The notes beneath the pieces were generated by a model. That model worked only from the letters and a program-made list of their open reading frames with translations. It did not search any database and was not told where the DNA came from. DNA of 64,000 bases from Tistrella mobilis (lineage in GTDB: Bacteria; Pseudomonadota; Alphaproteobacteria; Tistrellales; Tistrellaceae): assembly GCF_041468085.1 (NCBI RefSeq), contig NZ_CP121017.1, positions 2,669,676 through 2,733,675 on the forward strand. The letters are read 5' to 3'. Of the stretch, positions 1 through 64,000 are shown in pieces. Within the stretch, counting starts at the first letter, position 1, and every line of letters begins with the position of its first letter. The position numbers and the translations under genes were made by a program.

Positions 1-337
1 GCCGGCCGTCGAAGCTCAGGCCGAAGAGCTGCCGGCTGCCGAAGAGGCGCCGGCCCAGGCTGCGAAGCCCGAGCGTCGCAAGCGCCGTGCGCCCCGCTCC
101 GCTGGAACCCGCTCCACCGACGCTCGGCCCACCGAGATCGAGCCGGTCGAGGCCGAGATTGAGGAGGCTGAGGTTGTCGAGGAGGTGCCCGCCCCGGCCC
201 CGGCACCCCGCCCTGCGGCCGAGCGCAAGCCCGAACGGCCCCGTTCGTCCGAACGCCGCCCGCGCGAGGACGACACGCCGCTGGGTTTCGGCAAGGACAT
301 CCCGGCCTTCATGCTGAAATCGGCGCGAACCGGCTGA
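1..337 (+). CDS. DEAD-box RNA helicase, C-terminal tail (partial)
   Basis: The window opens inside a reading frame that stops with TGA at 335-337. The visible 111 residues are a low-complexity tail rich in Ala, Pro, Glu and Arg, with alternating acidic and basic patches, followed by the ending PLGFGKDIPAFMLKSARTG. A Gly-Phe-Gly-x-x-(I/V)-P-A-F-(M/L)-L-(K/R) ending is typical of alphaproteobacterial RhlE-like DEAD-box ATP-dependent RNA helicases, where the basic tail helps hold RNA. The catalytic core lies upstream of the window, so the call rests only on the tail. A strong terminator follows 26 bases after the stop. Confidence 0.6.
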   Translation, partial: PAVEAQAEELPAAEEAPAQAAKPERRKRRAPRSAGTRSTDARPTEIEPVEAEIEEAEVVEEVPAPAPAPRPAAERKPERPRSSERRPREDDTPLGFGKDIPAFMLKSARTG

Positions 338-362
338 TTGCCGGCCATCGCCAATCGATGCC

Positions 363-393
363 GCCCCCGGAGCCCGTCTCCGGGGGCTTTTTG
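363..393 (+). terminator. Rho-independent terminator of the helicase gene
   Basis: A perfect 10-bp GC-rich stem (GCCCCCGGAG / CTCCGGGGGC) with a 5-base loop is followed directly by TTTTTG. It lies 26 bases after the helicase stop codon. Confidence 0.9.
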
Positions 394-422
394 TTGCCGC
401 TCAGGCCCGTCCGCCACAGACG

Positions 423-460
423 AAAAAACCGCCCCGGAGGCACTGCCTCCAGGGCGGTTC
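423..460 (-). terminator. Rho-independent terminator of the liv-type/hydrolase operon
   Basis: Read on the minus strand, AACCGCCC and GGGCGGTT arms flank a GGAGGC/GCCTCC inner stem and are followed by a run of six T (TTTTTTCG). It lies about 100 bases downstream of the hydrolase stop and closes the minus-strand operon that starts at the sigma-54 promoter near 6517-6532. Confidence 0.8.
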
Positions 461-505
461 AGTTTCGACCGGCGGGCTGTCTCCCGGCCCCGCCGATCGA
501 GGCCC

Positions 506-540
506 TCACCGCGGCCGGTTCCCGGAACCGGCCGCGGTGA
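506..540. repeat. Perfect 17-bp inverted repeat with 1-base centre
   Basis: The arm TCACCGCGGCCGGTTCC (506-522) and its exact reverse complement (524-540) are separated by one C. No T-run follows on either strand, so it is not a classic terminator. It sits between the hydrolase stop (557) and the minus-strand terminator (423-460), where it could form a very stable 3'-end hairpin or act as a protein-binding palindrome. Confidence 0.85.
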
Positions 541-556
541 GGAAGGGCGTCAAAAA

Positions 557-1405
557 TCAGCTGGCAAGGAAGTCCTCGATCAGCTGCAACTGGTCGGGAA
601 CGTTCAGAGCCGGAGCATGCCCGCAGCCGGGAATGACCGCAAGTCTCGCCTTGGGCCCGCGTCGGGTCATTTCTTCGGCCGTATCCTGGGTCAGCAGGTC
701 GCTGGTCTCGCCGCGCATGACCAAGGTCTTGGCACGAATGGCATCCCAGGCATCCCACATCTCGAAATCGTCTGTCGTCTCTGCAAAAACGCGCATGACG
801 GCAGGGTCATAATGCACGGTCACCTTGCCGTCATCGCGGCGGCGGGTGGAGGTTTCGGCCATCTGCCGCCACTGGGCATCGGTGATCGCGCCATAGGGGG
901 CGTAGATGGTGCGCAGATAGGCCTCCAGCTCCAGCACCGTGTCGAAAACCGGCGGTTGGGTAACGTAAGACCGGATCCGGCCGACCGCCACCGGCGACAA
1001 TGCCGGGCCGATATCGTTCAGAACCAGATGGGTGATCCGGTCCCGCAGCGGGCCTGCGGCCAGCACCATACCGATGGCGCCGCCCATAGAGGTGCCGATC
1101 CAGCGCATCCGCTCGATGCCCAGCCGGTCGAGCAGTTCGACGGCGATATCGGCATAATGTTCCAGCCGGTACTCGGCGTCGGGCGTCTTCGACCACGACG
1201 ACAGGCCGCGGCCGATGGTGTCGGGGGCCACGATGCGGTAGCGATCGGCGAAATACGCCGCGCAGGGGTCGAAATCACGGCCGGTCCGGGCGAGGCCGTG
1301 CCACATCACCACCGGTTCCGACCGGTCCTTCGACCAGTGCATCAGGTGGATCTCGTGGCCGCAGGCGGTCAGGAATTCGGACGCGGGGGTGGTGGTCGGG
1401 GTCAT
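557..1405 (-). CDS. Alpha/beta-fold hydrolase in the transporter operon
   Basis: A 282-residue alpha/beta hydrolase. The nucleophile elbow is GTSMGG with Ser106. Asp236 (GETSDL) and His263 (GCGHAP) complete the expected catalytic triad, and the oxyanion region HGL is near residue 36. There is no signal peptide, so it should act in the cytoplasm. The start codon lies 3 bases after the stop of the upstream permease gene, so it is almost certainly the last gene of the LIV-type operon and probably acts on the imported compound. The family includes esterases, enol-lactonases and C-C bond hydrolases, and the sequence alone does not decide which. Product class is certain; substrate is unknown. Confidence 0.85.
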   Translation of the reverse strand: MTPTTTPASEFLTACGHEIHLMHWSKDRSEPVVMWHGLARTGRDFDPCAAYFADRYRIVAPDTIGRGLSSWSKTPDAEYRLEHYADIAVELLDRLGIERMRWIGTSMGGAIGMVLAAGPLRDRITHLVLNDIGPALSPVAVGRIRSYVTQPPVFDTVLELEAYLRTIYAPYGAITDAQWRQMAETSTRRRDDGKVTVHYDPAVMRVFAETTDDFEMWDAWDAIRAKTLVMRGETSDLLTQDTAEEMTRRGPKARLAVIPGCGHAPALNVPDQLQLIEDFLAS

Positions 1406-1408
1406 GGA

Positions 1409-2464
1409 TCAGCGTTCCCTGAGTTTGCCGACGATGCCGGACGGGAAGAAGTAGACCGAAAGCACGAACAGGATGCCGAGCCACAGCATCCAGCGATCGG
1501 CGGCGATCAGTTCCGGCAGGATCGGGATGCCGGCCAGCGCTTCGGAGGCCGAGCCCATCAGGTCCTGAAGATAGAACTGCGCCAGGCTGAGGATCACCAC
1601 GCCGATCACCGCACCATAAAGCGTTCCCATGCCGCCGATCACCACCATCAGCAGCACATCGAGCATGATGGCGAAGGAAAGCGTGGCATCGGGCCCGGTA
1701 TAGCGCAGCCAGAGCGCGTTCAGCACACCGGCGAGCGCCGCCAGCGCCGCCACCAGGCAGGAGGCGGCGGTGCGATAGATCACCACCCGGTTGCCCAGGG
1801 CTTCGGCCCGGAAGTCGTTTTCGCGGATCGCCTGAAGCACCCGGCCGAAGGGCGAGTTGACCACGCGCAGCATGAACAGGAACAGGAAGAGCGAGACGAA
1901 GAAGACCAGATAATAGCCGATGATCCGGCCGTTGATCTTCTGGCCCAGCACCTCGCCGTCGACCAGCCTGTAAGCCGGGCTCAGCAGCCGCGGGATGCTG
2001 AACGACATGCCGTCCTCGCCGCCGGTCAACCACGAGAGCTGCGACGCCAGGATCAGGAAAAAGCTCGCCACCGCAAGGGTGATCATGCTGAAGAAGATCG
2101 CCCTCACCCTGAGCGACAGCAGGCCGATCACTGCCGCCACCACGATCGAGAGCAGCACGCCCGCAACCGTGCCGAGGCCCACCGCCCCCCAGCTCGGGCC
2201 CAGCGCATTCAGCGAGATCGCGACCCCATAGGCGCCGATGCCGAAGAACATGGTGTGGGCGAAGGAGACGATGCCGGTATAGCCGAGCAGGATATCGTAG
2301 GACGCAACCAGCACGATCAGAACGCAGATGCGTGCCGCGACCGCAAGCGAGCGGGTCCCGGGAAAGACGAAGGGGGCGAAGGCGAGGCCCAGCAGCACCA
2401 CCAGCAGAACGATGGTGAGGATGCGGCTGCGCGGATGGTCGCCGGAGATGATCCAGTTGAGCAT
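1409..2464 (-). CDS. LIV-type ABC transporter permease (LivM family)
   Basis: A 351-residue, strongly hydrophobic protein of the branched-chain amino acid permease superfamily. It shows the family segments LLGYTGIVSFAHTMFFGIGAYGVA in the N-terminal half and FGRVLQAIRENDFRAEALG before the last membrane segments; the second matches the EAA-like loop that contacts the ATPases. The ATG at 2464 is used because upstream in-frame sequence overlaps the preceding permease gene in a non-conserved frame, and a GGAG lies just before it. Seventeen bases separate it from the upstream permease. It forms the inner-membrane channel with the LivH-type partner. Confidence 0.9.
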   Translation of the reverse strand: MLNWIISGDHPRSRILTIVLLVVLLGLAFAPFVFPGTRSLAVAARICVLIVLVASYDILLGYTGIVSFAHTMFFGIGAYGVAISLNALGPSWGAVGLGTVAGVLLSIVVAAVIGLLSLRVRAIFFSMITLAVASFFLILASQLSWLTGGEDGMSFSIPRLLSPAYRLVDGEVLGQKINGRIIGYYLVFFVSLFLFLFMLRVVNSPFGRVLQAIRENDFRAEALGNRVVIYRTAASCLVAALAALAGVLNALWLRYTGPDATLSFAIMLDVLLMVVIGGMGTLYGAVIGVVILSLAQFYLQDLMGSASEALAGIPILPELIAADRWMLWLGILFVLSVYFFPSGIVGKLRER

Positions 2465-2481
2465 GGGTGCGGGTCTCCGGC

Positions 2482-3489
2482 TCAGTTCTTCGTCGCGGGA
2501 TAGAGCCCGCGGGGGCGCCAGAGCAGGACCGCCACCATCAGAAGGATGTTGGAGCCGAGCGCCAGCGTCGGTGCGAGATAGCCCATGAAATTTGCGGTGA
2601 GCCCCACCAGCAGGGCGCCGAGGAAGCAGCCGCCCACCGAGCCCAGCCCGCCGATGATCACCACGATGAACACCAGAATCATCACATCGGCGCCGATATG
2701 GACGGTCACCAGTTCCTGGTAGAGCGCCCACATCACCCCGCCCGAAGCGGCGAGTGCGGTGCCGGCCACGAAGACGCCGACGAACAGCCGGCGGACCTTA
2801 TAGCCCAGCGCCTCGACCATCTCGCGGTTCTCGACGCCCGCACGGACCAGCAGGCCGATCCGCGTGCGGTTGAGCGCGAAATGCATGCCGATATAGGCGA
2901 CGAGGCCCAGCACGCAGGCGACCAGCCGGTAACGCTCGACCGCGATGTCACCGAAGAAGATCGAGCCGCGCAGCGTTTCGGGCTTGGGCAGAGGGATCGG
3001 ATCCGGCCCCCAGATCACGGTGATCAGCTGTTCGGCGACGATCAGACCGCCGACCGTGATCAGGATCTGGCGCAGATGCGCGCCATAGACCCGGCGCACG
3101 ATGATCCGCTCGAAGGCGAGACCCAGTATGCCGGCCACCACGCAGGCCACCAGGATCGAGAGCAGCATCGCCCCCACATCCCCCAGCAGCGAGATGCCGA
3201 GCATGTCGTGGAAGGGCCCGCCCGGCGCCAGCAGCCCGGTCGCAAGATAGGCGCCGACGGCCACGAAAGCCCCGTGGGCGAAATTCAGCACATCCATCAG
3301 GCCGAAGACCAGGGTGAGGCCCGAGGCCATCAGGAAGATCATCATGCCCATGGCGAGGCCGGCGATCGCCAGCACCATCCAGGTGCCGGGATCGATGGCG
3401 ATGAGCGGCAGGAACAGGATCAGGCCGGCGATCGCGAGCGGGGCGTGCCGCTCGACCAGTCCGGCGGTCTTGAGAGCGCGCGCGGTCAT
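2482..3489 (-). CDS. LIV-type ABC transporter permease (LivH family)
   Basis: A 335-residue membrane protein. Residues from about 50 carry the LivH hallmark ASGLTLVFGLMDVLNFAHGA, and the loop GLLVRAGVENREMVEALGYKVRRLF is the predicted ATPase-contact loop. A GGLGSVGG-type motif lies near the C-terminus. The ATG overlaps the stop of the upstream livF-type gene (ATGA), indicating translational coupling. It is somewhat longer than classical LivH (about 300 residues) because of an N-terminal extension with an extra hydrophobic segment. Confidence 0.9.
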   Translation of the reverse strand: MTARALKTAGLVERHAPLAIAGLILFLPLIAIDPGTWMVLAIAGLAMGMMIFLMASGLTLVFGLMDVLNFAHGAFVAVGAYLATGLLAPGGPFHDMLGISLLGDVGAMLLSILVACVVAGILGLAFERIIVRRVYGAHLRQILITVGGLIVAEQLITVIWGPDPIPLPKPETLRGSIFFGDIAVERYRLVACVLGLVAYIGMHFALNRTRIGLLVRAGVENREMVEALGYKVRRLFVGVFVAGTALAASGGVMWALYQELVTVHIGADVMILVFIVVIIGGLGSVGGCFLGALLVGLTANFMGYLAPTLALGSNILLMVAVLLWRPRGLYPATKN

Positions 3490-4211
3490 TGATGAGCGTC
3501 CAGGCTGAGGCCGAGCAGGCGGCGCTGAAGATCTCCGTCATGGGCAAGCTCGTGCATCGAGCCCGCATGGACGACGCGGCCGTCATCCATCACCGCCACC
3601 GTATCCCCCAGGGCGGTCGCCATGCTGAAATTCTGTTCGACCATCAGAATGGTCGTGTGGGTGGATTTGAGTTCGCGGAAGGCCTGGATCAGATGGCCGA
3701 TGATCGCCGGCGCCAGCCCCTTGGACGGCTCGTCGACGATCAGCAGCTCACGCGGCTCCACGATCGCCCGGGCGATGGCGAGCATCTGCTTCTGCCCGCC
3801 CGACAGATTGCCGGCCGGCCAGTTCCAGAACTTCTCCAGCGCCGGAAACAGCTCGTAGATCCAGGCAAGGCGTTTCTGGTCCATGGGTCCGGAACGAGCC
3901 GCCAGCACCATGTTCTCGCGCACCGTCAGCCCGGCGAAGATCCCCATATCCTCGGGCACATAGGCGATGCCGGCCGCAGCGAGATCGGCGGTATGAGCCC
4001 TGGTGATGTCGCGCCCGTCGAAGGTGATCTGCCCCTGCGAGGCCTGCCAGAGGCCCATGATCGTGCGCAGGGTGGTGGTCTTGCCAGCACCGTTGCGGCC
4101 GAGCAGCATTGTCAACCCGCCGCGCGGCACCACCAGATCCACCCCCTGAAGGATGTGGTACTGGCCGATATGGGTGTGCACGCCGGCGAGGGTGAGCAGG
4201 GCGTCAGACAT
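3486..4211 (-). CDS. LIV-type ABC transporter ATPase (LivF family)
   Basis: A 241-residue ATPase with Walker A GRNGAGKT (38-45), signature LSGGQ (136-140) and Walker B LLIVDEP (156-162) followed by SKGLAP, which is characteristic of LivF. All catalytic motifs are intact. The start at 4211 (MSDALL) overlaps the end of the livG-type gene by 8 bases. It pairs with the LivG-type subunit to power import. Confidence 0.92.
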   Translation of the reverse strand: MSDALLTLAGVHTHIGQYHILQGVDLVVPRGGLTMLLGRNGAGKTTTLRTIMGLWQASQGQITFDGRDITRAHTADLAAAGIAYVPEDMGIFAGLTVRENMVLAARSGPMDQKRLAWIYELFPALEKFWNWPAGNLSGGQKQMLAIARAIVEPRELLIVDEPSKGLAPAIIGHLIQAFRELKSTHTTILMVEQNFSMATALGDTVAVMDDGRVVHAGSMHELAHDGDLQRRLLGLSLDAHQ

Positions 4212-5001
4212 GTGTGGCGGCCCCCATGCCCAGATAGGCTTCCTGCACGATCGGCGAGGCGACCACTTCGCGCGGGTCGCCATCGGCGACCAGATAGCCG
4301 TTGTGCAGCACGATGATCCGGTCGGCGAGCGAATGGACCACGTCCATCTTGTGTTCCACCAGCAGCACGGTCTTGGCCGGGTCGGCCTTGATCTCGTGGA
4401 TCAGATCCAGGATCACCGGTACCTCGTCGACACTCATGCCCGCGGTCGGCTCGTCGAACATGAAGATCGAAGGCTCCAGCGCGATCAGGATCGCCACCTC
4501 CAGCTTGCGCTGGTCGCCATGCGGCAGGGTTGCGACCACATCCTGGCCGCGCGCGGCCAGACGCACCCGCTCCAGGATCTCGTCGGCCCGCTCGATCAGA
4601 TGCCGGCCATGGGCCGCCATCGAGAAGATGTCGAAGCCGCGGCCACGGCGCGCCTGCACCGCCAGGCGGACATTCTCGCGCACCGTGAGGTTGGGAAACA
4701 GGTTGGTCAGCTGAAAGGCCCGGCCGATGCCGCGCCGGGTACGCCCGGCGGCGCCATGCGAGGACAGGTCGTGGCCGTCCAGCAGCACCTCGCCCGCCGT
4801 CGCCTTCAGCTGGCCTGAGATCAGGTTGAAATAGGTGGTCTTGCCGGCACCGTTGGGGCCGACGATGGCGGTCAGCGTGCCGCGATCGAACCGGCAGCTG
4901 ACGCCGTTCACGGCGACGTGGCCGCCGAAGCGCACGGTGAGGTCGCGGGTTTCGAGCGCCGGCCTGGCGCCGCCCTGGCCCGCGGCGGATGAAGCGGTCA
5001 T
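4204..5001 (-). CDS. LIV-type ABC transporter ATPase (LivG family)
   Basis: A 265-residue ATPase with Walker A GPNGAGKT (48-55), the LivG-type variant signature LPHGDQ in place of LSGGQ, and Walker B FMFDEPTAGM. The ATG at 5001 is chosen because it lies next to the conserved N-terminus; an alternative in-frame ATG at 5055 adds 18 residues without family likeness. A 238-base gap with a hairpin separates it from the upstream binding-protein gene. Confidence 0.9.
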   Translation of the reverse strand: MTASSAAGQGGARPALETRDLTVRFGGHVAVNGVSCRFDRGTLTAIVGPNGAGKTTYFNLISGQLKATAGEVLLDGHDLSSHGAAGRTRRGIGRAFQLTNLFPNLTVRENVRLAVQARRGRGFDIFSMAAHGRHLIERADEILERVRLAARGQDVVATLPHGDQRKLEVAILIALEPSIFMFDEPTAGMSVDEVPVILDLIHEIKADPAKTVLLVEHKMDVVHSLADRIIVLHNGYLVADGDPREVVASPIVQEAYLGMGAATHV

Positions 5002-5082
5002 GCCGTGTCCGTGGATGCCTGCGCCGCAGATGGCGGCGTCTGGTATGGGAAGCAACTGGTATGGGCAGCCGTGAGGGTTCTG

Positions 5083-5131
5083 CCGCCGCAGCCGGGCGAC
5101 CGGGGTTCATGGACCACCCGGGCTGCGGCGG
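5083..5131 (-). other. Intercistronic hairpin between binding protein and livG-type gene
   Basis: CCGCCGCAGCC (5083-5093) and GGCTGCGGCGG (5121-5131) form a perfect 11-bp stem in the 238-base gap between the binding-protein stop and the ATPase start. No U-run follows. Such hairpins commonly protect the upstream transcript from 3' exonucleases or attenuate readthrough, keeping the binding protein in excess over the membrane components. The role here is inferred from position. Confidence 0.6.
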
Positions 5132-5239
5132 AGGACCCGTGTGTAACGGCGGCGGGGGAAGAGAGGCCCGCACCCGGGGGAGGCATGCAGAACCGCCCCG
5201 CCCCGTCACACACGATCACGGGATCAGCACCCGCTCCGG

Positions 5240-6436
5240 TCAGCGCTTGTTGCGCACCGGCACATTCATTTCGTCGATACCGATGACACGCACCAGCTCG
5301 GGGATGCCCCAGGCGACGGTGTCGTCGACCTTGATCCTGAAGTGGTACATCTCCTGCAGCGCCTGATGGTCTTCCTTGCGGAAGATCATCTTGCCCTTGG
5401 GCGACATGAACTCCATGCCTTCCATGGCCTTGATCAGGTCTTCGGTCTCGGTGGACCCGGCCTTGCGGATGGCCTCGACCGCGGCGATGCCGGCCGACAT
5501 GCCACCGGCGGTGAAGAAGTCCGGCGGGGTGCCGAAGCGCTTCTGATGCTCGGTCACCAGCCAGTCGTTCACCGGGTTCTTCGGAATGTCGTAATAGTAA
5601 TAGGTGGCACCCTCCATGCCCGGCAGCGCCTTGTAAGCGGCCATGGCCGGCAGGATGTTACCGCCGGTCGCGATCTTGATGCCGCGCCGCTCGGGCTCCA
5701 TTGCCGCCAGCTTGGCGAAGGGCGTGGAGGCGCCGGCCCAGATCACGAACAGCACCTTGTCGCCCTGCACGCCATCCAGCGCGTCGAAGATGCGCTGCGC
5801 CGGGGCGGTGAAGTCGGTGGTGTCGCGCGGGACATATTCCTCGTGCACGATCTCGGCACCGGTCGATGCCAGCGCCTCGCGGAAGGCGGTGACGCCGTCG
5901 CGACCGAAAGCATAATCCTGGGCGAGGGTCGCGATCTTCACGCCCGGCTTGCCCAGCGCCACGGCGTTCGAGATCGCATCCTGCGACGAGTTGCGGCCGG
6001 TGCGGAAGATGTAGCGGTTCCACTTGTCACCGGTAATCGAATCCGCCACCGCCGGCTCGACCAGCAGGATCTTCTGGTATTCCTGCGCCACCGGCAGCAT
6101 CGCCAGCGCATCGCCCGAAGAGGTCGGGCCGATGGCGAGGTCGACCTCGTCATCACCATAGGCCTCCGCCAGCACCGCGCGGGCGATTTCCGGCTTCAGC
6201 TGGGTGTCCTTCTCGATGACCTCGATCTTGCGGCCGTCGAGTTCCATCGTGCCCTGGGTCGCATATTCCAGGCCCATCATCAGGCCGGTATGGGTCTGCT
6301 TGGCATAGGCTTCCAGCGGGCCGGTCTTGCCCGAGATCAGCGCGATCCTGATCGGATCGGCCGCCATCGCGGGTGCCGTGCCGATCGCCGCCGCCGTCGC
6401 TGCCGCGACGGCCAGGCGCTTCCAGTTGAGCGACAT
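5240..6436 (-). CDS. LIV-type periplasmic substrate-binding protein
   Basis: A 398-residue protein with a Sec signal peptide (positive MSLNWKRL, hydrophobic core, APAMAADP cleavage region around residue 25), then a type I periplasmic binding fold (Peripla_BP_6). The region GPTSSGDALAMLPVAQEYQK matches LIV-like binding proteins that often take aromatic acids, amides or other non-amino-acid ligands. The ATG at 6436 is preceded by GGGAGG at 8 bases. It is the first gene of the operon, downstream of the -24/-12 promoter. The ligand is unknown; the hydrolase at the operon end suggests something with a cleavable bond. Confidence 0.88.
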   Translation of the reverse strand: MSLNWKRLAVAAATAAAIGTAPAMAADPIRIALISGKTGPLEAYAKQTHTGLMMGLEYATQGTMELDGRKIEVIEKDTQLKPEIARAVLAEAYGDDEVDLAIGPTSSGDALAMLPVAQEYQKILLVEPAVADSITGDKWNRYIFRTGRNSSQDAISNAVALGKPGVKIATLAQDYAFGRDGVTAFREALASTGAEIVHEEYVPRDTTDFTAPAQRIFDALDGVQGDKVLFVIWAGASTPFAKLAAMEPERRGIKIATGGNILPAMAAYKALPGMEGATYYYYDIPKNPVNDWLVTEHQKRFGTPPDFFTAGGMSAGIAAVEAIRKAGSTETEDLIKAMEGMEFMSPKGKMIFRKEDHQALQEMYHFRIKVDDTVAWGIPELVRVIGIDEMNVPVRNKR

Positions 6437-6516
6437 GGGGGTCAGCCTCCCTACCCTGTTCTTGGTGCCCTGACGGCTGCACCACGCTCCCGGCGCATCC
6501 GTTTCAGGATACAAAA

Positions 6517-6532
6517 AGCAAGGCCTATGCCA
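6517..6532 (-). promoter_or_regulatory. Sigma-54 (RpoN) -24/-12 promoter of the LIV-type operon
   Basis: On the minus strand the sequence TGGCATAGGCCTTGCT matches TGGCACG-N4-TTGCW with exact spacing between the -24 GG and -12 GC. The start site would fall near 6506, giving a leader of about 70 bases before the ATG at 6436. A sigma-54 activator gene and three palindromes lie directly upstream. Confidence 0.8.
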
Positions 6533-6598
6533 CTTACGGGACATGTTCGGAAAGCAATCACTTACCGCGGCGCAACAGCGAATGCGGCACCGCATCCT

Positions 6599-6614
6599 GT
6601 CCGGCTTTCCGGAC
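6599..6614. promoter_or_regulatory. Upstream activator palindrome, copy 1
   Basis: Perfect palindrome GTCCGG-CTTT-CCGGAC. Its centre is about 100 bases upstream of the predicted sigma-54 start site, the usual position for an enhancer-binding-protein site. Confidence 0.8.
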
Positions 6615-6622
6615 GTCGGAGC

Positions 6623-6638
6623 GTCCGGTCGACCGGAC
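6623..6638. promoter_or_regulatory. Upstream activator palindrome, copy 2
   Basis: Perfect palindrome GTCCGG-TCGA-CCGGAC, centre-to-centre 24 bp from copy 1 and about 124 bases upstream of the predicted start site. Confidence 0.8.
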
Positions 6639-6650
6639 ACCCCACCGCCT

Positions 6651-6666
6651 GTCCGGAATTCCGGAC
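6651..6666. promoter_or_regulatory. Upstream activator palindrome, copy 3
   Basis: Perfect palindrome GTCCGG-AATT-CCGGAC, 28 bp from copy 2 and 52 bp (about five helical turns) from copy 1. It ends 3 bases short of the stop codon of the activator gene. Confidence 0.8.
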
Positions 6667-6669
6667 GGG

Positions 6670-8202
6670 TCAACTGCGGGTGCCGGGCACCCCTGCCTCA
6701 ATGCCGTGGGTGGCGAGTTTTTCATAGAACTGCGCGCGGGAAATGCCCAGCAGCTTTGCGGCCTGGGTCTTCACCCCGCCTGCCGCCGCCAGGGCACGGC
6801 GAATGGCGTCGCGCTCGGCCGCCGCCAGGGCCTCACGCAGTGGTTCCACGGTTTCGGCGACACAGACGGGTTCGTCCGCCGTCACCGGATCGGCCCCCGC
6901 GACCGGATCTGCCCCAGCGACCGGATCTGCCTCCGTCGTGCCCGGCTGGCCGGCAGCGATCAGCCCGTCCAGATGGCCGGCATCGATCTCGGCCTCGTCG
7001 GTCAGCAGCGCCGCCCGTTCCAGCAGATTGGCAAGCTCGCGCACATTGCCCGGCCAGTCATGGCGCTGCAGCCGGGCCACCGCCCGATCGGTCAGCCGCC
7101 GGGGCCGGCCACCCTGCTCGATCGCCAGCCGTTCGAGCAGGGCATCGGCCAGCAGTTCGATATCTTCCAGCCGTTCGCGCAGCGGTGGCAGGCGCAGCGG
7201 CAACACATTCAGGCGGTAATACAGGTCGGCACGGAACCGGCCGTCTTCGACCATGCGACCCAGATCGCGGCTGGTGGCCGCAATCACCCGCACATCCACC
7301 GGGATCACCCGGTTGGAGCCGAGCGGCTCGACCTCGCGTTCCTGCAATACCCTGAGCAGCTTGGATTGCAGGCTGAGCGGCATGTCGCCGATCTCGTCCA
7401 GGAACAGCGTGCCCCCGTGCGCCAGCCGGATCTTGCCGTCACGCGGCTTGTTGCCGGCGCCGGTATAGGCGCCGGGCGCCACACCGAACAGCTCTGCCTC
7501 CAGCAGGTTTTCGGGGATGGCGGCAGTGTTCACCCGCACCATCGGCCCGGCCTGCCGCTCACTCGCGGCATGCAGCGCATGGGCCAGCATCTCCTTGCCG
7601 GTGCCGGTTTCGCCCAGCAGCAGCACGGTGATGTCGCGTTCGGCCGCACGGCGCGCCTGACGCTTCAGCAACCGCACCGCCTCGGAATTGCCGATGAATT
7701 GAGAGAAACCGTATTTGGCCCGGCGGGCATCGGCCAGCTGGCGTCGCGCGGCTTCCAGATCGCGCTGCAATCCCTGGAACTTGTCGACCAGCGGCTTGAG
7801 CGACTGTACCCGATCGTACAGGATCATGCCGACCGCGCCCGAGACCTTGCCATCCTCGTCTTTCAGCGGAATGCGGCTGACCACCAGCTGCCGGCCTTCC
7901 ACCTCGAAGATGTCGATCAGATCGGCACGGCCACTGGCCACCACCTCGCGCAGCCGGCTGTTCGGAATGATGTCCTCGACCGGCCGGCCTTCGACCGGAT
8001 CCATGCCGTTCCAGCCCAGGATCGCGCGGTACTTGTCGTTCATCCACAGAACGGTGCCGGCGGCATCGATCAGCACGGCACCTTCATAGAGCTGGTCGAA
8101 CAGCTCCACCGCCGCACGCGCGACCCGGTCCCTGAGGCCCGCCTCGCGTGCGACCGCGGCCCGGCGCCTGCGCGCCGCCACGCTGTCGATCAGCCGCTCC
8201 AT
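6670..8202 (-). CDS. Sigma-54-dependent transcriptional activator with PAS domain
   Basis: A 510-residue enhancer-binding protein. A PAS-like sensor spans about 35-140, followed by a short coiled coil (140-165). The AAA+ domain has Walker A GETGTGKE (197-204), loop 1 GAYTGA (244-249, a natural variant of GAFTGA), Walker B GTLFLDEIGD (264-273) and arginine-finger region FRADLYYRLNV. A Fis-type helix-turn-helix (KTQAAKLLGISRAQFYEKL) is at the C-terminus. There is no receiver domain, so activity is likely set by a ligand or redox cue at the PAS domain. The linker before the HTH holds a DPVAGA tandem repeat. ATG 8202 is chosen because GGGGGAG precedes it; ATG 8238 is possible. It very probably drives the downstream LIV-type operon. 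Confidence 0.92.
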   Translation of the reverse strand: MERLIDSVAARRRRAAVAREAGLRDRVARAAVELFDQLYEGAVLIDAAGTVLWMNDKYRAILGWNGMDPVEGRPVEDIIPNSRLREVVASGRADLIDIFEVEGRQLVVSRIPLKDEDGKVSGAVGMILYDRVQSLKPLVDKFQGLQRDLEAARRQLADARRAKYGFSQFIGNSEAVRLLKRQARRAAERDITVLLLGETGTGKEMLAHALHAASERQAGPMVRVNTAAIPENLLEAELFGVAPGAYTGAGNKPRDGKIRLAHGGTLFLDEIGDMPLSLQSKLLRVLQEREVEPLGSNRVIPVDVRVIAATSRDLGRMVEDGRFRADLYYRLNVLPLRLPPLRERLEDIELLADALLERLAIEQGGRPRRLTDRAVARLQRHDWPGNVRELANLLERAALLTDEAEIDAGHLDGLIAAGQPGTTEADPVAGADPVAGADPVTADEPVCVAETVEPLREALAAAERDAIRRALAAAGGVKTQAAKLLGISRAQFYEKLATHGIEAGVPGTRS

Positions 8203-8341
8203 CCAGCCTGCATCTCCCCCCTGCCGGCACCTGGCCATTATGGACGGCCATCGCCCGCCGGAACCCTGGTGCCAAGCCTAGGCGCGCGTCACGGTCGATG
8301 CAAGCCGCAGCCCGTCACGCCTTTGCAGAGCGGCGCCCGGC

Positions 8342-9274
8342 CTACCCGGCGGCGCGGCGCACCGCGCGGCCGAGTGAGGCGGGCACGACGCTGATATGCC
8401 CCTCATCGGGCACCACCAGCAGATCGATCCGCCCGGCGCCGGCCTGCAGCCTGGTCAGCCGGTCATGCATGTCGCGTACGCCATCGACCATGCGGGCCAT
8501 GGTCCGGAACGCGGCCCGCTCCGGCGCCTCCTCCCGCTCCGGATCCTGTTCGGCCCCTCCCACGACAAGCGTCAGATCCAGAGCCGGCCGGCCGGTGCGG
8601 GCCGCAAAGGCCGCCTCTTCCTTCAGCACCTCGCGGTCGTTCCACCAGATCGACGGGCTGGACGCCACCCAGCGCCGGAACGCATCCGGCCGGGTGAAGG
8701 CGGCGTGCAGCACGAAGCGCCCGCCCAGTGAATGGCCGAACAGCGTTGCCCTGTCGTCATTCACCGGAAAACGCCGGGCGACCTCGGGGCGGATCTCGTT
8801 CAGGATCACGTCGAGAAAGGCTTCATCACCGCCGGTCGGCACCTTGGGCGCACGAGCCCCCATGATCGTCCGCCCCTCGGGCGTCACCGCCGAGGTCAGG
8901 TCCAGATAGCGCCGGGTAAGATCGAAGCCCGCCACGCCCGGATACCCGATCGCGACCACGACCACGGGTCCCTCGGATCCGCCCAGCAGCAGCGCACTGG
9001 TGGCTGCAATGCCGAAAAAGGCGTTGCCGTCGAGCAGATACAGCACCGGAAATCCACCCGGCGGCGGCGCCACCGGTGGTACCGACACATCCACCCGATA
9101 GGTCAGCCCGTTGCGGGCTGCCGTCAGATCGAAGGCGTGGAGGCCCGGCGCCACCGGCGCGGCATCCGTCACCACCGTTTCCTCTGCGGCCCTGGCGGGC
9201 AGTGGCGCCCCCGACAGCGCGAAAGCCAGAACGAAAGCGGCAGCAAAGGGTATCAGCAGGCGCACGACAGGCAT
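8342..9274 (-). CDS. Secreted alpha/beta-hydrolase esterase (siderophore-esterase-like)
   Basis: About 310 residues from the chosen ATG, with an N-terminal signal peptide (hydrophobic LLIPFAAAFVLAFAL, then PARAAEE). The body matches the putative esterase/IroE-BesA family: YLLDGNAFF in the oxyanion region, nucleophile motif FGHSLGGR, and a C-terminal GHISV with the likely catalytic His. It should act in the periplasm or outside the cell. In-frame starts at 9301 and 9334 are also possible. No siderophore genes are nearby, so a siderophore role is not supported by context. Confidence 0.8.
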   Translation of the reverse strand: MPVVRLLIPFAAAFVLAFALSGAPLPARAAEETVVTDAAPVAPGLHAFDLTAARNGLTYRVDVSVPPVAPPPGGFPVLYLLDGNAFFGIAATSALLLGGSEGPVVVVAIGYPGVAGFDLTRRYLDLTSAVTPEGRTIMGARAPKVPTGGDEAFLDVILNEIRPEVARRFPVNDDRATLFGHSLGGRFVLHAAFTRPDAFRRWVASSPSIWWNDREVLKEEAAFAARTGRPALDLTLVVGGAEQDPEREEAPERAAFRTMARMVDGVRDMHDRLTRLQAGAGRIDLLVVPDEGHISVVPASLGRAVRRAAG

Positions 9275-9349
9275 CTCCGGCAAGGCGATCAGGGCGCCCA
9301 TGGGACCGCAACTTTGATTGCGACGCAATCTCATTGAGCGACATGCCGG

Positions 9350-10999
9350 TCAATACGGGTCGGCGCCGCCGATAGTGATCTCCAGCACCGTCGGCCGCCC
9401 TGCTCCGAGCAGCCCGGGCAGGCCCTCACGGATCGCGCCCACGGTATCGGCACGGAGATGCGCCACCCCCATCGACGCCGCCAGCTGATCGAAGGCGATG
9501 GCGGGATCGTCCAGGACCATGCCGACGGCATGCCCTGCCGCCGCACTCTCCAGCCCCATCGCCGTCGCCGTCCGCATCAGAATGTCGTAGCGCCGGTTGT
9601 TCAGGATGACGAAGATCACCGGCAGCCGCAGCCGGGCGGCCGTCCACAGCGCCTGCGGCGCATACATGGCACCGCCATCACCCGTGATGCACAGCACCGG
9701 CCAGCCGGTTGCGAGCGCCACACCCGTGGCCGCCGGCATGCCCCAGCCCAGCCCGGCGCTGGCGACGAAATCATGCCGGTCGCCGATGCCGCCCTGCCAG
9801 AGCCGGCGCAGCCCCTCGATCAGGGCCGAGGCCTCGTTGACCACGGTCACGCCCCGTGGGGCCGCCTTCAGCACCGCATCGGCGGCGATCATCGGATGCA
9901 GCGGCAGCCGGTCGCGGAGCCTGTCCAGCCGGGCCGTGAAGCCGGCATCGGCGACCGCCTTCTCCGCCCGCCGCCGCATAGTGACGGCGGCGACGCCCGG
10001 CCGCGCCACGACCGCGGAGAGTGCGGCAAGGCCTGCCCCCGGATCGCCGCCGATCACCAGATCGGCCGCAATGTCGAGCCCGGGCGCCGCCGGATCGCGG
10101 GCCAGCTGAATGACCCGCATCCCTTGCGGCAGGGCCGGGCCGGGCCGGTAATGATAGGGTCGGATCGCCCCCTCCCCCGCCAGCACCGCCAGCCGCGCGT
10201 CGCCCAGGATCGAGCGGATCTCCGCCAGATCGGGCGGCAGCACACCGCGCCAGCCCGGGTGATCGGTGGGGAAAAGATGGGCGCGCGGCACCGGGGTCGC
10301 AAAGACCCGGCAGCCGGTGGCATCGGCGAAGGCGATCGCCGCCCTCATCCCCTGCGGCCCGGCCAGCGTGTCCGACACCAGAAGCACCAGATCGTCGGCC
10401 TCCGCGCCGGCGATCATCGACGCCGCGGCATCGATGTCACCCGCAGCCGGGGCCGGCGCGGGAATGCGCGGCGGTGGCGGATCGGCGGCGGCAAGCGTCA
10501 GATCCACCGGCAGCGACAGAAAGACCGGCCCCGGCGGCCAGGCCCGGGCCAGCGCGAAGGCCCGGCGCAGCACCTGGCCGGCATCCTCGGGCCGGGTCAG
10601 TTCATGGGCCTGTTTCACCACCGGCCGGGCGATCGCCACCAGGTCGTCGGCCAGCCAGGGCGCGCGGATCAGATGCCGGCTGTCCTGCTGGCCGGCGATG
10701 ACCACCAGCGGCGTGCGCATGCGCGCCGCCCCGATCACCGCCCCCATGGCATGGCCCAGCCCCGAGGCGGTATGCAGATGGGCGACGCCCACCTTTCCCG
10801 CCGCATGGGCATAGCCGTCGGCCATGGCGACGGCGACCGCCTCCTGAAGCGCCGGCACATAGGTAAGCCCGGGCGCGCGGGCGACGGCATCCAGCAGCGG
10901 CAGTTCGGTGGAGCCGGGATTACCGAAGATGTGCGTTACGCCCTCATCCTCCAGCACCGCCGCGATCATCCGCGCAACCGATCTCTGTCCGTCACCCAT
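9350..10999 (-). CDS. Thiamine-diphosphate enzyme, benzoylformate decarboxylase-like
   Basis: A 549-residue ThDP enzyme. The N-terminal pyrimidine-binding domain has the activating Glu in PALQEAVAVAMADGYA and the benzoylformate-decarboxylase-like stretch HLHTASGLGHAMGA. The middle domain is present. The C-terminal pyrophosphate domain has the motif GDGGAMYAPQ...FVILNN, the classical GDG-X(24-28)-NN. Length fits benzoylformate decarboxylase or acetolactate-synthase-like 2-oxoacid decarboxylases. Without a FAD-binding signature or small subunit nearby, acetolactate synthase is unlikely. The substrate is most likely a 2-oxo acid. Confidence 0.85.
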   Translation of the reverse strand: MGDGQRSVARMIAAVLEDEGVTHIFGNPGSTELPLLDAVARAPGLTYVPALQEAVAVAMADGYAHAAGKVGVAHLHTASGLGHAMGAVIGAARMRTPLVVIAGQQDSRHLIRAPWLADDLVAIARPVVKQAHELTRPEDAGQVLRRAFALARAWPPGPVFLSLPVDLTLAAADPPPPRIPAPAPAAGDIDAAASMIAGAEADDLVLLVSDTLAGPQGMRAAIAFADATGCRVFATPVPRAHLFPTDHPGWRGVLPPDLAEIRSILGDARLAVLAGEGAIRPYHYRPGPALPQGMRVIQLARDPAAPGLDIAADLVIGGDPGAGLAALSAVVARPGVAAVTMRRRAEKAVADAGFTARLDRLRDRLPLHPMIAADAVLKAAPRGVTVVNEASALIEGLRRLWQGGIGDRHDFVASAGLGWGMPAATGVALATGWPVLCITGDGGAMYAPQALWTAARLRLPVIFVILNNRRYDILMRTATAMGLESAAAGHAVGMVLDDPAIAFDQLAASMGVAHLRADTVGAIREGLPGLLGAGRPTVLEITIGGADPY

Positions 11000-11122
11000 G
11001 TCCGATCGCCCCCGCCGCTCCGCATCTGCACGGATGATCGCGCATAACGCGTCGCATCGGCCACCTCATTGCTTCAAGGCGGCAGGCGGCGGGGGCGTCT
11101 CCGGCGTTTCAGACCGTCATGA

Positions 11123-12328
11123 TCAGGCGGCGCCGAGGATGGCCTCGTCGGTCACCCCGAACAGTTCGTAGCGGATGTTTGCAGGCGCGACCCCGGCCGC
11201 AATCAGGTGTCGGGCCTGTGCCTTCTGGAACTCCCGGGGCCCGCACATATAGACATCGATCTCGCAATCGGGCAGCAGCCCGGCAATCCGCGCCGCATCG
11301 AAGCGGCCGACCGAATGATGGGTCACGCCCACCCGGTCGGATACGCCCGGACGCTCATAGGCAATGTGCAGATCCAGGCCGGGCGTCGCCTCGGCGAGCG
11401 CACGCAGATGGGCGCCGAAGGCGTGGGTTTCGCCGTCGATCGCTGCATGCGCCCAGATCACCGGATGATCGGGCCGGGTGGCGGCCAGGGTCTCGACCAT
11501 GGCCAGCAGCGGCGTCTGGCCGACGCCGGCGCCCAGCAGCAGGATCGGTCGCGACGTCGCCGCGTCCAGGAAGAAGTCGCCCGCCGGCGGCGCCACCTCC
11601 AGCACCGCACCCGGGCGGATGGTGTCGTGCAGCAGGCCCGACCCGCGGCCTTCGGGTTCGCGCTTCACCGCAATCCGCCAGCGGCCATTGGCAGCGCGGC
11701 CGGCCAGGCTGTAATGGCGCAGCAGCTGGCTGCCATCAGCACGGGTCAGGCGCAGGGTCAGATACTGGCCGGGCGCGAAATCCGGCAGCGGCCCACCATC
11801 CTCAGGCGCCAGCAGGAAACTCTTGATCACCCGGCTTTCCTCGGTGACCGCCTCGACCACGAAGCGTCGGAAGCCACGCCAGCCGCCCGGCCGCGCCGCC
11901 CCCTCGCCGGCCAGCGCCGCCTCGCGATCGATGAACACCTTTGCGAGCAGACCATAGGCCTCGCCCCAGGCGGCCAGGATCGGCGGGGTCGCGGCATCGC
12001 CCAGCACGTCCGAGATCGCGGCCAGCAGATTGGCCCCCACCACATCATACTGCTCGGGCCGCACCTGGACCGCGACATGCTTGTGGGCGATGCGCTCCAC
12101 CGCGCCCGCCAGCGCGCCGAGATTGTCGATATGCTCGGCATAGGCCAGCACGGCCGCCGCCAGCGCCCGCGGCTGCGAACCGTCGCGCTGATGCGCCGGA
12201 TCGAACATCGCCGCGATCTCCGGGGCGGCCAGCAGGCGCTCGTAGAACCGGGTGGTGATGGCCTCGCCATGGGTGCGCAGCACGGGCACCGTTGCCTTGA
12301 CCAGGGTGATGGTCGCGTCGCTCAACAT
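11123..12328 (-). CDS. hmp: Flavohemoglobin, nitric oxide dioxygenase
   Basis: A 401-residue three-domain protein: globin (about 1-140) with proximal His in IAHKHVAVQVRPEQY, FAD domain with RHYSLAG, and NAD(P) domain with GAGVGQTPLL and the C-terminal MCGPREFQK motif. Length and order match Hmp, which oxidises NO to nitrate using O2 and NAD(P)H. The ATG at 12328 (MLSDATITLVKATVPVL) is the family start. An AT-rich region with inverted and direct repeats lies upstream, where an NO-responsive repressor site would be expected. Confidence 0.95.
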   Translation of the reverse strand: MLSDATITLVKATVPVLRTHGEAITTRFYERLLAAPEIAAMFDPAHQRDGSQPRALAAAVLAYAEHIDNLGALAGAVERIAHKHVAVQVRPEQYDVVGANLLAAISDVLGDAATPPILAAWGEAYGLLAKVFIDREAALAGEGAARPGGWRGFRRFVVEAVTEESRVIKSFLLAPEDGGPLPDFAPGQYLTLRLTRADGSQLLRHYSLAGRAANGRWRIAVKREPEGRGSGLLHDTIRPGAVLEVAPPAGDFFLDAATSRPILLLGAGVGQTPLLAMVETLAATRPDHPVIWAHAAIDGETHAFGAHLRALAEATPGLDLHIAYERPGVSDRVGVTHHSVGRFDAARIAGLLPDCEIDVYMCGPREFQKAQARHLIAAGVAPANIRYELFGVTDEAILGAA

Positions 12329-12426
12329 GCGGAACTCTCCGGAACCTTGAATCTGATCTGGGTCCGGCACACGACGGATCACGCAGGAACCGCTCCCCCG
12401 GACAAAAGCTGTATATCAGATGACTT

Positions 12427-12460
12427 TTATGATCTCCAGTCATAAGATTCATTTCATAAG
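12427..12460. promoter_or_regulatory. AT-rich operator-like repeats upstream of hmp
   Basis: TTATGA (12427-12432) and TCATAA (12440-12445) form an inverted repeat with 7-bp spacer. TCATAAG recurs at 12440-12446 and 12454-12460. The patch is strikingly AT-rich for this genome and lies about 100 bases upstream of hmp, in the divergent region with the glycan cluster. NsrR or another NO-sensing repressor is a plausible binder, but the match to the NsrR consensus is weak. Confidence 0.4.
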
Positions 12461-12587
12461 CATATTATTGCACGGATGCCGCGCCCCGCATGTGCCCTTG
12501 CCGCGCCGCGACATCCGCACTTCCCGTCCGCCGCCGGGCTGTGCCATAGTCCGGCCGATACGCCGCAAGCTGGAGGTTCCGGGACGC

Positions 12588-13910
12588 ATGAACGGCGCGC
12601 GTGTGCTGATCTACAGCCACGACAGCTTCGGGCTCGGCCATCTGCGCAGATGCCGCGAGATTGCGCACGGCCTGGTCGGGACATTCCCCGACATGTCGGT
12701 GCTGATCCTCTCGGGTTCGCCGATCATCGGCAGCTTCGATTTCAGAACCCGCACCGATTTCGTTCGGGTGCCGGGTGTGATCAAGCTGCGCAATGGCGAC
12801 TACACCTCGCTGAAGCTCAAGATGGACGTCGACCACATCCTGAAGCTCAGGGGGGCGATCATCGAGCGCACGGCCGAGGTCTTTGAACCCGATGTCTTCA
12901 TCGTGGACAAGGAACCGCTGGGCCTGCGCGGCGAAGTCACGCGCACGCTGAAGCGATTGAAGCGCCGCGGCACCCGGCTGGTGCTGGGGCTGCGCGATGT
13001 GATGGACGAGCCCGCCCAGCTGGCGCCCGAATGGAAGCGCAAGCGGGTGCTGCCGGCATTGCGCGACCTCTATGACGACATCTGGGTCTACGGTCTGCCG
13101 GAAATCCATGATCCGCTGGAGGGCATCGACCTGCCGGCGGATGTCCGCGCCAAGATGACCTTCACCGGCTATCTGCGCCGCGAGGCCATGCGCGGCGCCG
13201 CGTCGGAGCGTATCCAGTCGCTGGTCGCCGGCGCCCCCTACATCCTGGTGACCACCGGTGGCGGCGGCGATGGCGAAGAACTGATCGACTGGGTATTGAA
13301 GGCCTATGAGCAGCATGGGCAAAGCCTGCCGCATCGCGCCGTGCTGGTGCTGGGGCCGTTCATGAACCGCGAGGCCCGCGACCGGCTGCGCGCCCGGGCC
13401 CAGAAGCTCGACAAGATCGAGGCGCTGACCTTCGACGCGAACATAGAGACCCTGATGGCGGGCGCGCTGGGTGTGGTGGCCATGGGCGGCTACAACACTT
13501 TCTGCGAGATCCTGTCGCTCGACAAGCCGGCCGTCATCGTCCCGCGCACGGAGCCACGGCTGGAGCAGTTCATCCGCGCCGACCGGGCCGAAAGGCTGGG
13601 GCTGACCCGCATGCTGCTCGATCCCGGGCCCGATCGCAGCGCCGCCGCCATGGCCGATGCGCTGCGCGGCCTTGAGCACCAGCCTCACCCGTCTTCGGTA
13701 ATGCCGGCCGGCATGCTCGACGGGCTGGATGCGGTCGCCGATCTGGTGGGCGCCGAGCTGGACCGGCGCGGCCGGCCCCAGACACGGATCCGGCAGGTGG
13801 CCGGCGGCAGTGCGGGCCCGATACAGACATCGCAGGTCGCAGCCGCCCCGGATGAGGAAACCTGGTCCGACGAGGCCGATTTCGGGACACGGCGCCGTGC
13901 GGCACCCTGA
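12588..13910 (+). CDS. Glycosyltransferase (COG4671-like, MurG fold)
   Basis: A 440-residue predicted GT-B glycosyltransferase. The N-terminus has the loop SHDSFGLGHLRRCREIA, and the C-terminal half has ILVTTGGGGDG and GGYNTFCEILSLDKPAVIVPR, resembling the donor-binding region of MurG/GT28-type enzymes. The last 50 residues are a variable tail. ATG 12588 is preceded by GGAGG at 11 bases. It is the first gene of a six-gene co-directional cluster and is paralogous to the gene at 17023. Neither acceptor nor donor can be read from the sequence. Confidence 0.82.
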   Translation: MNGARVLIYSHDSFGLGHLRRCREIAHGLVGTFPDMSVLILSGSPIIGSFDFRTRTDFVRVPGVIKLRNGDYTSLKLKMDVDHILKLRGAIIERTAEVFEPDVFIVDKEPLGLRGEVTRTLKRLKRRGTRLVLGLRDVMDEPAQLAPEWKRKRVLPALRDLYDDIWVYGLPEIHDPLEGIDLPADVRAKMTFTGYLRREAMRGAASERIQSLVAGAPYILVTTGGGGDGEELIDWVLKAYEQHGQSLPHRAVLVLGPFMNREARDRLRARAQKLDKIEALTFDANIETLMAGALGVVAMGGYNTFCEILSLDKPAVIVPRTEPRLEQFIRADRAERLGLTRMLLDPGPDRSAAAMADALRGLEHQPHPSSVMPAGMLDGLDAVADLVGAELDRRGRPQTRIRQVAGGSAGPIQTSQVAAAPDEETWSDEADFGTRRRAAP

Positions 13911-15201
13911 CGGCTGGACGCCCGGCCCCGGTGTGACCGGCGGCGGCGGGCCTGACGGCGGGCCGACCATCGCCGTGGTCCTGAAAGGCTATCCCCGCCT
14001 GTCAGAGACCTTCATCGCCCAGGAAATCCGGGCGCTGGAACTGGCCGGGCTGCCGCTTCGGCTGGTGTCGCTGCGCCACCCCACCGATACCCGCGTCCAT
14101 CCGGTCCATCGCGAGATTACGGCCGGGGTCCGCTATCTGCCGGAATATCTTCATCAGGAGCCGTTCCGGGTGCTGCACGGCCTGCGCCGTGCCGCACGCC
14201 TGCCGGGCTTCGCCCGCGCCCGGGCGCTCTGGCTGCGTGATCTCGCCCGAGACCGGACCCGCAACCGCATCCGCCGCTTCGGCCAGGCTGCCGTGCTCGC
14301 CGCCGAACTGGAAGACGATGTGGCGATGATCTACGCCCATTTCCTCCACACCCCGGCTTCCGTCGCGCGCTATGCCGCGATCATGCGCGGCCTGCCCTGG
14401 TCGGTTTCGGCCCATGCCAAGGACATCTGGACCAGCCCGGACTGGGAGAAGGCCGAGAAGCTGGCCGATTGCGCCTGGGCCGTCACCTGCACCGCCGCCA
14501 ATCGTGATCATCTGGCGTCGCTGGCGCCCGAAGGCCGCGTCCGGCTGCTCTATCACGGTCTCGACCTCTCGCGCTTTCCCGATCCGGGCCCGCTGCCGGC
14601 AGGGCCGGACGGCACCGACCCCACCCGCCCGGTCATCCTGGTCGGCGTCGGGCGGCTGGTGGAGAAGAAGGGCTGGGACACCGTGCTCGATGCCCTGGCG
14701 GAGCTGCCGGCAGGCCTTTCCTGGCGCTTCCTCCATATCGGCGGCGGGCCGCTCAGGGACCGGCTGAAGGAACAGGCCGGCCGCCTTGGCATCTCCGACC
14801 GGGTCGACTGGCTGGGGGCCCGCGCCCAGGCCGAAGTGATCGAGGCCTATGGCCGGGCGGATCTGTTCGTGCTCGCCAGCCGCATCGCCGGCGACGGCGA
14901 CCGCGACGGCCTGCCCAATGTGCTGATGGAAGCCCAGTCCCAGCGTCTGGCGGTGGTGGCGACCAGGGTCTCTGCCATCCCCGAATTCATCGACGACGGC
15001 AAAAACGGCCTGCTGGTGGCGCCCGACGATGCGGCCGGTCTGTCGGCCGCCCTGGGAGATCTCATCCGCGACCCGGCCCGCCGGTCGGAGATGGGTGAGG
15101 CCGGGCGCCGAAAGCTCGAAGGCGCCTTCTCGCTGACCGGCTCGGTCGGGCCGCTGATCGACCGGCTGCGGGCGGCGGTGGCGGCGCGCGGGGGCCGCTG
15201 A
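13897..15201 (+). CDS. Glycosyltransferase family 4 protein
   Basis: About 434 residues from a GTG start that overlaps the previous gene by 14 bases; a GTG at 13933 is an alternative. The N-terminal half begins AVVLKGYPRLSETFI, which is typical of GT4 enzymes in exopolysaccharide loci. The C-terminal GT-B domain has VGVGRLVEKKGWDTVLDAL, HIGGGPLRDRLKEQA and the nucleotide-sugar site GLPNVLMEAQSQRLAVVAT with the E-X7-E pattern. Cytoplasmic, acting at the membrane face on a lipid-linked glycan (inferred). Confidence 0.88.
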   Translation: MRHPDGWTPGPGVTGGGGPDGGPTIAVVLKGYPRLSETFIAQEIRALELAGLPLRLVSLRHPTDTRVHPVHREITAGVRYLPEYLHQEPFRVLHGLRRAARLPGFARARALWLRDLARDRTRNRIRRFGQAAVLAAELEDDVAMIYAHFLHTPASVARYAAIMRGLPWSVSAHAKDIWTSPDWEKAEKLADCAWAVTCTAANRDHLASLAPEGRVRLLYHGLDLSRFPDPGPLPAGPDGTDPTRPVILVGVGRLVEKKGWDTVLDALAELPAGLSWRFLHIGGGPLRDRLKEQAGRLGISDRVDWLGARAQAEVIEAYGRADLFVLASRIAGDGDRDGLPNVLMEAQSQRLAVVATRVSAIPEFIDDGKNGLLVAPDDAAGLSAALGDLIRDPARRSEMGEAGRRKLEGAFSLTGSVGPLIDRLRAAVAARGGR

Positions 15202-16394
15202 TGCGGGTTGCCCTCTACTGCCCTCTGAAGCATCCGGACCATCCGGTGCCGAGCGGCGACCGGCGGATGGCGCGCCAGATCCTGGCCGCGCTCCGCAAGG
15301 CCGGCCATCAGGCAGAGGTCGCCTGCCGCTTCGGCAGCCGCGACGGCCGCGGAGACCCCGCCCGGCAGGTGCGGATCGCGCGCACCGGCACCGCCCTCGG
15401 CCATGCTCTCGCCCGCCGCTACGCGCGTCGGCCCGCCGCTGCCGCCGCGCGCCCCGAAGCCTGGATCACCTATCACCTCTATCACAAGGCCCCCGACCAT
15501 CTGGGGCCGGTTGTCGCCGCGGCACTCGACATCCCCTATCTGGTGATCGAGGCATCGGATGCCCCGAAGCGCGCCACCGGCCCGTGGGAAACCGGCTTCC
15601 GCGCCGCCCGCCATGCGCTTGCCGCCGCCGATCTGGTGATGCCGATGACCCGGCTCGACGCCGTCTGCCTGGCGCGCCTGCTGCCGCCCGAGCGGCTTCG
15701 CCTGCTGCCGCCCTTTCTCGACGATATCGGCGTGTTTCAGGCCGCCCGCACCGGTCGCGATCAGGCCCGCGCCCGGCTTGCCGCCATGGCCGGGCTCGAT
15801 CCGGCACGGCCCTGGCTGCTCGCGGTCGGCATGATGCGGGCCGGCGACAAGCTCGACAGCTATCGCGTGATCGGCCGCATGCTCGCCGATCCGGCACTCG
15901 CCACCGCGCCGCTCCATCTGCTGGTCGCCGGTGACGGTCCCGCCAGGACCGATGTGATGGCGGCGCTTGAACCCGCAGGCGGCGGCCGGGTGCATTTCCT
16001 GGGGGCGCTTGCCCCCGCCCCCCTGGCCGCAGCGATGGCGGCATCCGATATCCTGGTCTGGCCGGCGGTGCGCGAAGCCTATGGCATGGCCCTGCTCGAA
16101 GCACAGGCGGCAGGGCTGCCGGTGGTCGCCGGCCGCACCGGCGGTGTGCCCGATGTGGTCGAAGACGGTGTGACCGGCCTTCTGGCGCCGCCCGAAGACG
16201 CTGCCGCCCTCGCCGCCCTCACCCGGCGGCTGATCGACGATCAGGGCACCCGCGCCCGGCTGGCCGCAGCGGCGGCCGGCCGGGCGTCGGCCCGCGATCT
16301 GGCCGCGGCCGCCGCGGCACTCGACGACGCCCTGCTGCGCGCCGCATGCAATCATGCGGCGCGGCGCCCCCGGTCCACGGAGGAGACGAGATGA
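15201..16394 (+). CDS. Glycosyltransferase family 4 protein
   Basis: A 397-residue GT-B enzyme whose ATG shares a base with the preceding stop (TGATG). The N-terminus has PSGDRRMARQILAALRKAGH, a donor/acceptor loop. The C-terminal domain has LHLLVAGDGPA and the site REAYGMALLEAQAAGLPVVAGRTGGVPDVV with E-X7-E. All motifs look intact. It is translationally coupled on both sides, so its product works in the same pathway as the flanking transferases. Confidence 0.88.
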   Translation: MRVALYCPLKHPDHPVPSGDRRMARQILAALRKAGHQAEVACRFGSRDGRGDPARQVRIARTGTALGHALARRYARRPAAAAARPEAWITYHLYHKAPDHLGPVVAAALDIPYLVIEASDAPKRATGPWETGFRAARHALAAADLVMPMTRLDAVCLARLLPPERLRLLPPFLDDIGVFQAARTGRDQARARLAAMAGLDPARPWLLAVGMMRAGDKLDSYRVIGRMLADPALATAPLHLLVAGDGPARTDVMAALEPAGGGRVHFLGALAPAPLAAAMAASDILVWPAVREAYGMALLEAQAAGLPVVAGRTGGVPDVVEDGVTGLLAPPEDAAALAALTRRLIDDQGTRARLAAAAAGRASARDLAAAAAALDDALLRAACNHAARRPRSTEETR

Positions 16395-17008
16395 CCGGAC
16401 CCGCCCGCCCGACCACCGGCGGTATCATCCTGGCCCTGATCCGCCATGGCCGCACCGACTGGAACGATCAGGGCCGCATGCAGGGCCGGCACGATCTGCC
16501 GCTCAACGATCGGGGCCGCGCCGAGGTGACCGGCTGGCAGGTGCCGGCGGCCATCGCCACCGCCTATGACTGGTACACCTCACCCCTCCTCCGGGCGCGC
16601 GAGACCGCAGCCCGCCTGGGGGCTCCGGGCGCCCGGGTGGCGCCCGAACTGGTCGAGATGGCCTGGGGCATCTGGGAAGGCCGGCGGCTGGAGGATCTGC
16701 GCCGCGAACAGCCCGACCACATGAGCCTGATGGAAGCCCGGGGCCTGGATTTCCGCCCGCCCGAGGGCGAAAGCCCGCGCGACGTCCAGCGCCGGCTGAA
16801 GCCCTGGCTTGCGGCCATCGGCACCAATGGCCGCAATGTCGTCGCCGTCACCCACAAGGGCGTGATCCGTGCGATCTATGCCGCCGCCACCGGCTGGCCG
16901 ATGCTGGGCAAGCCACCGGAAAAGCTCGCCCGCGACGCCGCCCATCTGTTCCGGGTGGACGAAACCGGCGCCGTCGCGGTGCATCACCTGAACCTGAAGC
17001 TCGCCTGA
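16391..17008 (+). CDS. Histidine phosphatase family protein
   Basis: A 205-residue phosphoglycerate-mutase-like phosphatase. The catalytic motif LIRHGRTDWN is at about residues 16-25. The acid/base Glu is expected in VEMAWGIWEGRR and the second His is in VAVTHKGVIRA. The start overlaps the upstream stop (ATGA). In a glycan cluster the substrate may be a sugar phosphate or a phosphorylated precursor, as with GmhB/CobC-like enzymes; this is inference from context. Confidence 0.88.
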   Translation: MTGPARPTTGGIILALIRHGRTDWNDQGRMQGRHDLPLNDRGRAEVTGWQVPAAIATAYDWYTSPLLRARETAARLGAPGARVAPELVEMAWGIWEGRRLEDLRREQPDHMSLMEARGLDFRPPEGESPRDVQRRLKPWLAAIGTNGRNVVAVTHKGVIRAIYAAATGWPMLGKPPEKLARDAAHLFRVDETGAVAVHHLNLKLA

Positions 17009-17022
17009 GGACGCCCGCCCCC

Positions 17023-18255
17023 ATGCCCGACACCCCCATGGTCGACGTCAGCCCCGCCACCACCAGCCGTACCGATCGCCCGCGCATCCTGCTCTATGTC
17101 CAGCACCTGCTCGGCATCGGCCATCAGAAGCGGGCGGCGACCCTGACCCGGGCGCTGGAGACGGCGGGCTTCGCGGTCACCTATGTCAGCGGCGGCTTTC
17201 CGGTGCGCGGGCTGGATACCGGACGGGCAGACTTCGTTCAGCTGCCGCCGACGCGGGCGGTGGACAAGTTCTTCAAGGTGCTGGTCGGCCCCGACGGACA
17301 GGTGGTCGACGATGCCTGGCGGGCCCGGCGCCGCGATCATCTGGTGGCGATCGTCGAGCGTCTGCGGCCGGTGGCCGTGATCACGGAACTCTTTCCTTTC
17401 GGCCGCCGCCAGCTGGCCTCCGAGATCGTGCCGATGGTCGAAGCGGCCCGCGCCCTTCCCCGCCCGGCGCTGATCGTCTCGTCGGTGCGCGACATCCTGG
17501 TCGAGCCGCCGAAGGAAGAGCGTCGCCGCGAGATGCTGGAACGCGCCCGGCGCTTCTACGATCTGGTCATGGTCCACGGCGATCCGGCGCTGGTGCCCTT
17601 CGAGCGCACTTTTCCGCTGATGGCCGAGGTCTCTGACCTCGTCCGCTATACCGGCTATGTGGTCGACCGGGCGCGCCAGAGCGCGCCCCCGCCCGGTGGA
17701 AGCGTTCAGGATGGCCGGGACGAGGTTCTGGTCTCGGCCGGCGGCGGGGCCGTCAGCGAGGCCCTGTTCCGCGCCGCCATCGCCGCCCGCGCCCTCGCCT
17801 CGCCAGCCCTGGCGCGCCGGCGCTGGCGGCTGCTGGTCGGCTGGAATCTGGCGGATCCCGTGCTCGACGATCTGCGCCAGGTGGCGGCAGAGGCCGACGC
17901 GGAGGGTTTCGTGGTGGAACGCGCGCGTCCCGATTTCGTCGCCATGCTGGGACGTGCTGCCCTTTCGATCTCTCAGGCGGGCTACAACACCCTGCTGGAG
18001 GTGATCGAGAACCGGGTGCCGGCAGTGGTCGTGCCCTATGCCGGCGGGCTTGAAACCGAACAGGGGCTGCGCGCCGGTCTGGTGGCGGAGCGCGGCCTGG
18101 TCGAGGTGGTCGACGAAGACGCGCTCACCGCCCGGGCACTGGCAGCCGCCGCCGATCGTGCCCTCGCGGCCGAACGGAACTGGCCACGGCTCGACATGGA
18201 CGGGGCTGCCGCGTCGGCACGGCTGCTGCACGACCGGCTGGCGGCCGGGGGTTAG
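17023..18255 (+). CDS. Glycosyltransferase (COG4671-like), paralogue of the 12588 gene
   Basis: A 410-residue predicted GT-B enzyme. N-terminal LLGIGHQKRAATLTRALETAGF parallels the GHLRRCREIA loop of the 12588 product. EVLVSAGGGAVSE and QAGYNTLLEVIENRVPAVVVPYAGGLETEQ form the donor-site region. It starts 15 bases after the phosphatase gene. Two members of this uncommon family in one operon suggest two related glycosyl transfers. Confidence 0.82.
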   Translation: MPDTPMVDVSPATTSRTDRPRILLYVQHLLGIGHQKRAATLTRALETAGFAVTYVSGGFPVRGLDTGRADFVQLPPTRAVDKFFKVLVGPDGQVVDDAWRARRRDHLVAIVERLRPVAVITELFPFGRRQLASEIVPMVEAARALPRPALIVSSVRDILVEPPKEERRREMLERARRFYDLVMVHGDPALVPFERTFPLMAEVSDLVRYTGYVVDRARQSAPPPGGSVQDGRDEVLVSAGGGAVSEALFRAAIAARALASPALARRRWRLLVGWNLADPVLDDLRQVAAEADAEGFVVERARPDFVAMLGRAALSISQAGYNTLLEVIENRVPAVVVPYAGGLETEQGLRAGLVAERGLVEVVDEDALTARALAAAADRALAAERNWPRLDMDGAAASARLLHDRLAAGG

Positions 18256-18261
18256 TGCCGG

Positions 18262-19032
18262 ATGGCTGCGGACCCCTGGGCCGATCTTACCGCCGAACTC
18301 GATGCCTGGGCCGCCGCCGGCCGGCAGGCGACGTTCTGGTGGCGCGATGACGATGCCGTCGCCCCCTCTCCCGCCCTCGACCGGCTGCTCGGACGCGTGA
18401 ATGCATACCGGGTGCCTCTGGCACTGGCGGTGATCCCGGCCGCCGCCGAACCCGCCCTAGCCGCCCGGCTGGCCGCTGCGCCCGCGGCGATCCGGGTGCT
18501 GGTCCATGGCTGGTCGCATGCCAACCATGCCCGCCCCGACAAGAAGAAATCCGAACTCGCCTGCGGCCGGCCGATGGTAGAGATGGCCGGCGATCTCGCC
18601 CGCGGGCATGCCCGTCTGGCGGATCTGTTCGGGCCTCGCCTGCTGCCGGTGCTCACCCCGCCCTGGAACCGGCTGCCGGTGCCGCTGATCAGGGAACTGC
18701 CCCTGATCGGCCTCGGCGGTCTCAGCCGGTTCAAGCCGCGCAAGGCCCGATGCCCGGCGCCCGGGGTGGTGGAGGTCAACACCCATATCGACCCGATCGA
18801 CTGGCGCGGCAATCGCGGCTTCATCGGCGAAGCCGTTGCTGTCGCCGCCATCACCGCACATCTCGCCGCCCGGCGCAGCGGTCACGCCGATGCACAGGAG
18901 CCCACCGGTCTGCTGACCCATCATCTTGTGCACGACCCGGCACTGGATGAATTTCTCGACCGGCTGATGGCATATTTCGCCGGCCATCCGGCGGTAATCT
19001 GGCCGGATCTGCCGACCATTTTCTCGCCCTGA
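18262..19032 (+). CDS. Polysaccharide-deacetylase-like (NodB-type) protein
   Basis: A 256-residue protein with the layout of a carbohydrate esterase 4 TIM barrel. TFWWRDDDAV provides the acidic metal/catalytic pair, VLVHGWSHANH the His-x3-His-like metal motif, and LTPPWNRLP corresponds to motif 3. A DxxH-like NTHIDPIDW follows. It has no signal peptide, so it would deacetylate a cytoplasmic or lipid-linked sugar. It starts 6 bases after the previous gene and closes the cluster. Function as a deacetylase is likely but not proven. Confidence 0.75.
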   Translation: MAADPWADLTAELDAWAAAGRQATFWWRDDDAVAPSPALDRLLGRVNAYRVPLALAVIPAAAEPALAARLAAAPAAIRVLVHGWSHANHARPDKKKSELACGRPMVEMAGDLARGHARLADLFGPRLLPVLTPPWNRLPVPLIRELPLIGLGGLSRFKPRKARCPAPGVVEVNTHIDPIDWRGNRGFIGEAVAVAAITAHLAARRSGHADAQEPTGLLTHHLVHDPALDEFLDRLMAYFAGHPAVIWPDLPTIFSP

Positions 19033-19212
19033 TCCCTGGCATCGCGGCGCAACATGTCGATGCTCGTCCACATCGGCGCAGAACGGCTTGCAAGGCGCGG
19101 GGGGCAACGGGCATCCTATCGACGGCGCGACATGGGGATCGCGCAACGCCGAGGATGATCCGGACCGGTGACCTTTTCCACGACGTCGCTCCCGACCACG
19201 CCGGAGACTGCC

Positions 19213-19749
19213 ATGGACCTGACCGGCAGGCCCGTGCCGGCACGCCCGACGGCTGCGGCCCTGCCGCGGTTGCGTCATCGGCCGCCCCCCCTGATCGCCG
19301 ATCTTGCCCGCGCGGCCGCCGGCGGCGCAGTGATCGCCCTGCCGCTGCTGGTCGTCGACGGCATGAACGGCGTGCTGCGGTTGATACTGATCGCCCTGGT
19401 GATGCTGTTCGCGAGCTTCGCGGTTCAGCGTGGGCTCAAGCTTGCCGAAAGCTGGACGGCAGATGGCCATCTCATCATCCGCCAGACCGCCTTCGGTCGG
19501 AACCGGCTGGATCTCGCCCGCCTCAGGACCTTCCGGCTGGAACATTTCGCCCCCCGCAAGGGTGCCGGCTGGTTCCGCCTGCGTCTGATCGACGACAGCG
19601 GCGTGCGGCTTGCCGCCGAAGACACGCTGGAAGACTTCCATCGCCTCGTTGCCCTGGCGCTCACCGCGGCCGAGTCCCGCGCCCTGCCGCTCGATGACGT
19701 GACCACCCACAACCTGGCAGCGCTCGGCCTCGCCCGGGGGATCGCATGA
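19213..19749 (+). CDS. Small membrane protein, bacterial-PH-like (hypothetical)
   Basis: 178 residues from ATG 19213 (ATG 19168 would add 15). Two adjacent hydrophobic segments (about 33-75) are followed by a compact beta-rich region beginning ESWTADGHLIIRQ, reminiscent of membrane-anchored bacterial PH (YdbT-like) domains. The stop overlaps the start of the ABC ATPase gene (ATGA), so it is co-translated with the peptide importer, though no known role links them. Assignment is tentative. Confidence 0.6.
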   Translation: MDLTGRPVPARPTAAALPRLRHRPPPLIADLARAAAGGAVIALPLLVVDGMNGVLRLILIALVMLFASFAVQRGLKLAESWTADGHLIIRQTAFGRNRLDLARLRTFRLEHFAPRKGAGWFRLRLIDDSGVRLAAEDTLEDFHRLVALALTAAESRALPLDDVTTHNLAALGLARGIA

Positions 19750-21665
19750 GCGGGCGGCGCCATGCGTGGCCGCAGCCGCGGCCACTGCTGTCGGTGCGCG
19801 ATCTGGTCGTGCGCTTCCATCTGCCCGAAGGGCCGCTGACGGCGGTCGACGGCGTGTCCTTCACCATCCATCCGGGCCGGATCACTGCCCTGGTCGGCGA
19901 AAGCGGCTCGGGCAAAAGCGTGCTGACCCAGGCGGTGATGGGCCTGCTGCCCTCGCTTGCCCGGATTGAGGGCGGGGCCGCGGTGTTCACCGATCCGCTC
20001 GACGGCCAGGCCACCGACCTTGCAACGCTCGCCCCCACCGGCCGGACGATGCGCCGGATCCGGGGCGGGCGCATCGGCATGATCTTTCAAGAGCCGATGA
20101 GCGCATTGTCGCCGCTACACACGCTCGGCGACCAGATCACCGAGGCGGTGCGGCTTCATCTGAACGAAGATGCCGCAGCGGCACGCGACATCGCCGCCGA
20201 CATGCTGCACAAGGTGGGCTTCCCGAACCCGAAAGCCGCCCTCGACCGCTACCCGTTCGAACTGTCGGGCGGCCTGCGTCAGCGCGGCGTGATCGCCATG
20301 GCGCTTGCCGCCCGCCCGGCCCTGGTCATCGCCGACGAGCCGACCACCGCGCTCGACGTCACGCTTCAGGCCCAGATCCTGAAACTGCTCCGCGACCTTC
20401 AGGACGAGCTGGGCATGGGCGTGCTGCTGATCACCCATGATCTGGGCGTGGTCGCAAGCCTGGCCGACGACATGGTCGTGCTCTATCGCGGCAAGGTGAT
20501 GGAGGCAGGCCCGGCGGCCGCGCTTATCCGCAAGCCGGAACATCCCTATCTTAAGGCCCTGCTTGGTGCCGTGCCGCGGATCGGCATGGAGCGGTCGGAG
20601 CGCCTGGTACCGCTGCGCGAAATCGCGCTGGATCCCCGCCTTGCGGTGGATGTCGTCGGCCGTCAGGGCACCGGCCCCAGGGCGGCGGCGGGCACGCCTC
20701 TGCTCGCGGTCGAAGGGTTGACCAAGCGCTTCACCAGCCGCGGCACCGGGCTCTTCGCCCGCGGCGGCGGCACCAGCGTGACGGCGGTCGACCATGTCTC
20801 CTTCACCGTCGGCCGCGGCGAAAGCGTCGGCCTGGTCGGCGAAAGCGGCTGCGGCAAGACCACCACCTCGCGCATGCTGCTGGGTGCGATCCGCGCCGAT
20901 GAAGGCCGGATCCTGTTTCAGGGTGATCACGACGCCGCCCCCACCGACCTCGCCGCCCTCGACGAGGGCGGCTGGATTCCGTTCCGCAAGCGGCTGCAAT
21001 ACGTTTTCCAGGACCCGTTCCATTCGCTGAACCCGCGGATGACCGTGTTCGACATCATCGCCGAGCCGCTGGAAATCCACGGCATCGGCACCGCGAAGGA
21101 ACGTGCCGACCGGGTGAAGGCGCTGATGAAGATGGTGGGGCTTGATGTCCGCCATCTCCGCCGCTATCCGCACAGCTTCTCGGGCGGTCAGAGGCAGCGC
21201 ATCGGCATTGCCCGCTCGCTGGCCCTGGGCCCCGAACTGCTGATCCTGGACGAGCCGGTCTCGGCGCTCGACGTTTCGGTCCAGGCGCAGGTGTTGAACC
21301 TGCTCAAGGATCTGCAGGATGTGCTGGGCCTCGGCTATCTGTTCATCTCCCACAATCTGGCCGTGGTCGACTACATGTGCGACCGCATCCTGGTGATGTG
21401 TGCCGGCCGGATCGTCGAGAGCGCGCCGCGCGAACGACTGTTCGAGGATGCCCGCCATCCCTACACCAAGGCGCTGATCGCCGCGGTGCCCGAGGCCGAT
21501 CCCGACCGGCCGCTCGATTTCGCGGCGCTGATGGATGGCCGCGCCTCGGATCCGTCTGCATGGCCCGAGCCCTGGCGGCTGGTGCCGGACGGGCCCTCGG
21601 TGATGGAAGAGGTGACGCCGGGCCATTTCGTCCGGGTGGCGGCAAGCGCGGAGGCCGCGGCATGA
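19746..21665 (+). CDS. Fused dual-ATPase of an oligopeptide-type ABC importer (OppDF/YejF-like)
   Basis: A 639-residue protein with two complete ABC ATPase domains. Domain 1 has Walker A GESGSGKS (51-58), signature LSGGLRQRG and Walker [14 protein letters not shown]. Domain 2 has GESGCGKTT, signature [12 protein letters not shown] and [12 protein letters not shown]. The HPYTKAL stretch near the end is the oligopeptide-transporter C-terminal signature. Fusion of the two ATPases is as in YejF. It is the first subunit gene of the importer, followed by binding protein and two permeases. Confidence 0.93.
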
Positions 21666-23632
21666 TCCGCCTCGCCGCCATCCTGGTCGCCGCCCTGCTT
21701 GCCGGGGCTGCGCCTGCCACCGCATCGAACGGCGGCGATGACGGGCGTGCGATGGGCAGCATCATCGAGATGATGATCGCGCCCAGCGCCCCCATGCCGG
21801 ACCGGCTGATCGAACCGCCGGTGCTTGAACGGCAGGTGGCCGAGGGCAAACTGCCGCCGATGGCCGAGCGTCTGCCGACGGTGCCGGCCGTCGATGATGT
21901 CGTCGGCCCCGATCTCAGCCCCGGCCGCTATGGCGGCAGCTGGACGATGCTGGTCGGCCGGCCCAAGGATGTGCGCATGGCCATGGTCTACGGCTATGCC
22001 CGGCTGGTCCGCTACACCCGCGACTTCTCGTTCGAAGCCGATATCCTGAAGGAGATGGATGTCGAGGACGGGCGGATCTTCACCCTGCATCTGCGCCCCG
22101 GCCATCGCTGGTCCGATGGCGAACCCTTTACGGCCGACGACTTCCGCTACTATTGGGAAGACGTGGTCAACAACAGCAATCTGTACCCGGCAGGCCCGCC
22201 GCGCGAGCTTCTGGTGGATGGCGAGTTGCCGCGCTTCACCGTGATCGACGCAACCACGGTGCGCTACGAATGGTCGAAGCCCAACCCTCGGCTGCTGCCA
22301 GCAATTGCAGGGCCGCTGCCGCTGACCCTCTACCGGCCGGCCCATTACCTGCGCCAGTTCCACGAGCGCTACGCCGACCCGGAAAAGCTTGCCGCGATGA
22401 TCGAAAAGCGCAAGCAGTCGAGCTGGGCGGCGCTGCACAACCGCATGGACACGGCGACCGATTTCAGCAATCCGGATTTCCCGACCCTGCAGCCCTGGCG
22501 GCTGGTGACGGCGCCGCCGGCCGTCCGGTTCCTGGTCGAGCGCAACCCCTATTACCATCGCATCGACCTGAACGGCCACCAGCTGCCCTATCTCGACCAG
22601 ATCGCGATCGACATCGTCGACGGAAAGCTGATCTCGGCACGCGCCGGCACCGGCGATGCCCTGCTCCAGGCGCGCGGGCTCGATTTCACCGACTACACTT
22701 TCCTTAAGGCCGGCGAGACGCGCTCCGACTATAAGGTCACACTGTGGCGTACCGGGCGCGGCGCCCATCTGGCGCTCTACCCCAATCTCAATGCCCGCGA
22801 TCCGGGCTGGCGGGCGCTGTTTCGCGATGCGCGCTTTCGCCGGGCGCTGTCCATGGGCGTCGACCGGCACGAGATCGACGCCGTGCTCTATTACGGCCTG
22901 ACCATCGGTGGCGGCAACAGTGTGCTCGACGAAAGCCCGCTGTCGCGCCCTGGCTACCGGAAGGTCTGGGCCAATCACGATGTCGACCGGGCCAACAAGC
23001 TGCTCGACGATATGGGTCTCGACAAGCGCAACGAGCGCGGCATCCGGCTGATGCCCGATGGCCGGCCGCTGGAGCTGGTGATCGAGACTGCGGGCGAGAG
23101 CACCGAGCAGATGGACGTGCTGGAACTGCTCCACGACCAGTGGCTGCAGCTCGGCGTCAAGATCTATGCCCGGCCGATGCAGCGCGACCTGTTCCGCAAC
23201 CGGATCTTCGCCGGCGACACGCTGATGAGCGTCTGGTTCGGGCTGGAAGCCGGCCTTGCGACCGCCGAGACCGACCCGTGGGAACTGGCGCCGGTCAGCC
23301 AGCAATCGCTGCAATGGCCGAAATGGGGCCAGTATTTCGAGACCGGCGGCCGTTCGGGCGAGGCACCCGATATCGACAAGGCTGAACAGCTGCTGGCGCT
23401 CTACAAGGCCTGGACGGTGGCACCCTCCTCGGCGGATCGCGCACGGATCTGGCGGGAGATGCTCGCGATCAATGCCGATCAGGTCTACACCATCTCGCTG
23501 GTGGCAGGCGTGTTGCAGCCGGTCGTCGCCAACCGGCGGCTGCGCAACCTGCCCGACCGCGGGCTCTACAACTGGGATCCGGGTGCGCATTTCGGCCTCT
23601 ACCGGCCGGAACGCTTCTGGCTCGACGACTGA
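21662..23632 (+). CDS. Oligopeptide-type periplasmic substrate-binding protein (SBP_bac_5)
   Basis: A 656-residue family-5 solute-binding protein with a signal peptide (LAAILVAALLAGAAPATA). The family signature region RYGGSWTML...FTLHLRPGHRWSDGEPFTADDFRYYWED is intact. The start overlaps the ATPase stop (ATGA). The length (over 600) is nearer to YejA-like and other large binding proteins than to DppA. It captures the ligand, probably a peptide or peptide-like compound. A hairpin follows in the gap before the permease genes. Confidence 0.9.
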   Translation: MIRLAAILVAALLAGAAPATASNGGDDGRAMGSIIEMMIAPSAPMPDRLIEPPVLERQVAEGKLPPMAERLPTVPAVDDVVGPDLSPGRYGGSWTMLVGRPKDVRMAMVYGYARLVRYTRDFSFEADILKEMDVEDGRIFTLHLRPGHRWSDGEPFTADDFRYYWEDVVNNSNLYPAGPPRELLVDGELPRFTVIDATTVRYEWSKPNPRLLPAIAGPLPLTLYRPAHYLRQFHERYADPEKLAAMIEKRKQSSWAALHNRMDTATDFSNPDFPTLQPWRLVTAPPAVRFLVERNPYYHRIDLNGHQLPYLDQIAIDIVDGKLISARAGTGDALLQARGLDFTDYTFLKAGETRSDYKVTLWRTGRGAHLALYPNLNARDPGWRALFRDARFRRALSMGVDRHEIDAVLYYGLTIGGGNSVLDESPLSRPGYRKVWANHDVDRANKLLDDMGLDKRNERGIRLMPDGRPLELVIETAGESTEQMDVLELLHDQWLQLGVKIYARPMQRDLFRNRIFAGDTLMSVWFGLEAGLATAETDPWELAPVSQQSLQWPKWGQYFETGGRSGEAPDIDKAEQLLALYKAWTVAPSSADRARIWREMLAINADQVYTISLVAGVLQPVVANRRLRNLPDRGLYNWDPGAHFGLYRPERFWLDD

Positions 23633-23660
23633 CAGGCGCCCGAGAACCGATCGGGCTGAA

Positions 23661-23707
23661 GATCCGCCGCGACAGCTGAGGGGCACCACAGAACCCCGCG
23701 GCGGATC
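23661..23707 (+). other. Intercistronic hairpin after the binding-protein gene
   Basis: GATCCGCCGC (23661-23670) pairs perfectly with GCGGCGGATC (23698-23707), with an inner GGGG/CCCC stem. No U-run follows and the permease ribosome-binding region begins right after, so it probably stabilises or attenuates rather than ends the transcript. Confidence 0.6.
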
Positions 23708-23730
23708 CAGGAGGGGGAGCAAGGCAGGCG

Positions 23731-24729
23731 ATGTTCGCCTACATCGCGCGGCGGTTGCTGATGATGATTCCGACGCTGATCCTGATCAGCATCCTGGTCT
23801 TCGTCATCATCCAGCTGCCGCCCGGCGACTATCTGACGACCCAGCTTGCCGAGCTGGCGGCCCAAGGTGAGGCGGCCAGCCAGGCGAAGATCGAGTTTCT
23901 GCGCGCAGAATACGGGCTCGACCTGCCGCTCTGGGAACAGTACCTCCGCTGGGCTTCGGGCCTGCTGGTCGGCGATCTCGGCTATTCCTTCGAGTATCAG
24001 CTGCCGGTGGCGGAAGTGGTGGGCGATCGCCTCTGGCTGACGATGCTGGTGTCGTTTGCAACCATCATCTTCTCCTATGCCGTCGCCTTCCCGATCGGCA
24101 TCTACGGCGCCATCCGCCAGTACAGCGCGCTTGACCATGGCCTCACCTTCATCGGCTTCCTGGGCCTCGCCACGCCCAATTTCCTCCTCGCCCTGGTCCT
24201 GCTCTACCTGTCGAACATCTGGTTCGGCACCTCGATCGGCGGGCTGATGGATCCGGAATATCTCGACCAGCCGCTGAGTTGGGCCAAATTCCTCTCGGTG
24301 ATGGAACATCTCTGGGTGCCGGTGGTGGTGATCGGCACCTCGAACACTGCCGGCATGATCCGCCGGCTGCGGGCCAATCTGCTCGACGAACTGCGCAAGC
24401 AATACGTCACCACCGCCCGCGCCAAGGGTCTGCACCCGGCAAAGATCCTGGTGAAATATCCGCTGCGCATGGCGCTGAACCCGTTCATCGCCGATCTGGG
24501 CAATGTGCTGCCGCAGGTGGTGTCGGGCGCGGCCATCGTCTCGGTGGTGCTGTCGCTGCCGACCACGGGGCCGATGCTGCTGCGCGCCCTGCAGACGCAG
24601 GACATGTATCTGGCCGGGTCCTTCCTCATGTTCATGGCATTGCTGACGGTGATCGGCGTGCTGGTGTCGGATCTGCTGCTCGCCCTGCTCGATCCGCGTA
24701 TCCGCCTCGACGGAGGACGTTCGCGATGA
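23731..24729 (+). CDS. Oligopeptide-type ABC permease (OppB/DppB family)
   Basis: A 332-residue permease with N-terminal MFAYIARRLLMMIPTLILISILVF, the typical first membrane segment and arginine pair of OppB proteins. The EAA loop reads YVTTARAKGLHPAKILVKYPLRMALNP. About six membrane segments are visible. It forms half of the inner-membrane channel with the next gene, whose ATG overlaps its stop. Confidence 0.93.
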   Translation: MFAYIARRLLMMIPTLILISILVFVIIQLPPGDYLTTQLAELAAQGEAASQAKIEFLRAEYGLDLPLWEQYLRWASGLLVGDLGYSFEYQLPVAEVVGDRLWLTMLVSFATIIFSYAVAFPIGIYGAIRQYSALDHGLTFIGFLGLATPNFLLALVLLYLSNIWFGTSIGGLMDPEYLDQPLSWAKFLSVMEHLWVPVVVIGTSNTAGMIRRLRANLLDELRKQYVTTARAKGLHPAKILVKYPLRMALNPFIADLGNVLPQVVSGAAIVSVVLSLPTTGPMLLRALQTQDMYLAGSFLMFMALLTVIGVLVSDLLLALLDPRIRLDGGRSR

Positions 24730-25880
24730 GCGGTCCCGAGCGCTACATCTCCCACGCCGCCTTCGATCCCGTCCATGACGAGGCCCTGACCCCGGCGCAG
24801 GAGAAATACTATCTCGCGTCGCAATGGCGGCTGATGTTCTGGCGGCTGCGCCGGCACAAGCTCGCCATGGCCTCGCTCTGGTTCCTGGGCTTCATCTATC
24901 TGGTGATGATTTTTGCCGAGCCCCTCAGCCCCTATAACCCCAACACCCGCCATATCGACAACATCCATGCCCCGCCGCAGACGGTGCATCTGTTCCACAA
25001 TGGCGAGTTCGTCGGTCCCTTCGTCTATGGCACCCGCTATGCGCTGAACATGGACACGCTCACCCGGACCTATTCCGAAGACCGGGTGCGGCCGCTGCCG
25101 ATCGGCTTCCTCTGTTCGGGAGAGCCTTACAGGCTCTGGGGGCTGATCCCCATGGATATCCGGCTGATCTGCCCGCCCAAGGGCGGTACGGTCTTCCTGC
25201 TCGGCACCGACCGGCTGGGGCGCGACATGCTTTCGCGGGTGATCGAGGGTGCACGGATCTCGCTGACGGTGGGTCTGATCGGCATCACCATCAGCTTCAC
25301 CCTCGGCATCCTGTTCGGTGGCCTGTCGGGCTATTACGGCGGCTGGGTGGACAGTGCCATCCAGCGGCTGATCGAGGTTATCCGCTCCTTCCCGGAACTG
25401 CCGCTCTGGATGGCTCTGTCGGCCGCCATGCCGGTCACCTGGCATCCGTTGTGGATCTTCATCGGCATCACCGTGATCCTGGGCCTGCTCGACTGGACGG
25501 GGCTTGCCCGGGCGGTGCGCTCGAAGCTTCTGGCGCTGCGCGAAGAGGACTATGCCACCGCCGCGGTGGTGATGGGCGCACGCCCCAGGCGGGTCATCCT
25601 CCGCCATCTCCTGCCCAATTTCATGAGCCATCTGATCGTTTCGGCGACGCTCACCATCCCGGCCATGATCCTTGGCGAGACCGCGCTTTCCTTCCTCGGC
25701 CTCGGCGTGCGTGCGCCGCTGATCTCCTGGGGCGTGCTGCTGAACGATGCCCAGGATATCAACGTCGTGACCCAGTACCCCTGGCTGCTGCTGCCGGTGG
25801 TGCCGGTGGTCCTTACGGTGCTGGCCTTCAACTTCCTGGGCGACGGGCTGCGTGATGCGGCCGACCCCTACCAGAACTGA
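24726..25880 (+). CDS. Oligopeptide-type ABC permease (OppC/DppC family)
   Basis: A 384-residue permease with an N-terminal cytoplasmic extension, a first membrane segment near 45-65, a long periplasmic loop (about 70-160) and the OppC motif GTDRLGRDMLSRVIEGARISLTVG. The EAA loop is DYATAAVVMGARPRRVILRHLLPN, ending with GDGLRDAADP. The long periplasmic insertion is typical of the larger YejE-like permeases. It is last in the operon; a terminator follows. Confidence 0.93.
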   Translation: MSGPERYISHAAFDPVHDEALTPAQEKYYLASQWRLMFWRLRRHKLAMASLWFLGFIYLVMIFAEPLSPYNPNTRHIDNIHAPPQTVHLFHNGEFVGPFVYGTRYALNMDTLTRTYSEDRVRPLPIGFLCSGEPYRLWGLIPMDIRLICPPKGGTVFLLGTDRLGRDMLSRVIEGARISLTVGLIGITISFTLGILFGGLSGYYGGWVDSAIQRLIEVIRSFPELPLWMALSAAMPVTWHPLWIFIGITVILGLLDWTGLARAVRSKLLALREEDYATAAVVMGARPRRVILRHLLPNFMSHLIVSATLTIPAMILGETALSFLGLGVRAPLISWGVLLNDAQDINVVTQYPWLLLPVVPVVLTVLAFNFLGDGLRDAADPYQN

Positions 25881-25906
25881 GCCCTCGGCCGGATCGCCTG
25901 AAAAAC

Positions 25907-25945
25907 GAACGCCGGCCATTCAATGGCCGGCGTTCATTGTCTTAA
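25907..25945. terminator. Bidirectional terminator between importer operon and FNR-type gene
   Basis: A 14-bp perfect stem, GAACGCCGGCCATT (25907-25920) with AATGGCCGGCGTTC (25922-25935), lies between convergent genes. On the plus strand it is followed by ATTGTCTT; on the minus strand by GTTTTTC, the stronger T-run. Confidence 0.85.
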
Positions 25946-25964
25946 GGTCCGATCCGGTCTCGGG

Positions 25965-26729
25965 TCAGCAGGCCGCCATCCGGTCCGCCTCGTCACCCGT
26001 CGCCAGCGATCGCAGCCGCTCAGGGTCGAGCAGGCGGACGGCATGGACGCCGTCGAGCGAGATGATGCCGTCACGCTTGAAGGCGGCGAGCGTCCGGCTG
26101 ACCGTCTCGATGGTCAGGCCAAGATAATCGCCGATATCGGTCCGCGTCATCGGCAGCGGCAGCGGATCGTTCGCCTCGCCGCGTGCCTCCAGCCGGTCAT
26201 AGAGGCCCAGCAGGAACGACGCCAGGCGTTCGCGGGCACTCTTGCGGCCCAGCAGCAACATCTGCTCGCGCGAGCGGGCGATCTCGTCCTGAGCCAGGCT
26301 CAGCAGTCGGCGACCCAGAACCGGGATCCGCTCCTGCAGGTTTTCGAAATCACGGCGCCGGAAGCGGCAGACCGAGACCCGGGTCAGACTCTCGGCGGCC
26401 AGGCCGCCCAGGCGGTCATCACCCAGGCCAAGAAAATCTCCGGGCAGCAGGAAGCCCAGAACCTGGGTGCGCCCGTCCGGCAGGCTCTTGTACAGCTTCG
26501 CCGTACCCGCGGTGACGTTGTACACATAGGGCGACCGCTCGCCTTCCTCGGCAAGCAGCGCATGGGCCGGAACTTCGATCCGCGACACGATCGACGCCAC
26601 CGCCGACATCGCATCATGGCCGAGATCACCGCAGAAAGTCAGGGCACGCACATCGCAGGCGTCGCAATCAACACGCGAGCAGCTCGTGGGCGGCTGTCCG
26701 GAACTGGGCAGAAGGCGGCTGTCGTTCAT
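25965..26729 (-). CDS. Crp/Fnr-family oxygen-responsive regulator (FnrL/FnrN type)
   Basis: A 254-residue FNR-type regulator. Cys22, Cys25 and Cys33 give C-X2-C-X7-C and Cys121 (RVSVCRF) is the fourth ligand, the pattern of alphaproteobacterial FnrN/FnrL [4Fe-4S] sensors; Cys17 is extra. A cyclic-nucleotide-binding-like beta-roll follows, and a C-terminal helix-turn-helix TRTDIGDYLGLTIETVSRTLAAF carries the E-x-x-S-R recognition residues for TTGAT half-sites. Activity as an anaerobic activator is expected from the family. A near-perfect FNR box lies 79 bases upstream. Confidence 0.92.
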   Translation of the reverse strand: MNDSRLLPSSGQPPTSCSRVDCDACDVRALTFCGDLGHDAMSAVASIVSRIEVPAHALLAEEGERSPYVYNVTAGTAKLYKSLPDGRTQVLGFLLPGDFLGLGDDRLGGLAAESLTRVSVCRFRRRDFENLQERIPVLGRRLLSLAQDEIARSREQMLLLGRKSARERLASFLLGLYDRLEARGEANDPLPLPMTRTDIGDYLGLTIETVSRTLAAFKRDGIISLDGVHAVRLLDPERLRSLATGDEADRMAAC

Positions 26730-26807
26730 GGCTCTCGGACCTTATCGTCGAAGGGCGCATCCGTTGCATATCGGGCGCCTTTGCGGTGCCGTTCATGCAC
26801 CGCGTGT

Positions 26808-26821
26808 TTGTTGCAGATCAA
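26808..26821. promoter_or_regulatory. FNR box between the FNR-type gene and uppP
   Basis: TTGTT-GCAG-ATCAA matches TTGAT-N4-ATCAA at 9 of 10 defined positions. It lies in the 260-base divergent region and could mediate autoregulation of the FNR-type gene, control of uppP, or both. Confidence 0.6.
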
Positions 26822-26989
26822 ATCTAGCATGAGCGTAAGCGGTTTGAGAGTGACGTTTCGTCACGCTCGCGTCCCGGGCATTGCATGCGGCGCCGGGCTG
26901 AACCCCCAAACGGACCATGATCTGACAGCGGATGATGTGCTAAACAGGGCGGCCGCACCCGCCGCATCCATCCTTTCCGGAGCGCTACC

Positions 26990-27823
26990 GTGACCCTTGG
27001 AGATGCCGTCGACGCCCTGGTTCTGGGCATTGTCGAAGGTCTGACCGAATTCGTGCCGGTCTCCAGCACCGGCCATCAGATCGTCGTCGCCGATCTGCTG
27101 AATTTCCGTGGCGACTTTGCCATCGCCTTCAACGTGATCATCCAGCTGGGCGCCATCCTCGCCGTCGTCTGGGAGTATCGCGGAAAGATCGTCCATGTCG
27201 TCGCCGGCCTGCCAAGCGATCGCGAGGCGCAGCGCTTCACCCGCAACCTGCTGATCGCCTTCTTCCCGGCGGTCATTCTGGGACTGCTCTTTGCAGACAT
27301 CATCCAGGAATACCTGTTCAACCCGATCACGGTGGCCACGGCGCTGGTGGTCGGCGGCGTGGTGATCCTCTGGGCAGAGAAGCGCGATCACCGCATCCGG
27401 GCACACTCGACCGAAGAGATGCGCTGGTCCGACGCGCTGAAGATCGGCCTTTGTCAGTGTCTTGCGCTGATCCCCGGCACCTCGCGCTCAGGTTCCACCA
27501 TCATGGGCGGCCTGATCTTCGGCATGTCGCGCAAGGCGGCGACCGAATTCTCCTTCTTCCTCGCCATCCCGACGATGATCGGTGCCACGGCCTACATGTT
27601 CATGAAGCACGGCTCCACCCTGCTTGCGGGTGATCTGGGCGTGCTGGCGATCGGTTTCGTCACCTCCTTCATCTTCGCCATGATCGCCGTCCGGGGCCTG
27701 CTCAAATTCATCGGGCAGCACAGCTATGCCGTGTTCGCCTGGTATCGCATCGCCTTCGGCCTGTTCATCCTGGCGACCTGGGTGTTCGGCTGGATCGACT
27801 GGACCAGCGTCACCGACCTCTGA
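26990..27823 (+). CDS. uppP: Undecaprenyl-diphosphatase
   Basis: A 277-residue polytopic membrane protein of the UppP/BacA family. The N-terminal motif [15 protein letters not shown] supplies Glu16, Glu20, Ser26 and His29, and the second motif [13 protein letters not shown] carries the catalytic Arg. About eight membrane segments are visible. It recycles undecaprenyl pyrophosphate to the monophosphate carrier for peptidoglycan and glycan export. The start is GTG with a CCGGAG-like site upstream. It is divergent from the FNR-type gene and followed by a strong terminator. Confidence 0.95.
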
Positions 27824-27870
27824 CACCTCCCGAACCGCCCCTGGCGGCCGCCCCGTTTTCAAACGGCTTT

Positions 27871-27912
27871 AGCGGAACCTGCGCATGGATCGTGCAGGTT
27901 CCGCTTTTCTTT
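27871..27912 (+). terminator. Rho-independent terminator of uppP
   Basis: A perfect 12-bp stem, AGCGGAACCTGC with GCAGGTTCCGCT, has an 11-base loop and is followed by TTTCTTT, 48 bases after the uppP stop. Confidence 0.9.
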
Positions 27913-28130
27913 GCGGCCGCCACCAATGGCGCATTCGGCATGGACCACCGCCGAACTGCGCCGTCACGCCACGATGTTCTTTCAGGCCGGCGCGCATGAT
28001 ACGTCTTCGGCAGAACCCATTTGGGCGCCCGCGCTAACGTCGCGTCAGCAGGCAGGTCCCGCATGCCGATGGTGAACAACCGCCGGGATGACGAGGCCGG
28101 GTTGAACATGCTGACGTGAAAGGATGCGAC

Positions 28131-28895
28131 ATGCTGAGGATCGATCGTGCATCCCCGGCGCTGGTCCGGATGACCATCGACAGGCCGCCCGCCAACGCGC
28201 TGACCCTTGACCTGATCCAGGCGCTGACGGATGCCCTTATCCGGTTCGGGGAAGAGGCCGAGGCGCCGGCCGTGATACTGACCGGTGCCGGCGAGCGCTT
28301 CTTCAGTGCCGGCGGCGATATTCGCGAGATCACGACGACGGCGGACACGGCGCTTCCAAGAATGCGCAGCTTCCACCGCCTGCTGACCGTGCTCGAAGGC
28401 TACCGGTGCCCGCTGCTGTGCGCCGTCAACGGCTATGCGGTGGGCGGCGCGCTGGAACTGGTGCTGTATGCCGATTACGTCGTGGCGAGCGAAGACGCCC
28501 GGTTCGGCTTCCCCGAAATCAATCACGGGCTGCTTCCGGCGGCGAAGGGCATGCGCCAGGCGATGAACCGCCTCGGCCGCCGGACTGCCGAGCGCCTTCT
28601 CTATTCCGGTGAACTTGTTTCGGCACAGGAGGCCCGGGCGATGGGTCTCGTCGACGAGGTTGTCGGCTTCCAGGACGTGCAGAACCGGACCCGTATCGTT
28701 GCCGAGGCCCTTCGCCTCAAGGACATGCACCTGTTCTCGGCAATCAAACGGACCTTCAACGATGCAACCGATATGACCGATGAAGAACTCGAAGCACGAA
28801 CACTTAAGGATATGCAGGATTATCTGAGTCGTGAAGAGACGGCCGTAGCACGTGAACAGTTCCTCCAGCGCAAGGCGAGGCAGAAACATGATTGA
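28131..28895 (+). CDS. Enoyl-CoA hydratase/isomerase family protein (first copy)
   Basis: A 254-residue crotonase-fold protein. The oxyanion-hole segments FFSAGGDIREI and NGYAVGGALELVLYADYVVA are present, and EINHGLLPAAKG holds the position of a catalytic acid. ATG 28131 has AAGGA 6 bases upstream. It overlaps the next gene by 8 bases. It likely acts on an enoyl- or aryl-acyl-CoA made by the ligase encoded at 31760; the exact reaction (hydration, isomerisation, hydrolysis) cannot be told. Confidence 0.85.
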   Translation: MLRIDRASPALVRMTIDRPPANALTLDLIQALTDALIRFGEEAEAPAVILTGAGERFFSAGGDIREITTTADTALPRMRSFHRLLTVLEGYRCPLLCAVNGYAVGGALELVLYADYVVASEDARFGFPEINHGLLPAAKGMRQAMNRLGRRTAERLLYSGELVSAQEARAMGLVDEVVGFQDVQNRTRIVAEALRLKDMHLFSAIKRTFNDATDMTDEELEARTLKDMQDYLSREETAVAREQFLQRKARQKHD

Positions 28896-29658
28896 CGGCG
28901 ATCATCTCCGGCTTGAGTTCATGACCTCTGCCGAGGTCGCTCTCGCCATTGCAAGCGGCATCCGGACCATCGTCATCCCCTGCGGCGCGGTGGAGCAGCA
29001 TGGGCCACACCTGCCGCTCAGCGTCGATGCCGACCACGCGGAACATCTGGGCGTTCTGGTGGCGAAGGGTGTGGGAGGGGCGCTGCTTGCGCCGACCATA
29101 CGGGTCGGCTGCTCGTCCCATCATCTCGCCTTTCCCGGCACGATCTCGCTGCGCGACGATACGTTCGAAATGATCTGCCGGGACTATTGCACCAGCCTGG
29201 CGCGGCACGGTTTCGAGCGTATCCTCATATTCTCCGCGCATGTGGGCAATTTTCCGCCACTTGCCGCCATGCTGCCGCGATTGCGGTCGGCCATGCCCGC
29301 CTCCTGCCATGTCTCTGCGTTCACCGATGCGAGGGCATGGCTGGAGACATGGCGCGATGCCGTCGCGGAAGCGGGCGGCGAGCCGGTCAAGGTCGGGGGC
29401 CATGCCGATATCGCTGAAACCTCGGTGATGCTCGACCTTCACCCAGAGCGGGTGCGTACCAGGAACTACGAGGCCGGGAGACTGGGTCTTCTCTCACAAG
29501 GCGATCTGGAGCTGATGTGGCGCGACGGGCTTTCTGCCGTCAGCGCCAACGGCATTCTTGGTGACCCCGACGGATCATCAGCGGCCATCGGCCGACACTG
29601 CATCGAGCGCATCGCCGCCCTCCTCGTCGCGGGCCTGTCTCACGGCGATCCGGCGTAA
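28888..29658 (+). CDS. Creatininase-family amidohydrolase
   Basis: A 256-residue protein of the creatininase family (metal-dependent amidohydrolases, which include MftE and FAPy deformylase). Metal-binding candidates lie in GAVEQHGPHLPLSVDADHAEHL and FSAHVGNFPPL, and GGHADIAETSVMLDLHPERV corresponds to the family's HAGExETS segment. Translational coupling with the upstream crotonase gene indicates a shared pathway. It would cleave a C-N bond, possibly a lactam or amide in the catabolised compound; this is inference. Confidence 0.82.
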   Translation: MIDGDHLRLEFMTSAEVALAIASGIRTIVIPCGAVEQHGPHLPLSVDADHAEHLGVLVAKGVGGALLAPTIRVGCSSHHLAFPGTISLRDDTFEMICRDYCTSLARHGFERILIFSAHVGNFPPLAAMLPRLRSAMPASCHVSAFTDARAWLETWRDAVAEAGGEPVKVGGHADIAETSVMLDLHPERVRTRNYEAGRLGLLSQGDLELMWRDGLSAVSANGILGDPDGSSAAIGRHCIERIAALLVAGLSHGDPA

Positions 29659-29801
29659 CGGGGCAGCTCCCCCGCCTGCCGAACAATATTCCGAACACGC
29701 AGCCGGCATCACGGATCTTCGGCAGGTTCTGCCGCCGGCTTCGTGACAAGCTTCCAGTCATTGAAGGGGCATTCCAAACAAACCCGAGAGGGCATCCCAA
29801 A

Positions 29802-30941
29802 ATGGCAGTCACGTTCGGCTTCTGGTCCGAGCAGGAAACTCTGGTTGGCCAGAGTTATTCGCGCCGGCTTCATGAGCTTGTCGAGGAAGCGGTCTTCGCC
29901 GAGAAGATGGGTTTCGACATCGTCAGCCTGTCCGAACAGCATGTCGCACTGGGCGGGATTTCCAGCTCTGCGCCCGAAGTCGTCTATGGCTACCTCGCGG
30001 CCGTCACATCCCGCATCAGGTTGCGGCCGGCGGTCTCGCTGATGCCCAAAAAGATCAACCACGCGCTGCGCACGGCAGAGCGTGCCGCCGTCACCGACAT
30101 CCTGTCCAACGGGCGCCTGGAGCTGTATTGCGGCCGCGCGAACACCACGATCGCGATGCGGGCCTTCAATGTGGAGCCCGCTGAAACCCTTGCGCAGATG
30201 GAGGAAGGGATCGCGCTCATCCGCGAAGCCTTCAGCAAGGACATCTTCTCCTTCCAGGGCGAGCATTATCAGGTTCCGCCCCGCATGCTGGTCCCGAAGC
30301 CGCTTCAGAAGCCCTATCCGCTGATGGGCATCGCCGCGACCAGCGAGCGCAGTCACGTCTGGGCGGCCCGGCAGGGGCTCGCGGTCCTCAGCCACACGCT
30401 CTATCAGGGCTGGGAGGCACAGGCGAAGATGGTGGAAGCCTATCGGTCGAACTGGCGCCGGGATCCGAACGGCCCCCTCGACCGTCCGCGTCTCGGCATG
30501 CCGGTATTCCTTGGGATCGCCGAAACCGATCAGGCGGCGAAGGACATCTATGCCGAACCGCTGATGCAGTATGCCCGCATCTCGACCGATGCCTATCCGC
30601 GTCTCGCGAAGATCGCCGACGACTACGCCTATATGGGTGAAGGGCTGGAGGCCCTCCAGCGCGCAGCCACCGATTGGGATTATCTCCTGAACGAATCGGC
30701 CAGCCTGGTTTGTGGCAGTCCGGACACGGTCATCCGTCAGCTGGAACGGTTCATCGACGCCGGCGCCGAAGAGATTCTGTTCCACATCGACTCTGTTTCA
30801 CATACCGAGATCATGAAGGCGATCGATCTGGTCGGGCGCCATGTCATTCCGCACTTCAACGACCGGAACAATGTGGTGCGTCCGACCGACGAGATACTTG
30901 AACAGATCCGCATGATGCGAAAGACGGGCACCTCCGCCTGA
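29802..30941 (+). CDS. Luciferase-like FMN-dependent monooxygenase (LLM class)
   Basis: A 379-residue bacterial-luciferase-like TIM-barrel protein. Family segments include EEAVFAEKMGFDIVSLSEQH, ILSNGRLELYCGRA and CGSPDTVIRQLERFIDAGAEEILFHID. These enzymes need FMNH2 delivered by a separate reductase; a flavin reductase gene lies 4 kb downstream in the same orientation. GAGAGGG precedes the ATG. The likely role is oxidation of a carbon or heteroatom in the island's substrate. Confidence 0.88.
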   Translation: MAVTFGFWSEQETLVGQSYSRRLHELVEEAVFAEKMGFDIVSLSEQHVALGGISSSAPEVVYGYLAAVTSRIRLRPAVSLMPKKINHALRTAERAAVTDILSNGRLELYCGRANTTIAMRAFNVEPAETLAQMEEGIALIREAFSKDIFSFQGEHYQVPPRMLVPKPLQKPYPLMGIAATSERSHVWAARQGLAVLSHTLYQGWEAQAKMVEAYRSNWRRDPNGPLDRPRLGMPVFLGIAETDQAAKDIYAEPLMQYARISTDAYPRLAKIADDYAYMGEGLEALQRAATDWDYLLNESASLVCGSPDTVIRQLERFIDAGAEEILFHIDSVSHTEIMKAIDLVGRHVIPHFNDRNNVVRPTDEILEQIRMMRKTGTSA

Positions 30942-30969
30942 TCCTTTTTCGACCGATCCGGAGAGTCTC

Positions 30970-31758
30970 ATGACCGACAAGACCTATAAGGGCCTGCTCG
31001 TCGAAAAGCGCACGAGCGGCGTGGCGATCATCACCCTGAATCGCCCCCAAATTCTCAACGCCATCGACTGGCCGATGCACACAGCGCTCGAAGAGCTGTT
31101 CGTGGACCTCGACAACGACCCGACCGTCAAGGCCATCGTGCTCACCGGTGCGGGTCGGGGCTTCTGCTCCGGCGGCGATCAGAACGCGCTCGATGACGAG
31201 GTGGGAACGATTTCCGCCACCCGCTCCGGGCGTCATCTCATCCGCAACATGCTCGAACTGGAATCGCCGCTGATCGCCGCCGTCAACGGCGTTGCCGTGG
31301 GCCTCGGTGCCACGCTCGCCCTGTTCTGCGATGTCGTCTTCGCGGAACCCGGCGCCCGCTTCGCCGACACCCATGTGACGGCCGGCGTCGTTGCCGGAGA
31401 CGGCGGCGCGGTGATCTGGCCGCTTCTTCTGGGGCCGGTCCGGGCCAAACACTATCTGATGACCGGCGACTTCATTTCGGCGGAGGAAGCAGCCGCGGCC
31501 GGCATGATCAACAAGGTCGTGCCGGAGGGAACCGTCGTTCAGCACGCAATCCGCTATGCGGAGATGCTGGCCTCCGGCCCCCGCGACGCTATCGTCTGGA
31601 CCAAATATGCCGTCAACAAGCTGATCAAGGACCAGGTTCATCTGAACCTCGACACGGCGGCGGCGCTCGAAATGCTGACCTTCCACAGCCCTGAGCGCAG
31701 AGACGCCGTCGCTACGTTTCGCGAGAAGCGCAAGCGCTTCGCAGAAGGTGGCTACTGA
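30970..31758 (+). CDS. Enoyl-CoA hydratase/isomerase family protein (second copy)
   Basis: A 262-residue crotonase-fold protein with oxyanion-hole segments FCSGGDQNAL and NGVAVGLGATLALFCDVVFA. The usual second glutamate region reads TAGVVAGDGGAVIWPLLLG and lacks the canonical Glu, so it may catalyse isomerisation, dehalogenation-like or C-C cleavage chemistry rather than simple hydration. It starts 28 bases after the monooxygenase gene, and its stop lies 1 base before the next start. Confidence 0.85.
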   Translation: MTDKTYKGLLVEKRTSGVAIITLNRPQILNAIDWPMHTALEELFVDLDNDPTVKAIVLTGAGRGFCSGGDQNALDDEVGTISATRSGRHLIRNMLELESPLIAAVNGVAVGLGATLALFCDVVFAEPGARFADTHVTAGVVAGDGGAVIWPLLLGPVRAKHYLMTGDFISAEEAAAAGMINKVVPEGTVVQHAIRYAEMLASGPRDAIVWTKYAVNKLIKDQVHLNLDTAAALEMLTFHSPERRDAVATFREKRKRFAEGGY

Positions 31759-31759
31759 C

Positions 31760-33652
31760 ATGGGCGGGCCACAATCATTTGCCACGGCGGCCCCCTCTGC
31801 CATTGCTCCTTCGCCGATGCCCCCCGAAGACGGGACGCTGCCGTCGCTGCTTCGTGACCGCCGCGACAGAATGGGCAAGGACGTCGCCTTCTTTCAGAAA
31901 CGGGGCGGCTCGTGGCACGCCTCGACCTGGGATGACTATGCAAGACAGGTTGCCTGCCTGTCGCGCGCCCTCCTCGATCATGGCCTGCAGAAAGGGGACC
32001 ACGTCGCCATCATCGGCGACGTCTCACAGGAATGGGTCATCGCCTTCATGGCGACGGCCTGTTGCGGGGGTGTGGCGGTCGGGATCTATTTCACCTCGTC
32101 GACAGAGGAGGTGGAATATTTCCTGGAAGATTCCGGCAGCAAATTCGTCTTCGTTGCCGGCGAAAAGGAACTCGACATCCTCCTGCGCAGCCGGCAGGCG
32201 GCGACGCTCAAAAAGATCGTGGTGTTCGATCCCACGGTCCCGTCCCTTGGCAACCTCGTGACGCTGTCGCAGTTCTCGGCGCCGGCTTCGGCCTGTGTCG
32301 CGCTGCTCGACGATCAGGCCGGCCTGGCACGTCCCGGCGACAATGCCTGCATCGTCTACACCTCAGGGACGACCGGCAATCCCAAGGGCGCGATCCTGAC
32401 CCACCGGTCGCTGATCCAGGGGGCCGCGACCACCCGAAGCTATTGCCCGGCCCTTTACCGCGACCCCCAGCGGGTGGTCGTCCATCTCCCGCTCTCTCAT
32501 GTCGTGGGGCTCGGACAGGGGATCGTCTTTCCCCTCATCAGCAAGGTGACGCCCTATTTCGGCGAGACCGGCGCCGATTTCGCGACGACCATTCAGGACG
32601 TGAAGCCGACCTATTGGATGGCGCCACCGCGCTTTTATCAACGCTATGCCGCCGAACTGGTCAGCAGGATCAACGCATCCTCGTCGGCACGGAAGACGTC
32701 CTATCACTTCGCGATGTCGATCGCACAGAAAGCCCTTGCGGATCGCCAGGCGGACGGCCCCGATGATCCGTTTCTCCAGGCGCTTTTCGCCACCTGTCGC
32801 GATCAGATTTTTCTGCCGCTTCTGGCGGAGATCGGGCTCGACCAGCTCACATCTCCCTATACCGCATCCGCACCCATGCCGCCGGACGTCATGAAGCTCT
32901 GGCAGACATGGGGTGTGAATCTCAAGGAAGCCTATGGGCAGACCGAACTGGTCGGAGCCAATGTCGCCCAGATGCGCGACTGGTCGACGCCCGGCACGAT
33001 CGGCGTGCCGATCGCGGATCCTCGCTGGAAGACGCGGGTCGCCGGCGACGGCGAAATGCTGGTTGCGGGGCCCGGCCTGTTCATCGGCTATCTGAACAAG
33101 CCCGAGGATACGCTGGAGGCCCTCCGCGACGGTTGGCTTCACACGGGCGACGTCGTCGAACGCCGCCCGGATGGCCTGCTGGCGATCATCGATCGGAAAA
33201 AGGAAATCATCAACACCTCCGGCGGCAAGTCGATCAGCCCGGCACAGATCGAGAATGAATTGCGGCAAAGTCCGTACATCTCGGAGGCGGCGGTTTGCGG
33301 CGACGGGCGCAAATACCTCGTGGCATTGATCGAGGTCGACCACATCTCGACTGCCGACTGGGCCAAAAGCCGCAACGAAATCATCAACACATATTCGGAT
33401 TTCTGTTCGTCGGAAGCTGTCATCCGCCTGATCGAGGGCGAAGTCGCCAAGGCGAACCAGAGACTGGCCCCTGTCGAACAGATCAAGTCGTTCCGGATCC
33501 TCCCCGAGGAACTGACCGCCGAGAATGGCGTGATGACGGCCACCAGGAAGAAGAAGCGGAAGGTCCTGAATGAACGCTACAAGGACCTCATCGATTCTCT
33601 CTATGACCATTCCGAAGACAGCCTGATCCGCAGCGCCCTCTCGAACACATGA
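31760..33652 (+). CDS. Acyl-CoA synthetase (AMP-forming, long-chain family)
   Basis: A 630-residue ANL-superfamily ligase. The P-loop is YTSGTTGNPKGAI, motif 2 YGQTE is in LKEAYGQTELVG, the HTGDVVE motif follows, and the C-terminal DRKKEIINTSGGKSISPAQIE hinge and lysine region are present. Length is typical of long-chain fatty-acid ligases (FAA1/FadD15 type) rather than short aryl-CoA ligases. The ATG is one base past the previous stop. It activates a carboxylic acid for processing by the crotonases. Confidence 0.9.
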   Translation: MGGPQSFATAAPSAIAPSPMPPEDGTLPSLLRDRRDRMGKDVAFFQKRGGSWHASTWDDYARQVACLSRALLDHGLQKGDHVAIIGDVSQEWVIAFMATACCGGVAVGIYFTSSTEEVEYFLEDSGSKFVFVAGEKELDILLRSRQAATLKKIVVFDPTVPSLGNLVTLSQFSAPASACVALLDDQAGLARPGDNACIVYTSGTTGNPKGAILTHRSLIQGAATTRSYCPALYRDPQRVVVHLPLSHVVGLGQGIVFPLISKVTPYFGETGADFATTIQDVKPTYWMAPPRFYQRYAAELVSRINASSSARKTSYHFAMSIAQKALADRQADGPDDPFLQALFATCRDQIFLPLLAEIGLDQLTSPYTASAPMPPDVMKLWQTWGVNLKEAYGQTELVGANVAQMRDWSTPGTIGVPIADPRWKTRVAGDGEMLVAGPGLFIGYLNKPEDTLEALRDGWLHTGDVVERRPDGLLAIIDRKKEIINTSGGKSISPAQIENELRQSPYISEAAVCGDGRKYLVALIEVDHISTADWAKSRNEIINTYSDFCSSEAVIRLIEGEVAKANQRLAPVEQIKSFRILPEELTAENGVMTATRKKKRKVLNERYKDLIDSLYDHSEDSLIRSALSNT

Positions 33653-33715
33653 TGCAGTCGAATCGTGCCGCCGGTTCCGGCGTACACGGTAAGATCTGCT
33701 GATCGAAGGATTGTC

Positions 33716-34846
33716 ATGACAATGCTGTCCTGCACCTCACGCCATCCGTTCCTGTCCTCGACGGCGGAGATCATCGACGAGGCGCGCAATGGCCGGATGT
33801 TCATCCTTGTCGACGACGAGGATCGGGAGAACGAGGGCGATCTCGTCATCCCGGCGCAGATGGCGACGCCCGAGGCGATCAACTTCATGGCGTCACATGG
33901 CAAGGGCCTCATCTGTCTCGCACTCAGCAAGCAACGGGTCGATCAGCTCGGCCTCAAATTGATGAGTGCGGAGAACGGTACCCGGCACGGAACGGCCTTT
34001 ACCGTTTCAATCGAGGCGCGCGAGGGTGTTTCCACCGGCATCTCCGCAGCCGACCGGGCACGGACCGTGGCGGTGGCGATCGACACCGCCAGGGGCCCCG
34101 AGCATATCGTCTCACCGGGCCATATATTTCCGCTGGTTGCACGACCCGGCGGCGTGCTGGTCCGCGCGGGACATACCGAGGCGGCGGTGGACGTGGCGCG
34201 CCTGGCCGGCCTCAACCATTCCGGCGTGATCTGCGAGATCATGAAGGAAGACGGCACGATGGCCCGTCTTGACGATCTCATCGCCTTTGCCCGCCGTCAC
34301 GGGCTCAAGATCGGCACGATCCGCGACCTGATCGCCTATCGTCGCCGCCATGATCATGATGTCGAGCGTGTCGTCACCACGAAATTCGACAGTCGATGGG
34401 GTGGTGAATGGACCGCCATCACCTTCCGCATCAAGGCGATCGATACCGAAGCGATCGCACTGGTGAAGGGCGTGATCGACGAGCGGCCGACCCTGGTGCG
34501 CATGCACGCGCTCGACATTCTGTCGGACGTCCTCGGCCAGACCGGCGACCGCAGCAAAATCGTTGCTCACGCCATGCAGGACATCGCAGCTGAAGGCAGA
34601 GGCGTCGTCGTGCTGTTCAGCCGCGATATGCCCCTCTCACAGCTTCTTCGGGTCAAGTCGGGTGAGCCGCTCGTCGACAAGGCGGAGCTACGCAACTATG
34701 GCGTTGGCGCCCAGGTGCTCGCGGAACTCGGCATCCACGACATGATCCTTCTCTCCAATTCGCAGCACACCCCGGTTGCACTCAGGGGGTATGGCCTGAA
34801 CATCGTGGAGCACCGGAAGCTGCCGGTCGTCACCGCCGCCCTGTAG
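33716..34846 (+). CDS. ribB: 3,4-dihydroxy-2-butanone 4-phosphate synthase with degenerate GTP-cyclohydrolase-II-like domain
   Basis: A 376-residue RibBA-like protein. The N-terminal RibB domain (about 8-210) is intact: [19 protein letters not shown] supplies the acidic loop and [17 protein letters not shown] the catalytic His region. The C-terminal domain aligns in layout with GTP cyclohydrolase II ([14 protein letters not shown]...), but the zinc cysteines of a GCHII are absent, so that activity is not expected. Similar proteins (RibBX type) occur in alphaproteobacteria. ATG 33716 has GAAGGA 5 bases upstream. It sits between a flavin-monooxygenase unit and a flavin reductase, suggesting a dedicated flavin supply. 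Confidence 0.85.
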
Positions 34847-34948
34847 AGCCGGTTCACCCGACATCCGGCACTTATGCTGAACGACCATGTCCGCCGTCAC
34901 AATCAAGGTCGACAGCATGTCATTCCATCGCCTTGTGGGAGGCTCAGC

Positions 34949-35488
34949 ATGTCCGCGCACGAACATGCCGTTCTGAAACATGTGGAGACGGCAGCCTTCA
35001 GAACGATCCTCAGATCCGTTGCCGGGTCGGTCTCCATCGTGGCCTCAGGCCAGGGGCCCGACAGACGTGGTCTGACCGTTACCGCCGCCACCTCGCTATG
35101 CGTCGAGCCGCCGATGGTTCTTGCCTGCATCAACCGCAATGCCGAGGCGCATGACGTCATTCTCCGCACCGGCGCCTTTTCCTGGAACGTGCTCGCCGCC
35201 GATCAGGTCCGGCTGGCGGAACGCTTCGCCGCGATGGACGGCAGCAAGGGCGCATCGCGTTTCACCCCCGCCGACTGGCACGACCTGGCCACCGGTGCGC
35301 CGGTTCTTCTGCACTCGGTCTGCAGTTTCGATTGCAGGATAGAAGACACTCTCCAGGTCTCTACACATACCATCATCATGGGCGCGGTTGTCGCGCAGAG
35401 CCACAACCATGACAAACGCCCCCTGATCTATGCCGCGGGCAGATTCGGATCCCTGGAATATTTTGACCTCGCCGTCCCGGAGAAGTAA
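34949..35488 (+). CDS. Flavin reductase family protein
   Basis: A 179-residue flavin-reductase-like (FMN-binding split-barrel) protein. Typical segments are FRTILRSVAGSVSIVAS, GLTVTAATSLCVEPPMVLACINRNAEAHDVI and FSWNVLAADQVRLAERFA. GGGAGG lies 6 bases before the ATG. It would use NAD(P)H to reduce FMN and supply FMNH2 to the luciferase-like monooxygenase at 29802. No other oxygenase in the window needs it. Confidence 0.88.
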   Translation: MSAHEHAVLKHVETAAFRTILRSVAGSVSIVASGQGPDRRGLTVTAATSLCVEPPMVLACINRNAEAHDVILRTGAFSWNVLAADQVRLAERFAAMDGSKGASRFTPADWHDLATGAPVLLHSVCSFDCRIEDTLQVSTHTIIMGAVVAQSHNHDKRPLIYAAGRFGSLEYFDLAVPEK

Positions 35489-35835
35489 CTCCTCTCCCGA
35501 TCCTGCACCATGACTGTCCTCCAGACAGGCTTTCCGGGCATCTCGGATCCGGAGAGAGGGTGGCGCGTGCGGTGCTGATCCGTGCGCGCCGTCTCGCCCA
35601 CCCTCATATCGCCCCCTCCTCCCTCATATCGCCCCCTCCCTCCCTTCCCTCCCCCCTTCGATGCTGCTTGTCCGACGCTCCCCGTCGATATGGACCAGCC
35701 CCTTGTCCTGCTCGCCCACGCGCCTCCCCTCCCCCGGGAGCGGAAACGTGAGCACTGCGTGCTGCCCGATACCGGGTTCCGACCGAAACCGACCCGGCAC
35801 AACCGCGTATGCCCGGTCCTTTTGGAGACTGCAGT
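35489..35835. other. Intergenic region with hairpin and pyrimidine-rich direct repeat
   Basis: No gene was found. An 11-bp hairpin (GGCGCGTGCGG with CCGTGCGCGCC, two G-U pairs) spans 35562-35590 and may end the upstream transcript, though no T-run follows. A 20-bp unit beginning CCCTCATATCGCC is directly repeated at 35601-35640 and runs into a polypyrimidine tract to about 35660. The promoter of the MFS gene should lie between there and 35835. Confidence 0.6.
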
Positions 35836-37185
35836 ATGATCGAAGACGCAACCACAAAGGTGTCGGCGCCGCCGCTGACAGCCACCCCGACCCCCCATCG
35901 GCGTTATGCCCTGATGATGCTGTTCCTCATCTACATGCTGAATTTCGTCGATCGTCAGATCGTCAATATTCTGGCGGAACCGATCAAACGGGAATTGAAC
36001 CTTGCGGACTGGCAGCTGGGGTCGTTGACCGGGCTTTCCTTCGCCCTTTTCTATGCGGCTTTGGCCCTTCCGATCGCGCGATGGGCAGAGCGTGCGAACC
36101 GGGCCAGGATCGTGGCACTCTCAGCGATCATCTGGAGCCTTTTCACAGCCCTCTGCGGCATCGCCCAGAACTTCGCCCAGCTGTTCCTCGCCCGGGTCGG
36201 CGTCGGCGTCGGCGAGGCCGGCTGCACCCCCGCCTCCCAGTCTCTGATCACCGACTACACGAGCAGAGAGAAGCGGGCCTCGGCGCTGGCCTTCTTTTCC
36301 ATGGGCATTCCGGCGGGTTCGCTTGTCGGCATGATGGTCGGCGGCCTGATCGCGGATCAGCTCGGCTGGCGTGCCTCCTTCGCCCTGGTTGGCGTGCCCG
36401 GCATCATTCTGGGGCTTCTCGCGTTTTTTACCCTGCCTGAGCCGCGCAAATCCGCCTTCGCCGCAAAAGAGGTGCAGACCACGCCACCCCTCAGGGACGC
36501 GCTGCGCGAACTCGGCAGGAACCGCACCTATATCTGCCTGACGATCGCCATGGTCGCGATGAGTTTCGGGACCTACAGCAATCTCGGATTTCTGGGCTCC
36601 CATTACCTGCGCAACCACGCCGAGGGATTGGTCACCCTGGCCGCTGCGGTGAACGACCTCACCGGTCTTCAGCTGGGTGCCACCGGCTTTCTCGGCACGG
36701 CACTGGGGCTCATCATCGGCATCTTCGGCGCGGCAGGCACCTGGCTGGGTGGCTGGGTCACCGACCGCGCCGTACGCCGCAACCTGAATGCCTATGCCAC
36801 CATTCCCGCCGTGGCGGCGCTCTGCCTGCCTTTTGCGCTGCTCGCAACCTATCTCACCTCGAACACATTGGCGGCGCTCTGCCTTCTGAGCCTGCCCATG
36901 ATGCTGCAATCCATCTATTACGGCCCCATCTTCGCAACCGTCCAAAGCCTGGTCCGCCCGCGCAGCCGGGCAACGGCCACCGCCATCTTCCTGTTCTTCG
37001 CCAATCTGATCGGGCTCGGTCTCGGGCCGCTGTCGGTCGGCCTGGTCAGCGATTTTCTCGCGCCCTCGCTCGGCTCCGGTGATGCCATCCGCTGGGCCCT
37101 GATCAGCACCGCGGTCGTCTTTATCGTAGCCGCCATGGCCTTCCTGGCTGCGCGAAAGAGCATCCATCAGGACATCGTCAGCTGA
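35836..37185 (+). CDS. MFS transporter (Spinster-like)
   Basis: A 449-residue, 12-segment major facilitator. TM1 region ALMMLFLIYMLNFVDRQIVNILAEPIKREL carries the N-F-x-D-R-Q motif of spinster-type/ACS-like bacterial MFS proteins. The loop 2-3 motif A region is less canonical (LPIARWAERANRARIV), and RVGVGVGEAGCTPASQSLI is a family hallmark. GGAG precedes the ATG by about 9 bases. It probably imports the island's substrate or exports a product. Confidence 0.88.
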   Translation: MIEDATTKVSAPPLTATPTPHRRYALMMLFLIYMLNFVDRQIVNILAEPIKRELNLADWQLGSLTGLSFALFYAALALPIARWAERANRARIVALSAIIWSLFTALCGIAQNFAQLFLARVGVGVGEAGCTPASQSLITDYTSREKRASALAFFSMGIPAGSLVGMMVGGLIADQLGWRASFALVGVPGIILGLLAFFTLPEPRKSAFAAKEVQTTPPLRDALRELGRNRTYICLTIAMVAMSFGTYSNLGFLGSHYLRNHAEGLVTLAAAVNDLTGLQLGATGFLGTALGLIIGIFGAAGTWLGGWVTDRAVRRNLNAYATIPAVAALCLPFALLATYLTSNTLAALCLLSLPMMLQSIYYGPIFATVQSLVRPRSRATATAIFLFFANLIGLGLGPLSVGLVSDFLAPSLGSGDAIRWALISTAVVFIVAAMAFLAARKSIHQDIVS

Positions 37186-37287
37186 CGGGCTGATCGTCCC
37201 GCAGGGCTCGCGCCCGAAGCAGATCCCGATCAGGCGGCGTCGCCTGATCGGGCCCCCTTCGTGCCGGATGCCCGCGCCGACCCCGCG

Positions 37288-38121
37288 TCAATCCCCCACG
37301 ACCTCCGTCCGGTCCCGCAGATATCGACGCGGAGGTTGTCCCATGTGCTTTCTGAACATGGCGGTGAAAGCACTTGGGGAATCATATCCCAGCTCCTGCG
37401 AGATCGCCTGGACCGTCGCCCCCATCGACAGCCGCTGAACGGCCATCACGATATGGAGTTGCTGGCGCCACCGGCCGAACGGCATCCCGGTATGTTTCAG
37501 GACCAGCCGGGCAAAACTCCGCTCGCTCATCGCAACCGCTGCCGCCCAGTCCTTCAGGGTCCTGCGATCGTCCGGCGCCTCCAGCAATTGTGTTGCGATG
37601 CGCTGTATCCGTGGGTGGCTCGACACCGGGAAATGCAGCGGCTCCGCCTTCATATGCGCCAGTTCGTCCAGAATGACCTGCACCAGACGGCTTGTGGGGC
37701 CTTCCAGGGGATAGAACGGCGGCTGGTTGGCCAGATGAAAGATCATCTCGCGCAGCATCGGGTTGATCGAAAATGTCGCACAGGCATTCGGAAGCGGTGA
37801 AACGCCTGTGGTGATGAACAGGCAATATGCCCGGCCGTTATCCGACATGGAGACGCTGTGGGGGATCTCTCCCGGAATCCAGACCGCGCCATTGGACGGA
37901 ACGATACGCAGCCCGTCGAGCGTCCGGCACATGACCGAACCTTCTGCCGCCACCACCAGCTGGCCCTTCCGGTGCTGGTGGATCGGCAATTCATCGTCAT
38001 CCACATTGCGGCGGATCAGGAACGAGGTCACCGGCCGGGTAAGCTCGTCAGGATCAAGCGCGGCAAAGCTGACACGCAGGCCCGTAAGATCCCATGGCCG
38101 CGACACCGCTTCACCGGTCAT
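37288..38121 (-). CDS. AraC-family transcriptional regulator with cupin domain
   Basis: About 277 residues from ATG 38121; a TTG at 38166 would add 15. The N-terminal half is a cupin (ELPIHQHRKGQLVVAAEG...GAVWIPGEIPHSV), where small ligands may bind. The C-terminal half has the two AraC helix-turn-helices (TLKDWAAAVAMSERSFARLVLKHTG and VQAISQELGYDSPSAFTAMFRKHMG). It is convergent with the MFS gene and divergent from the Lrp-type gene, and probably controls the neighbouring catabolic or transport genes. Confidence 0.88.
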   Translation of the reverse strand: MTGEAVSRPWDLTGLRVSFAALDPDELTRPVTSFLIRRNVDDDELPIHQHRKGQLVVAAEGSVMCRTLDGLRIVPSNGAVWIPGEIPHSVSMSDNGRAYCLFITTGVSPLPNACATFSINPMLREMIFHLANQPPFYPLEGPTSRLVQVILDELAHMKAEPLHFPVSSHPRIQRIATQLLEAPDDRRTLKDWAAAVAMSERSFARLVLKHTGMPFGRWRQQLHIVMAVQRLSMGATVQAISQELGYDSPSAFTAMFRKHMGQPPRRYLRDRTEVVGD

Positions 38122-38422
38122 CGAGGCATCCGGCCGTTTCGCACCCTTCCGCACAATCTTCGGCAATATTGCGGCCCCTCACGCATTCTGACGCGAAACA
38201 TACGCCCAATTTGACAGTTTCGCGACATAAAATGGCAATCCCATAGATCCTGCCAAGGGCCGGTGTCGGATACACTCTCCGATGTGCACAGCCGGAAGGC
38301 AGACGGAACGCATGCAGCCCGCAACGGGCCTGTCCCTCGGCATTTCCTGCCGTCGCGTCGGTTCTGAGCCAGGCCATCCGCTGTGCGAAGGGGAGTCGCC
38401 ATGATGAACGGGAGTCACCATC

Positions 38423-38920
38423 ATGAACACGCTGACGCTCGACAGGACGGACATCAAGATCCTCAACGAGTTGCAGAAGGACGCTAATCTGACGAATGTC
38501 GAGCTTGCCGGCCGGATCAACCTGTCTCCGTCGCCCTGCCTCACGCGCGTGAAGAAGCTGGAGCAGATGGGCATCATCGAGAGGAGGGTCACCCTTCTGA
38601 ACCCCAAGGCGATGGGGCTCGAAATCAACGCCTATATCCAGGTCACACTCGACAAGCAGCCGCAGTCGGCGCTGGAGAATTTTCGGGACGCGGTCGAACG
38701 GATTCCGGAGGTGATGGAATGCAACTGGATGACCGGCGACTGCGACTTCCTCCTGCGTGTGATCCTGCGGAACGTCGAAGACCTCGAACACCTGATCACG
38801 AGCAAACTGTCGAAAATTGAGGGCGTCGCCACCATCCGGTCCAACCTGGTTCTCAAACAGATCACCTACAAAACCGCACTGCCCATCAGCACATCCCACA
38901 CGATCATCGTCCGGCTCTGA
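38423..38920 (+). CDS. Lrp/AsnC-family transcriptional regulator
   Basis: A 165-residue Lrp-type regulator. The N-terminal winged helix has LDRTDIKILNELQKDANLTNVELAGRINLSPSPCLTRVKKLEQMGII; the C-terminal RAM/ACT-like domain has ECNWMTGDCDFLLRVILRNVEDLEHLI, the usual effector-binding and oligomerisation region. These proteins respond to amino acids or related small acids. It is divergent from the AraC-type gene, and both lie at the edge of the catabolic island. Confidence 0.92.
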   Translation: MNTLTLDRTDIKILNELQKDANLTNVELAGRINLSPSPCLTRVKKLEQMGIIERRVTLLNPKAMGLEINAYIQVTLDKQPQSALENFRDAVERIPEVMECNWMTGDCDFLLRVILRNVEDLEHLITSKLSKIEGVATIRSNLVLKQITYKTALPISTSHTIIVRL

Positions 38921-38940
38921 CACGGGGGCCCCCTGTCCGA

Positions 38941-38964
38941 CCTCGTCGCCCGGGGGCGACGAGG
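38941..38964 (+). terminator. Hairpin after the Lrp-type gene, terminator-like
   Basis: A perfect 10-bp stem, CCTCGTCGCC with GGCGACGAGG, has a 4-base loop and lies 20 bases after the stop. No T-run follows, so termination is uncertain. Confidence 0.45.
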
Positions 38965-39126
38965 GGCTTGCCGATCATGGCCATCCCCTCAATATGAAGG
39001 TCGGGCCCCCCACCCAAGGGGCTCAGAACCTTCAACTCCGCCATCGAAACCGGGCCGAAAACGTCGTAAAAGGGCGTGCCGTCATGTGCACGCCCCTCCT
39101 CAACAAGCCGAGGCCGCTGGAAACCC

Positions 39127-40119
39127 GTGAAAGATCAATGGCGTAAGATAGCCGTTGCCCCGATGATGGACTGGACCGACCGGCATGACCGCTATTTTCT
39201 GCGGCAGATCAGCCGGCGGGCGGTGCTGTTCACCGAGATGATCACCACCGGCGCCCTCATCTACGGCGATGCCGCCCGGCATCTGGCTTACGATCCGTCG
39301 GAGCATCCGGTCGTGGTTCAGCTCGGCGGCTCGGATCCTCAAGATCTGGCGACGGCGGCCCGCATCGCCGCCGAGGCCGGCTATGACGAGATCAACCTGA
39401 ACTGCGGCTGCCCCAGCGACCGGGTTCAGTCCGGCCGCTTCGGCGCCTGCCTGATGGCGGAGCCCGAGCTGGTGGCCGAATGCATGGCCGCGATGAAGGC
39501 TGCGGTCGACGTGCCTGTGACGGTGAAATGCCGCATCGGCATCGACGATCAGGACGAGACCGAAACCCTGTTCCGCTTCGTCGAAACGGTGGCATCGGCC
39601 GGGGTCGGCGTCTTCTACGTCCATGCGCGAAAGGCGTGGCTCAAGGGGTTGAGTCCCAAGGAAAACAGGGAAATCCCGCCGCTGAACTACCCGCTGGTGC
39701 ATGCGCTGAAGCGCGCCCGCCCGGACCTGGAGATCGTGCTCAATGGCGGCTTGACCATGCTCGATCAGGCCGAAGCGGAGATCCGCGGCGGGCTCGACGG
39801 CGTGATGCTGGGCCGCGCGGCCTATCACGACCCCTATATCCTGGCCGAGGTCGATGCCCGGCTCTACGGTGAGACGACCGAGATTCCCGACCGGTTCGAG
39901 ATCGCCGAGCGCATGCTGCCCTATATCGAGACCGAGTGCAGCCGCGGCACCAATCTGATCGCGATCACCCGCCACATGCTGGGCCTTTTCCAGGGTCTGC
40001 CCGGCGCGCGTGCCTATCGCCGATATTTGAGCGAGAACCATGCCCGCAAAGGGGCGGGACCCGAGGTTCTGGTCGCCGCCCTCGACGAGATGCGCCGTCG
40101 CGGCCGCCATGCCGCCTGA
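39127..40119 (+). CDS. dusA: tRNA-dihydrouridine(20/20a) synthase DusA
   Basis: A 330-residue flavoprotein starting at GTG 39127 (VKDQWRKIAVAPMMDWTDRHDRYFLR), which matches the DusA N-terminus and length. The catalytic Cys is in NLNCGCPSDRVQSGRFGACLM, and the FMN phosphate site is in VLNGGLTMLDQ...GRAAYHDPY. The C-terminal helical tRNA-binding domain is complete. It reduces uridines 20/20a in the tRNA D-loop with NADPH. Confidence 0.93.
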   Translation: MKDQWRKIAVAPMMDWTDRHDRYFLRQISRRAVLFTEMITTGALIYGDAARHLAYDPSEHPVVVQLGGSDPQDLATAARIAAEAGYDEINLNCGCPSDRVQSGRFGACLMAEPELVAECMAAMKAAVDVPVTVKCRIGIDDQDETETLFRFVETVASAGVGVFYVHARKAWLKGLSPKENREIPPLNYPLVHALKRARPDLEIVLNGGLTMLDQAEAEIRGGLDGVMLGRAAYHDPYILAEVDARLYGETTEIPDRFEIAERMLPYIETECSRGTNLIAITRHMLGLFQGLPGARAYRRYLSENHARKGAGPEVLVAALDEMRRRGRHAA

Positions 40120-40222
40120 AGCTTGCAGGTCACCCATGCAACCCTTGCGTTCTTTTCCGCGTGGCGCACTGCAGCATCGGCTGCCATGATGCCTCTGACG
40201 CGATCTGTCGAGGCCGGGTGGA

Positions 40223-40954
40223 ATGAGTACAGTATCGACAGCCGAAACGACTCTATCCCCCTTTATGCAGGGCATGCGTGATGCCGTACCGGTGGCGATC
40301 ACCTTCCTGTTCATCTTCACCGCCTATGGGGCCGTCGCCCGGCAGACCGGCCTCGACGCCGCAGAAACCGTGGCGGTCACCCTTGCGATCTTCGCCGCGC
40401 CGGCGCAATTTGTCATCCTGGAGCCACTGAAGCAGCACGCCTGGATCACGGTTGCCGGTATCGCTCTGGTGGTGAACTTCCGCTTCCTGCTGATGGGCGC
40501 AGCGCTGGTTCCGCATTACGGGTCCCTGCCGCATCGCCGGGTACTGCCGCCGCTGCTCTTCCTCTCGGCCAGCACCTTCGCTCTCGGCTACACCTGGGCC
40601 AATCAGCATGCCACCCGGTCGGCGGCTGAAAAGCTGCGTTATTATGTGGGGGTGGTCACGCTGTCGGTTCCGCTCGCCGCGGGCGGTTCCGTCGCCGGTT
40701 TCCTGGCCGATGACATTCTGCCGACCGAGCTTTCCGCCCTGCTGCTGCTGGTGATGCCGGTCTATTTCACCACGCTTCTCGCCAAGGCGGCCCGACGGCG
40801 GGCGCCCTTCATTGCCGGCCTCATCGGCTTCGTGCTGGTCGACCCTGCGGATCAGCTGGTCCCCGGCTTCGGCCTGATGATCGTGGCGGTCACCACCGGA
40901 CTGGTCATCGTTCTGGTCGAGGAAGTCGGCACCCGCCGCGGGAGGGCTGCATGA
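40223..40954 (+). CDS. azlC: AzlC-family branched-chain amino acid exporter, large subunit
   Basis: A 243-residue membrane protein with the AzlC segments ITFLFIFTAYGAVARQTGLDAAETVAVTLAIFAAPAQF and VNFRFLLMGAALVPH. About seven membrane segments are visible. Its stop overlaps the azlD start (ATGA). AzlCD/YgaZH pairs export branched-chain amino acids. Confidence 0.9.
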   Translation: MSTVSTAETTLSPFMQGMRDAVPVAITFLFIFTAYGAVARQTGLDAAETVAVTLAIFAAPAQFVILEPLKQHAWITVAGIALVVNFRFLLMGAALVPHYGSLPHRRVLPPLLFLSASTFALGYTWANQHATRSAAEKLRYYVGVVTLSVPLAAGGSVAGFLADDILPTELSALLLLVMPVYFTTLLAKAARRRAPFIAGLIGFVLVDPADQLVPGFGLMIVAVTTGLVIVLVEEVGTRRGRAA

Positions 40955-41325
40955 CCGCTCTGCTCGACTCGTTGATGACCGATTGGCGGGTCTGGCTGGC
41001 CATCGGGCTCGCCGGCGTGATCAGCCATGCGCTCCGGCTGCTGCCTTTCGTCGTGCTGAAGGCACCCGACAACGCCGCCGCCAGCCCTCTGTTTCGCTTT
41101 TTCGACTATGCCGCCTTCGCCGTGCTGGGCGGGATCATCGGCAGCGCCCTGCTGGCGCCCCAGGCCGGACGACCGCTGATGGGCTATGTCCATCCGGGCA
41201 CGCTGGTCTCGGTGGTGGTCGTGGTTGAATGCTTTCTGATCGCGCTGCGCCTGGATCGCCCTCTGCTGATCGTGCCGATCGGGCTTGCCAGCCACGCCCT
41301 CCTCACGGCCCTGCTGGTCGGCTGA
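40951..41325 (+). CDS. azlD: AzlD-family branched-chain amino acid exporter, small subunit
   Basis: A 124-residue protein with three to four membrane segments. HALRLLPFVVLKAPDN is the AzlD hallmark near the first loop. It is translationally coupled to azlC and works with it as a two-part exporter. Confidence 0.88.
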   Translation: MTALLDSLMTDWRVWLAIGLAGVISHALRLLPFVVLKAPDNAAASPLFRFFDYAAFAVLGGIIGSALLAPQAGRPLMGYVHPGTLVSVVVVVECFLIALRLDRPLLIVPIGLASHALLTALLVG

Positions 41326-41328
41326 CGC

Positions 41329-41358
41329 TTGTCTCACGCCCGCGACCTGACCTATGCT
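41329..41358 (+). promoter_or_regulatory. Possible sigma-70 promoter before the DUF1835 gene
   Basis: TTGTCT and TATGCT are separated by 18 bp, each matching 4 of 6 consensus bases. The start codon lies about 140 bases downstream. Confidence 0.3.
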
Positions 41359-41497
41359 TCTGGCATGGGGTCCGGTCGGCCCCGCCCGTCCGCGGAAAGG
41401 GCTGCGCCCGCGACCGACGAGAGGCTTGGCCGATCAGTCCATCGCCCTTTCCCTCGTCCGCCGGCGGACACGGACGGTACCGGAAAGGGTTTCCGTG

Positions 41498-42805
41498 ATG
41501 ACCGACCGGCGTTTTGCGCCCGCAGCGCGGCCCGAACCATTCCTTCTCGATCTCGATCAGCAGCGCCGCCGGGCACGTGACCTGCTCCGTGCCGTTCGGG
41601 CAGGCGAGCCCGCGGCACGGGCCCGGCTGCACCGCCACTGGCATCGCACAGACCGGCCGGCCGTGCTGGCCGATGCGCTTCATGTGATCGCCCGCGAGCT
41701 GGGCCTTGCCTCATGGTCGACGCTCAAGACCCATGTCGCGGCGCTCGATGCGGCCGAAGCCGCCATCGCCCGGGCATATCCGGTGGCGGACGAAGAGCCC
41801 GGAACCGTCCATCTGCGCTGCGGCAGTGACATCCGGGACGGTCTGCACCTCGCCGGCTTCCGGGGGGATTTCCTTGAAGTCTCTGACCCGATCTGCCATG
41901 GCCCCGTGCCCGAGGGCGACGACCTGATCAGGGTCCGCGCCCGCTTCATCGCCGGCAGCTATCAAAGCCTGCCCGGACTGACGGTGGCGGCGGTCACCGA
42001 AAAACTCACCCGGGAAGCGGCCGGGCTCGCCGCAGCCGCAACCGGCACCGGCCCGGTGGTCATCTGGATGGAACATGACCCCTATGACCAGCTGATCCTG
42101 GCACGCTGTCTTGCCGCCTTTGCCGCGGCCGGCCGTATGGACCGGCTGCAGCTGATCCTCCGCGACGGCTTTCCCGGCCGGGCACGCTTCATTGGCCTGG
42201 GCCAGCTGCCGCCGCCGGCATTACGCCTGCTCTGGGCCGATCGGCGACCGGTCACCCCGGCGATGCTCGGCCTTGGTCAGGCCGTCTGGGCGGCGCTGCG
42301 CCGGCCCGATCCGCGCGATCTGGCGGCGATTGCAGCCGGCGGCACGCCCGCTTTGCCCCAGATGGCTCCGGCGCTGCGCCGCTATCTGGCCGAACTGCCG
42401 GGCCTCGCCGACGGGCTGTCCCTGACCGAACGCCTGACGCTGGAAATGATCGCAGAAACCCCGGCCGCCCCGCCGACAGCCGGCCGGCTGTTCGGCCGGC
42501 TGATGCGCGAAACCGATCCCCTGCCGTGGCTGGGCGATGCCATGTATCTCGCAATCCTGCACCAGCTGGCGCAGGCCCGTGATCCGGCGATCCGCCTTGT
42601 CGGGGCTGCGGATGGCGATCCCTATCGGGCGATCGTCGCGCTCACCGACGCCGGACACGCAGTGCTCGCAGGTCGACGTGATGCTCTCAGCCTCGCGCCG
42701 CCGACGCGCCAGATCGGTGGCGTGCAGATCGACCCGGCCGCCCGCCACTGGCGCTGGGACCGCGATGCCGAGTGGATCGTCGAAACCGGCCCCGCCATCG
42801 GCTGA
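41498..42805 (+). CDS. DUF1835 domain-containing protein
   Basis: A 435-residue cytoplasmic protein. Residues about 100-225 match DUF1835 (VHLRCGSDIRDGLHLAGFRGDFLEVSDPICHGPVP...VVIWMEHDPYDQLILARCL). The C-terminal half resembles the DUF3658-type partner region. The N-terminal 80 residues are helical and arginine-rich, resembling an ankyrin-adjacent leader found in some family members. GGAAAGGG lies about 8 bases before ATG 41498. Biochemical function of the family is unknown. Confidence 0.82.
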   Translation: MTDRRFAPAARPEPFLLDLDQQRRRARDLLRAVRAGEPAARARLHRHWHRTDRPAVLADALHVIARELGLASWSTLKTHVAALDAAEAAIARAYPVADEEPGTVHLRCGSDIRDGLHLAGFRGDFLEVSDPICHGPVPEGDDLIRVRARFIAGSYQSLPGLTVAAVTEKLTREAAGLAAAATGTGPVVIWMEHDPYDQLILARCLAAFAAAGRMDRLQLILRDGFPGRARFIGLGQLPPPALRLLWADRRPVTPAMLGLGQAVWAALRRPDPRDLAAIAAGGTPALPQMAPALRRYLAELPGLADGLSLTERLTLEMIAETPAAPPTAGRLFGRLMRETDPLPWLGDAMYLAILHQLAQARDPAIRLVGAADGDPYRAIVALTDAGHAVLAGRRDALSLAPPTRQIGGVQIDPAARHWRWDRDAEWIVETGPAIG

Positions 42806-42815
42806 CGGCATGATG

Positions 42816-42855
42816 CCGAAAAGGAAAACGGCCCCGCGCATCACGCGCGGGGCCG
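42816..42855 (-). terminator. Rho-independent terminator of the second LIV operon
   Basis: Read on the minus strand, an 11-bp stem (CGGCCCCGCGC with GCGCGGGGCCG) with a 5-base loop is followed by TTTTCCTTTT. It lies 37 bases after the livK stop. Confidence 0.88.
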
Positions 42856-42891
42856 CCGGATATCACTGATCGCTGCCGATCAATGAGCGGA

Positions 42892-44007
42892 TCAATAATA
42901 GGCGTACTTGCCGTTGCTCCACTTATAGACCACGTAGCCGGGCGCAGCCACGTCGCCCTTGGCATCGAAGCTGATATTGCCGAGCACGGTGTCGAACTTC
43001 ATCGAGTGCAGGTTCTTGTTCACCGCCTCGAAATCCACCGACTTCGCGGCAGTGGCCGCCTGGGCCCAGGCCTGAACCGCACCATAGGTGTAGAGGGTGT
43101 AGCCTTCAGGATCGAAGCCCGATTCCTTAAACTTCGCCACCACCGGCGCCGCCGCCTGGTTCAGCTGCGGATCCGGGCTGAAGGTCATCAGCGCGCCCTC
43201 ACCGGCGGGGCCGGTGATCGACCACCATTCCTCGGTGACCATGGCATCGCCCGACATCAGCACCGCATTCAGGCCGGCTTCCTTGGCCTGGCGCTGGATC
43301 AGTGCCGATTCGGTGTGATAGCCACCGACATAGATCAGCTCGATGCCCTCGTTCTTCATCTTGGTGACGAGGGCCGAATAGTCCTTTTCGCCGGCGGTGT
43401 AGGCCTCATACATGGCCTCCTGGACGCCGAGCTTGTTCAGGTTCTTCTTGGTCTCGTCCGCCAGACCCTGACCATAGGTGGTCTTGTCGTGAAGGATGGC
43501 GACCTTCTTGCCCTTGAAGTGCTCGTTGATGAAGGCGGCAGCCACCTCACCCTGCTGATCGTCGCGACCGCAGGTGCGGAACACGCCGGCCAGGCCGCGC
43601 TCGGTCAGCTGCGGATTGGTCGAACCCGGCGAGATCTGGACGATGCCCTCGTCGTTATAGATGTCCGACGCCGGGATCGACGAGGACGAGCACCAGTGGC
43701 CGGCGACGAAGACCACGCCATCCGACACCAGCTTGTTCGCCAGCGACACCGCCTGCTTCGGGTCGCAGGCATCATCGCCCACCACCAGCCGCAGCTGCTC
43801 GCCGTTCACGCCACCGGCAGCGTTGATGTCCTTCACCGCCATTTCGGCGCCGTTGCGCATCTGGGTGCCGATGACGGCGTACTGGCCGGTCATCGGGCCC
43901 GCAACCGAGATAACGATCTCGGCCTGCGCCGCACCGGCCAGCGCCAGCGTCGCCACGGCGCCGAGGAGCGCCCCCTTGAGACCGCGATTGATCGAAGTCC
44001 TGGTCAT
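42892..44007 (-). CDS. livK: Branched-chain amino acid-binding periplasmic protein
   Basis: A 371-residue binding protein with signal peptide (LLGAVATLALAGAAQA|E). The mature start EIVISVAGPMTGQYAVIGTQMRNGAEMAVKDINAAGGVNG is classical LivK/LivJ, and the paired cysteines DDACDPKQAV and VFVAGHWCSSSSIPAS are as in Leu/Ile/Val-binding proteins. It lies downstream of livHMGF and a DUF6867-type gene. Tandem repeats occupy the gap just upstream, so it may have separate expression control. Confidence 0.93.
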   Translation of the reverse strand: MTRTSINRGLKGALLGAVATLALAGAAQAEIVISVAGPMTGQYAVIGTQMRNGAEMAVKDINAAGGVNGEQLRLVVGDDACDPKQAVSLANKLVSDGVVFVAGHWCSSSSIPASDIYNDEGIVQISPGSTNPQLTERGLAGVFRTCGRDDQQGEVAAAFINEHFKGKKVAILHDKTTYGQGLADETKKNLNKLGVQEAMYEAYTAGEKDYSALVTKMKNEGIELIYVGGYHTESALIQRQAKEAGLNAVLMSGDAMVTEEWWSITGPAGEGALMTFSPDPQLNQAAAPVVAKFKESGFDPEGYTLYTYGAVQAWAQAATAAKSVDFEAVNKNLHSMKFDTVLGNISFDAKGDVAAPGYVVYKWSNGKYAYY

Positions 44008-44084
44008 GGTCTGGTCGTCTCCCTGTTGACCCGTGCCGACAGGCGATCACGCCCGCTCCCCCGGCACGGAAACCCGTCTCAACC

Positions 44085-44153
44085 TTCAGGCCCGTGGATT
44101 TCAGGCCCGTGGTTTCAGGCCTGTGGTTTCAGGCCCCTTGTTCAGGCCCTGGG
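44085..44153. repeat. Five tandem degenerate repeats, 13-15 bp, upstream of livK
   Basis: Units starting at 44085, 44100, 44114, 44128 and 44141 share TTCAGGCCCGTGG with small changes. They fill most of the 160-base gap between the DUF6867-type gene and livK, with the last unit 78 bases from the livK start. A similar 14-bp repeat occurs at 54328-54390. Confidence 0.75.
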
Positions 44154-44167
44154 GGCGCCTGCCTGTC

Positions 44168-44521
44168 TCAGCCGGCCACCCCACCTTTCTCACGCCAGCC
44201 GAAAATCCCGGCGCGCTCATAGGCCCATGGATACTGCTTCACCATCATCATCGCGCGATACGCACGATAAACGATCATCGCGATCGCGACGAGCACCACC
44301 GCATCCACCACATAGCCGGTGAAGGATAGCAGCTCGCCATCATAGAGCGCGTATTTCAGGAATCGCGATGCCGCCGCCAGCAGCATGCCATAGGGCACGG
44401 CATGCCAGACCGGCCGCCAGGTCATGGCCAGCGCACGGCCGGTCATGTAGGCACAAAAGCCCATCAGCACCAGCGTCACGCCGATGAAGACCGGCAGGCT
44501 GCTTCCGATCACGGCTTCCAT
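44168..44521 (-). CDS. DUF6867-type small membrane protein of the LIV operon
   Basis: A 117-residue protein with three hydrophobic segments (about 8-30, 42-58 and 68-88) and a positively charged C-terminus including KQYPWAYERAGIFGWREKGG. Small proteins of this kind sit between livF and livK in alphaproteobacterial LIV operons. The role is unknown; a small accessory subunit of the transporter is the natural guess. Confidence 0.7.
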   Translation of the reverse strand: MEAVIGSSLPVFIGVTLVLMGFCAYMTGRALAMTWRPVWHAVPYGMLLAAASRFLKYALYDGELLSFTGYVVDAVVLVAIAMIVYRAYRAMMMVKQYPWAYERAGIFGWREKGGVAG

Positions 44522-44549
44522 GACGCATTCCCCCCGTCGATACCGCGCA

Positions 44550-45259
<710 letters not shown>

Positions 45260-45263
<4 letters not shown>

Positions 45264-46147
45264 TGCGCCTCCGGGCTGATGCCGAGATCGGCTGCGACCT
45301 CGGGCGGCAGTTCGTCATCCTCTTCTTCGCCCAGATAGGCGCGGATGACGGCGGGGTCGTTACGTACCGCTTCGGGCAGGCCATCGGAGATCTTGCGGCC
45401 GTAATCCAGCACCACGACGTGATCGGAAATGGTCATCACCACGCTCATGTCGTGTTCGATCAGCAGCAGCCCCACCCCGTCACGATCGCGGATCGACAGC
45501 AGCAGATCGTTCAGTTCCAGCGATTCGCGCGGGTTCAGACCCGCCGCCGGCTCGTCCAGGCACAGCACGGCCGGGCGGGTGCACATAGCCCGGGCAATCT
45601 CCAGCCGGCGCTGATGGCCATAGGGCAGTTCGCTCGCCAGCCGGTCGGCATGGTCCATCAACTCCACCCGCCGCAGCCAGTCGACCGCCAGTTCAAGGGC
45701 TTCGGTCTCCACCTTGCGATAGGAAGGCAGGCCGAACAGGCCGGCGATGGAAAAGGCCGAAGCCTGCATCAGCAGGTTGTGCTGTGCCACCAGCAGGTTT
45801 TCGAGGACCGACAGGCTCGGGAACAGCCGGATGTTCTGAAAGGTGCGTGCCACGCCGGCCCGGGCGATGCGGAAGCCGTCCATCCGCTCCAGCTTGCGGG
45901 CGCCCTGGGCGGTGTGCAGGGTCAGGGCGCCTGCGGTCGGCCGGTAGAAACCGGTCAGACAGTTGAACACGGTGGTCTTGCCCGCGCCGTTCGGGCCGAT
46001 GATCGCGGTGATCTCGCCCTTGGCGGCGGTGAAGCTCAGATCGTTCACGGCGGTGAGCCCGCCGAAACGCATGGTCAGGTGCTCGACTTCGAGCAGCGGT
46101 GCCGGGGCGGTGGTCGCACGGGGCGCCGCGGTTGCGGTCGTCGTCAT
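45260..46147 (-). CDS. livG: Branched-chain amino acid ABC transporter ATPase LivG
   Basis: 295 residues from ATG 46147, which is preceded by GGAGG at 9 bases; ATG 46183 would overlap livM and add 12 residues. Walker A is GPNGAGKT, signature variant LPYGHQRRLEIARA and Walker B VLCLDEPAAGLNP, as in LivG. An Ala/Thr-rich leader of about 18 residues precedes the conserved domain. Confidence 0.94.
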
Positions 46148-46166
46148 CCGATGGATCCTCCCCGCC

Positions 46167-47491
46167 TCATCCGTCGCGTCCATCGAGGCCCAGCCTGGAC
46201 CTCAATCGCGAGAGCTGCATGGTCGGCTCGCGGAAGGCGAGCAGGCCGCGCGGCCGCCAGATCATGATCAGCACCATGGCAAGGCCGAAGAACAGCATGC
46301 GGAACTGCTGCAGATCACGGGCGAGTTCCGGCAGCAGGATCAGCAGGATCGCGGCCAGAACCACGCCGACCTGACTGCCCATGCCGCCCAGCACCACGAT
46401 CGCCAGGATCACGGCACTTTCGGTGAAGACAAAGCTCTCGGGGCTGATGAAGCCCTGACGGGTGGCGAAGAAGGCACCGGCGAAGCCGCCGAATGTGGCA
46501 CCCAGCGCAAAGGCCGAGAGCTTCACATTGGTGGGATTGATGCCCAGCGACCGGCAGGCGATCTCATCCTCGCGCAGGGCCTCCCAGGCACGGCCGATCG
46601 GCAGCTTGCGCATGCGCAGCACCACCAGATTGGTGATCAGCGCCAGCGCCAGGATCAGATAATAGAGGAAGATGACCCGGTGTTCGGAGGAATAGGAGAA
46701 TCCGAACAGCTCGTGGAAAGCAATCTCGCCCTCGCCCGCATTGCGGGTGAACTCGAAGCCGAAGAAGCTCGGCCGCGGAATGCTGGCGATGCCGTTGGGG
46801 CCGCCGGTGAACCAGCTCCAGTTCAACAGCACCACGCGGATGATCTCGCCGAAACCCAGCGTCACGATCGCCAGATAATCGCCGCGCAGGCGCAGCACCG
46901 GATAGCCGAGCGCGATGCCGAACGAGGCGGCGAAGAGGCCGGCCAGCGGCAGACAGGCCCAGAAGGACCAGCCGAAATAGGCATTCAGCAGGGCATAGGA
47001 ATAGGCGCCCACGGCATAGAAGGCGACATAGCCGAGGTCGAGCAGGCCGGCCAGGCCGACGACGATGTTGAGCCCCCAGCCCAGCATCACATAGATCAGC
47101 ACCAGGGTGGCGAGGTCGACCGAGGTGCGGTCCATGAACGGCATCAGCGGCAGGATGATGGCCACGACGATACCGCCCCAGCCGATGCCCTTCAGATATT
47201 TCGCCACCCCCTGGCCGGCATGGGTGCCCGCCCGGGCGCCGCCATGGGCCGGGCCGCGGAGCCGGGCCCAGCTGGTGATGGCCAGCCGGCCGAAGAACAC
47301 GGCGACGACCGCGATGATCAGCCAGTCCCAGCGTGGTTCGACCACCACGACCGGGCCTTCGGCGACGGTCTTAAGGCCCAGCATCGGCAGGGCCAGGATA
47401 AAGGCGACGAAGGCGGCAAGGCCTGCATCCTTGATCGCCGCGCCGAAGGGGTTGGGCCGGCCGGCGGCAGGAGTTCCGGTGGTGGTCGCCA

Positions 47492-47492
<1 letters not shown>
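46167..47492 (-). CDS. livM: Branched-chain amino acid ABC transporter permease LivM
   Basis: A 441-residue permease. The first about 130 residues are an extra hydrophobic region, as in long LivM proteins. The core has LGWGLNIVVGLAGLLDLGYVAFYAVGAYSYAL and the contact loop IGRAWEALREDEIACRSLGINPTNVKL, with GGMGSQVGVVLAA near the end. Its ATG shares a base with the livH stop (TGATG). Confidence 0.95.
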
Positions 47493-48406
<914 letters not shown>

Positions 48407-48915
48407 GACCCCCCGATACGGTCTTGGTCACGGCCGGCACGACGTGCAGCCCCTGACGTCGCCATCCCGTCTGCCCGGCAGATCCCAACCGTCAGGCCAC
48501 ACGCCCCTCGACCGGCATTCCCTCTCCCCCGAGAGAATGGCCTTGTGCTTCGGGCAGAGCCTTGCCTGCCGCACCGGTCATGAACATGGTCCGGACGGAT
48601 GACGTCTTCCCCCTGGTCATCCGCGATCGCCCGTCAATACCCTGCAATCGTCTTGCAGCCCCCGGTGTCGAGGCTTCTCTGCGACCCCCCGGTCGCGGCC
48701 TCGATCCCCTGTCATCGATCTGTCCAAAAGAGTAGCCACTGGCCGCGGGGCGCGGCAAGCCCCGAATGCCGCCTTGCCGAAGATTTGCCCGGGCGGCACT
48801 ATCGCGTTGCGTTCCTTCCGGGAATTTCCCGACGCACATGCAACTTCGAACATCTTCTACCAGCCCGTCCACTGTGGGTGGACGAGCGGTCGGAGCGGCC
48901 GGCCGAACTCTGTCG
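48407..48915. other. Gene-free region upstream of livH
   Basis: No convincing gene on either strand. It should carry the promoter of the second LIV operon. On the minus strand TTGCCG and TACTCT with an 18-bp spacer (around 48728-48757) are a weak sigma-70-like candidate. An imperfect inverted repeat lies near 48519-48541 in the livH leader. No sigma-54 element with correct spacing was found. Confidence 0.5.
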
Positions 48916-49170
48916 TCAGGCGATGATCGAACGGCCGCCGGGGCGGGGCGAGGCGGCCGGTGCCCGATCCTGCCCGGGCCGTGCGGCCTGGCTGCGCCGC
49001 TTGCGAACATAGGCGAGCTTGTCGCGTGCCAGCCGGACCAGTGCCGCTTCGGGCGTGCCGTGGGGTGCCATGAACGCCACTTCCTCGCCCGTCGCCGCAT
49101 CCACGGCTGCAACCCGCAGGAAACCTGCGGTGGCCGTTATCTCCAGCAGGATGTCGGCATCGGCGGCCAT
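48916..49170 (-). CDS. Small conserved hypothetical protein downstream of hemA
   Basis: An 84-residue protein (MAADADILLEITATAGFLRV...) with a short beta-rich N-terminal half containing AAVDAATGEEVAFMAPHGT and a helix ALVRLARDKLAYVRKR, then a Pro/Arg-rich tail. AAGGA lies 7 bases before ATG 49170. It follows hemA on the same strand after 135 bases containing a hairpin. It resembles small uncharacterised DUF6898-like proteins of Rhodospirillales by eye only; function unknown. Confidence 0.6.
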   Translation of the reverse strand: MAADADILLEITATAGFLRVAAVDAATGEEVAFMAPHGTPEAALVRLARDKLAYVRKRRSQAARPGQDRAPAASPRPGGRSIIA

Positions 49171-49244
49171 GGGCGGATCCTTCAGCGGATGATCCGGATA
49201 ATCTGGCCATGTCCGGTCCGCGGCACAAGGGGACCGACACACGA

Positions 49245-49274
49245 ACGGCGCCGGAAGAAGCCTTCCGGCGCCGT
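49245..49274 (-). terminator. Hairpin after hemA
   Basis: A perfect 13-bp stem, ACGGCGCCGGAAG with CTTCCGGCGCCGT, has a 4-base loop and lies about 30 bases after the hemA stop. No T-run on either strand; it may attenuate or stabilise rather than terminate. Confidence 0.5.
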
Positions 49275-49305
49275 CGGGTCGAATATGCGTGGAGGATGAC
49301 GCGCG

Positions 49306-50532
49306 TCAGGCGACCGCAGCCCCCTGTCGGCGATCGAGGCCGAGTTCGGCCCAGACCGACAGCAGCGCCTCGACCAGATGATCCATCATCGCGTCGTCAT
49401 GGAAGGGGCTGGGCGTAAAGCGCAGCCGCTCGGTGCCGCGCGGCACGGTCGGGTAGTTGATCGGCTGGACATAGATGCCGTGCTCGTCGAGCAGCAGATC
49501 GCTCGCCTTCTTGCAGGCGACCGGATCGCCCACCATCACCGGCACGATATGGCTGACCGACGGCATCACCGGCAGGCCCGCTTCGGCGAGCAGCCGCTTC
49601 AGTCGGGCGGCGCGCTCCTGATGGCGCTCGCGCTCGACCGTGCTTTCCTTCAGGTGCCGCACGCTCGCCAGCGCACCACCGGCGATCGCCGGCGGCAGCG
49701 AGGTCGAGAAGATGAAGCCCGGCGCATTGCTGCGGATGAAATCGACGGTCGCAGCCGAGGCGGCGACATAGCCGCCGACGATGCCGAATGCCTTCGCGAG
49801 GGTGCCCTGGATCAGGTCGATCCGCCCCATCAGATCCCGCGCCTCGGCGACACCACCGCCGCGCGGGCCGTAGAGACCGACCGCATGGACCTCGTCGATA
49901 TAGGAGAAGGCGCCATGGCGCTCGCAGACATCCAGGATTTCCGCGATCGGCGCAATATCGCCATCCATCGAATAAACTGATTCGAAGGCCACGATCTTGG
50001 GCGCCGCCGGATCGACCGAGGCGAGCTTCGCCTCAAGATCGGCCGGGTCGTTGTGCCGGAAGATGTGCCGCGCCGCCCCCGAATGCCGGATGCCGGCGAT
50101 CATCGAGGCATGGTTGAGCGCGTCGGAGAACAGATGGCACCCCGGCAGGCCGCGGGCGAGCGTCGAGAGCGCCGCCTCGTTCGCGTTGTAGCCCGAGGTG
50201 AACAGCAGAGCGGCTTCCTTGCCGTGCAGATCGGCAAGCTCTGCCTCCAGCAGCACGTGCAGGTGATTGGTGCCAGAGATGTTGCGGGTACCGCCGGCGC
50301 CGGCGCCCATGTTCCGCACGGCATCCTGCATGGCTGCAAGCACCTTGGGGTGCTGGCCCATGCCCAGATAGTCATTGCTGCACCAGACGACGATGTCGCG
50401 GGTCCCCTGGGGACCATGATGGGTGGCGCGCGGGAAGGCGCCGGCATGGCGTTCGAGATCGGCGAAGACACGGTAGCGGCCTTCGCGCTTCAGATCAGAG
50501 AGCGCGGCCTCGAAAAACGCCTGATAGTCCAT
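49306..50532 (-). CDS. hemA: 5-aminolevulinate synthase
   Basis: A 408-residue PLP-dependent alpha-oxoamine synthase. [28 protein letters not shown] is the bacterial ALAS N-terminus. [23 protein letters not shown] and [16 protein letters not shown] are conserved, and the PLP lysine is in [14 protein letters not shown]. It condenses glycine and succinyl-CoA, the first committed step of heme synthesis in alphaproteobacteria. The upstream region carries two sets of direct repeats and a possible promoter. Confidence 0.96.
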
Positions 50533-50700
50533 CACTAACCTCACAACACGTCGTGACGCGGTCCGCCCGGCGGTTCGTCCGTCGGGCTCGAGACCCACGT
50601 GCCGGGAAGGCTTTTCCCGCAGGACCGGTTCCGGTCAGGAAACCGGTCGGAACGGGGCGCCTCCTCTTGGCTCGGACACGTCACGCACCCGAACCGGCGT

Positions 50701-50735
50701 ATCGGCCAGAGACCGGTAAATCGGCCCGAGACCGG
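50701..50735. repeat. 16-bp direct repeat in the hemA leader
   Basis: ATCGGCC-N-GAGACCGG occurs at 50701-50716 and 50720-50735 (15 of 16 identical, period 19). It lies downstream of the predicted hemA start site, so it would be within the 5' untranslated region. Confidence 0.7.
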
Positions 50736-50767
50736 CGTCGCCCGAGGCGTGACATGTTGATGCCACA

Positions 50768-50796
50768 AAGATAGGCCGCCGGCCTACGCGACACAA
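50768..50796 (-). promoter_or_regulatory. Possible sigma-70 promoter of hemA
   Basis: On the minus strand TTGTGT and TATCTT are separated by 17 bp (3 and 4 of 6 consensus matches). Transcription would start near 50761, giving a leader of about 230 bases. Confidence 0.4.
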
Positions 50797-50824
50797 CGCC
50801 GCGTCACGGGCCGGGCGTGGAAAA

Positions 50825-50870
50825 TGTCGTGGGAGGCCGCGCGAAGAGTGTCGTGGGAAGCCGCGCGAAG
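50825..50870. repeat. 22-bp tandem direct repeat upstream of hemA
   Basis: TGTCGTGGGAGGCCGCGCGAAG-type units at 50825-50846 and 50849-50870 differ at one base (period 24). They lie 60-110 bases upstream of the possible hemA start site and abut the stop of the cyclic-nucleotide-binding gene at 50873. Confidence 0.8.
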
Positions 50871-50872
50871 GA

Positions 50873-51448
50873 TCAGGCGTCAGCCGGCTCTGCCGCTGCC
50901 GATCCGCTCTCCTCGCCTGCAACGGCGAGGCGATAGCGCTCCGTCGTGCGGTCGACGCGCCGGGCCAGCTCGCGCATGATCTCCACCGCCATCTGCGGGA
51001 CCTGCGCGATCAGCTGGAAAAACAGTTCCTTGGAGATCCGGAGCGCTGTGACGGGGGTGGCCGCCACCACCGTCGCGGTTCTGGGCACGTCGCACAGGAT
51101 GGCGATTTCGCCGACCACGTCGTTGCGGCCCAGATCGGCCACTTTCAAGGGGCCGCGGGGTGTTGCGACCTGAACCTCGGCCGTACCCTCGACGATGATG
51201 AACACCGCATCGCCGACATCACCTTCCGAAAACACCCGGTCGCCCGGATCGAAGGTCAGCCGTTCGCTGGTAAAGGCAACGAGCTTGAGCTTCGCCGGTT
51301 CGATGTTGGCGAACATCGGCACATTGCGCAGCACCTCGACATCACGGATCAGGCTCACCGTCGCCTCCTGCACCTTGGCCGCCGGGTCATCGCCGGCACC
51401 GATTCCCTTCGCATGCGTCTTCCCTCTGCATGCGTCCTGCTTTCGCAT
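50873..51448 (-). CDS. Stand-alone cyclic-nucleotide-binding domain protein
   Basis: 191 residues from ATG 51448 (51466 also possible). A single cNMP-binding beta-roll spans about 40-160: LRNVPMFANIEPAKLKLVAF, FSEGDVGDAVFIIVEGTAEVQV, and the phosphate-binding cassette region GEIAILCDVPRTATVVA with Glu and Arg positions suited to cNMP contact. No helix-turn-helix follows, so it is not a DNA-binding Crp; a helix and short acidic tail end the protein. It begins 35 bases after the degenerate ABC-exporter gene and is probably its partner or sensor. Confidence 0.82.
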   Translation of the reverse strand: MRKQDACRGKTHAKGIGAGDDPAAKVQEATVSLIRDVEVLRNVPMFANIEPAKLKLVAFTSERLTFDPGDRVFSEGDVGDAVFIIVEGTAEVQVATPRGPLKVADLGRNDVVGEIAILCDVPRTATVVAATPVTALRISKELFFQLIAQVPQMAVEIMRELARRVDRTTERYRLAVAGEESGSAAAEPADA

Positions 51449-51483
51449 TCGTCCCGAAGAACGCATTCCCCGGCTGCGTGCCG

Positions 51484-54129
51484 TCAGCCTTCCGACGTCA
51501 GGCGGCGGAAGGCACTGCCTTCCTGGTCGATCTCGTCGGGACTGCCGGTCTGTGCGACCCGGCCGCCCTGCATGACGACCACATGGTCGAAACTCCGTGC
51601 CAGCGCCGGCCGTTGCAGCGCCCAGACGATACAATGCCCGGCCATCGCCTCGCGCAGCCGTTCCACCAGATCCATCTGCTCCAGCGTGTCGACGGCGGAG
51701 GTTGCTTCCGACAGGACCAGCAGATCCGGCCGCTTGAGCAGCGCCCGCGCGATCGCCGCCTTCTGGCGCTGCGCATTGGACAGCCTGGAGCCGCCGGATC
51801 CCACCTGGAAAGCGAGCCCCGCTGCCATCACCACATCGCGCAGCTCCGCTTCGTCGATGACCTGGGCGAGTTTCTGCCCCACCTTGCCGCGGGCCTGGGC
51901 CTGACCGTGGACGATGCGTCCGAACAGGATGTTGTCCTGGATGGAACTGCGGGCATGATAGCGCGTCCGGTCGAAGAACTCGATTCGTGCCTTCAGATCA
52001 CCGGGCCCGTGTTCCATCAGGCGTTTGCGTGCGATCAGGATCCGCTCCCGCACCCGGTCGTCGAGCACGTCGAGCCGGTGGCGGGCCGGGATCAGCTGCA
52101 GGGCCAGACCGACCAGACGGCGGCGCTCCTGGGCGTCGAGGGCGCCCACACCTTCGCGTTCGATCCGGTTCAGCAGTGTCTGATAGCCCGGCAGATCCTC
52201 GGACGAAATGAAGCTGTACTGCTCGAAGAATTCATGATCGGGCGGCAGATCGGCGAAGAGTTCGATCATCGTTGCGGCAATGCGCCGGCCGGCCTCGACC
52301 AGATCGGCATCGAGCGCGCCGTCGGTCAGCACTTCTTCGACGAAGGGATGCTCGACCAGCGTCTCAAGTTCCTCGCCATCGCCGCGCGGCGCACCGAAGA
52401 GCAGGTTCTCGGCGACACTGGCGTTGTCGTTCCAGCGCTCCACCTCGAAGGGTTCCACAAGCCTGCCCAGCCCCTCTGAGCCGAGTGCCCGGTGGAACTT
52501 CTCGCGGCCTTCCAGCACGCGGGCCGCGCGTTCAGGCTCGGCATCCGGGTCGATGCGGCCGCGCAGGCCCAAGGCGAAGACATCATCGTCCAGCCGCACG
52601 ATCTTCAGGGCTTCGATCATCCGGCGTTCGGCCGCCTCGATCCCCTGGCCGCCCACCGCCTGGTAATCGATCCAGTCGGCATGGATATCCCACTCGCAAT
52701 TACCCGAGCGGCGGGCCTCGTTCAGGTCGCGCTCCCACTGCCGCTTCGCCTCTGCATCAAGCTCACGGGCGATGACCGGGCGATGTTTCAGGCTGTAGAG
52801 CAGATTGTCTGCAAGTGTGGCGTTGAAGAACACGGTCGAGGCGCCGACGAAAGCGATCCGGCGGCCCACCACCGCATCGGGCAAACCCGCCAGATCCTGG
52901 CCGCCGATGGTAATCCGGCCCGATTGCGGATCCGCCAGCCGGGCAAGGATCAGCGCCAGCTCATGCTTACCGCTGCCGGCGCCACCGACCACGGCGGTAT
53001 GTGCGTCGAGCGGCAGGTGCAGGCTGACCCCTTCCAGCAGCTGTATTTCGCCCTCATCCGCCAGATTGACACCCGAGAGCACGATCTCCCCCGTGAAGGG
53101 TTCGATCTTCGGCGGATCCGACAGCAGGCGCTCCGGATCGATCATGCCGGCGGGCTCGAACTGCGCCACGACCTGCTCATACTTGATCCGCGCGTCTTCC
53201 TTCATCTGGTAATAGGCGAGCAACTCCTTCCAGGGCGAATACAGCTCCTTATAGGCGCTGATCACCGCCACCAGGGCACCGACCGACAGCTCGCCCTTGA
53301 TGACCAGATAGCCACCGATCGTAAAGAAAAAGAACGGCCCGAGCTGAGAAATGAAATTGTTCAGGAATTTGATGAAGAATTTTCGGATATAGATCTCGTA
53401 GCGGACCCAGAATACGGCATTCATGCGATCCGCAAAATCCGCCAACTCATATGCCGCCGTATCGTTTGATCGGATTTCCTGGATACCGGTGATCGTTTCG
53501 CCGATCCGATCAGAGACCTTGCGCATCAGCCGCACGCGAGTCTTGCCGAGGTTATTGACCTTCCGTTGCAGCTTCGGGATCAGATAGATCTGGATCGGAT
53601 AGAGCGAGATCGCCGCCAGGCCCATCAACGGGTCCTGGACGAACAGGAAGACCAGAATGGTCAGCAGGGTGCCGCCCTGATAGGCGGGTGTCGCGATCGC
53701 CTCAGCGATATAGCCGCCAAGCGGCTCCACCTCGCTGGTGATCATCGGGATGGTCTCGCCGGCGCTGGTCCGGCGGAAATGCGGCAGCGGAAAGCGCAGG
53801 ACCCGCATGAACAGATCATAGCGCAGCCGGCGGAGCATACGCTCGCCCAGCAGGCCCTTGTAGACGTTGATGACGTATTTGAAGGCCTGATTGACGATGA
53901 CCAGCAGCAGGAAAATTCCGCACAGGGCGAAAAGATATTCAAGCTGGTCGAATTCGAACCCGAAATAGGTCTTCGGGAAATCGCTGCCCTGGATCGCCTT
54001 GTTCAGGATGACCTTGGGCAGATCCAGGAAGATATAGAGAAAGGGGAAGGATGCGACGGTGAGGATCAGAAGGATGATCTGCTGGCGCAGGCTATGGCGA
54101 ACGATATAGCGGAACAGCGAATGTTCCAT
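51484..54129 (-). CDS. ABC-exporter-like protein with degenerate ATPase motifs and large insertion
   Basis: An 881-residue protein. Residues 1-320 are a type I exporter membrane domain with hydrophobic segments near 18-38, 66-88, 152-180 and 262-290. The nucleotide-binding domain starts near 345. Its motifs are all altered: Walker A GGAGSGKHE (382-390) has His389 in place of Ser/Thr; the Q-loop region IAFVGAST lacks Gln; the signature is LSNAQ (783-787) instead of LSGGQ; Walker B LLVLSEAT has Ser807 in place of Asp, though Glu808 remains; the H-switch site reads WALQR without His. About 330 residues (445-775) are inserted between Q-loop and signature. ATG 54129 follows AAGGGG. ATP hydrolysis looks impaired. 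Confidence 0.85.
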   Translation of the reverse strand: MEHSLFRYIVRHSLRQQIILLILTVASFPFLYIFLDLPKVILNKAIQGSDFPKTYFGFEFDQLEYLFALCGIFLLLVIVNQAFKYVINVYKGLLGERMLRRLRYDLFMRVLRFPLPHFRRTSAGETIPMITSEVEPLGGYIAEAIATPAYQGGTLLTILVFLFVQDPLMGLAAISLYPIQIYLIPKLQRKVNNLGKTRVRLMRKVSDRIGETITGIQEIRSNDTAAYELADFADRMNAVFWVRYEIYIRKFFIKFLNNFISQLGPFFFFTIGGYLVIKGELSVGALVAVISAYKELYSPWKELLAYYQMKEDARIKYEQVVAQFEPAGMIDPERLLSDPPKIEPFTGEIVLSGVNLADEGEIQLLEGVSLHLPLDAHTAVVGGAGSGKHELALILARLADPQSGRITIGGQDLAGLPDAVVGRRIAFVGASTVFFNATLADNLLYSLKHRPVIARELDAEAKRQWERDLNEARRSGNCEWDIHADWIDYQAVGGQGIEAAERRMIEALKIVRLDDDVFALGLRGRIDPDAEPERAARVLEGREKFHRALGSEGLGRLVEPFEVERWNDNASVAENLLFGAPRGDGEELETLVEHPFVEEVLTDGALDADLVEAGRRIAATMIELFADLPPDHEFFEQYSFISSEDLPGYQTLLNRIEREGVGALDAQERRRLVGLALQLIPARHRLDVLDDRVRERILIARKRLMEHGPGDLKARIEFFDRTRYHARSSIQDNILFGRIVHGQAQARGKVGQKLAQVIDEAELRDVVMAAGLAFQVGSGGSRLSNAQRQKAAIARALLKRPDLLVLSEATSAVDTLEQMDLVERLREAMAGHCIVWALQRPALARSFDHVVVMQGGRVAQTGSPDEIDQEGSAFRRLTSEG

Positions 54130-54517
54130 CGACACGCACCCCTTCTTGTTCTTCTTGCCCGCCCCCACGAAGGCCGGGATCGCCCCATCCCGACAGCCGC
54201 CCGTCCGGCCGTCGATCAGCCTAAGCGCAGCGCCCCTCGGCCGCAAGCCCGACGGGCCGCGGATGGCGGGAAGCGGCCTGCCGGATCGCGGACAGGACGG
54301 CCGGAACACCGGGATGTGCCACCCCCTGTTCAGGTCCCTCCGTTCAGGTCCCCCCGTCCGGGCCCCCATGTTCAGGCGCCCCCCGTTCGGATGGTTGTAG
54401 GGGGGCCGGCCGCAATGCCATCGTCGCGTCAACGATGGATTAACCATCGCCCATAAAGACGGCCCGTCATCGCCGGGCCGGTGCATCAGGACGCAACACG
54501 ATCAGGGGCTAGAGGCC
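54130..54517. other. Divergent intergenic region with repeats and an inverted repeat
   Basis: No gene. It holds the 14-bp tandem repeat at 54328-54390 and an inverted repeat CGATGG-ATTAA-CCATCG at 54433-54449 about 70 bases before the autotransporter-like gene. Promoters of both divergent genes should lie here but none is clear. Confidence 0.6.
54328..54390. repeat. Tandem 14-bp repeats, GTTCAGGYCCCYCC type
   Basis: Units start at 54328, 54342, 54356 (degenerate) and 54370, with a partial unit at 54385. The core TTCAGG(C/T)CC matches the repeats at 44085-44153 upstream of livK. Confidence 0.7.
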
Positions 54518-56656
54518 ATGCAGATTTCTCTCCGGTTCCGGGGCACGGCCTCGGTCGCCGCGCTGGCGGTTGCGCTTTCGTCCACCGTGGCCTCCACCAG
54601 CGCCGTCGCCCAGGCGATCATCGACAACGGCACGGTACAGCTCGGCATCAACCCTGAAGGCAATCTGGTCGTTCCGCGTTCTGCCCCCGTGCCTATCGGC
54701 CTGACCTATCTTCCCGAGAAGAACACCGGCGGCAGCTTCGGCGAAGCACTGGGTCCCGGCTGCGCCTGCGAAGGCTGGGGTATCGCCGATTTCGGCACCA
54801 CCCTGTTCGGCAAGGCGGGCGAAAGCTTCGGCACCGTCAACATCGACGCGACCAGCATCGATCTCACCATCAGCGGCACCGGCACGCATGCGACCTCCGC
54901 CGGCAGCGCCGCCCGATCGGTGGTGAATGTGGTGGAGCCGGGCGCCGATGGCCGCGTGCTGCAGGTAACCCACGACTTCAAGCCGATCGACGGCGTGAAG
55001 AACCTGTATCAGGTCGACGTTACGGTGAAGAACGTCTCGGCGACGGCAACCGGCGAGGTCGCGAAGCTGATCTATCGCCGTGCGATGGACTGGGATATTC
55101 CGCCCACCCAGTTCTCCGAGGTGGTCACCATTCAGGGCTGGCCGGCATCGAAGCTGATCGCCGTCAGCAATAACGGCTTTGCCGACGGCAACCCCAACAC
55201 GCCGCAAGGTGCGATTGCGACTGCCGGCACGACGGTCGACGGTAATTTCACCAATGGCGGGCCGTCGGATCACGGCGCCGTGTTCGACTTCGATTTCGGC
55301 AAGCTGCCGGTCGGGGAAGAAGTCACCTTCACCATCTATTACGGGGCGGCCGGCGACGAGGCCCAGGCGCTTGCCGCCCTTAAGGCGGTCGGCGCCGAGA
55401 TCTACTCGCTCGGCAAGCCCTCCGACGGCCCCCGAAGCGATGCCGAGGCCGGCACGCCCAATACCTTTATCTTCGCATTCGCGGGCGTCGGCGGCACGCC
55501 GATCGGCGGCGGCGGCGGTGGCGGCGGCGGGTTGACCATCCCCTATGCCAATGCCTTCCGGCAGATGGCCTTCGCCATGGCGCGCGAACATATGCGCCTG
55601 GTCTCGCAGCGTCTGACCGGCCTTTCGCATGGCGGTGAAGGCACCGAAGTGTTCTGGGGCGGGCGTTCGGGCATGATCACCGCCCTCGCCGCCCCGCTCG
55701 CCCAGCTGGTCTCGGCTGAAGAGGATGGCGGCATCCAACTGGCCCAGCTGGCCCAGAATGCCGCCGCAGCGCCCGCCGGCAACACGGCCCAGGCGCGCGA
55801 CATGGGCGGTGTCGAAGGTCTGCGCGCCTATGTCGCCGCCTCATACTCCGTGGGTGAGATCGATGGCACCCGGGCCAGCGGCGTGACGGTGGACTATGAC
55901 GCCATCAACCTCGTCGGCGGTGTCGACTACGAGGTGCTGCGCGACGAAAGCGGCTTCGACAGCCTGCTCTTCGGCGCCGGCTTCGGTTACGGCGATTACG
56001 GCGGCGATATCGACAACACCCGGACCCGGATCGATACCCGCGGCTATACCGCCATGCTCTACGGCTCGGCGACCTTCGCGAAATCGGCCTATGCCGATCT
56101 GACCCTCGCCCATAGCTGGCTGGACTACGACTATCGCCGCGACACCGGCACCGGCGACGTCACCGCCACGCCGGATGGCCGGGAATGGGGCGGCACGCTG
56201 CGGGTCGGCTATGACTTCCGGCCCCGCATCAGCCGCTTTTCCCCCACCCGCTGGGTGTTCGGGCCTTTCGTTCAGGGCCAGTATCTGAAGGCCGATATCG
56301 ACGGCTTCACCGAACAGGGCACGGGCGGCGTTTCGTTCGAAGACCAGACCGCAAAATCGGTGACGTCACAGCTCGGCATGCATGCCTCTGTGATGCGGTC
56401 GATGGATTGGGGCGCACTGATCTTCTCGGGCCGCATGGCCTGGGAGCATGAATACGAAGACGGCGCCGATGCCGTCACCCTGTCGAGCGGCACCGCCCCG
56501 ATCGACAAGGTGGACCCGGACTATGCTCGGCTGGAATTCGGCGTCACCGCGCTGATCGGCAACGATGTCGCGCTGACCGCCGACTATGCAACGCTCGCCG
56601 GCGACAAGTACCGGACCGAACATACCGGTCGGCTGCGTCTGCGCATCGGCTTCTGA
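54518..56656 (+). CDS. Autotransporter-like outer-membrane protein with unusual passenger
   Basis: A 712-residue secreted protein. A signal peptide (VAALAVALSSTVASTSAVA|QA) precedes a passenger region (about 33-335) that begins DNGTVQLGINPEGNLVVP, contains the Cys pair GPGCACEGWG and is beta-rich but without the repeated coils of a beta-helix. A nine-glycine linker lies near 337-345. The C-terminal about 280 residues form an autotransporter beta-barrel (AYVAASYSVGEIDG..., alternating aromatic strands, ending LRIGF with terminal Phe). It should insert in the outer membrane and display or release the passenger. Passenger function is unknown. Confidence 0.82.
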   Translation: MQISLRFRGTASVAALAVALSSTVASTSAVAQAIIDNGTVQLGINPEGNLVVPRSAPVPIGLTYLPEKNTGGSFGEALGPGCACEGWGIADFGTTLFGKAGESFGTVNIDATSIDLTISGTGTHATSAGSAARSVVNVVEPGADGRVLQVTHDFKPIDGVKNLYQVDVTVKNVSATATGEVAKLIYRRAMDWDIPPTQFSEVVTIQGWPASKLIAVSNNGFADGNPNTPQGAIATAGTTVDGNFTNGGPSDHGAVFDFDFGKLPVGEEVTFTIYYGAAGDEAQALAALKAVGAEIYSLGKPSDGPRSDAEAGTPNTFIFAFAGVGGTPIGGGGGGGGGLTIPYANAFRQMAFAMAREHMRLVSQRLTGLSHGGEGTEVFWGGRSGMITALAAPLAQLVSAEEDGGIQLAQLAQNAAAAPAGNTAQARDMGGVEGLRAYVAASYSVGEIDGTRASGVTVDYDAINLVGGVDYEVLRDESGFDSLLFGAGFGYGDYGGDIDNTRTRIDTRGYTAMLYGSATFAKSAYADLTLAHSWLDYDYRRDTGTGDVTATPDGREWGGTLRVGYDFRPRISRFSPTRWVFGPFVQGQYLKADIDGFTEQGTGGVSFEDQTAKSVTSQLGMHASVMRSMDWGALIFSGRMAWEHEYEDGADAVTLSSGTAPIDKVDPDYARLEFGVTALIGNDVALTADYATLAGDKYRTEHTGRLRLRIGF

Positions 56657-56699
56657 GATCGCGGCATTGCGGGGCGTGGGGGCGTCGCGACGGCGGGCC

Positions 56700-57740
56700 T
56701 CAGCGGCGGCCAGGCAGGCGCAGCCCGGCCCCGCCGCGCTCGCGCATCACATCCTCGCGGAAGGCATGCAGTTCGGCCGGGCGGCCACCGGTCTCGTTGG
56801 TCATCCGGCCGGTCGGCTCCACCAGCCCCGCCTGCAGCACCAGCCGGCGGAAATTCTGCTTGTGCAGGCCACGGCCGGCCAGGGCTTCCACCGCCGTCTG
56901 CAAGCCGGTCAGAGTGAAAGCGGGCGGCATCAGCTCGAAAACCAGCGGCCTGTAGGCAAGCTTGCCGCGGATGCGCCCGATCGCGGTGGCCAGGATACGG
57001 CGATGGTCGAAGGCCATGGCCCGCCCCATCGCCGGGCCCCCACCGTCACTGCCGCCACCCGGCGCTGCGGCAACCCCGAAGCTGCGATCGCGCACCGCCT
57101 CGGCAACCAGGCCCGCTTCATAGAGCAGTTCATAGCGCTCCAGCACCATCTCGTCATGCCAGTCGACCGCCTCGGCAGCCCCATCGCCAGGGCCGAAGGC
57201 AAGGTCGACCCGCGCCCGGCGCCGTATGCGTTCGGCGGATGCCGCCGCAGCCACCCAGGCCTCCAGCTTCGGACGGATGAAATCCCGCACCACGGGCGGC
57301 ACGCCGGCCCTGCGGTCTTCCCAGGGAAACAGGTCGTACCAGGATCGCCAGCCCGCCTCGATACCGGCCGGCGGCACCGCCTCGCGGACCAGGGCCAGAT
57401 AACCGATCGAGACGATCCGCGGCCCTCCCTGCCATTCCCGCGGGTCGCGGCCGCGATCGGCAAAGGTGTACAGCTGTTCCACATAGCCCAACGGCAGCCG
57501 GGTCTGCGCCGTCACCCAGGCGCGAAGCCCGATCTCCAGCGTCCGGTGTGCCTCGGGCCGGAACGGGCCGGCCGGCAGGGCGTCACCTTCGTCGCCATGC
57601 ACCACCAGGATGCGCGGATCGCCGTCGGTGACTGCAACGATGGCGGCGGCAAGCCCGACGACCACACCGCCCTCGCCCGGCCCCCGCACGGTGGACTGGA
57701 CGTGATGCTCAACCGGCGGAGGAAGGTCGGAACCCGTCAT
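56700..57740 (-). CDS. NrtR-like Nudix-fold regulator (NAD regulator)
   Basis: A 346-residue protein with an N-terminal Nudix-like fold (GGVVVGLAAAIVAVTDGDPRILVV...) that lacks the catalytic GX5EX7REUXEEXGU box and a C-terminal winged-helix region (YRPLVFELMPPAFTLTGLQTAVEALAGRGLHKQNFRRLVLQAGLVEPTG). That arrangement matches NrtR-type repressors of NAD metabolism and the alphaproteobacterial 'NAD regulator' group. FAD/NAD biosynthesis genes are not adjacent, so targets are elsewhere. Confidence 0.78.
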   Translation of the reverse strand: MTGSDLPPPVEHHVQSTVRGPGEGGVVVGLAAAIVAVTDGDPRILVVHGDEGDALPAGPFRPEAHRTLEIGLRAWVTAQTRLPLGYVEQLYTFADRGRDPREWQGGPRIVSIGYLALVREAVPPAGIEAGWRSWYDLFPWEDRRAGVPPVVRDFIRPKLEAWVAAAASAERIRRRARVDLAFGPGDGAAEAVDWHDEMVLERYELLYEAGLVAEAVRDRSFGVAAAPGGGSDGGGPAMGRAMAFDHRRILATAIGRIRGKLAYRPLVFELMPPAFTLTGLQTAVEALAGRGLHKQNFRRLVLQAGLVEPTGRMTNETGGRPAELHAFREDVMRERGGAGLRLPGRR

Positions 57741-57760
57741 GGGGCGATGCCTCGCGCAGG

Positions 57761-58678
57761 TCAGCCGTGCGGAACCCAGGGGGCCAGCAGATCCATGCGG
57801 TCGTAATCGGCGAAGCCGTTCTGCCGGATGACCACCGTGACCCGTTCGATGTAGTCACCGCCCAGTTCAGAATACCGGGTCAGGTGGCGCAGCAGCAGAC
57901 CGCCATCCAGCTGTTCGTTCATGCGGCGCATCATCTGACGCTCGGCCCGGAACTCGGCATAGGCCGGATGGCTGTTCAGGGTGCGGACATAATCGATGAC
58001 CGATTCGACGATCGTCTCGTAGGGCTTGACCACGAAAAGCGCGTCGTCCCAGGTCATCACGCCGAACAGCGCATTGCCTTCCCGCGCCGATCGGGATGTG
58101 CCCCAGCCGGATTCAAGGGCCGCCTGCCCCAGCGCCAGAGAGGTCGGAATGGCGTCGACGCGGGTGAGCAGATCCTCAAGATCCGTCGCTTTGCCGCGAT
58201 AGAAGCGCGCGATCTGGGCAAGCCAGGCCTGATCGCGCGGGCTTGGGGCAATCCCCATGCGCATGTCGCGAAGAATGCCCTGAAGCCGGGCCCGTTCACC
58301 CAGCACGGCATTGTTGACCGCCACGATGGCCGGCAGCACCGTGCCGAGAAAGCGCGATTTGCGTTCGTCGCCCATAGCGGCGTCGATATCGCCCGGCAGC
58401 CGGATCGGCGGAAGCGCGCTCCGCTGGGACCGGGCAGTCGCAAGCGGTGCCACGACAGGCCGGGGCGTGCTCAACACAGCAACATCCAGGCCACCCTCAT
58501 CCGCCGCCCAAGGCATGGTGACCAGGGGCGTGCGGGGCGGCAGGTGGCGGATCAGCTCGGAAGCGACGGCACTCCGGCCCCCGGCCAGCCCCATCGGCAC
58601 AGCCACGCAAAGCGCGCAGGCCAGCAGGCGAACACGGCACCGGATCGCGATCGGACGGCTGTATCTGTATCGCATCAT
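57761..58678 (-). CDS. Bax-like glucosaminidase-domain protein
   Basis: A 305-residue protein with a signal peptide (LLACALCVAVPMGLAGG...AVA). The C-terminal half matches the Bax/FlgJ-like glucosaminidase fold: LALGQAALESGWGTSRSAREGNALFGVMTWD carries the catalytic Glu in ALESGWG, followed by DYVRTLNSHPAYAEFR. It probably trims peptidoglycan in the periplasm. It starts at one of two adjacent ATG codons and ends 20 bases before the NrtR-like start. Confidence 0.82.
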   Translation of the reverse strand: MMRYRYSRPIAIRCRVRLLACALCVAVPMGLAGGRSAVASELIRHLPPRTPLVTMPWAADEGGLDVAVLSTPRPVVAPLATARSQRSALPPIRLPGDIDAAMGDERKSRFLGTVLPAIVAVNNAVLGERARLQGILRDMRMGIAPSPRDQAWLAQIARFYRGKATDLEDLLTRVDAIPTSLALGQAALESGWGTSRSAREGNALFGVMTWDDALFVVKPYETIVESVIDYVRTLNSHPAYAEFRAERQMMRRMNEQLDGGLLLRHLTRYSELGGDYIERVTVVIRQNGFADYDRMDLLAPWVPHG

Positions 58679-58759
58679 GCTCAGATGGATAGCCGAGGCG
58701 CCCGACCGGGTCCAGAGGAAAGCATGGTGGTCTGTTTAACCTCCCCTGGCCAGGGGGGA

Positions 58760-59179
58760 TCAGCTCACGGGCCCCCAGGGACCTGCCCCCACCCGGCATG
58801 CCGTGACATAAGCCGTGTCGGTCTTCGTCCCCTCCAGCACGCTGGCGCGCAGGTCGCGGCAGAAGCGCAGCCCCCTTGTACCGCGCTCCCGGCCCGGCGT
58901 GACCAGCATCAGTGTGCCGTCGGTCAGGGTCCATTTTGCCGTCTGCGCCGGCGCCGCCTCGTTCAGAACCACGGTCAGGCAGCGCCGATCCTGCTCGGAG
59001 AGATGACTGTCCAGGTTATCTCCGAAAATGCCCGTCGCGGCGGGTTCCACCACGGCTGAGGCTGCGCACATGCCGGTGTGGGCGTTGTCGGCCCGGGCCG
59101 GACGGGCATTCAGCGCCATCGGCAGCATCATAGAGATGACGAGAGAAAGGGTAATCGACCATCGGGGGGAACGGTGCAT
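58760..59179 (-). CDS. Secreted hypothetical protein, surface-antigen-like C-terminus
   Basis: 139 residues from ATG 59179 (GTG 59182 is one codon earlier). Signal peptide LSLVISMMLPMALNARPARA|D. The C-terminal CRDLRASVLEGTKTDTAYVTACRVGAGPWGPVS resembles the end of RT0821/Lpp0805-type surface antigens, with two conserved cysteines. No enzyme motif; function unknown. Confidence 0.65.
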   Translation of the reverse strand: MHRSPRWSITLSLVISMMLPMALNARPARADNAHTGMCAASAVVEPAATGIFGDNLDSHLSEQDRRCLTVVLNEAAPAQTAKWTLTDGTLMLVTPGRERGTRGLRFCRDLRASVLEGTKTDTAYVTACRVGAGPWGPVS

Positions 59180-59297
59180 CACTCATGCCAGTCTCAGGTG
59201 TCGCGCCCCCCTGAATAAGGGGGTGTCATCAAGCTGCAGCATGACAGCCCGAAGGTCGAGCGAAAACGCCCCTGACCGATCACCTGAAGAGCACAGA

Positions 59298-60800
59298 TCA
59301 CCGGGCCAACGGCAGCTCCACAGCCATCCGGAGACCGCCTTCCTTACGGTTCTCTGCCCGGATCAACCCGCCGGCGGCCTCGATATTGCGCCGGACGATC
59401 CACAATCCGATACCGAAATTCCCTGCACCCGGCATGCGCTGGCTGTCGTCGCGTATCGAGACATAGCGTTCGAAGATCCGCTCCAGATCCCCCGGCGGCA
59501 CGCCCGGGCCCTGATCATCGACCAGCACCCGCACCCGGCCGTCGGCGACGGTCGCCGTCACCGTGACCTCGGTGCCGGGCCTGGTGAAACTCAGGGCATT
59601 GTCGAGCAGGTTCTGCATGACCGTCTCGATCATGTCGGCCCCCACCCTGACCGGGATGTTGCGGTCGATCCGGCCGACGACGCGGCGATCGCCGGTGGTG
59701 CGGGCGTTCTCCTGATATTCGTCGACGATGTCTTCCAGCAGGGCGGAGAGATTGAGCGGCGTACGCGGCGGGTTGAGCAGGTCGGCCACGGTCTCCTCGA
59801 TCCGGCGCGCGGCATTGACCAGCACGTCGAGCCGTTGTACCGAACGTTCGATCAGATCGAGCGAACGGCGGCCGCGCAGATCATCCGCCGGGATCGAGCG
59901 CTTCAGCGGCTCGATGCTCTGGGAGATGACGGCGATCGGGGTCTTGAAGGCGTGGGCGTTCTCTTCGGCCGTGCGGCGCATGGTTTCCGCCGTGCCGCGC
60001 AGGTCGCGGACCATGTCATCGAAAGACCGCGCCACATCGTTCAGCTCCGGCACCCGGTTCATTTCCGAGAAGGAACGCTGCGTGCCCGGATCCTTGCGGA
60101 TGCGACGGGCAACGCCGGCGAAACCGCGGATGTTGCGCCAGACGCTCGTGAACAGCCAGAGCACGACCAGGGCCAGGGTCAGATAGACCGCGCCGGCGAA
60201 GCGCACCTCCGGCATCTGCCAATAGGGCCGGGCCAGGCTCTGCCCCACGATCCCATCCGTCGCATGGGCGGTGATCACCACCCAGCAGCCCATGGGGGCA
60301 TCGATCGGGGTCAGCGAAGTCAGCACCTCCACCTGCCCCTTGGGATTGGTGTATTCCACCGCCAGCGGCCGGCCGCCGCCGCAGGTATCGGCCAGCCGGT
60401 CCAGCACTCCGGTCTCGATCAGCTCGGCGCGTTCTTCCTGTAGGTAATCCACCGGCACCGCGGGCACCGAGGCGATGTAGAAGAACGAATTGCGATTCGC
60501 CTCGTTCGACGGGCGCAGCATCAGCTTGATCGAGACGTCGGGCTGCGCCATGCGCTCGATCGTCTGGCGCACCCTGGGAACGGCCGCCGCATCGAATTCA
60601 GACAGCAGAGGGACCAGCGCCTGGGCAACCAGATTGCCCTGGCGCTGGACACTGTCGAGAAGCAGGGTCCGCTGCTGACGATCCGCCTCTTCGAACTGAT
60701 CGTAGAGGATCATCGGGACGCTGAAGAACACGACCAGAAGAATGCCGAGCTTGACGGCGAAACTGTCGACCGTTCGTCTCAGCGCACGCAGCAGCGTCAT
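59298..60800 (-). CDS. Sensor histidine kinase
   Basis: A 500-residue membrane kinase. Membrane segments near 17-33 and 202-222 enclose a periplasmic domain of about 165 residues. A HAMP-like region follows, then the H-box ENAHAFKTPIAVISQ with the phosphorylated His, an N-box QNLLDNALSF, and G-boxes DDQGPGVP and GNFGIGLWIVRR. All catalytic parts are present. Its gene follows the response regulator by 14 bases. The stimulus is unknown; the H-box AFKTP resembles envelope-sensing kinases. Confidence 0.92.
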   Translation of the reverse strand: MTLLRALRRTVDSFAVKLGILLVVFFSVPMILYDQFEEADRQQRTLLLDSVQRQGNLVAQALVPLLSEFDAAAVPRVRQTIERMAQPDVSIKLMLRPSNEANRNSFFYIASVPAVPVDYLQEERAELIETGVLDRLADTCGGGRPLAVEYTNPKGQVEVLTSLTPIDAPMGCWVVITAHATDGIVGQSLARPYWQMPEVRFAGAVYLTLALVVLWLFTSVWRNIRGFAGVARRIRKDPGTQRSFSEMNRVPELNDVARSFDDMVRDLRGTAETMRRTAEENAHAFKTPIAVISQSIEPLKRSIPADDLRGRRSLDLIERSVQRLDVLVNAARRIEETVADLLNPPRTPLNLSALLEDIVDEYQENARTTGDRRVVGRIDRNIPVRVGADMIETVMQNLLDNALSFTRPGTEVTVTATVADGRVRVLVDDQGPGVPPGDLERIFERYVSIRDDSQRMPGAGNFGIGLWIVRRNIEAAGGLIRAENRKEGGLRMAVELPLAR

Positions 60801-60814
60801 CCTGCCGCCGCCTC

Positions 60815-61663
60815 TCAGTCTTCCGTCGCGGTCGCGTCGTTCGACCGCGGCTGTTCGGCGTCGAGCCAGCGGTATCCGAAGCCCGGATAATTCTCGATCT
60901 GGCCGAAATCAGGGTCCAGATCACGGAATTTCTGTCGGATGCGCTTAATGAAGGTGCGGACGTTGGACCGATAACCTTCCGACCCGTCGCCGGCCATGAA
61001 CCCGGCGCCATGGACCAGGTCGTAAAGGTCGCGATAGCGGACGTCGAGCCCGGCGCGTTCCACCATATGCAGCACCATGCGGAATTCCGTCACGGTGAGC
61101 GGAACCTCCTGGCCCCGCCAATAGGCCCGGTGGGTCTCGACCCTGAGTTCGATCTCGCCATTGCGGAGCACGTCGGATGCGGCACCGGCATCGGCCTGAG
61201 TGCCGGCCGTCTCACCGGTCTGGCCCTGGGCTGCGGCTTCGGCCCGGCGCTTCTGCCCGCCCAGGATCAGTTCGATGCGCCGGCGCAGGATCGAAAAGCT
61301 GCGCGACTTCTCGACGAAGTCCACCGCACCGCTGGTCAGGGCCGCTTCCTCGTAGATCTGATCCGAGAGCACGGTCAGGAAGATCACAGGGATTTCGCAG
61401 CCATCGGCACGCAGGCGGCGCAGCACCTCGATGCCGTTCATCTCGGGCATCTTCCAGTCGAGCAGGATCAGCCCCGGCGCCTCGCCTTCGGCGAGGTAGG
61501 ACAGGAAGCCGGGACCGCTTGGAAAATCGGCGACGGCGAAGCCCGCATCGACGAGATTCTGGGCAATCGACTCCCGGAAGAGGTCGTCATCGTCAACGAT
61601 CGCGACATGCAGATGATCCGCGCGGGTGGTTCCCGCCATGCCGTGTTCAGCTTCGTCCGCCAT
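60815..61663 (-). CDS. OmpR-family response regulator
   Basis: 282 residues from ATG 61663. The receiver domain has HVAIVDDDDLFRES, phospho-acceptor Asp in ILLDWKMPEMNGIEV, the switch Thr in VIFLTVLSD and Lys in FVEKSRS. A 50-residue Gly/Ala-rich linker precedes an OmpR winged helix (VPLTVTEFRMVLHMVERAG...YRSNVRTFIKRIRQKFRDLD...GFGYRW). It overlaps the lipoprotein gene by 17 bases and is followed by the kinase gene. Confidence 0.93.
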   Translation of the reverse strand: MADEAEHGMAGTTRADHLHVAIVDDDDLFRESIAQNLVDAGFAVADFPSGPGFLSYLAEGEAPGLILLDWKMPEMNGIEVLRRLRADGCEIPVIFLTVLSDQIYEEAALTSGAVDFVEKSRSFSILRRRIELILGGQKRRAEAAAQGQTGETAGTQADAGAASDVLRNGEIELRVETHRAYWRGQEVPLTVTEFRMVLHMVERAGLDVRYRDLYDLVHGAGFMAGDGSEGYRSNVRTFIKRIRQKFRDLDPDFGQIENYPGFGYRWLDAEQPRSNDATATED

Positions 61664-62249
61664 TCCGGTTCCTTGCTCTGATGTCGGCGAGACAGGCCTT
61701 GCGCGCCTTCTCGGTATCCTCGGCCCCACGGACCGCGAGCGTCACCACCCGCAATTCCTGTGACGTGATGTCCAGATAGAAAAACAGATCGGCTGCACAA
61801 GATCCGGTGCGGTATTGCCAGACGGTCGCAGGCGGTTCTTCGGCCACCGACACCGGTCCGCCCAGCAGGGCACGCACGCGCTCGGGCGGCAGGCCCCGCA
61901 AATCGTCCGGTCCGACATCGGGCACAACCGGGGTCAAAAGGGCCTGCTGGCTTTCGCCGGCAGTCTCCCGGCTGCCGGAGACGGGCTGTGCCTGGGCCGC
62001 CGGCGTGCTGTCCGGCTTCGGAGGCGGCGGGGCCGGCTTTTCCTGCGGGGTCAACAGGACGCCGTTATACATGCCGGCAGCTGCCATCAGCCGCGGATCG
62101 TGCGCGGGACCCGGCTGCGCCGTCATAGCCGTTGACGCGATCGGCGCGGATCTTGGCGCCGCGCATGCGGACAACGTAAGAGCGGCCGCAAACACTGCCG
62201 CGACTGCTGCGCGGCGCCGTGCCCGGCGCTCGACGGAGGATGCCGTCAC
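61647..62249 (-). CDS. Predicted lipoprotein upstream of the two-component system
   Basis: A 200-residue protein with GTG start and a lipobox LTLSAC|A near residue 29, so likely lipid-anchored. A proline-rich stretch (KPAPPPPKP) is followed by a C-terminal domain GLPPERVRALLGGPVSVAEEPPATVWQYRTGSCAADLFFYLD, resembling the SmpA/OmlA-type small lipoprotein fold. Its overlap with the response-regulator start suggests it is part of the same operon, perhaps as an envelope sensor. Confidence 0.78.
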   Translation of the reverse strand: MTASSVERRARRRAAVAAVFAAALTLSACAAPRSAPIASTAMTAQPGPAHDPRLMAAAGMYNGVLLTPQEKPAPPPPKPDSTPAAQAQPVSGSRETAGESQQALLTPVVPDVGPDDLRGLPPERVRALLGGPVSVAEEPPATVWQYRTGSCAADLFFYLDITSQELRVVTLAVRGAEDTEKARKACLADIRARNRNGGRS

Positions 62250-62696
62250 CTCAGCCTCTCGATCCAGGAACCTGGTCTCGCCCGACCGGCTCCAATTTTC
62301 TGGTTCTCTTATTTATCGTCCTGGTCGTCGGTCGAACGCTGACATTGCAACTTGCAGCGTCGACGCGGGTTGTATTCTAGCCGAAGTGCCCGAGGATGGA
62401 ACAGTCAAGGTTGCGGGCTACCGCGCATTTGCTTTGCAGCGCATGCAATGCAATCGGGGCATCCGTCCCAAAATGCGCCATGCTCATATATTGAAACGCC
62501 GCGTCCGAATACTCGGCGTCACGATACAACATGTCACGGCAGCGGTCCGTGACGTAAATCAGCGACCGTTTGCCACAAGTTTGCCGCGTGCGGCGCCACA
62601 CGGGATTTCACATAGTGTCGGTCAAGCCGCGACCGCACCCAAGGTCGTCGCGGTCGGAACCGGACCCGCATCCGGTTTCCGCTCAGGAGACTTCAC
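62250..62696. other. Divergent intergenic region with an inverted repeat
   Basis: No gene. A 7-bp inverted repeat GTCACGG-N7-CCGTGAC lies at 62533-62553, about 145 bases before the plus-strand gene. The sequence around 62280-62320 is unusually AT-rich and is the likely promoter area for the minus-strand lipoprotein/two-component operon. Confidence 0.55.
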
Positions 62697-63185
62697 ATGG
62701 CGACTCTTCGCTACACAGTGTTGCCGGCCGTGTCAGCCGCCGCTCTTCTCGCCTTCGTTGCCACGCCGTCCTGGCAGAGCGCGACCACGGGGGCATCGTC
62801 GACTTTGATTCGCCCGGCGGCCGCCGCCGCACTGGAAGCGCCGCGCAAGGCGGATATCGTGACCGATGACTCGATGGCGCAACATGATCCCGCCCTGATG
62901 CGCCTGGTCGGGGAACTTCGTGCCCGCCACGAGCTGGACCGGCCGGATCCGGCGGGAGCTGCGGCAGGCCCGGCCATGACGTCGACCGCGGGCGACGCGC
63001 CCCCGGCCACCGCGACCACGCCTGTCCGTGAGGCGACGGTTCCGCAGGCCGCAGCCCCGCAGGGGCCGGCAACGCCGCGGCCGGCGACAGCCGCAGCTGA
63101 GCCGGGGCTGGGGGAACGACTTCTCTCCGCCATTGGCGACCTCTTCGATGGTGAGGGTGAGGACCAGCCCCGAACCGCCAACTGA
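62697..63185 (+). CDS. Hypothetical secreted protein, Ala/Pro-rich
   Basis: A 162-residue protein with an N-terminal signal-like segment (VLPAVSAAALLAFVATPSW) and a probable cleavage site after the Ala-rich IRPAAAAALEA. The body is low-complexity (Ala/Pro/Thr) and ends with a short helix GLGERLLSAIGDLFDGEGEDQ. AGGAGA lies about 7 bases before the ATG, which supports the start. No family recognised. Confidence 0.65.
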   Translation: MATLRYTVLPAVSAAALLAFVATPSWQSATTGASSTLIRPAAAAALEAPRKADIVTDDSMAQHDPALMRLVGELRARHELDRPDPAGAAAGPAMTSTAGDAPPATATTPVREATVPQAAAPQGPATPRPATAAAEPGLGERLLSAIGDLFDGEGEDQPRTAN

Positions 63186-63709
63186 CCGAATTGGTTCCCA
63201 GGGGATCGCCAATTTTCGCGACCGCCGGGAACAGCCAGAACATCCGTCCGGGGTGAAGCCCGTTCCGGTGGCGGGGGCCATGCCGGAAGCGCGGACGGAT
63301 GCGGCCCCCGCACTCCACGGACCAAGCCAGTGCTGACCGATCCAAAACTTTCGGGTGGAAGCCGTATCACCGTCACCGGTGCTGCGGTTTCCACCCGGGC
63401 TTTTCCGGATCGCCCGGCCACCGGAGCCGTCCTGGAGTCCACCCCATCTGGTACGGAACCGCTGCCCCATGGCCCTGCCGCCCGCCACGATCCATCAGGT
63501 GCTGCCAGGACGCCGGGCCGCCCGGCTGCGTCTCGTGCCGGCACCCGTGCAGGGCGGCGGACCATCGCGGGCGCTGGTCTCGATCAGCTGGAGCACGGTG
63601 CGCGGACGCTGGACGCTCTCGGCCGGTATCGCCCTGCGCAACGGCCCGGGGGCGGCCGCCCATCGCGCCCGCCCCTTTCCGGCACCGCTGATCTGGGCCT
63701 TCCTGCGGG
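63186..63709. other. Region between secreted hypothetical gene and pdeM
   Basis: Apart from the terminator-like hairpin, this 524-base stretch contains only weakly supported reading frames. The best is the small frame at 63469-63735, which overlaps the end of pdeM. Confidence 0.4.
63352..63406 (+). terminator. Terminator-like long hairpin
   Basis: CGGGTGGAAGCCG (63352-63364) pairs with CGGTTTCCACCCG (63385-63397), one G-U pair, 20-base loop, followed by GGCTTTTCC. It may end the transcript from the 62697 gene, 170 bases downstream of its stop. Confidence 0.4.
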
Positions 63710-63735
63710 TCAGGCTTCGTCCGCGCCGATGGTGA
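63469..63735 (+). CDS. Doubtful small hypothetical protein
   Basis: An 88-residue frame from ATG 63469 that runs 26 bases into the convergent pdeM 3' end. Composition is Arg/Pro/Ala-rich with a middle stretch SRALVSISWSTVRGRWTLSAGIAL that could form strands. No family is recognised and no strong ribosome-binding site is seen, so this may be a non-coding frame. Confidence 0.25.
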   Translation: MALPPATIHQVLPGRRAARLRLVPAPVQGGGPSRALVSISWSTVRGRWTLSAGIALRNGPGAAAHRARPFPAPLIWAFLRVRLRPRRW

Positions 63736-64000
63736 TGCCCGATACGGCGCCCTGCGCCGCCCGGCCCGATGACGGCCGGTGCCCGCCCACCCGCGGCTGA
63801 TCCGGATCGAGCCGCGCCGACGGCAGGCGATGCACCGTGCTCTCGCCCAGCGCCCAGACATCGAACCCGCCGGCAAAAAGCCGCGCGACGGCCGGGTCCA
63901 GCGCATTCAGCCCACCGGTATAGGCCCCGAAGGCCGGCAGGACCAGCCGGTTGCGGCCGCAGGGTGCCCGCCCGCCGGCGAAGCAGCGCCGCGACAGCCG
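63710..64000 (-). CDS. pdeM: Ligase-associated DNA damage response endonuclease PdeM, C-terminal part (partial)
   Basis: A minus-strand frame enters from the window edge and ends with TGA at 63710-63712, giving 96 residues. RLSRRCFAGG...RNRLVLPAFGAYTGGLNALDPAVARLF matches the conserved C-terminal part of PdeM metallophosphoesterases, which are encoded with ligD-type ATP-dependent DNA ligase and an associated helicase (Lhr). The catalytic metal-binding domain lies outside the window. The tail after LGESTVHRLP is longer than usual and low-complexity. Confidence 0.8.
   Translation of the reverse strand, partial: RLSRRCFAGGRAPCGRNRLVLPAFGAYTGGLNALDPAVARLFAGGFDVWALGESTVHRLPSARLDPDQPRVGGHRPSSGRAAQGAVSGITIGADEA

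Follow-up and report, generated by a model that had tools for sequence, protein, structure and literature searches.

The window, the whole stretch of 64,000 nucleotides analysed here, encodes an ABC protein that is an ABCB-type exporter by its fold and that, judged from its residues, fails the motif tests defining a working ATPase. We propose that it is a conserved pseudo-ABC exporter, a homodimer in which the nucleotide-binding domains (NBDs) would relay a cyclic-nucleotide signal, and not ATP hydrolysis, to a membrane step of glycan assembly. We give this proposal about an even chance of being right. The features on which it is based are listed in Table 1.

Table 1. Features of the ABC gene, its neighbour and the glycosyltransferase genes in the window.
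Feature	Position	Strand	Basis
GT28/MurG-like glycosyltransferase	12591..13907	plus	Pfam; 53% identity to Mesorhizobium cluster gene
GT4 glycosyltransferase (EpsE/WcaL-like)	13969..15201	plus	Pfam, cluster comparison
GT4 glycosyltransferase	15201..16394	plus	Pfam, cluster comparison
Histidine phosphatase	16346..17008	plus	Pfam, cluster comparison
Second GT28/MurG-like glycosyltransferase	17023..18255	plus	Pfam, cluster comparison
Homologue of rhizobial-cluster gene annotated as polysaccharide deacetylase	18262..19032	plus	44% identity; no Pfam match
Oligopeptide-type ABC importer (dual ATPase, SBP_bac_5, two permeases)	19746..25880	plus	Pfam; also in rhizobial and Azospirillum clusters
CNB-domain protein (P0002), without DNA-binding domain match, GTG start inferred	50873..51358	minus	PF00027, E 1.7e-20
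Degenerate ABC-exporter-fold protein, 881 aa (TMD + split NBD)	51484..54129	minus	ORF and translation; Pfam ABC_membrane, ABC_tran; AF2 model
Transmembrane domain, residues 1-330, best-conserved part	53140..54129	minus	Pairwise identity
Walker A GGAGSGKHE (382-390)	52960..52986	minus	Translation, homologue alignment
Q-loop segment copy 1, RRIAFVGASTVFFNATLADNLLYS (423-446)	52792..52863	minus	Sequence comparison
Conserved NBD insert, residues 447-712 (~270 residues)	51994..52791	minus	No Pfam or PDB relative found; AF2 alone pLDDT 88.9
Q-loop segment copy 2, LVEPFEVERWNDNASVAENLLFG (557-579)	52393..52461	minus	hhalign against copy 3; insert profile
Q-loop segment copy 3, IEFFDRTRYHARSSIQDNILFG (716-737)	51919..51984	minus	Sequence comparison
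NBD C-lobe: LSNAQ, LVLSEAT (Ser807), D-loop Asp814, Gln839 replacing His	51487..51993	minus	Translation, alignment

Domain layout and ATPase motifs of the window protein

The ABC gene is a reverse-strand ORF that starts at ATG 54129 (MEHSLFRYIV...) and stops at 51484. A longer ORF of 1000 aa was ruled out, since the homologues begin at the same Met. The only Pfam domains of the protein are ABC_membrane (PF00664, E 3.1e-23, 83.3 bits against a cut-off of 28) and ABC_tran. The chain begins at the transmembrane domain (TMD), and Pfam matched no C39 peptidase domain. The AlphaFold2 model, made with 79 homologues, had a pLDDT of 84.8 and a pTM of 0.80. Its NBD superposes on all 239 residues of the ComA NBD chain (3vx4; rmsd 1.7, Z 29.8), which indicates that the predicted NBD fold is complete. 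An earlier note on this DNA had taken the fold, the membrane domain and the Walker A Lys to be retained, in agreement with the Pfam TMD match, the complete predicted NBD and the presence of Lys388.

The Walker A motif lacks its Ser/Thr (GGAGSGKHE, 382-390), the Q-loop position is Ala430 in place of Gln, and the signature is LSNAQ (783-787), in which the glycines of LSGGQ are gone. The Walker B Asp is replaced by Ser807, and the H-loop His by Gln839. The residues kept are Lys388, Glu808 at the catalytic-Glu position and the D-loop Asp814. The earlier note had named the same substitutions (GSGKHE without Ser/Thr, no Q-loop Gln, LSNAQ, Ser807 and no H-switch His), and each is correct on the translation; its statement that every ATPase motif is altered was slightly too strong, given the three residues that are kept. 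Canonical Walker A and Walker B motifs were present in 6/6 other ABC exporters of the same genome, and 5/6 had an LSGGQ/E signature. These six exporters, together with homologues that show the same losses, rule out chance, composition or sequencing error as the source of the substitutions.

The NBD is split by the insert, and extra copies of the Q-loop/'ENLLFG' segment lie inside the ATPase domain. In hhalign comparisons, copies 2 and 3 aligned with each other across 71 columns (E 1.4e-13), and the alignments of copy 1 with these two reached E about 1e-5 to 1e-6. By these alignments, the duplication that gave copies 2 and 3 is firm; copy 1, whose matches cover short stretches only, is a likely further copy. 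The insert profile also matches copy 3 in many genomes. Asn575 and Asn733 are invariant in the family, and Asn442 is nearly so. The spacings between Walker A and copy 1 and between copy 3 and the signature are each roughly those of ordinary exporters. The simplest account would therefore be that the Q-loop/helical-subdomain segment was duplicated internally. The insert had no match in Pfam and no credible relative among PDB sequences (best E 0.41). Foldseek found nothing at E <= 0.001 for the insert folded alone, a result that does not prove a new fold.

Distribution and constraint of the ABC family

A search based on the insert found relatives in 98/289 alphaproteobacterial genomes (about a third), mostly in single copy, and at least 580 candidate stretches of the family were confirmed by a scan of genome contigs. 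Among 398 genomes sampled from the phylum, the 31 with a match were all Alphaproteobacteria, yet some matching MAGs are titled Gammaproteobacteria. The closest named relative of the window protein is from Tistrella mobilis (97% identity), which belongs to the same genus as the genome of the window, and the homologue of S. meliloti 1021 is located on pSymB. One genome (G042) carries two diverged family copies, L057 and L058. In another (G210), the family gene is present only as a 436-aa ORF from query residue 447 (L039, also L013), and its N-terminal half is either missing or in another frame.

The same losses are common across 131 aligned homologues, and none of these has canonical motifs. All nine checked ATPase residues occurred together in 0/131 (best 7, median 4, window protein 4). 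The Walker A Ser/Thr position is occupied by D in 55, E in 42, H in 8, S in 8 and T in 3 homologues, and it is acidic (Asp/Glu) in 97 of the 131 (74%). The Walker A Lys is kept in 83/131 and is Arg in 41/131 (31%). The Walker B Asp was found in 15/131, the Q-loop Gln in 34/131 and the H-loop His in 50/131, with Glu at the Glu808 position in 84/131 and the D-loop Asp814 in 123/131. The usual aromatic residue of the A-loop region, a stretch of uncertain alignment, is apparently lost in most members. On the tree, the acidic Walker A and the other motif states shift far less often than in shuffles; they are therefore inherited and not noise. Residues that serve to bind Mg-ATP and to hydrolyse it have been lost throughout the family.

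The dN/dS of the window gene against T. mobilis was 0.035 for the whole gene and 0.017 for its membrane domain, values that indicate purifying selection. Mean pairwise identity in the family was 0.567 in the TMD and 0.438 in the NBD core. When the family was compared with a canonical one, its conservation was about 0.58 in the TMD and about 0.45 in the NBD core, and the NBD/TMD ratio was 0.76-0.80 in four random draws. In contrast, the canonical exporter family, 30 sequences from the same class, had 0.681 in the NBD and 0.527 in the TMD, with a ratio of 1.29. The constraint has therefore moved from the NBD to the membrane domain in the ABC family. Within the TMD, with approximate helix limits, conservation is highest in TM5 (0.707), in TM6 (0.678) and in the part formed by intracellular loop 1 and the first coupling helix (0.653). 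The good conservation of this loop and coupling helix and the near constancy of Asp814 suggest that the domains are still coupled.

The earlier note had read the protein as possibly ATP-binding but non-hydrolysing, with both sites of a homodimer degenerate. The degenerate sites and the absence of hydrolysis are supported by the motif losses, as far as sequence can tell, and ATP binding is less supported. Even Mg-ATP binding by the family seems doubtful, because the Mg-coordinating Ser/Thr is mostly acidic and the Lys is Arg in nearly a third of the homologues. ATP binding or slow hydrolysis by the window protein itself is possible, because Lys388 and Glu808 are retained. A sensor clamped by ATP, in which both sites hold ATP unhydrolysed, the NBD dimer is closed and the protein reports the ATP level or serves as a scaffold, would fit these two residues, the D-loop Asp814 and the Lys of 83 homologues, and the degenerate sites of ABCC1 and ABCC7 retain ATP for minutes (PMC7756269). 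The acidic Walker A position, the Arg replacements, the apparent loss of the A-loop aromatic (uncertain in alignment) and the relaxed conservation of the NBD relative to the TMD argue against such a clamp, which would also leave the partner described below unexplained. We consider it unlikely, although it is the strongest of the rival explanations.

Cyclic-nucleotide-binding partner and glycosyltransferase system

The next gene after the ABC gene, on the same strand with its start at about 51358, encodes a protein with a cyclic-nucleotide-binding (CNB) domain. A CNB domain was adjacent or fused in 129/134 ABC-family loci with context: in 114 a CNB gene comes immediately after the ABC gene in the same orientation, in 15 the domain is fused at the C-terminus, and 5 are without it; this count leaves aside one further locus that ends at a contig edge. 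In the phosphate-binding cassette of the CNB partners (GE[IL]A...PRTAT), the Arg was present in 120/120 and the Glu in 113/120. This conservation supports ligand binding by the CNB partner, for which cAMP, cGMP or another molecule could be the ligand. Class III adenylate/guanylate cyclase genes occur within the Mesorhizobium, Phyllobacterium and R. johnstonii clusters, and in the rhizobial clusters L159, L160 and L177 one to several such genes lie beside the ABC/CNB pair. The signal for the CNB partner may therefore be made locally in rhizobial clusters. The genome of the window has nine domains of the class III cyclase family PF00211 above the cut-off.

A divergent group (L059, L060, L061, L062 and L178, including a Ruegeria member) has the CNB domain fused and up to three paralogues in one genome. 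Both its Walker A and its CNB phosphate-binding motif are eroded, and the latter weakens the case for ligand control in L059-L062. In the Ruegeria member, a CAAX-endopeptidase-type gene comes next. The immediate neighbours of the ABC/CNB pair in the window, assigned by eye, are a 5-aminolevulinate synthase-like ORF (49306-50598) and a divergent autotransporter-like ORF (54518-56656). A cluster for a branched-chain-amino-acid-type ABC importer, with a substrate-binding protein, two ATPases and two permeases, was also recognised by eye at 42892-48406.

Elsewhere, the family gene is surrounded by GT28/MurG-like and GT4 glycosyltransferase genes, a histidine phosphatase gene and a polysaccharide-deacetylase-type gene, which are joined in rhizobial and Azospirillum clusters by an oligopeptide-type ABC importer. 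The window contains this gene set too, on its plus strand (12.6-25.9 kb), and a distance of about 26-39 kb separates it from the ABC gene. In the same 289 genomes as the ABC search, with a GT28-like gene counted as present at E <= 1e-40, both genes were found in 90, the ABC gene only in 8, the GT gene only in 2 and neither in 189. The GT28-like gene thus accompanies the ABC gene in 90 of 98 genomes (odds ratio about 1063, p 1.7e-62, with kinship ignored and no phylogeny correction), and the two lie within 10 kb in 62/69 same-contig cases. This co-occurrence and proximity strongly support a place for the ABC protein in the glycosyltransferase system, which is apparently uncharacterised. Assignment to a defence system was rejected, as the PADLOC matches, to ABC and CNB proteins, were all weak and generic.

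In the part of the glycan cluster that was examined, neither a Wzx nor an ABC-2 flippase was obvious. The protein might fill this place as an active exporter or flippase with a non-canonical ATPase, in which the acidic Walker A residue and Glu808 would rearrange the metal site and the linked glycan or glycolipid would be pumped. The strongly constrained TMD and the Glu found in 84 homologues are consistent with such activity. However, Walker A, Q-loop, signature, Walker B and H-loop are variable where working ATPases are nearly invariant, and we rate an active pump somewhat below the ATP clamp.

Proposed mechanism and comparison with known systems

The near-constant company of CNB and glycan genes suggests that a different signal controls the ABC protein. 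The earlier note had missed the split-NBD insert with its extra Q-loop copies, the CNB partner and the co-occurring glycan system; the extra copies, the partner and the glycan genes point to a specific control input. We propose that the ABC protein is probably a homodimer, and that its NBDs would connect the CNB partner structurally with the coupling helices and relay between them. The membrane domain would change its state when a cyclic nucleotide binds, and not through ATP hydrolysis, and this change may regulate or passively gate a membrane step in cell-surface glycan assembly. Candidates for this step are glycosyltransferase scaffolding and the flipping of a lipid-linked product. The scaffold, gated or passive flippase, and ATP-clamp versions would look alike in sequence. 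A more specific form of the proposal, which we hold only tentatively, is an exporter machine without ATP: the CNB subunit would drive the exporter-fold homodimer, the extra Q-loop/helical copies would act as the relay, and the whole would gate or organise the glycan membrane step.

The protein could also form a heterodimer, in which a canonical half-transporter from another locus would be the second half. Heterodimeric exporters that have a single degenerate site are common (PMC7756269), and many ordinary exporters are present in the same genome. However, no second exporter half was found among the conserved neighbours, in a search that covered linked genes, and known pairs keep one canonical composite site, which would need a good signature or Walker set from the window NBD. 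We regard a heterodimer as improbable, below the active pump. A decaying copy of an ordinary exporter would explain the lost catalytic residues, but it is rejected with near certainty on the low dN/dS, the class-wide orthologues that share the losses and the insert, and the conserved linkage to partner genes. These data support a role like the sensor or scaffold, rather than pump, that the earlier note had proposed.

The ATPase is what normally defines an ABC exporter, and this family retains the membrane machine and the coupling elements, which are strongly selected, and drops the ATP chemistry. It is therefore a natural test of the roles that NBDs have apart from hydrolysis. The family also connects second-messenger signalling with an alphaproteobacterial glycan system in rhizobia, Azospirillum and Tistrella, and knock-outs are practical in organisms that bear the family. 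No published description of the family, of the rhizobial loci or of degenerate or CNB-linked exporters of this kind was found in a search of mainly open-access literature.

Across its full canonical length, the fold of the TMD and NBD in the ABC family is that of ABCB-type (type IV) exporters such as MsbA, Sav1866 and TM287/288. The family differs from these exporters in the lost ATP-handling residues, the insert of ~270 residues with extra Q-loop copies, the CNB partner and the shift of constraint from NBD to TMD. TM287/288, TmrAB and TAP are heterodimeric exporters with one degenerate site (PMC7756269). Their altered Walker B, H-loop and signature residues resemble those of the ABC family, whereas in the latter a homodimer would have two degenerate sites, an acidic residue mostly stands in place of the Walker A Ser/Thr, and no linked canonical half was seen among the conserved neighbours examined. 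The ABC exporter HetC has a C39 peptidase domain and, at its N-terminus, a CNB domain that binds ppGpp and is needed for function; its ATPase catalytic residue is essential (PMC10986499). The likeness is an ABC exporter tied to a CNB domain. In contrast to HetC, the ABC family has a degenerate ATPase, no peptidase match and a CNB domain in a separate gene or at the C-terminus, and by these features it is not a HetC-like peptidase exporter. CFTR (ABCC7) and SUR are exporter folds that were turned into a regulated channel or a regulator. Both have kept ATP binding, and in CFTR one site has kept hydrolysis as well. The control domains of CFTR and SUR are unrelated to that of the ABC family, and their retained ATP binding sets them apart from it.
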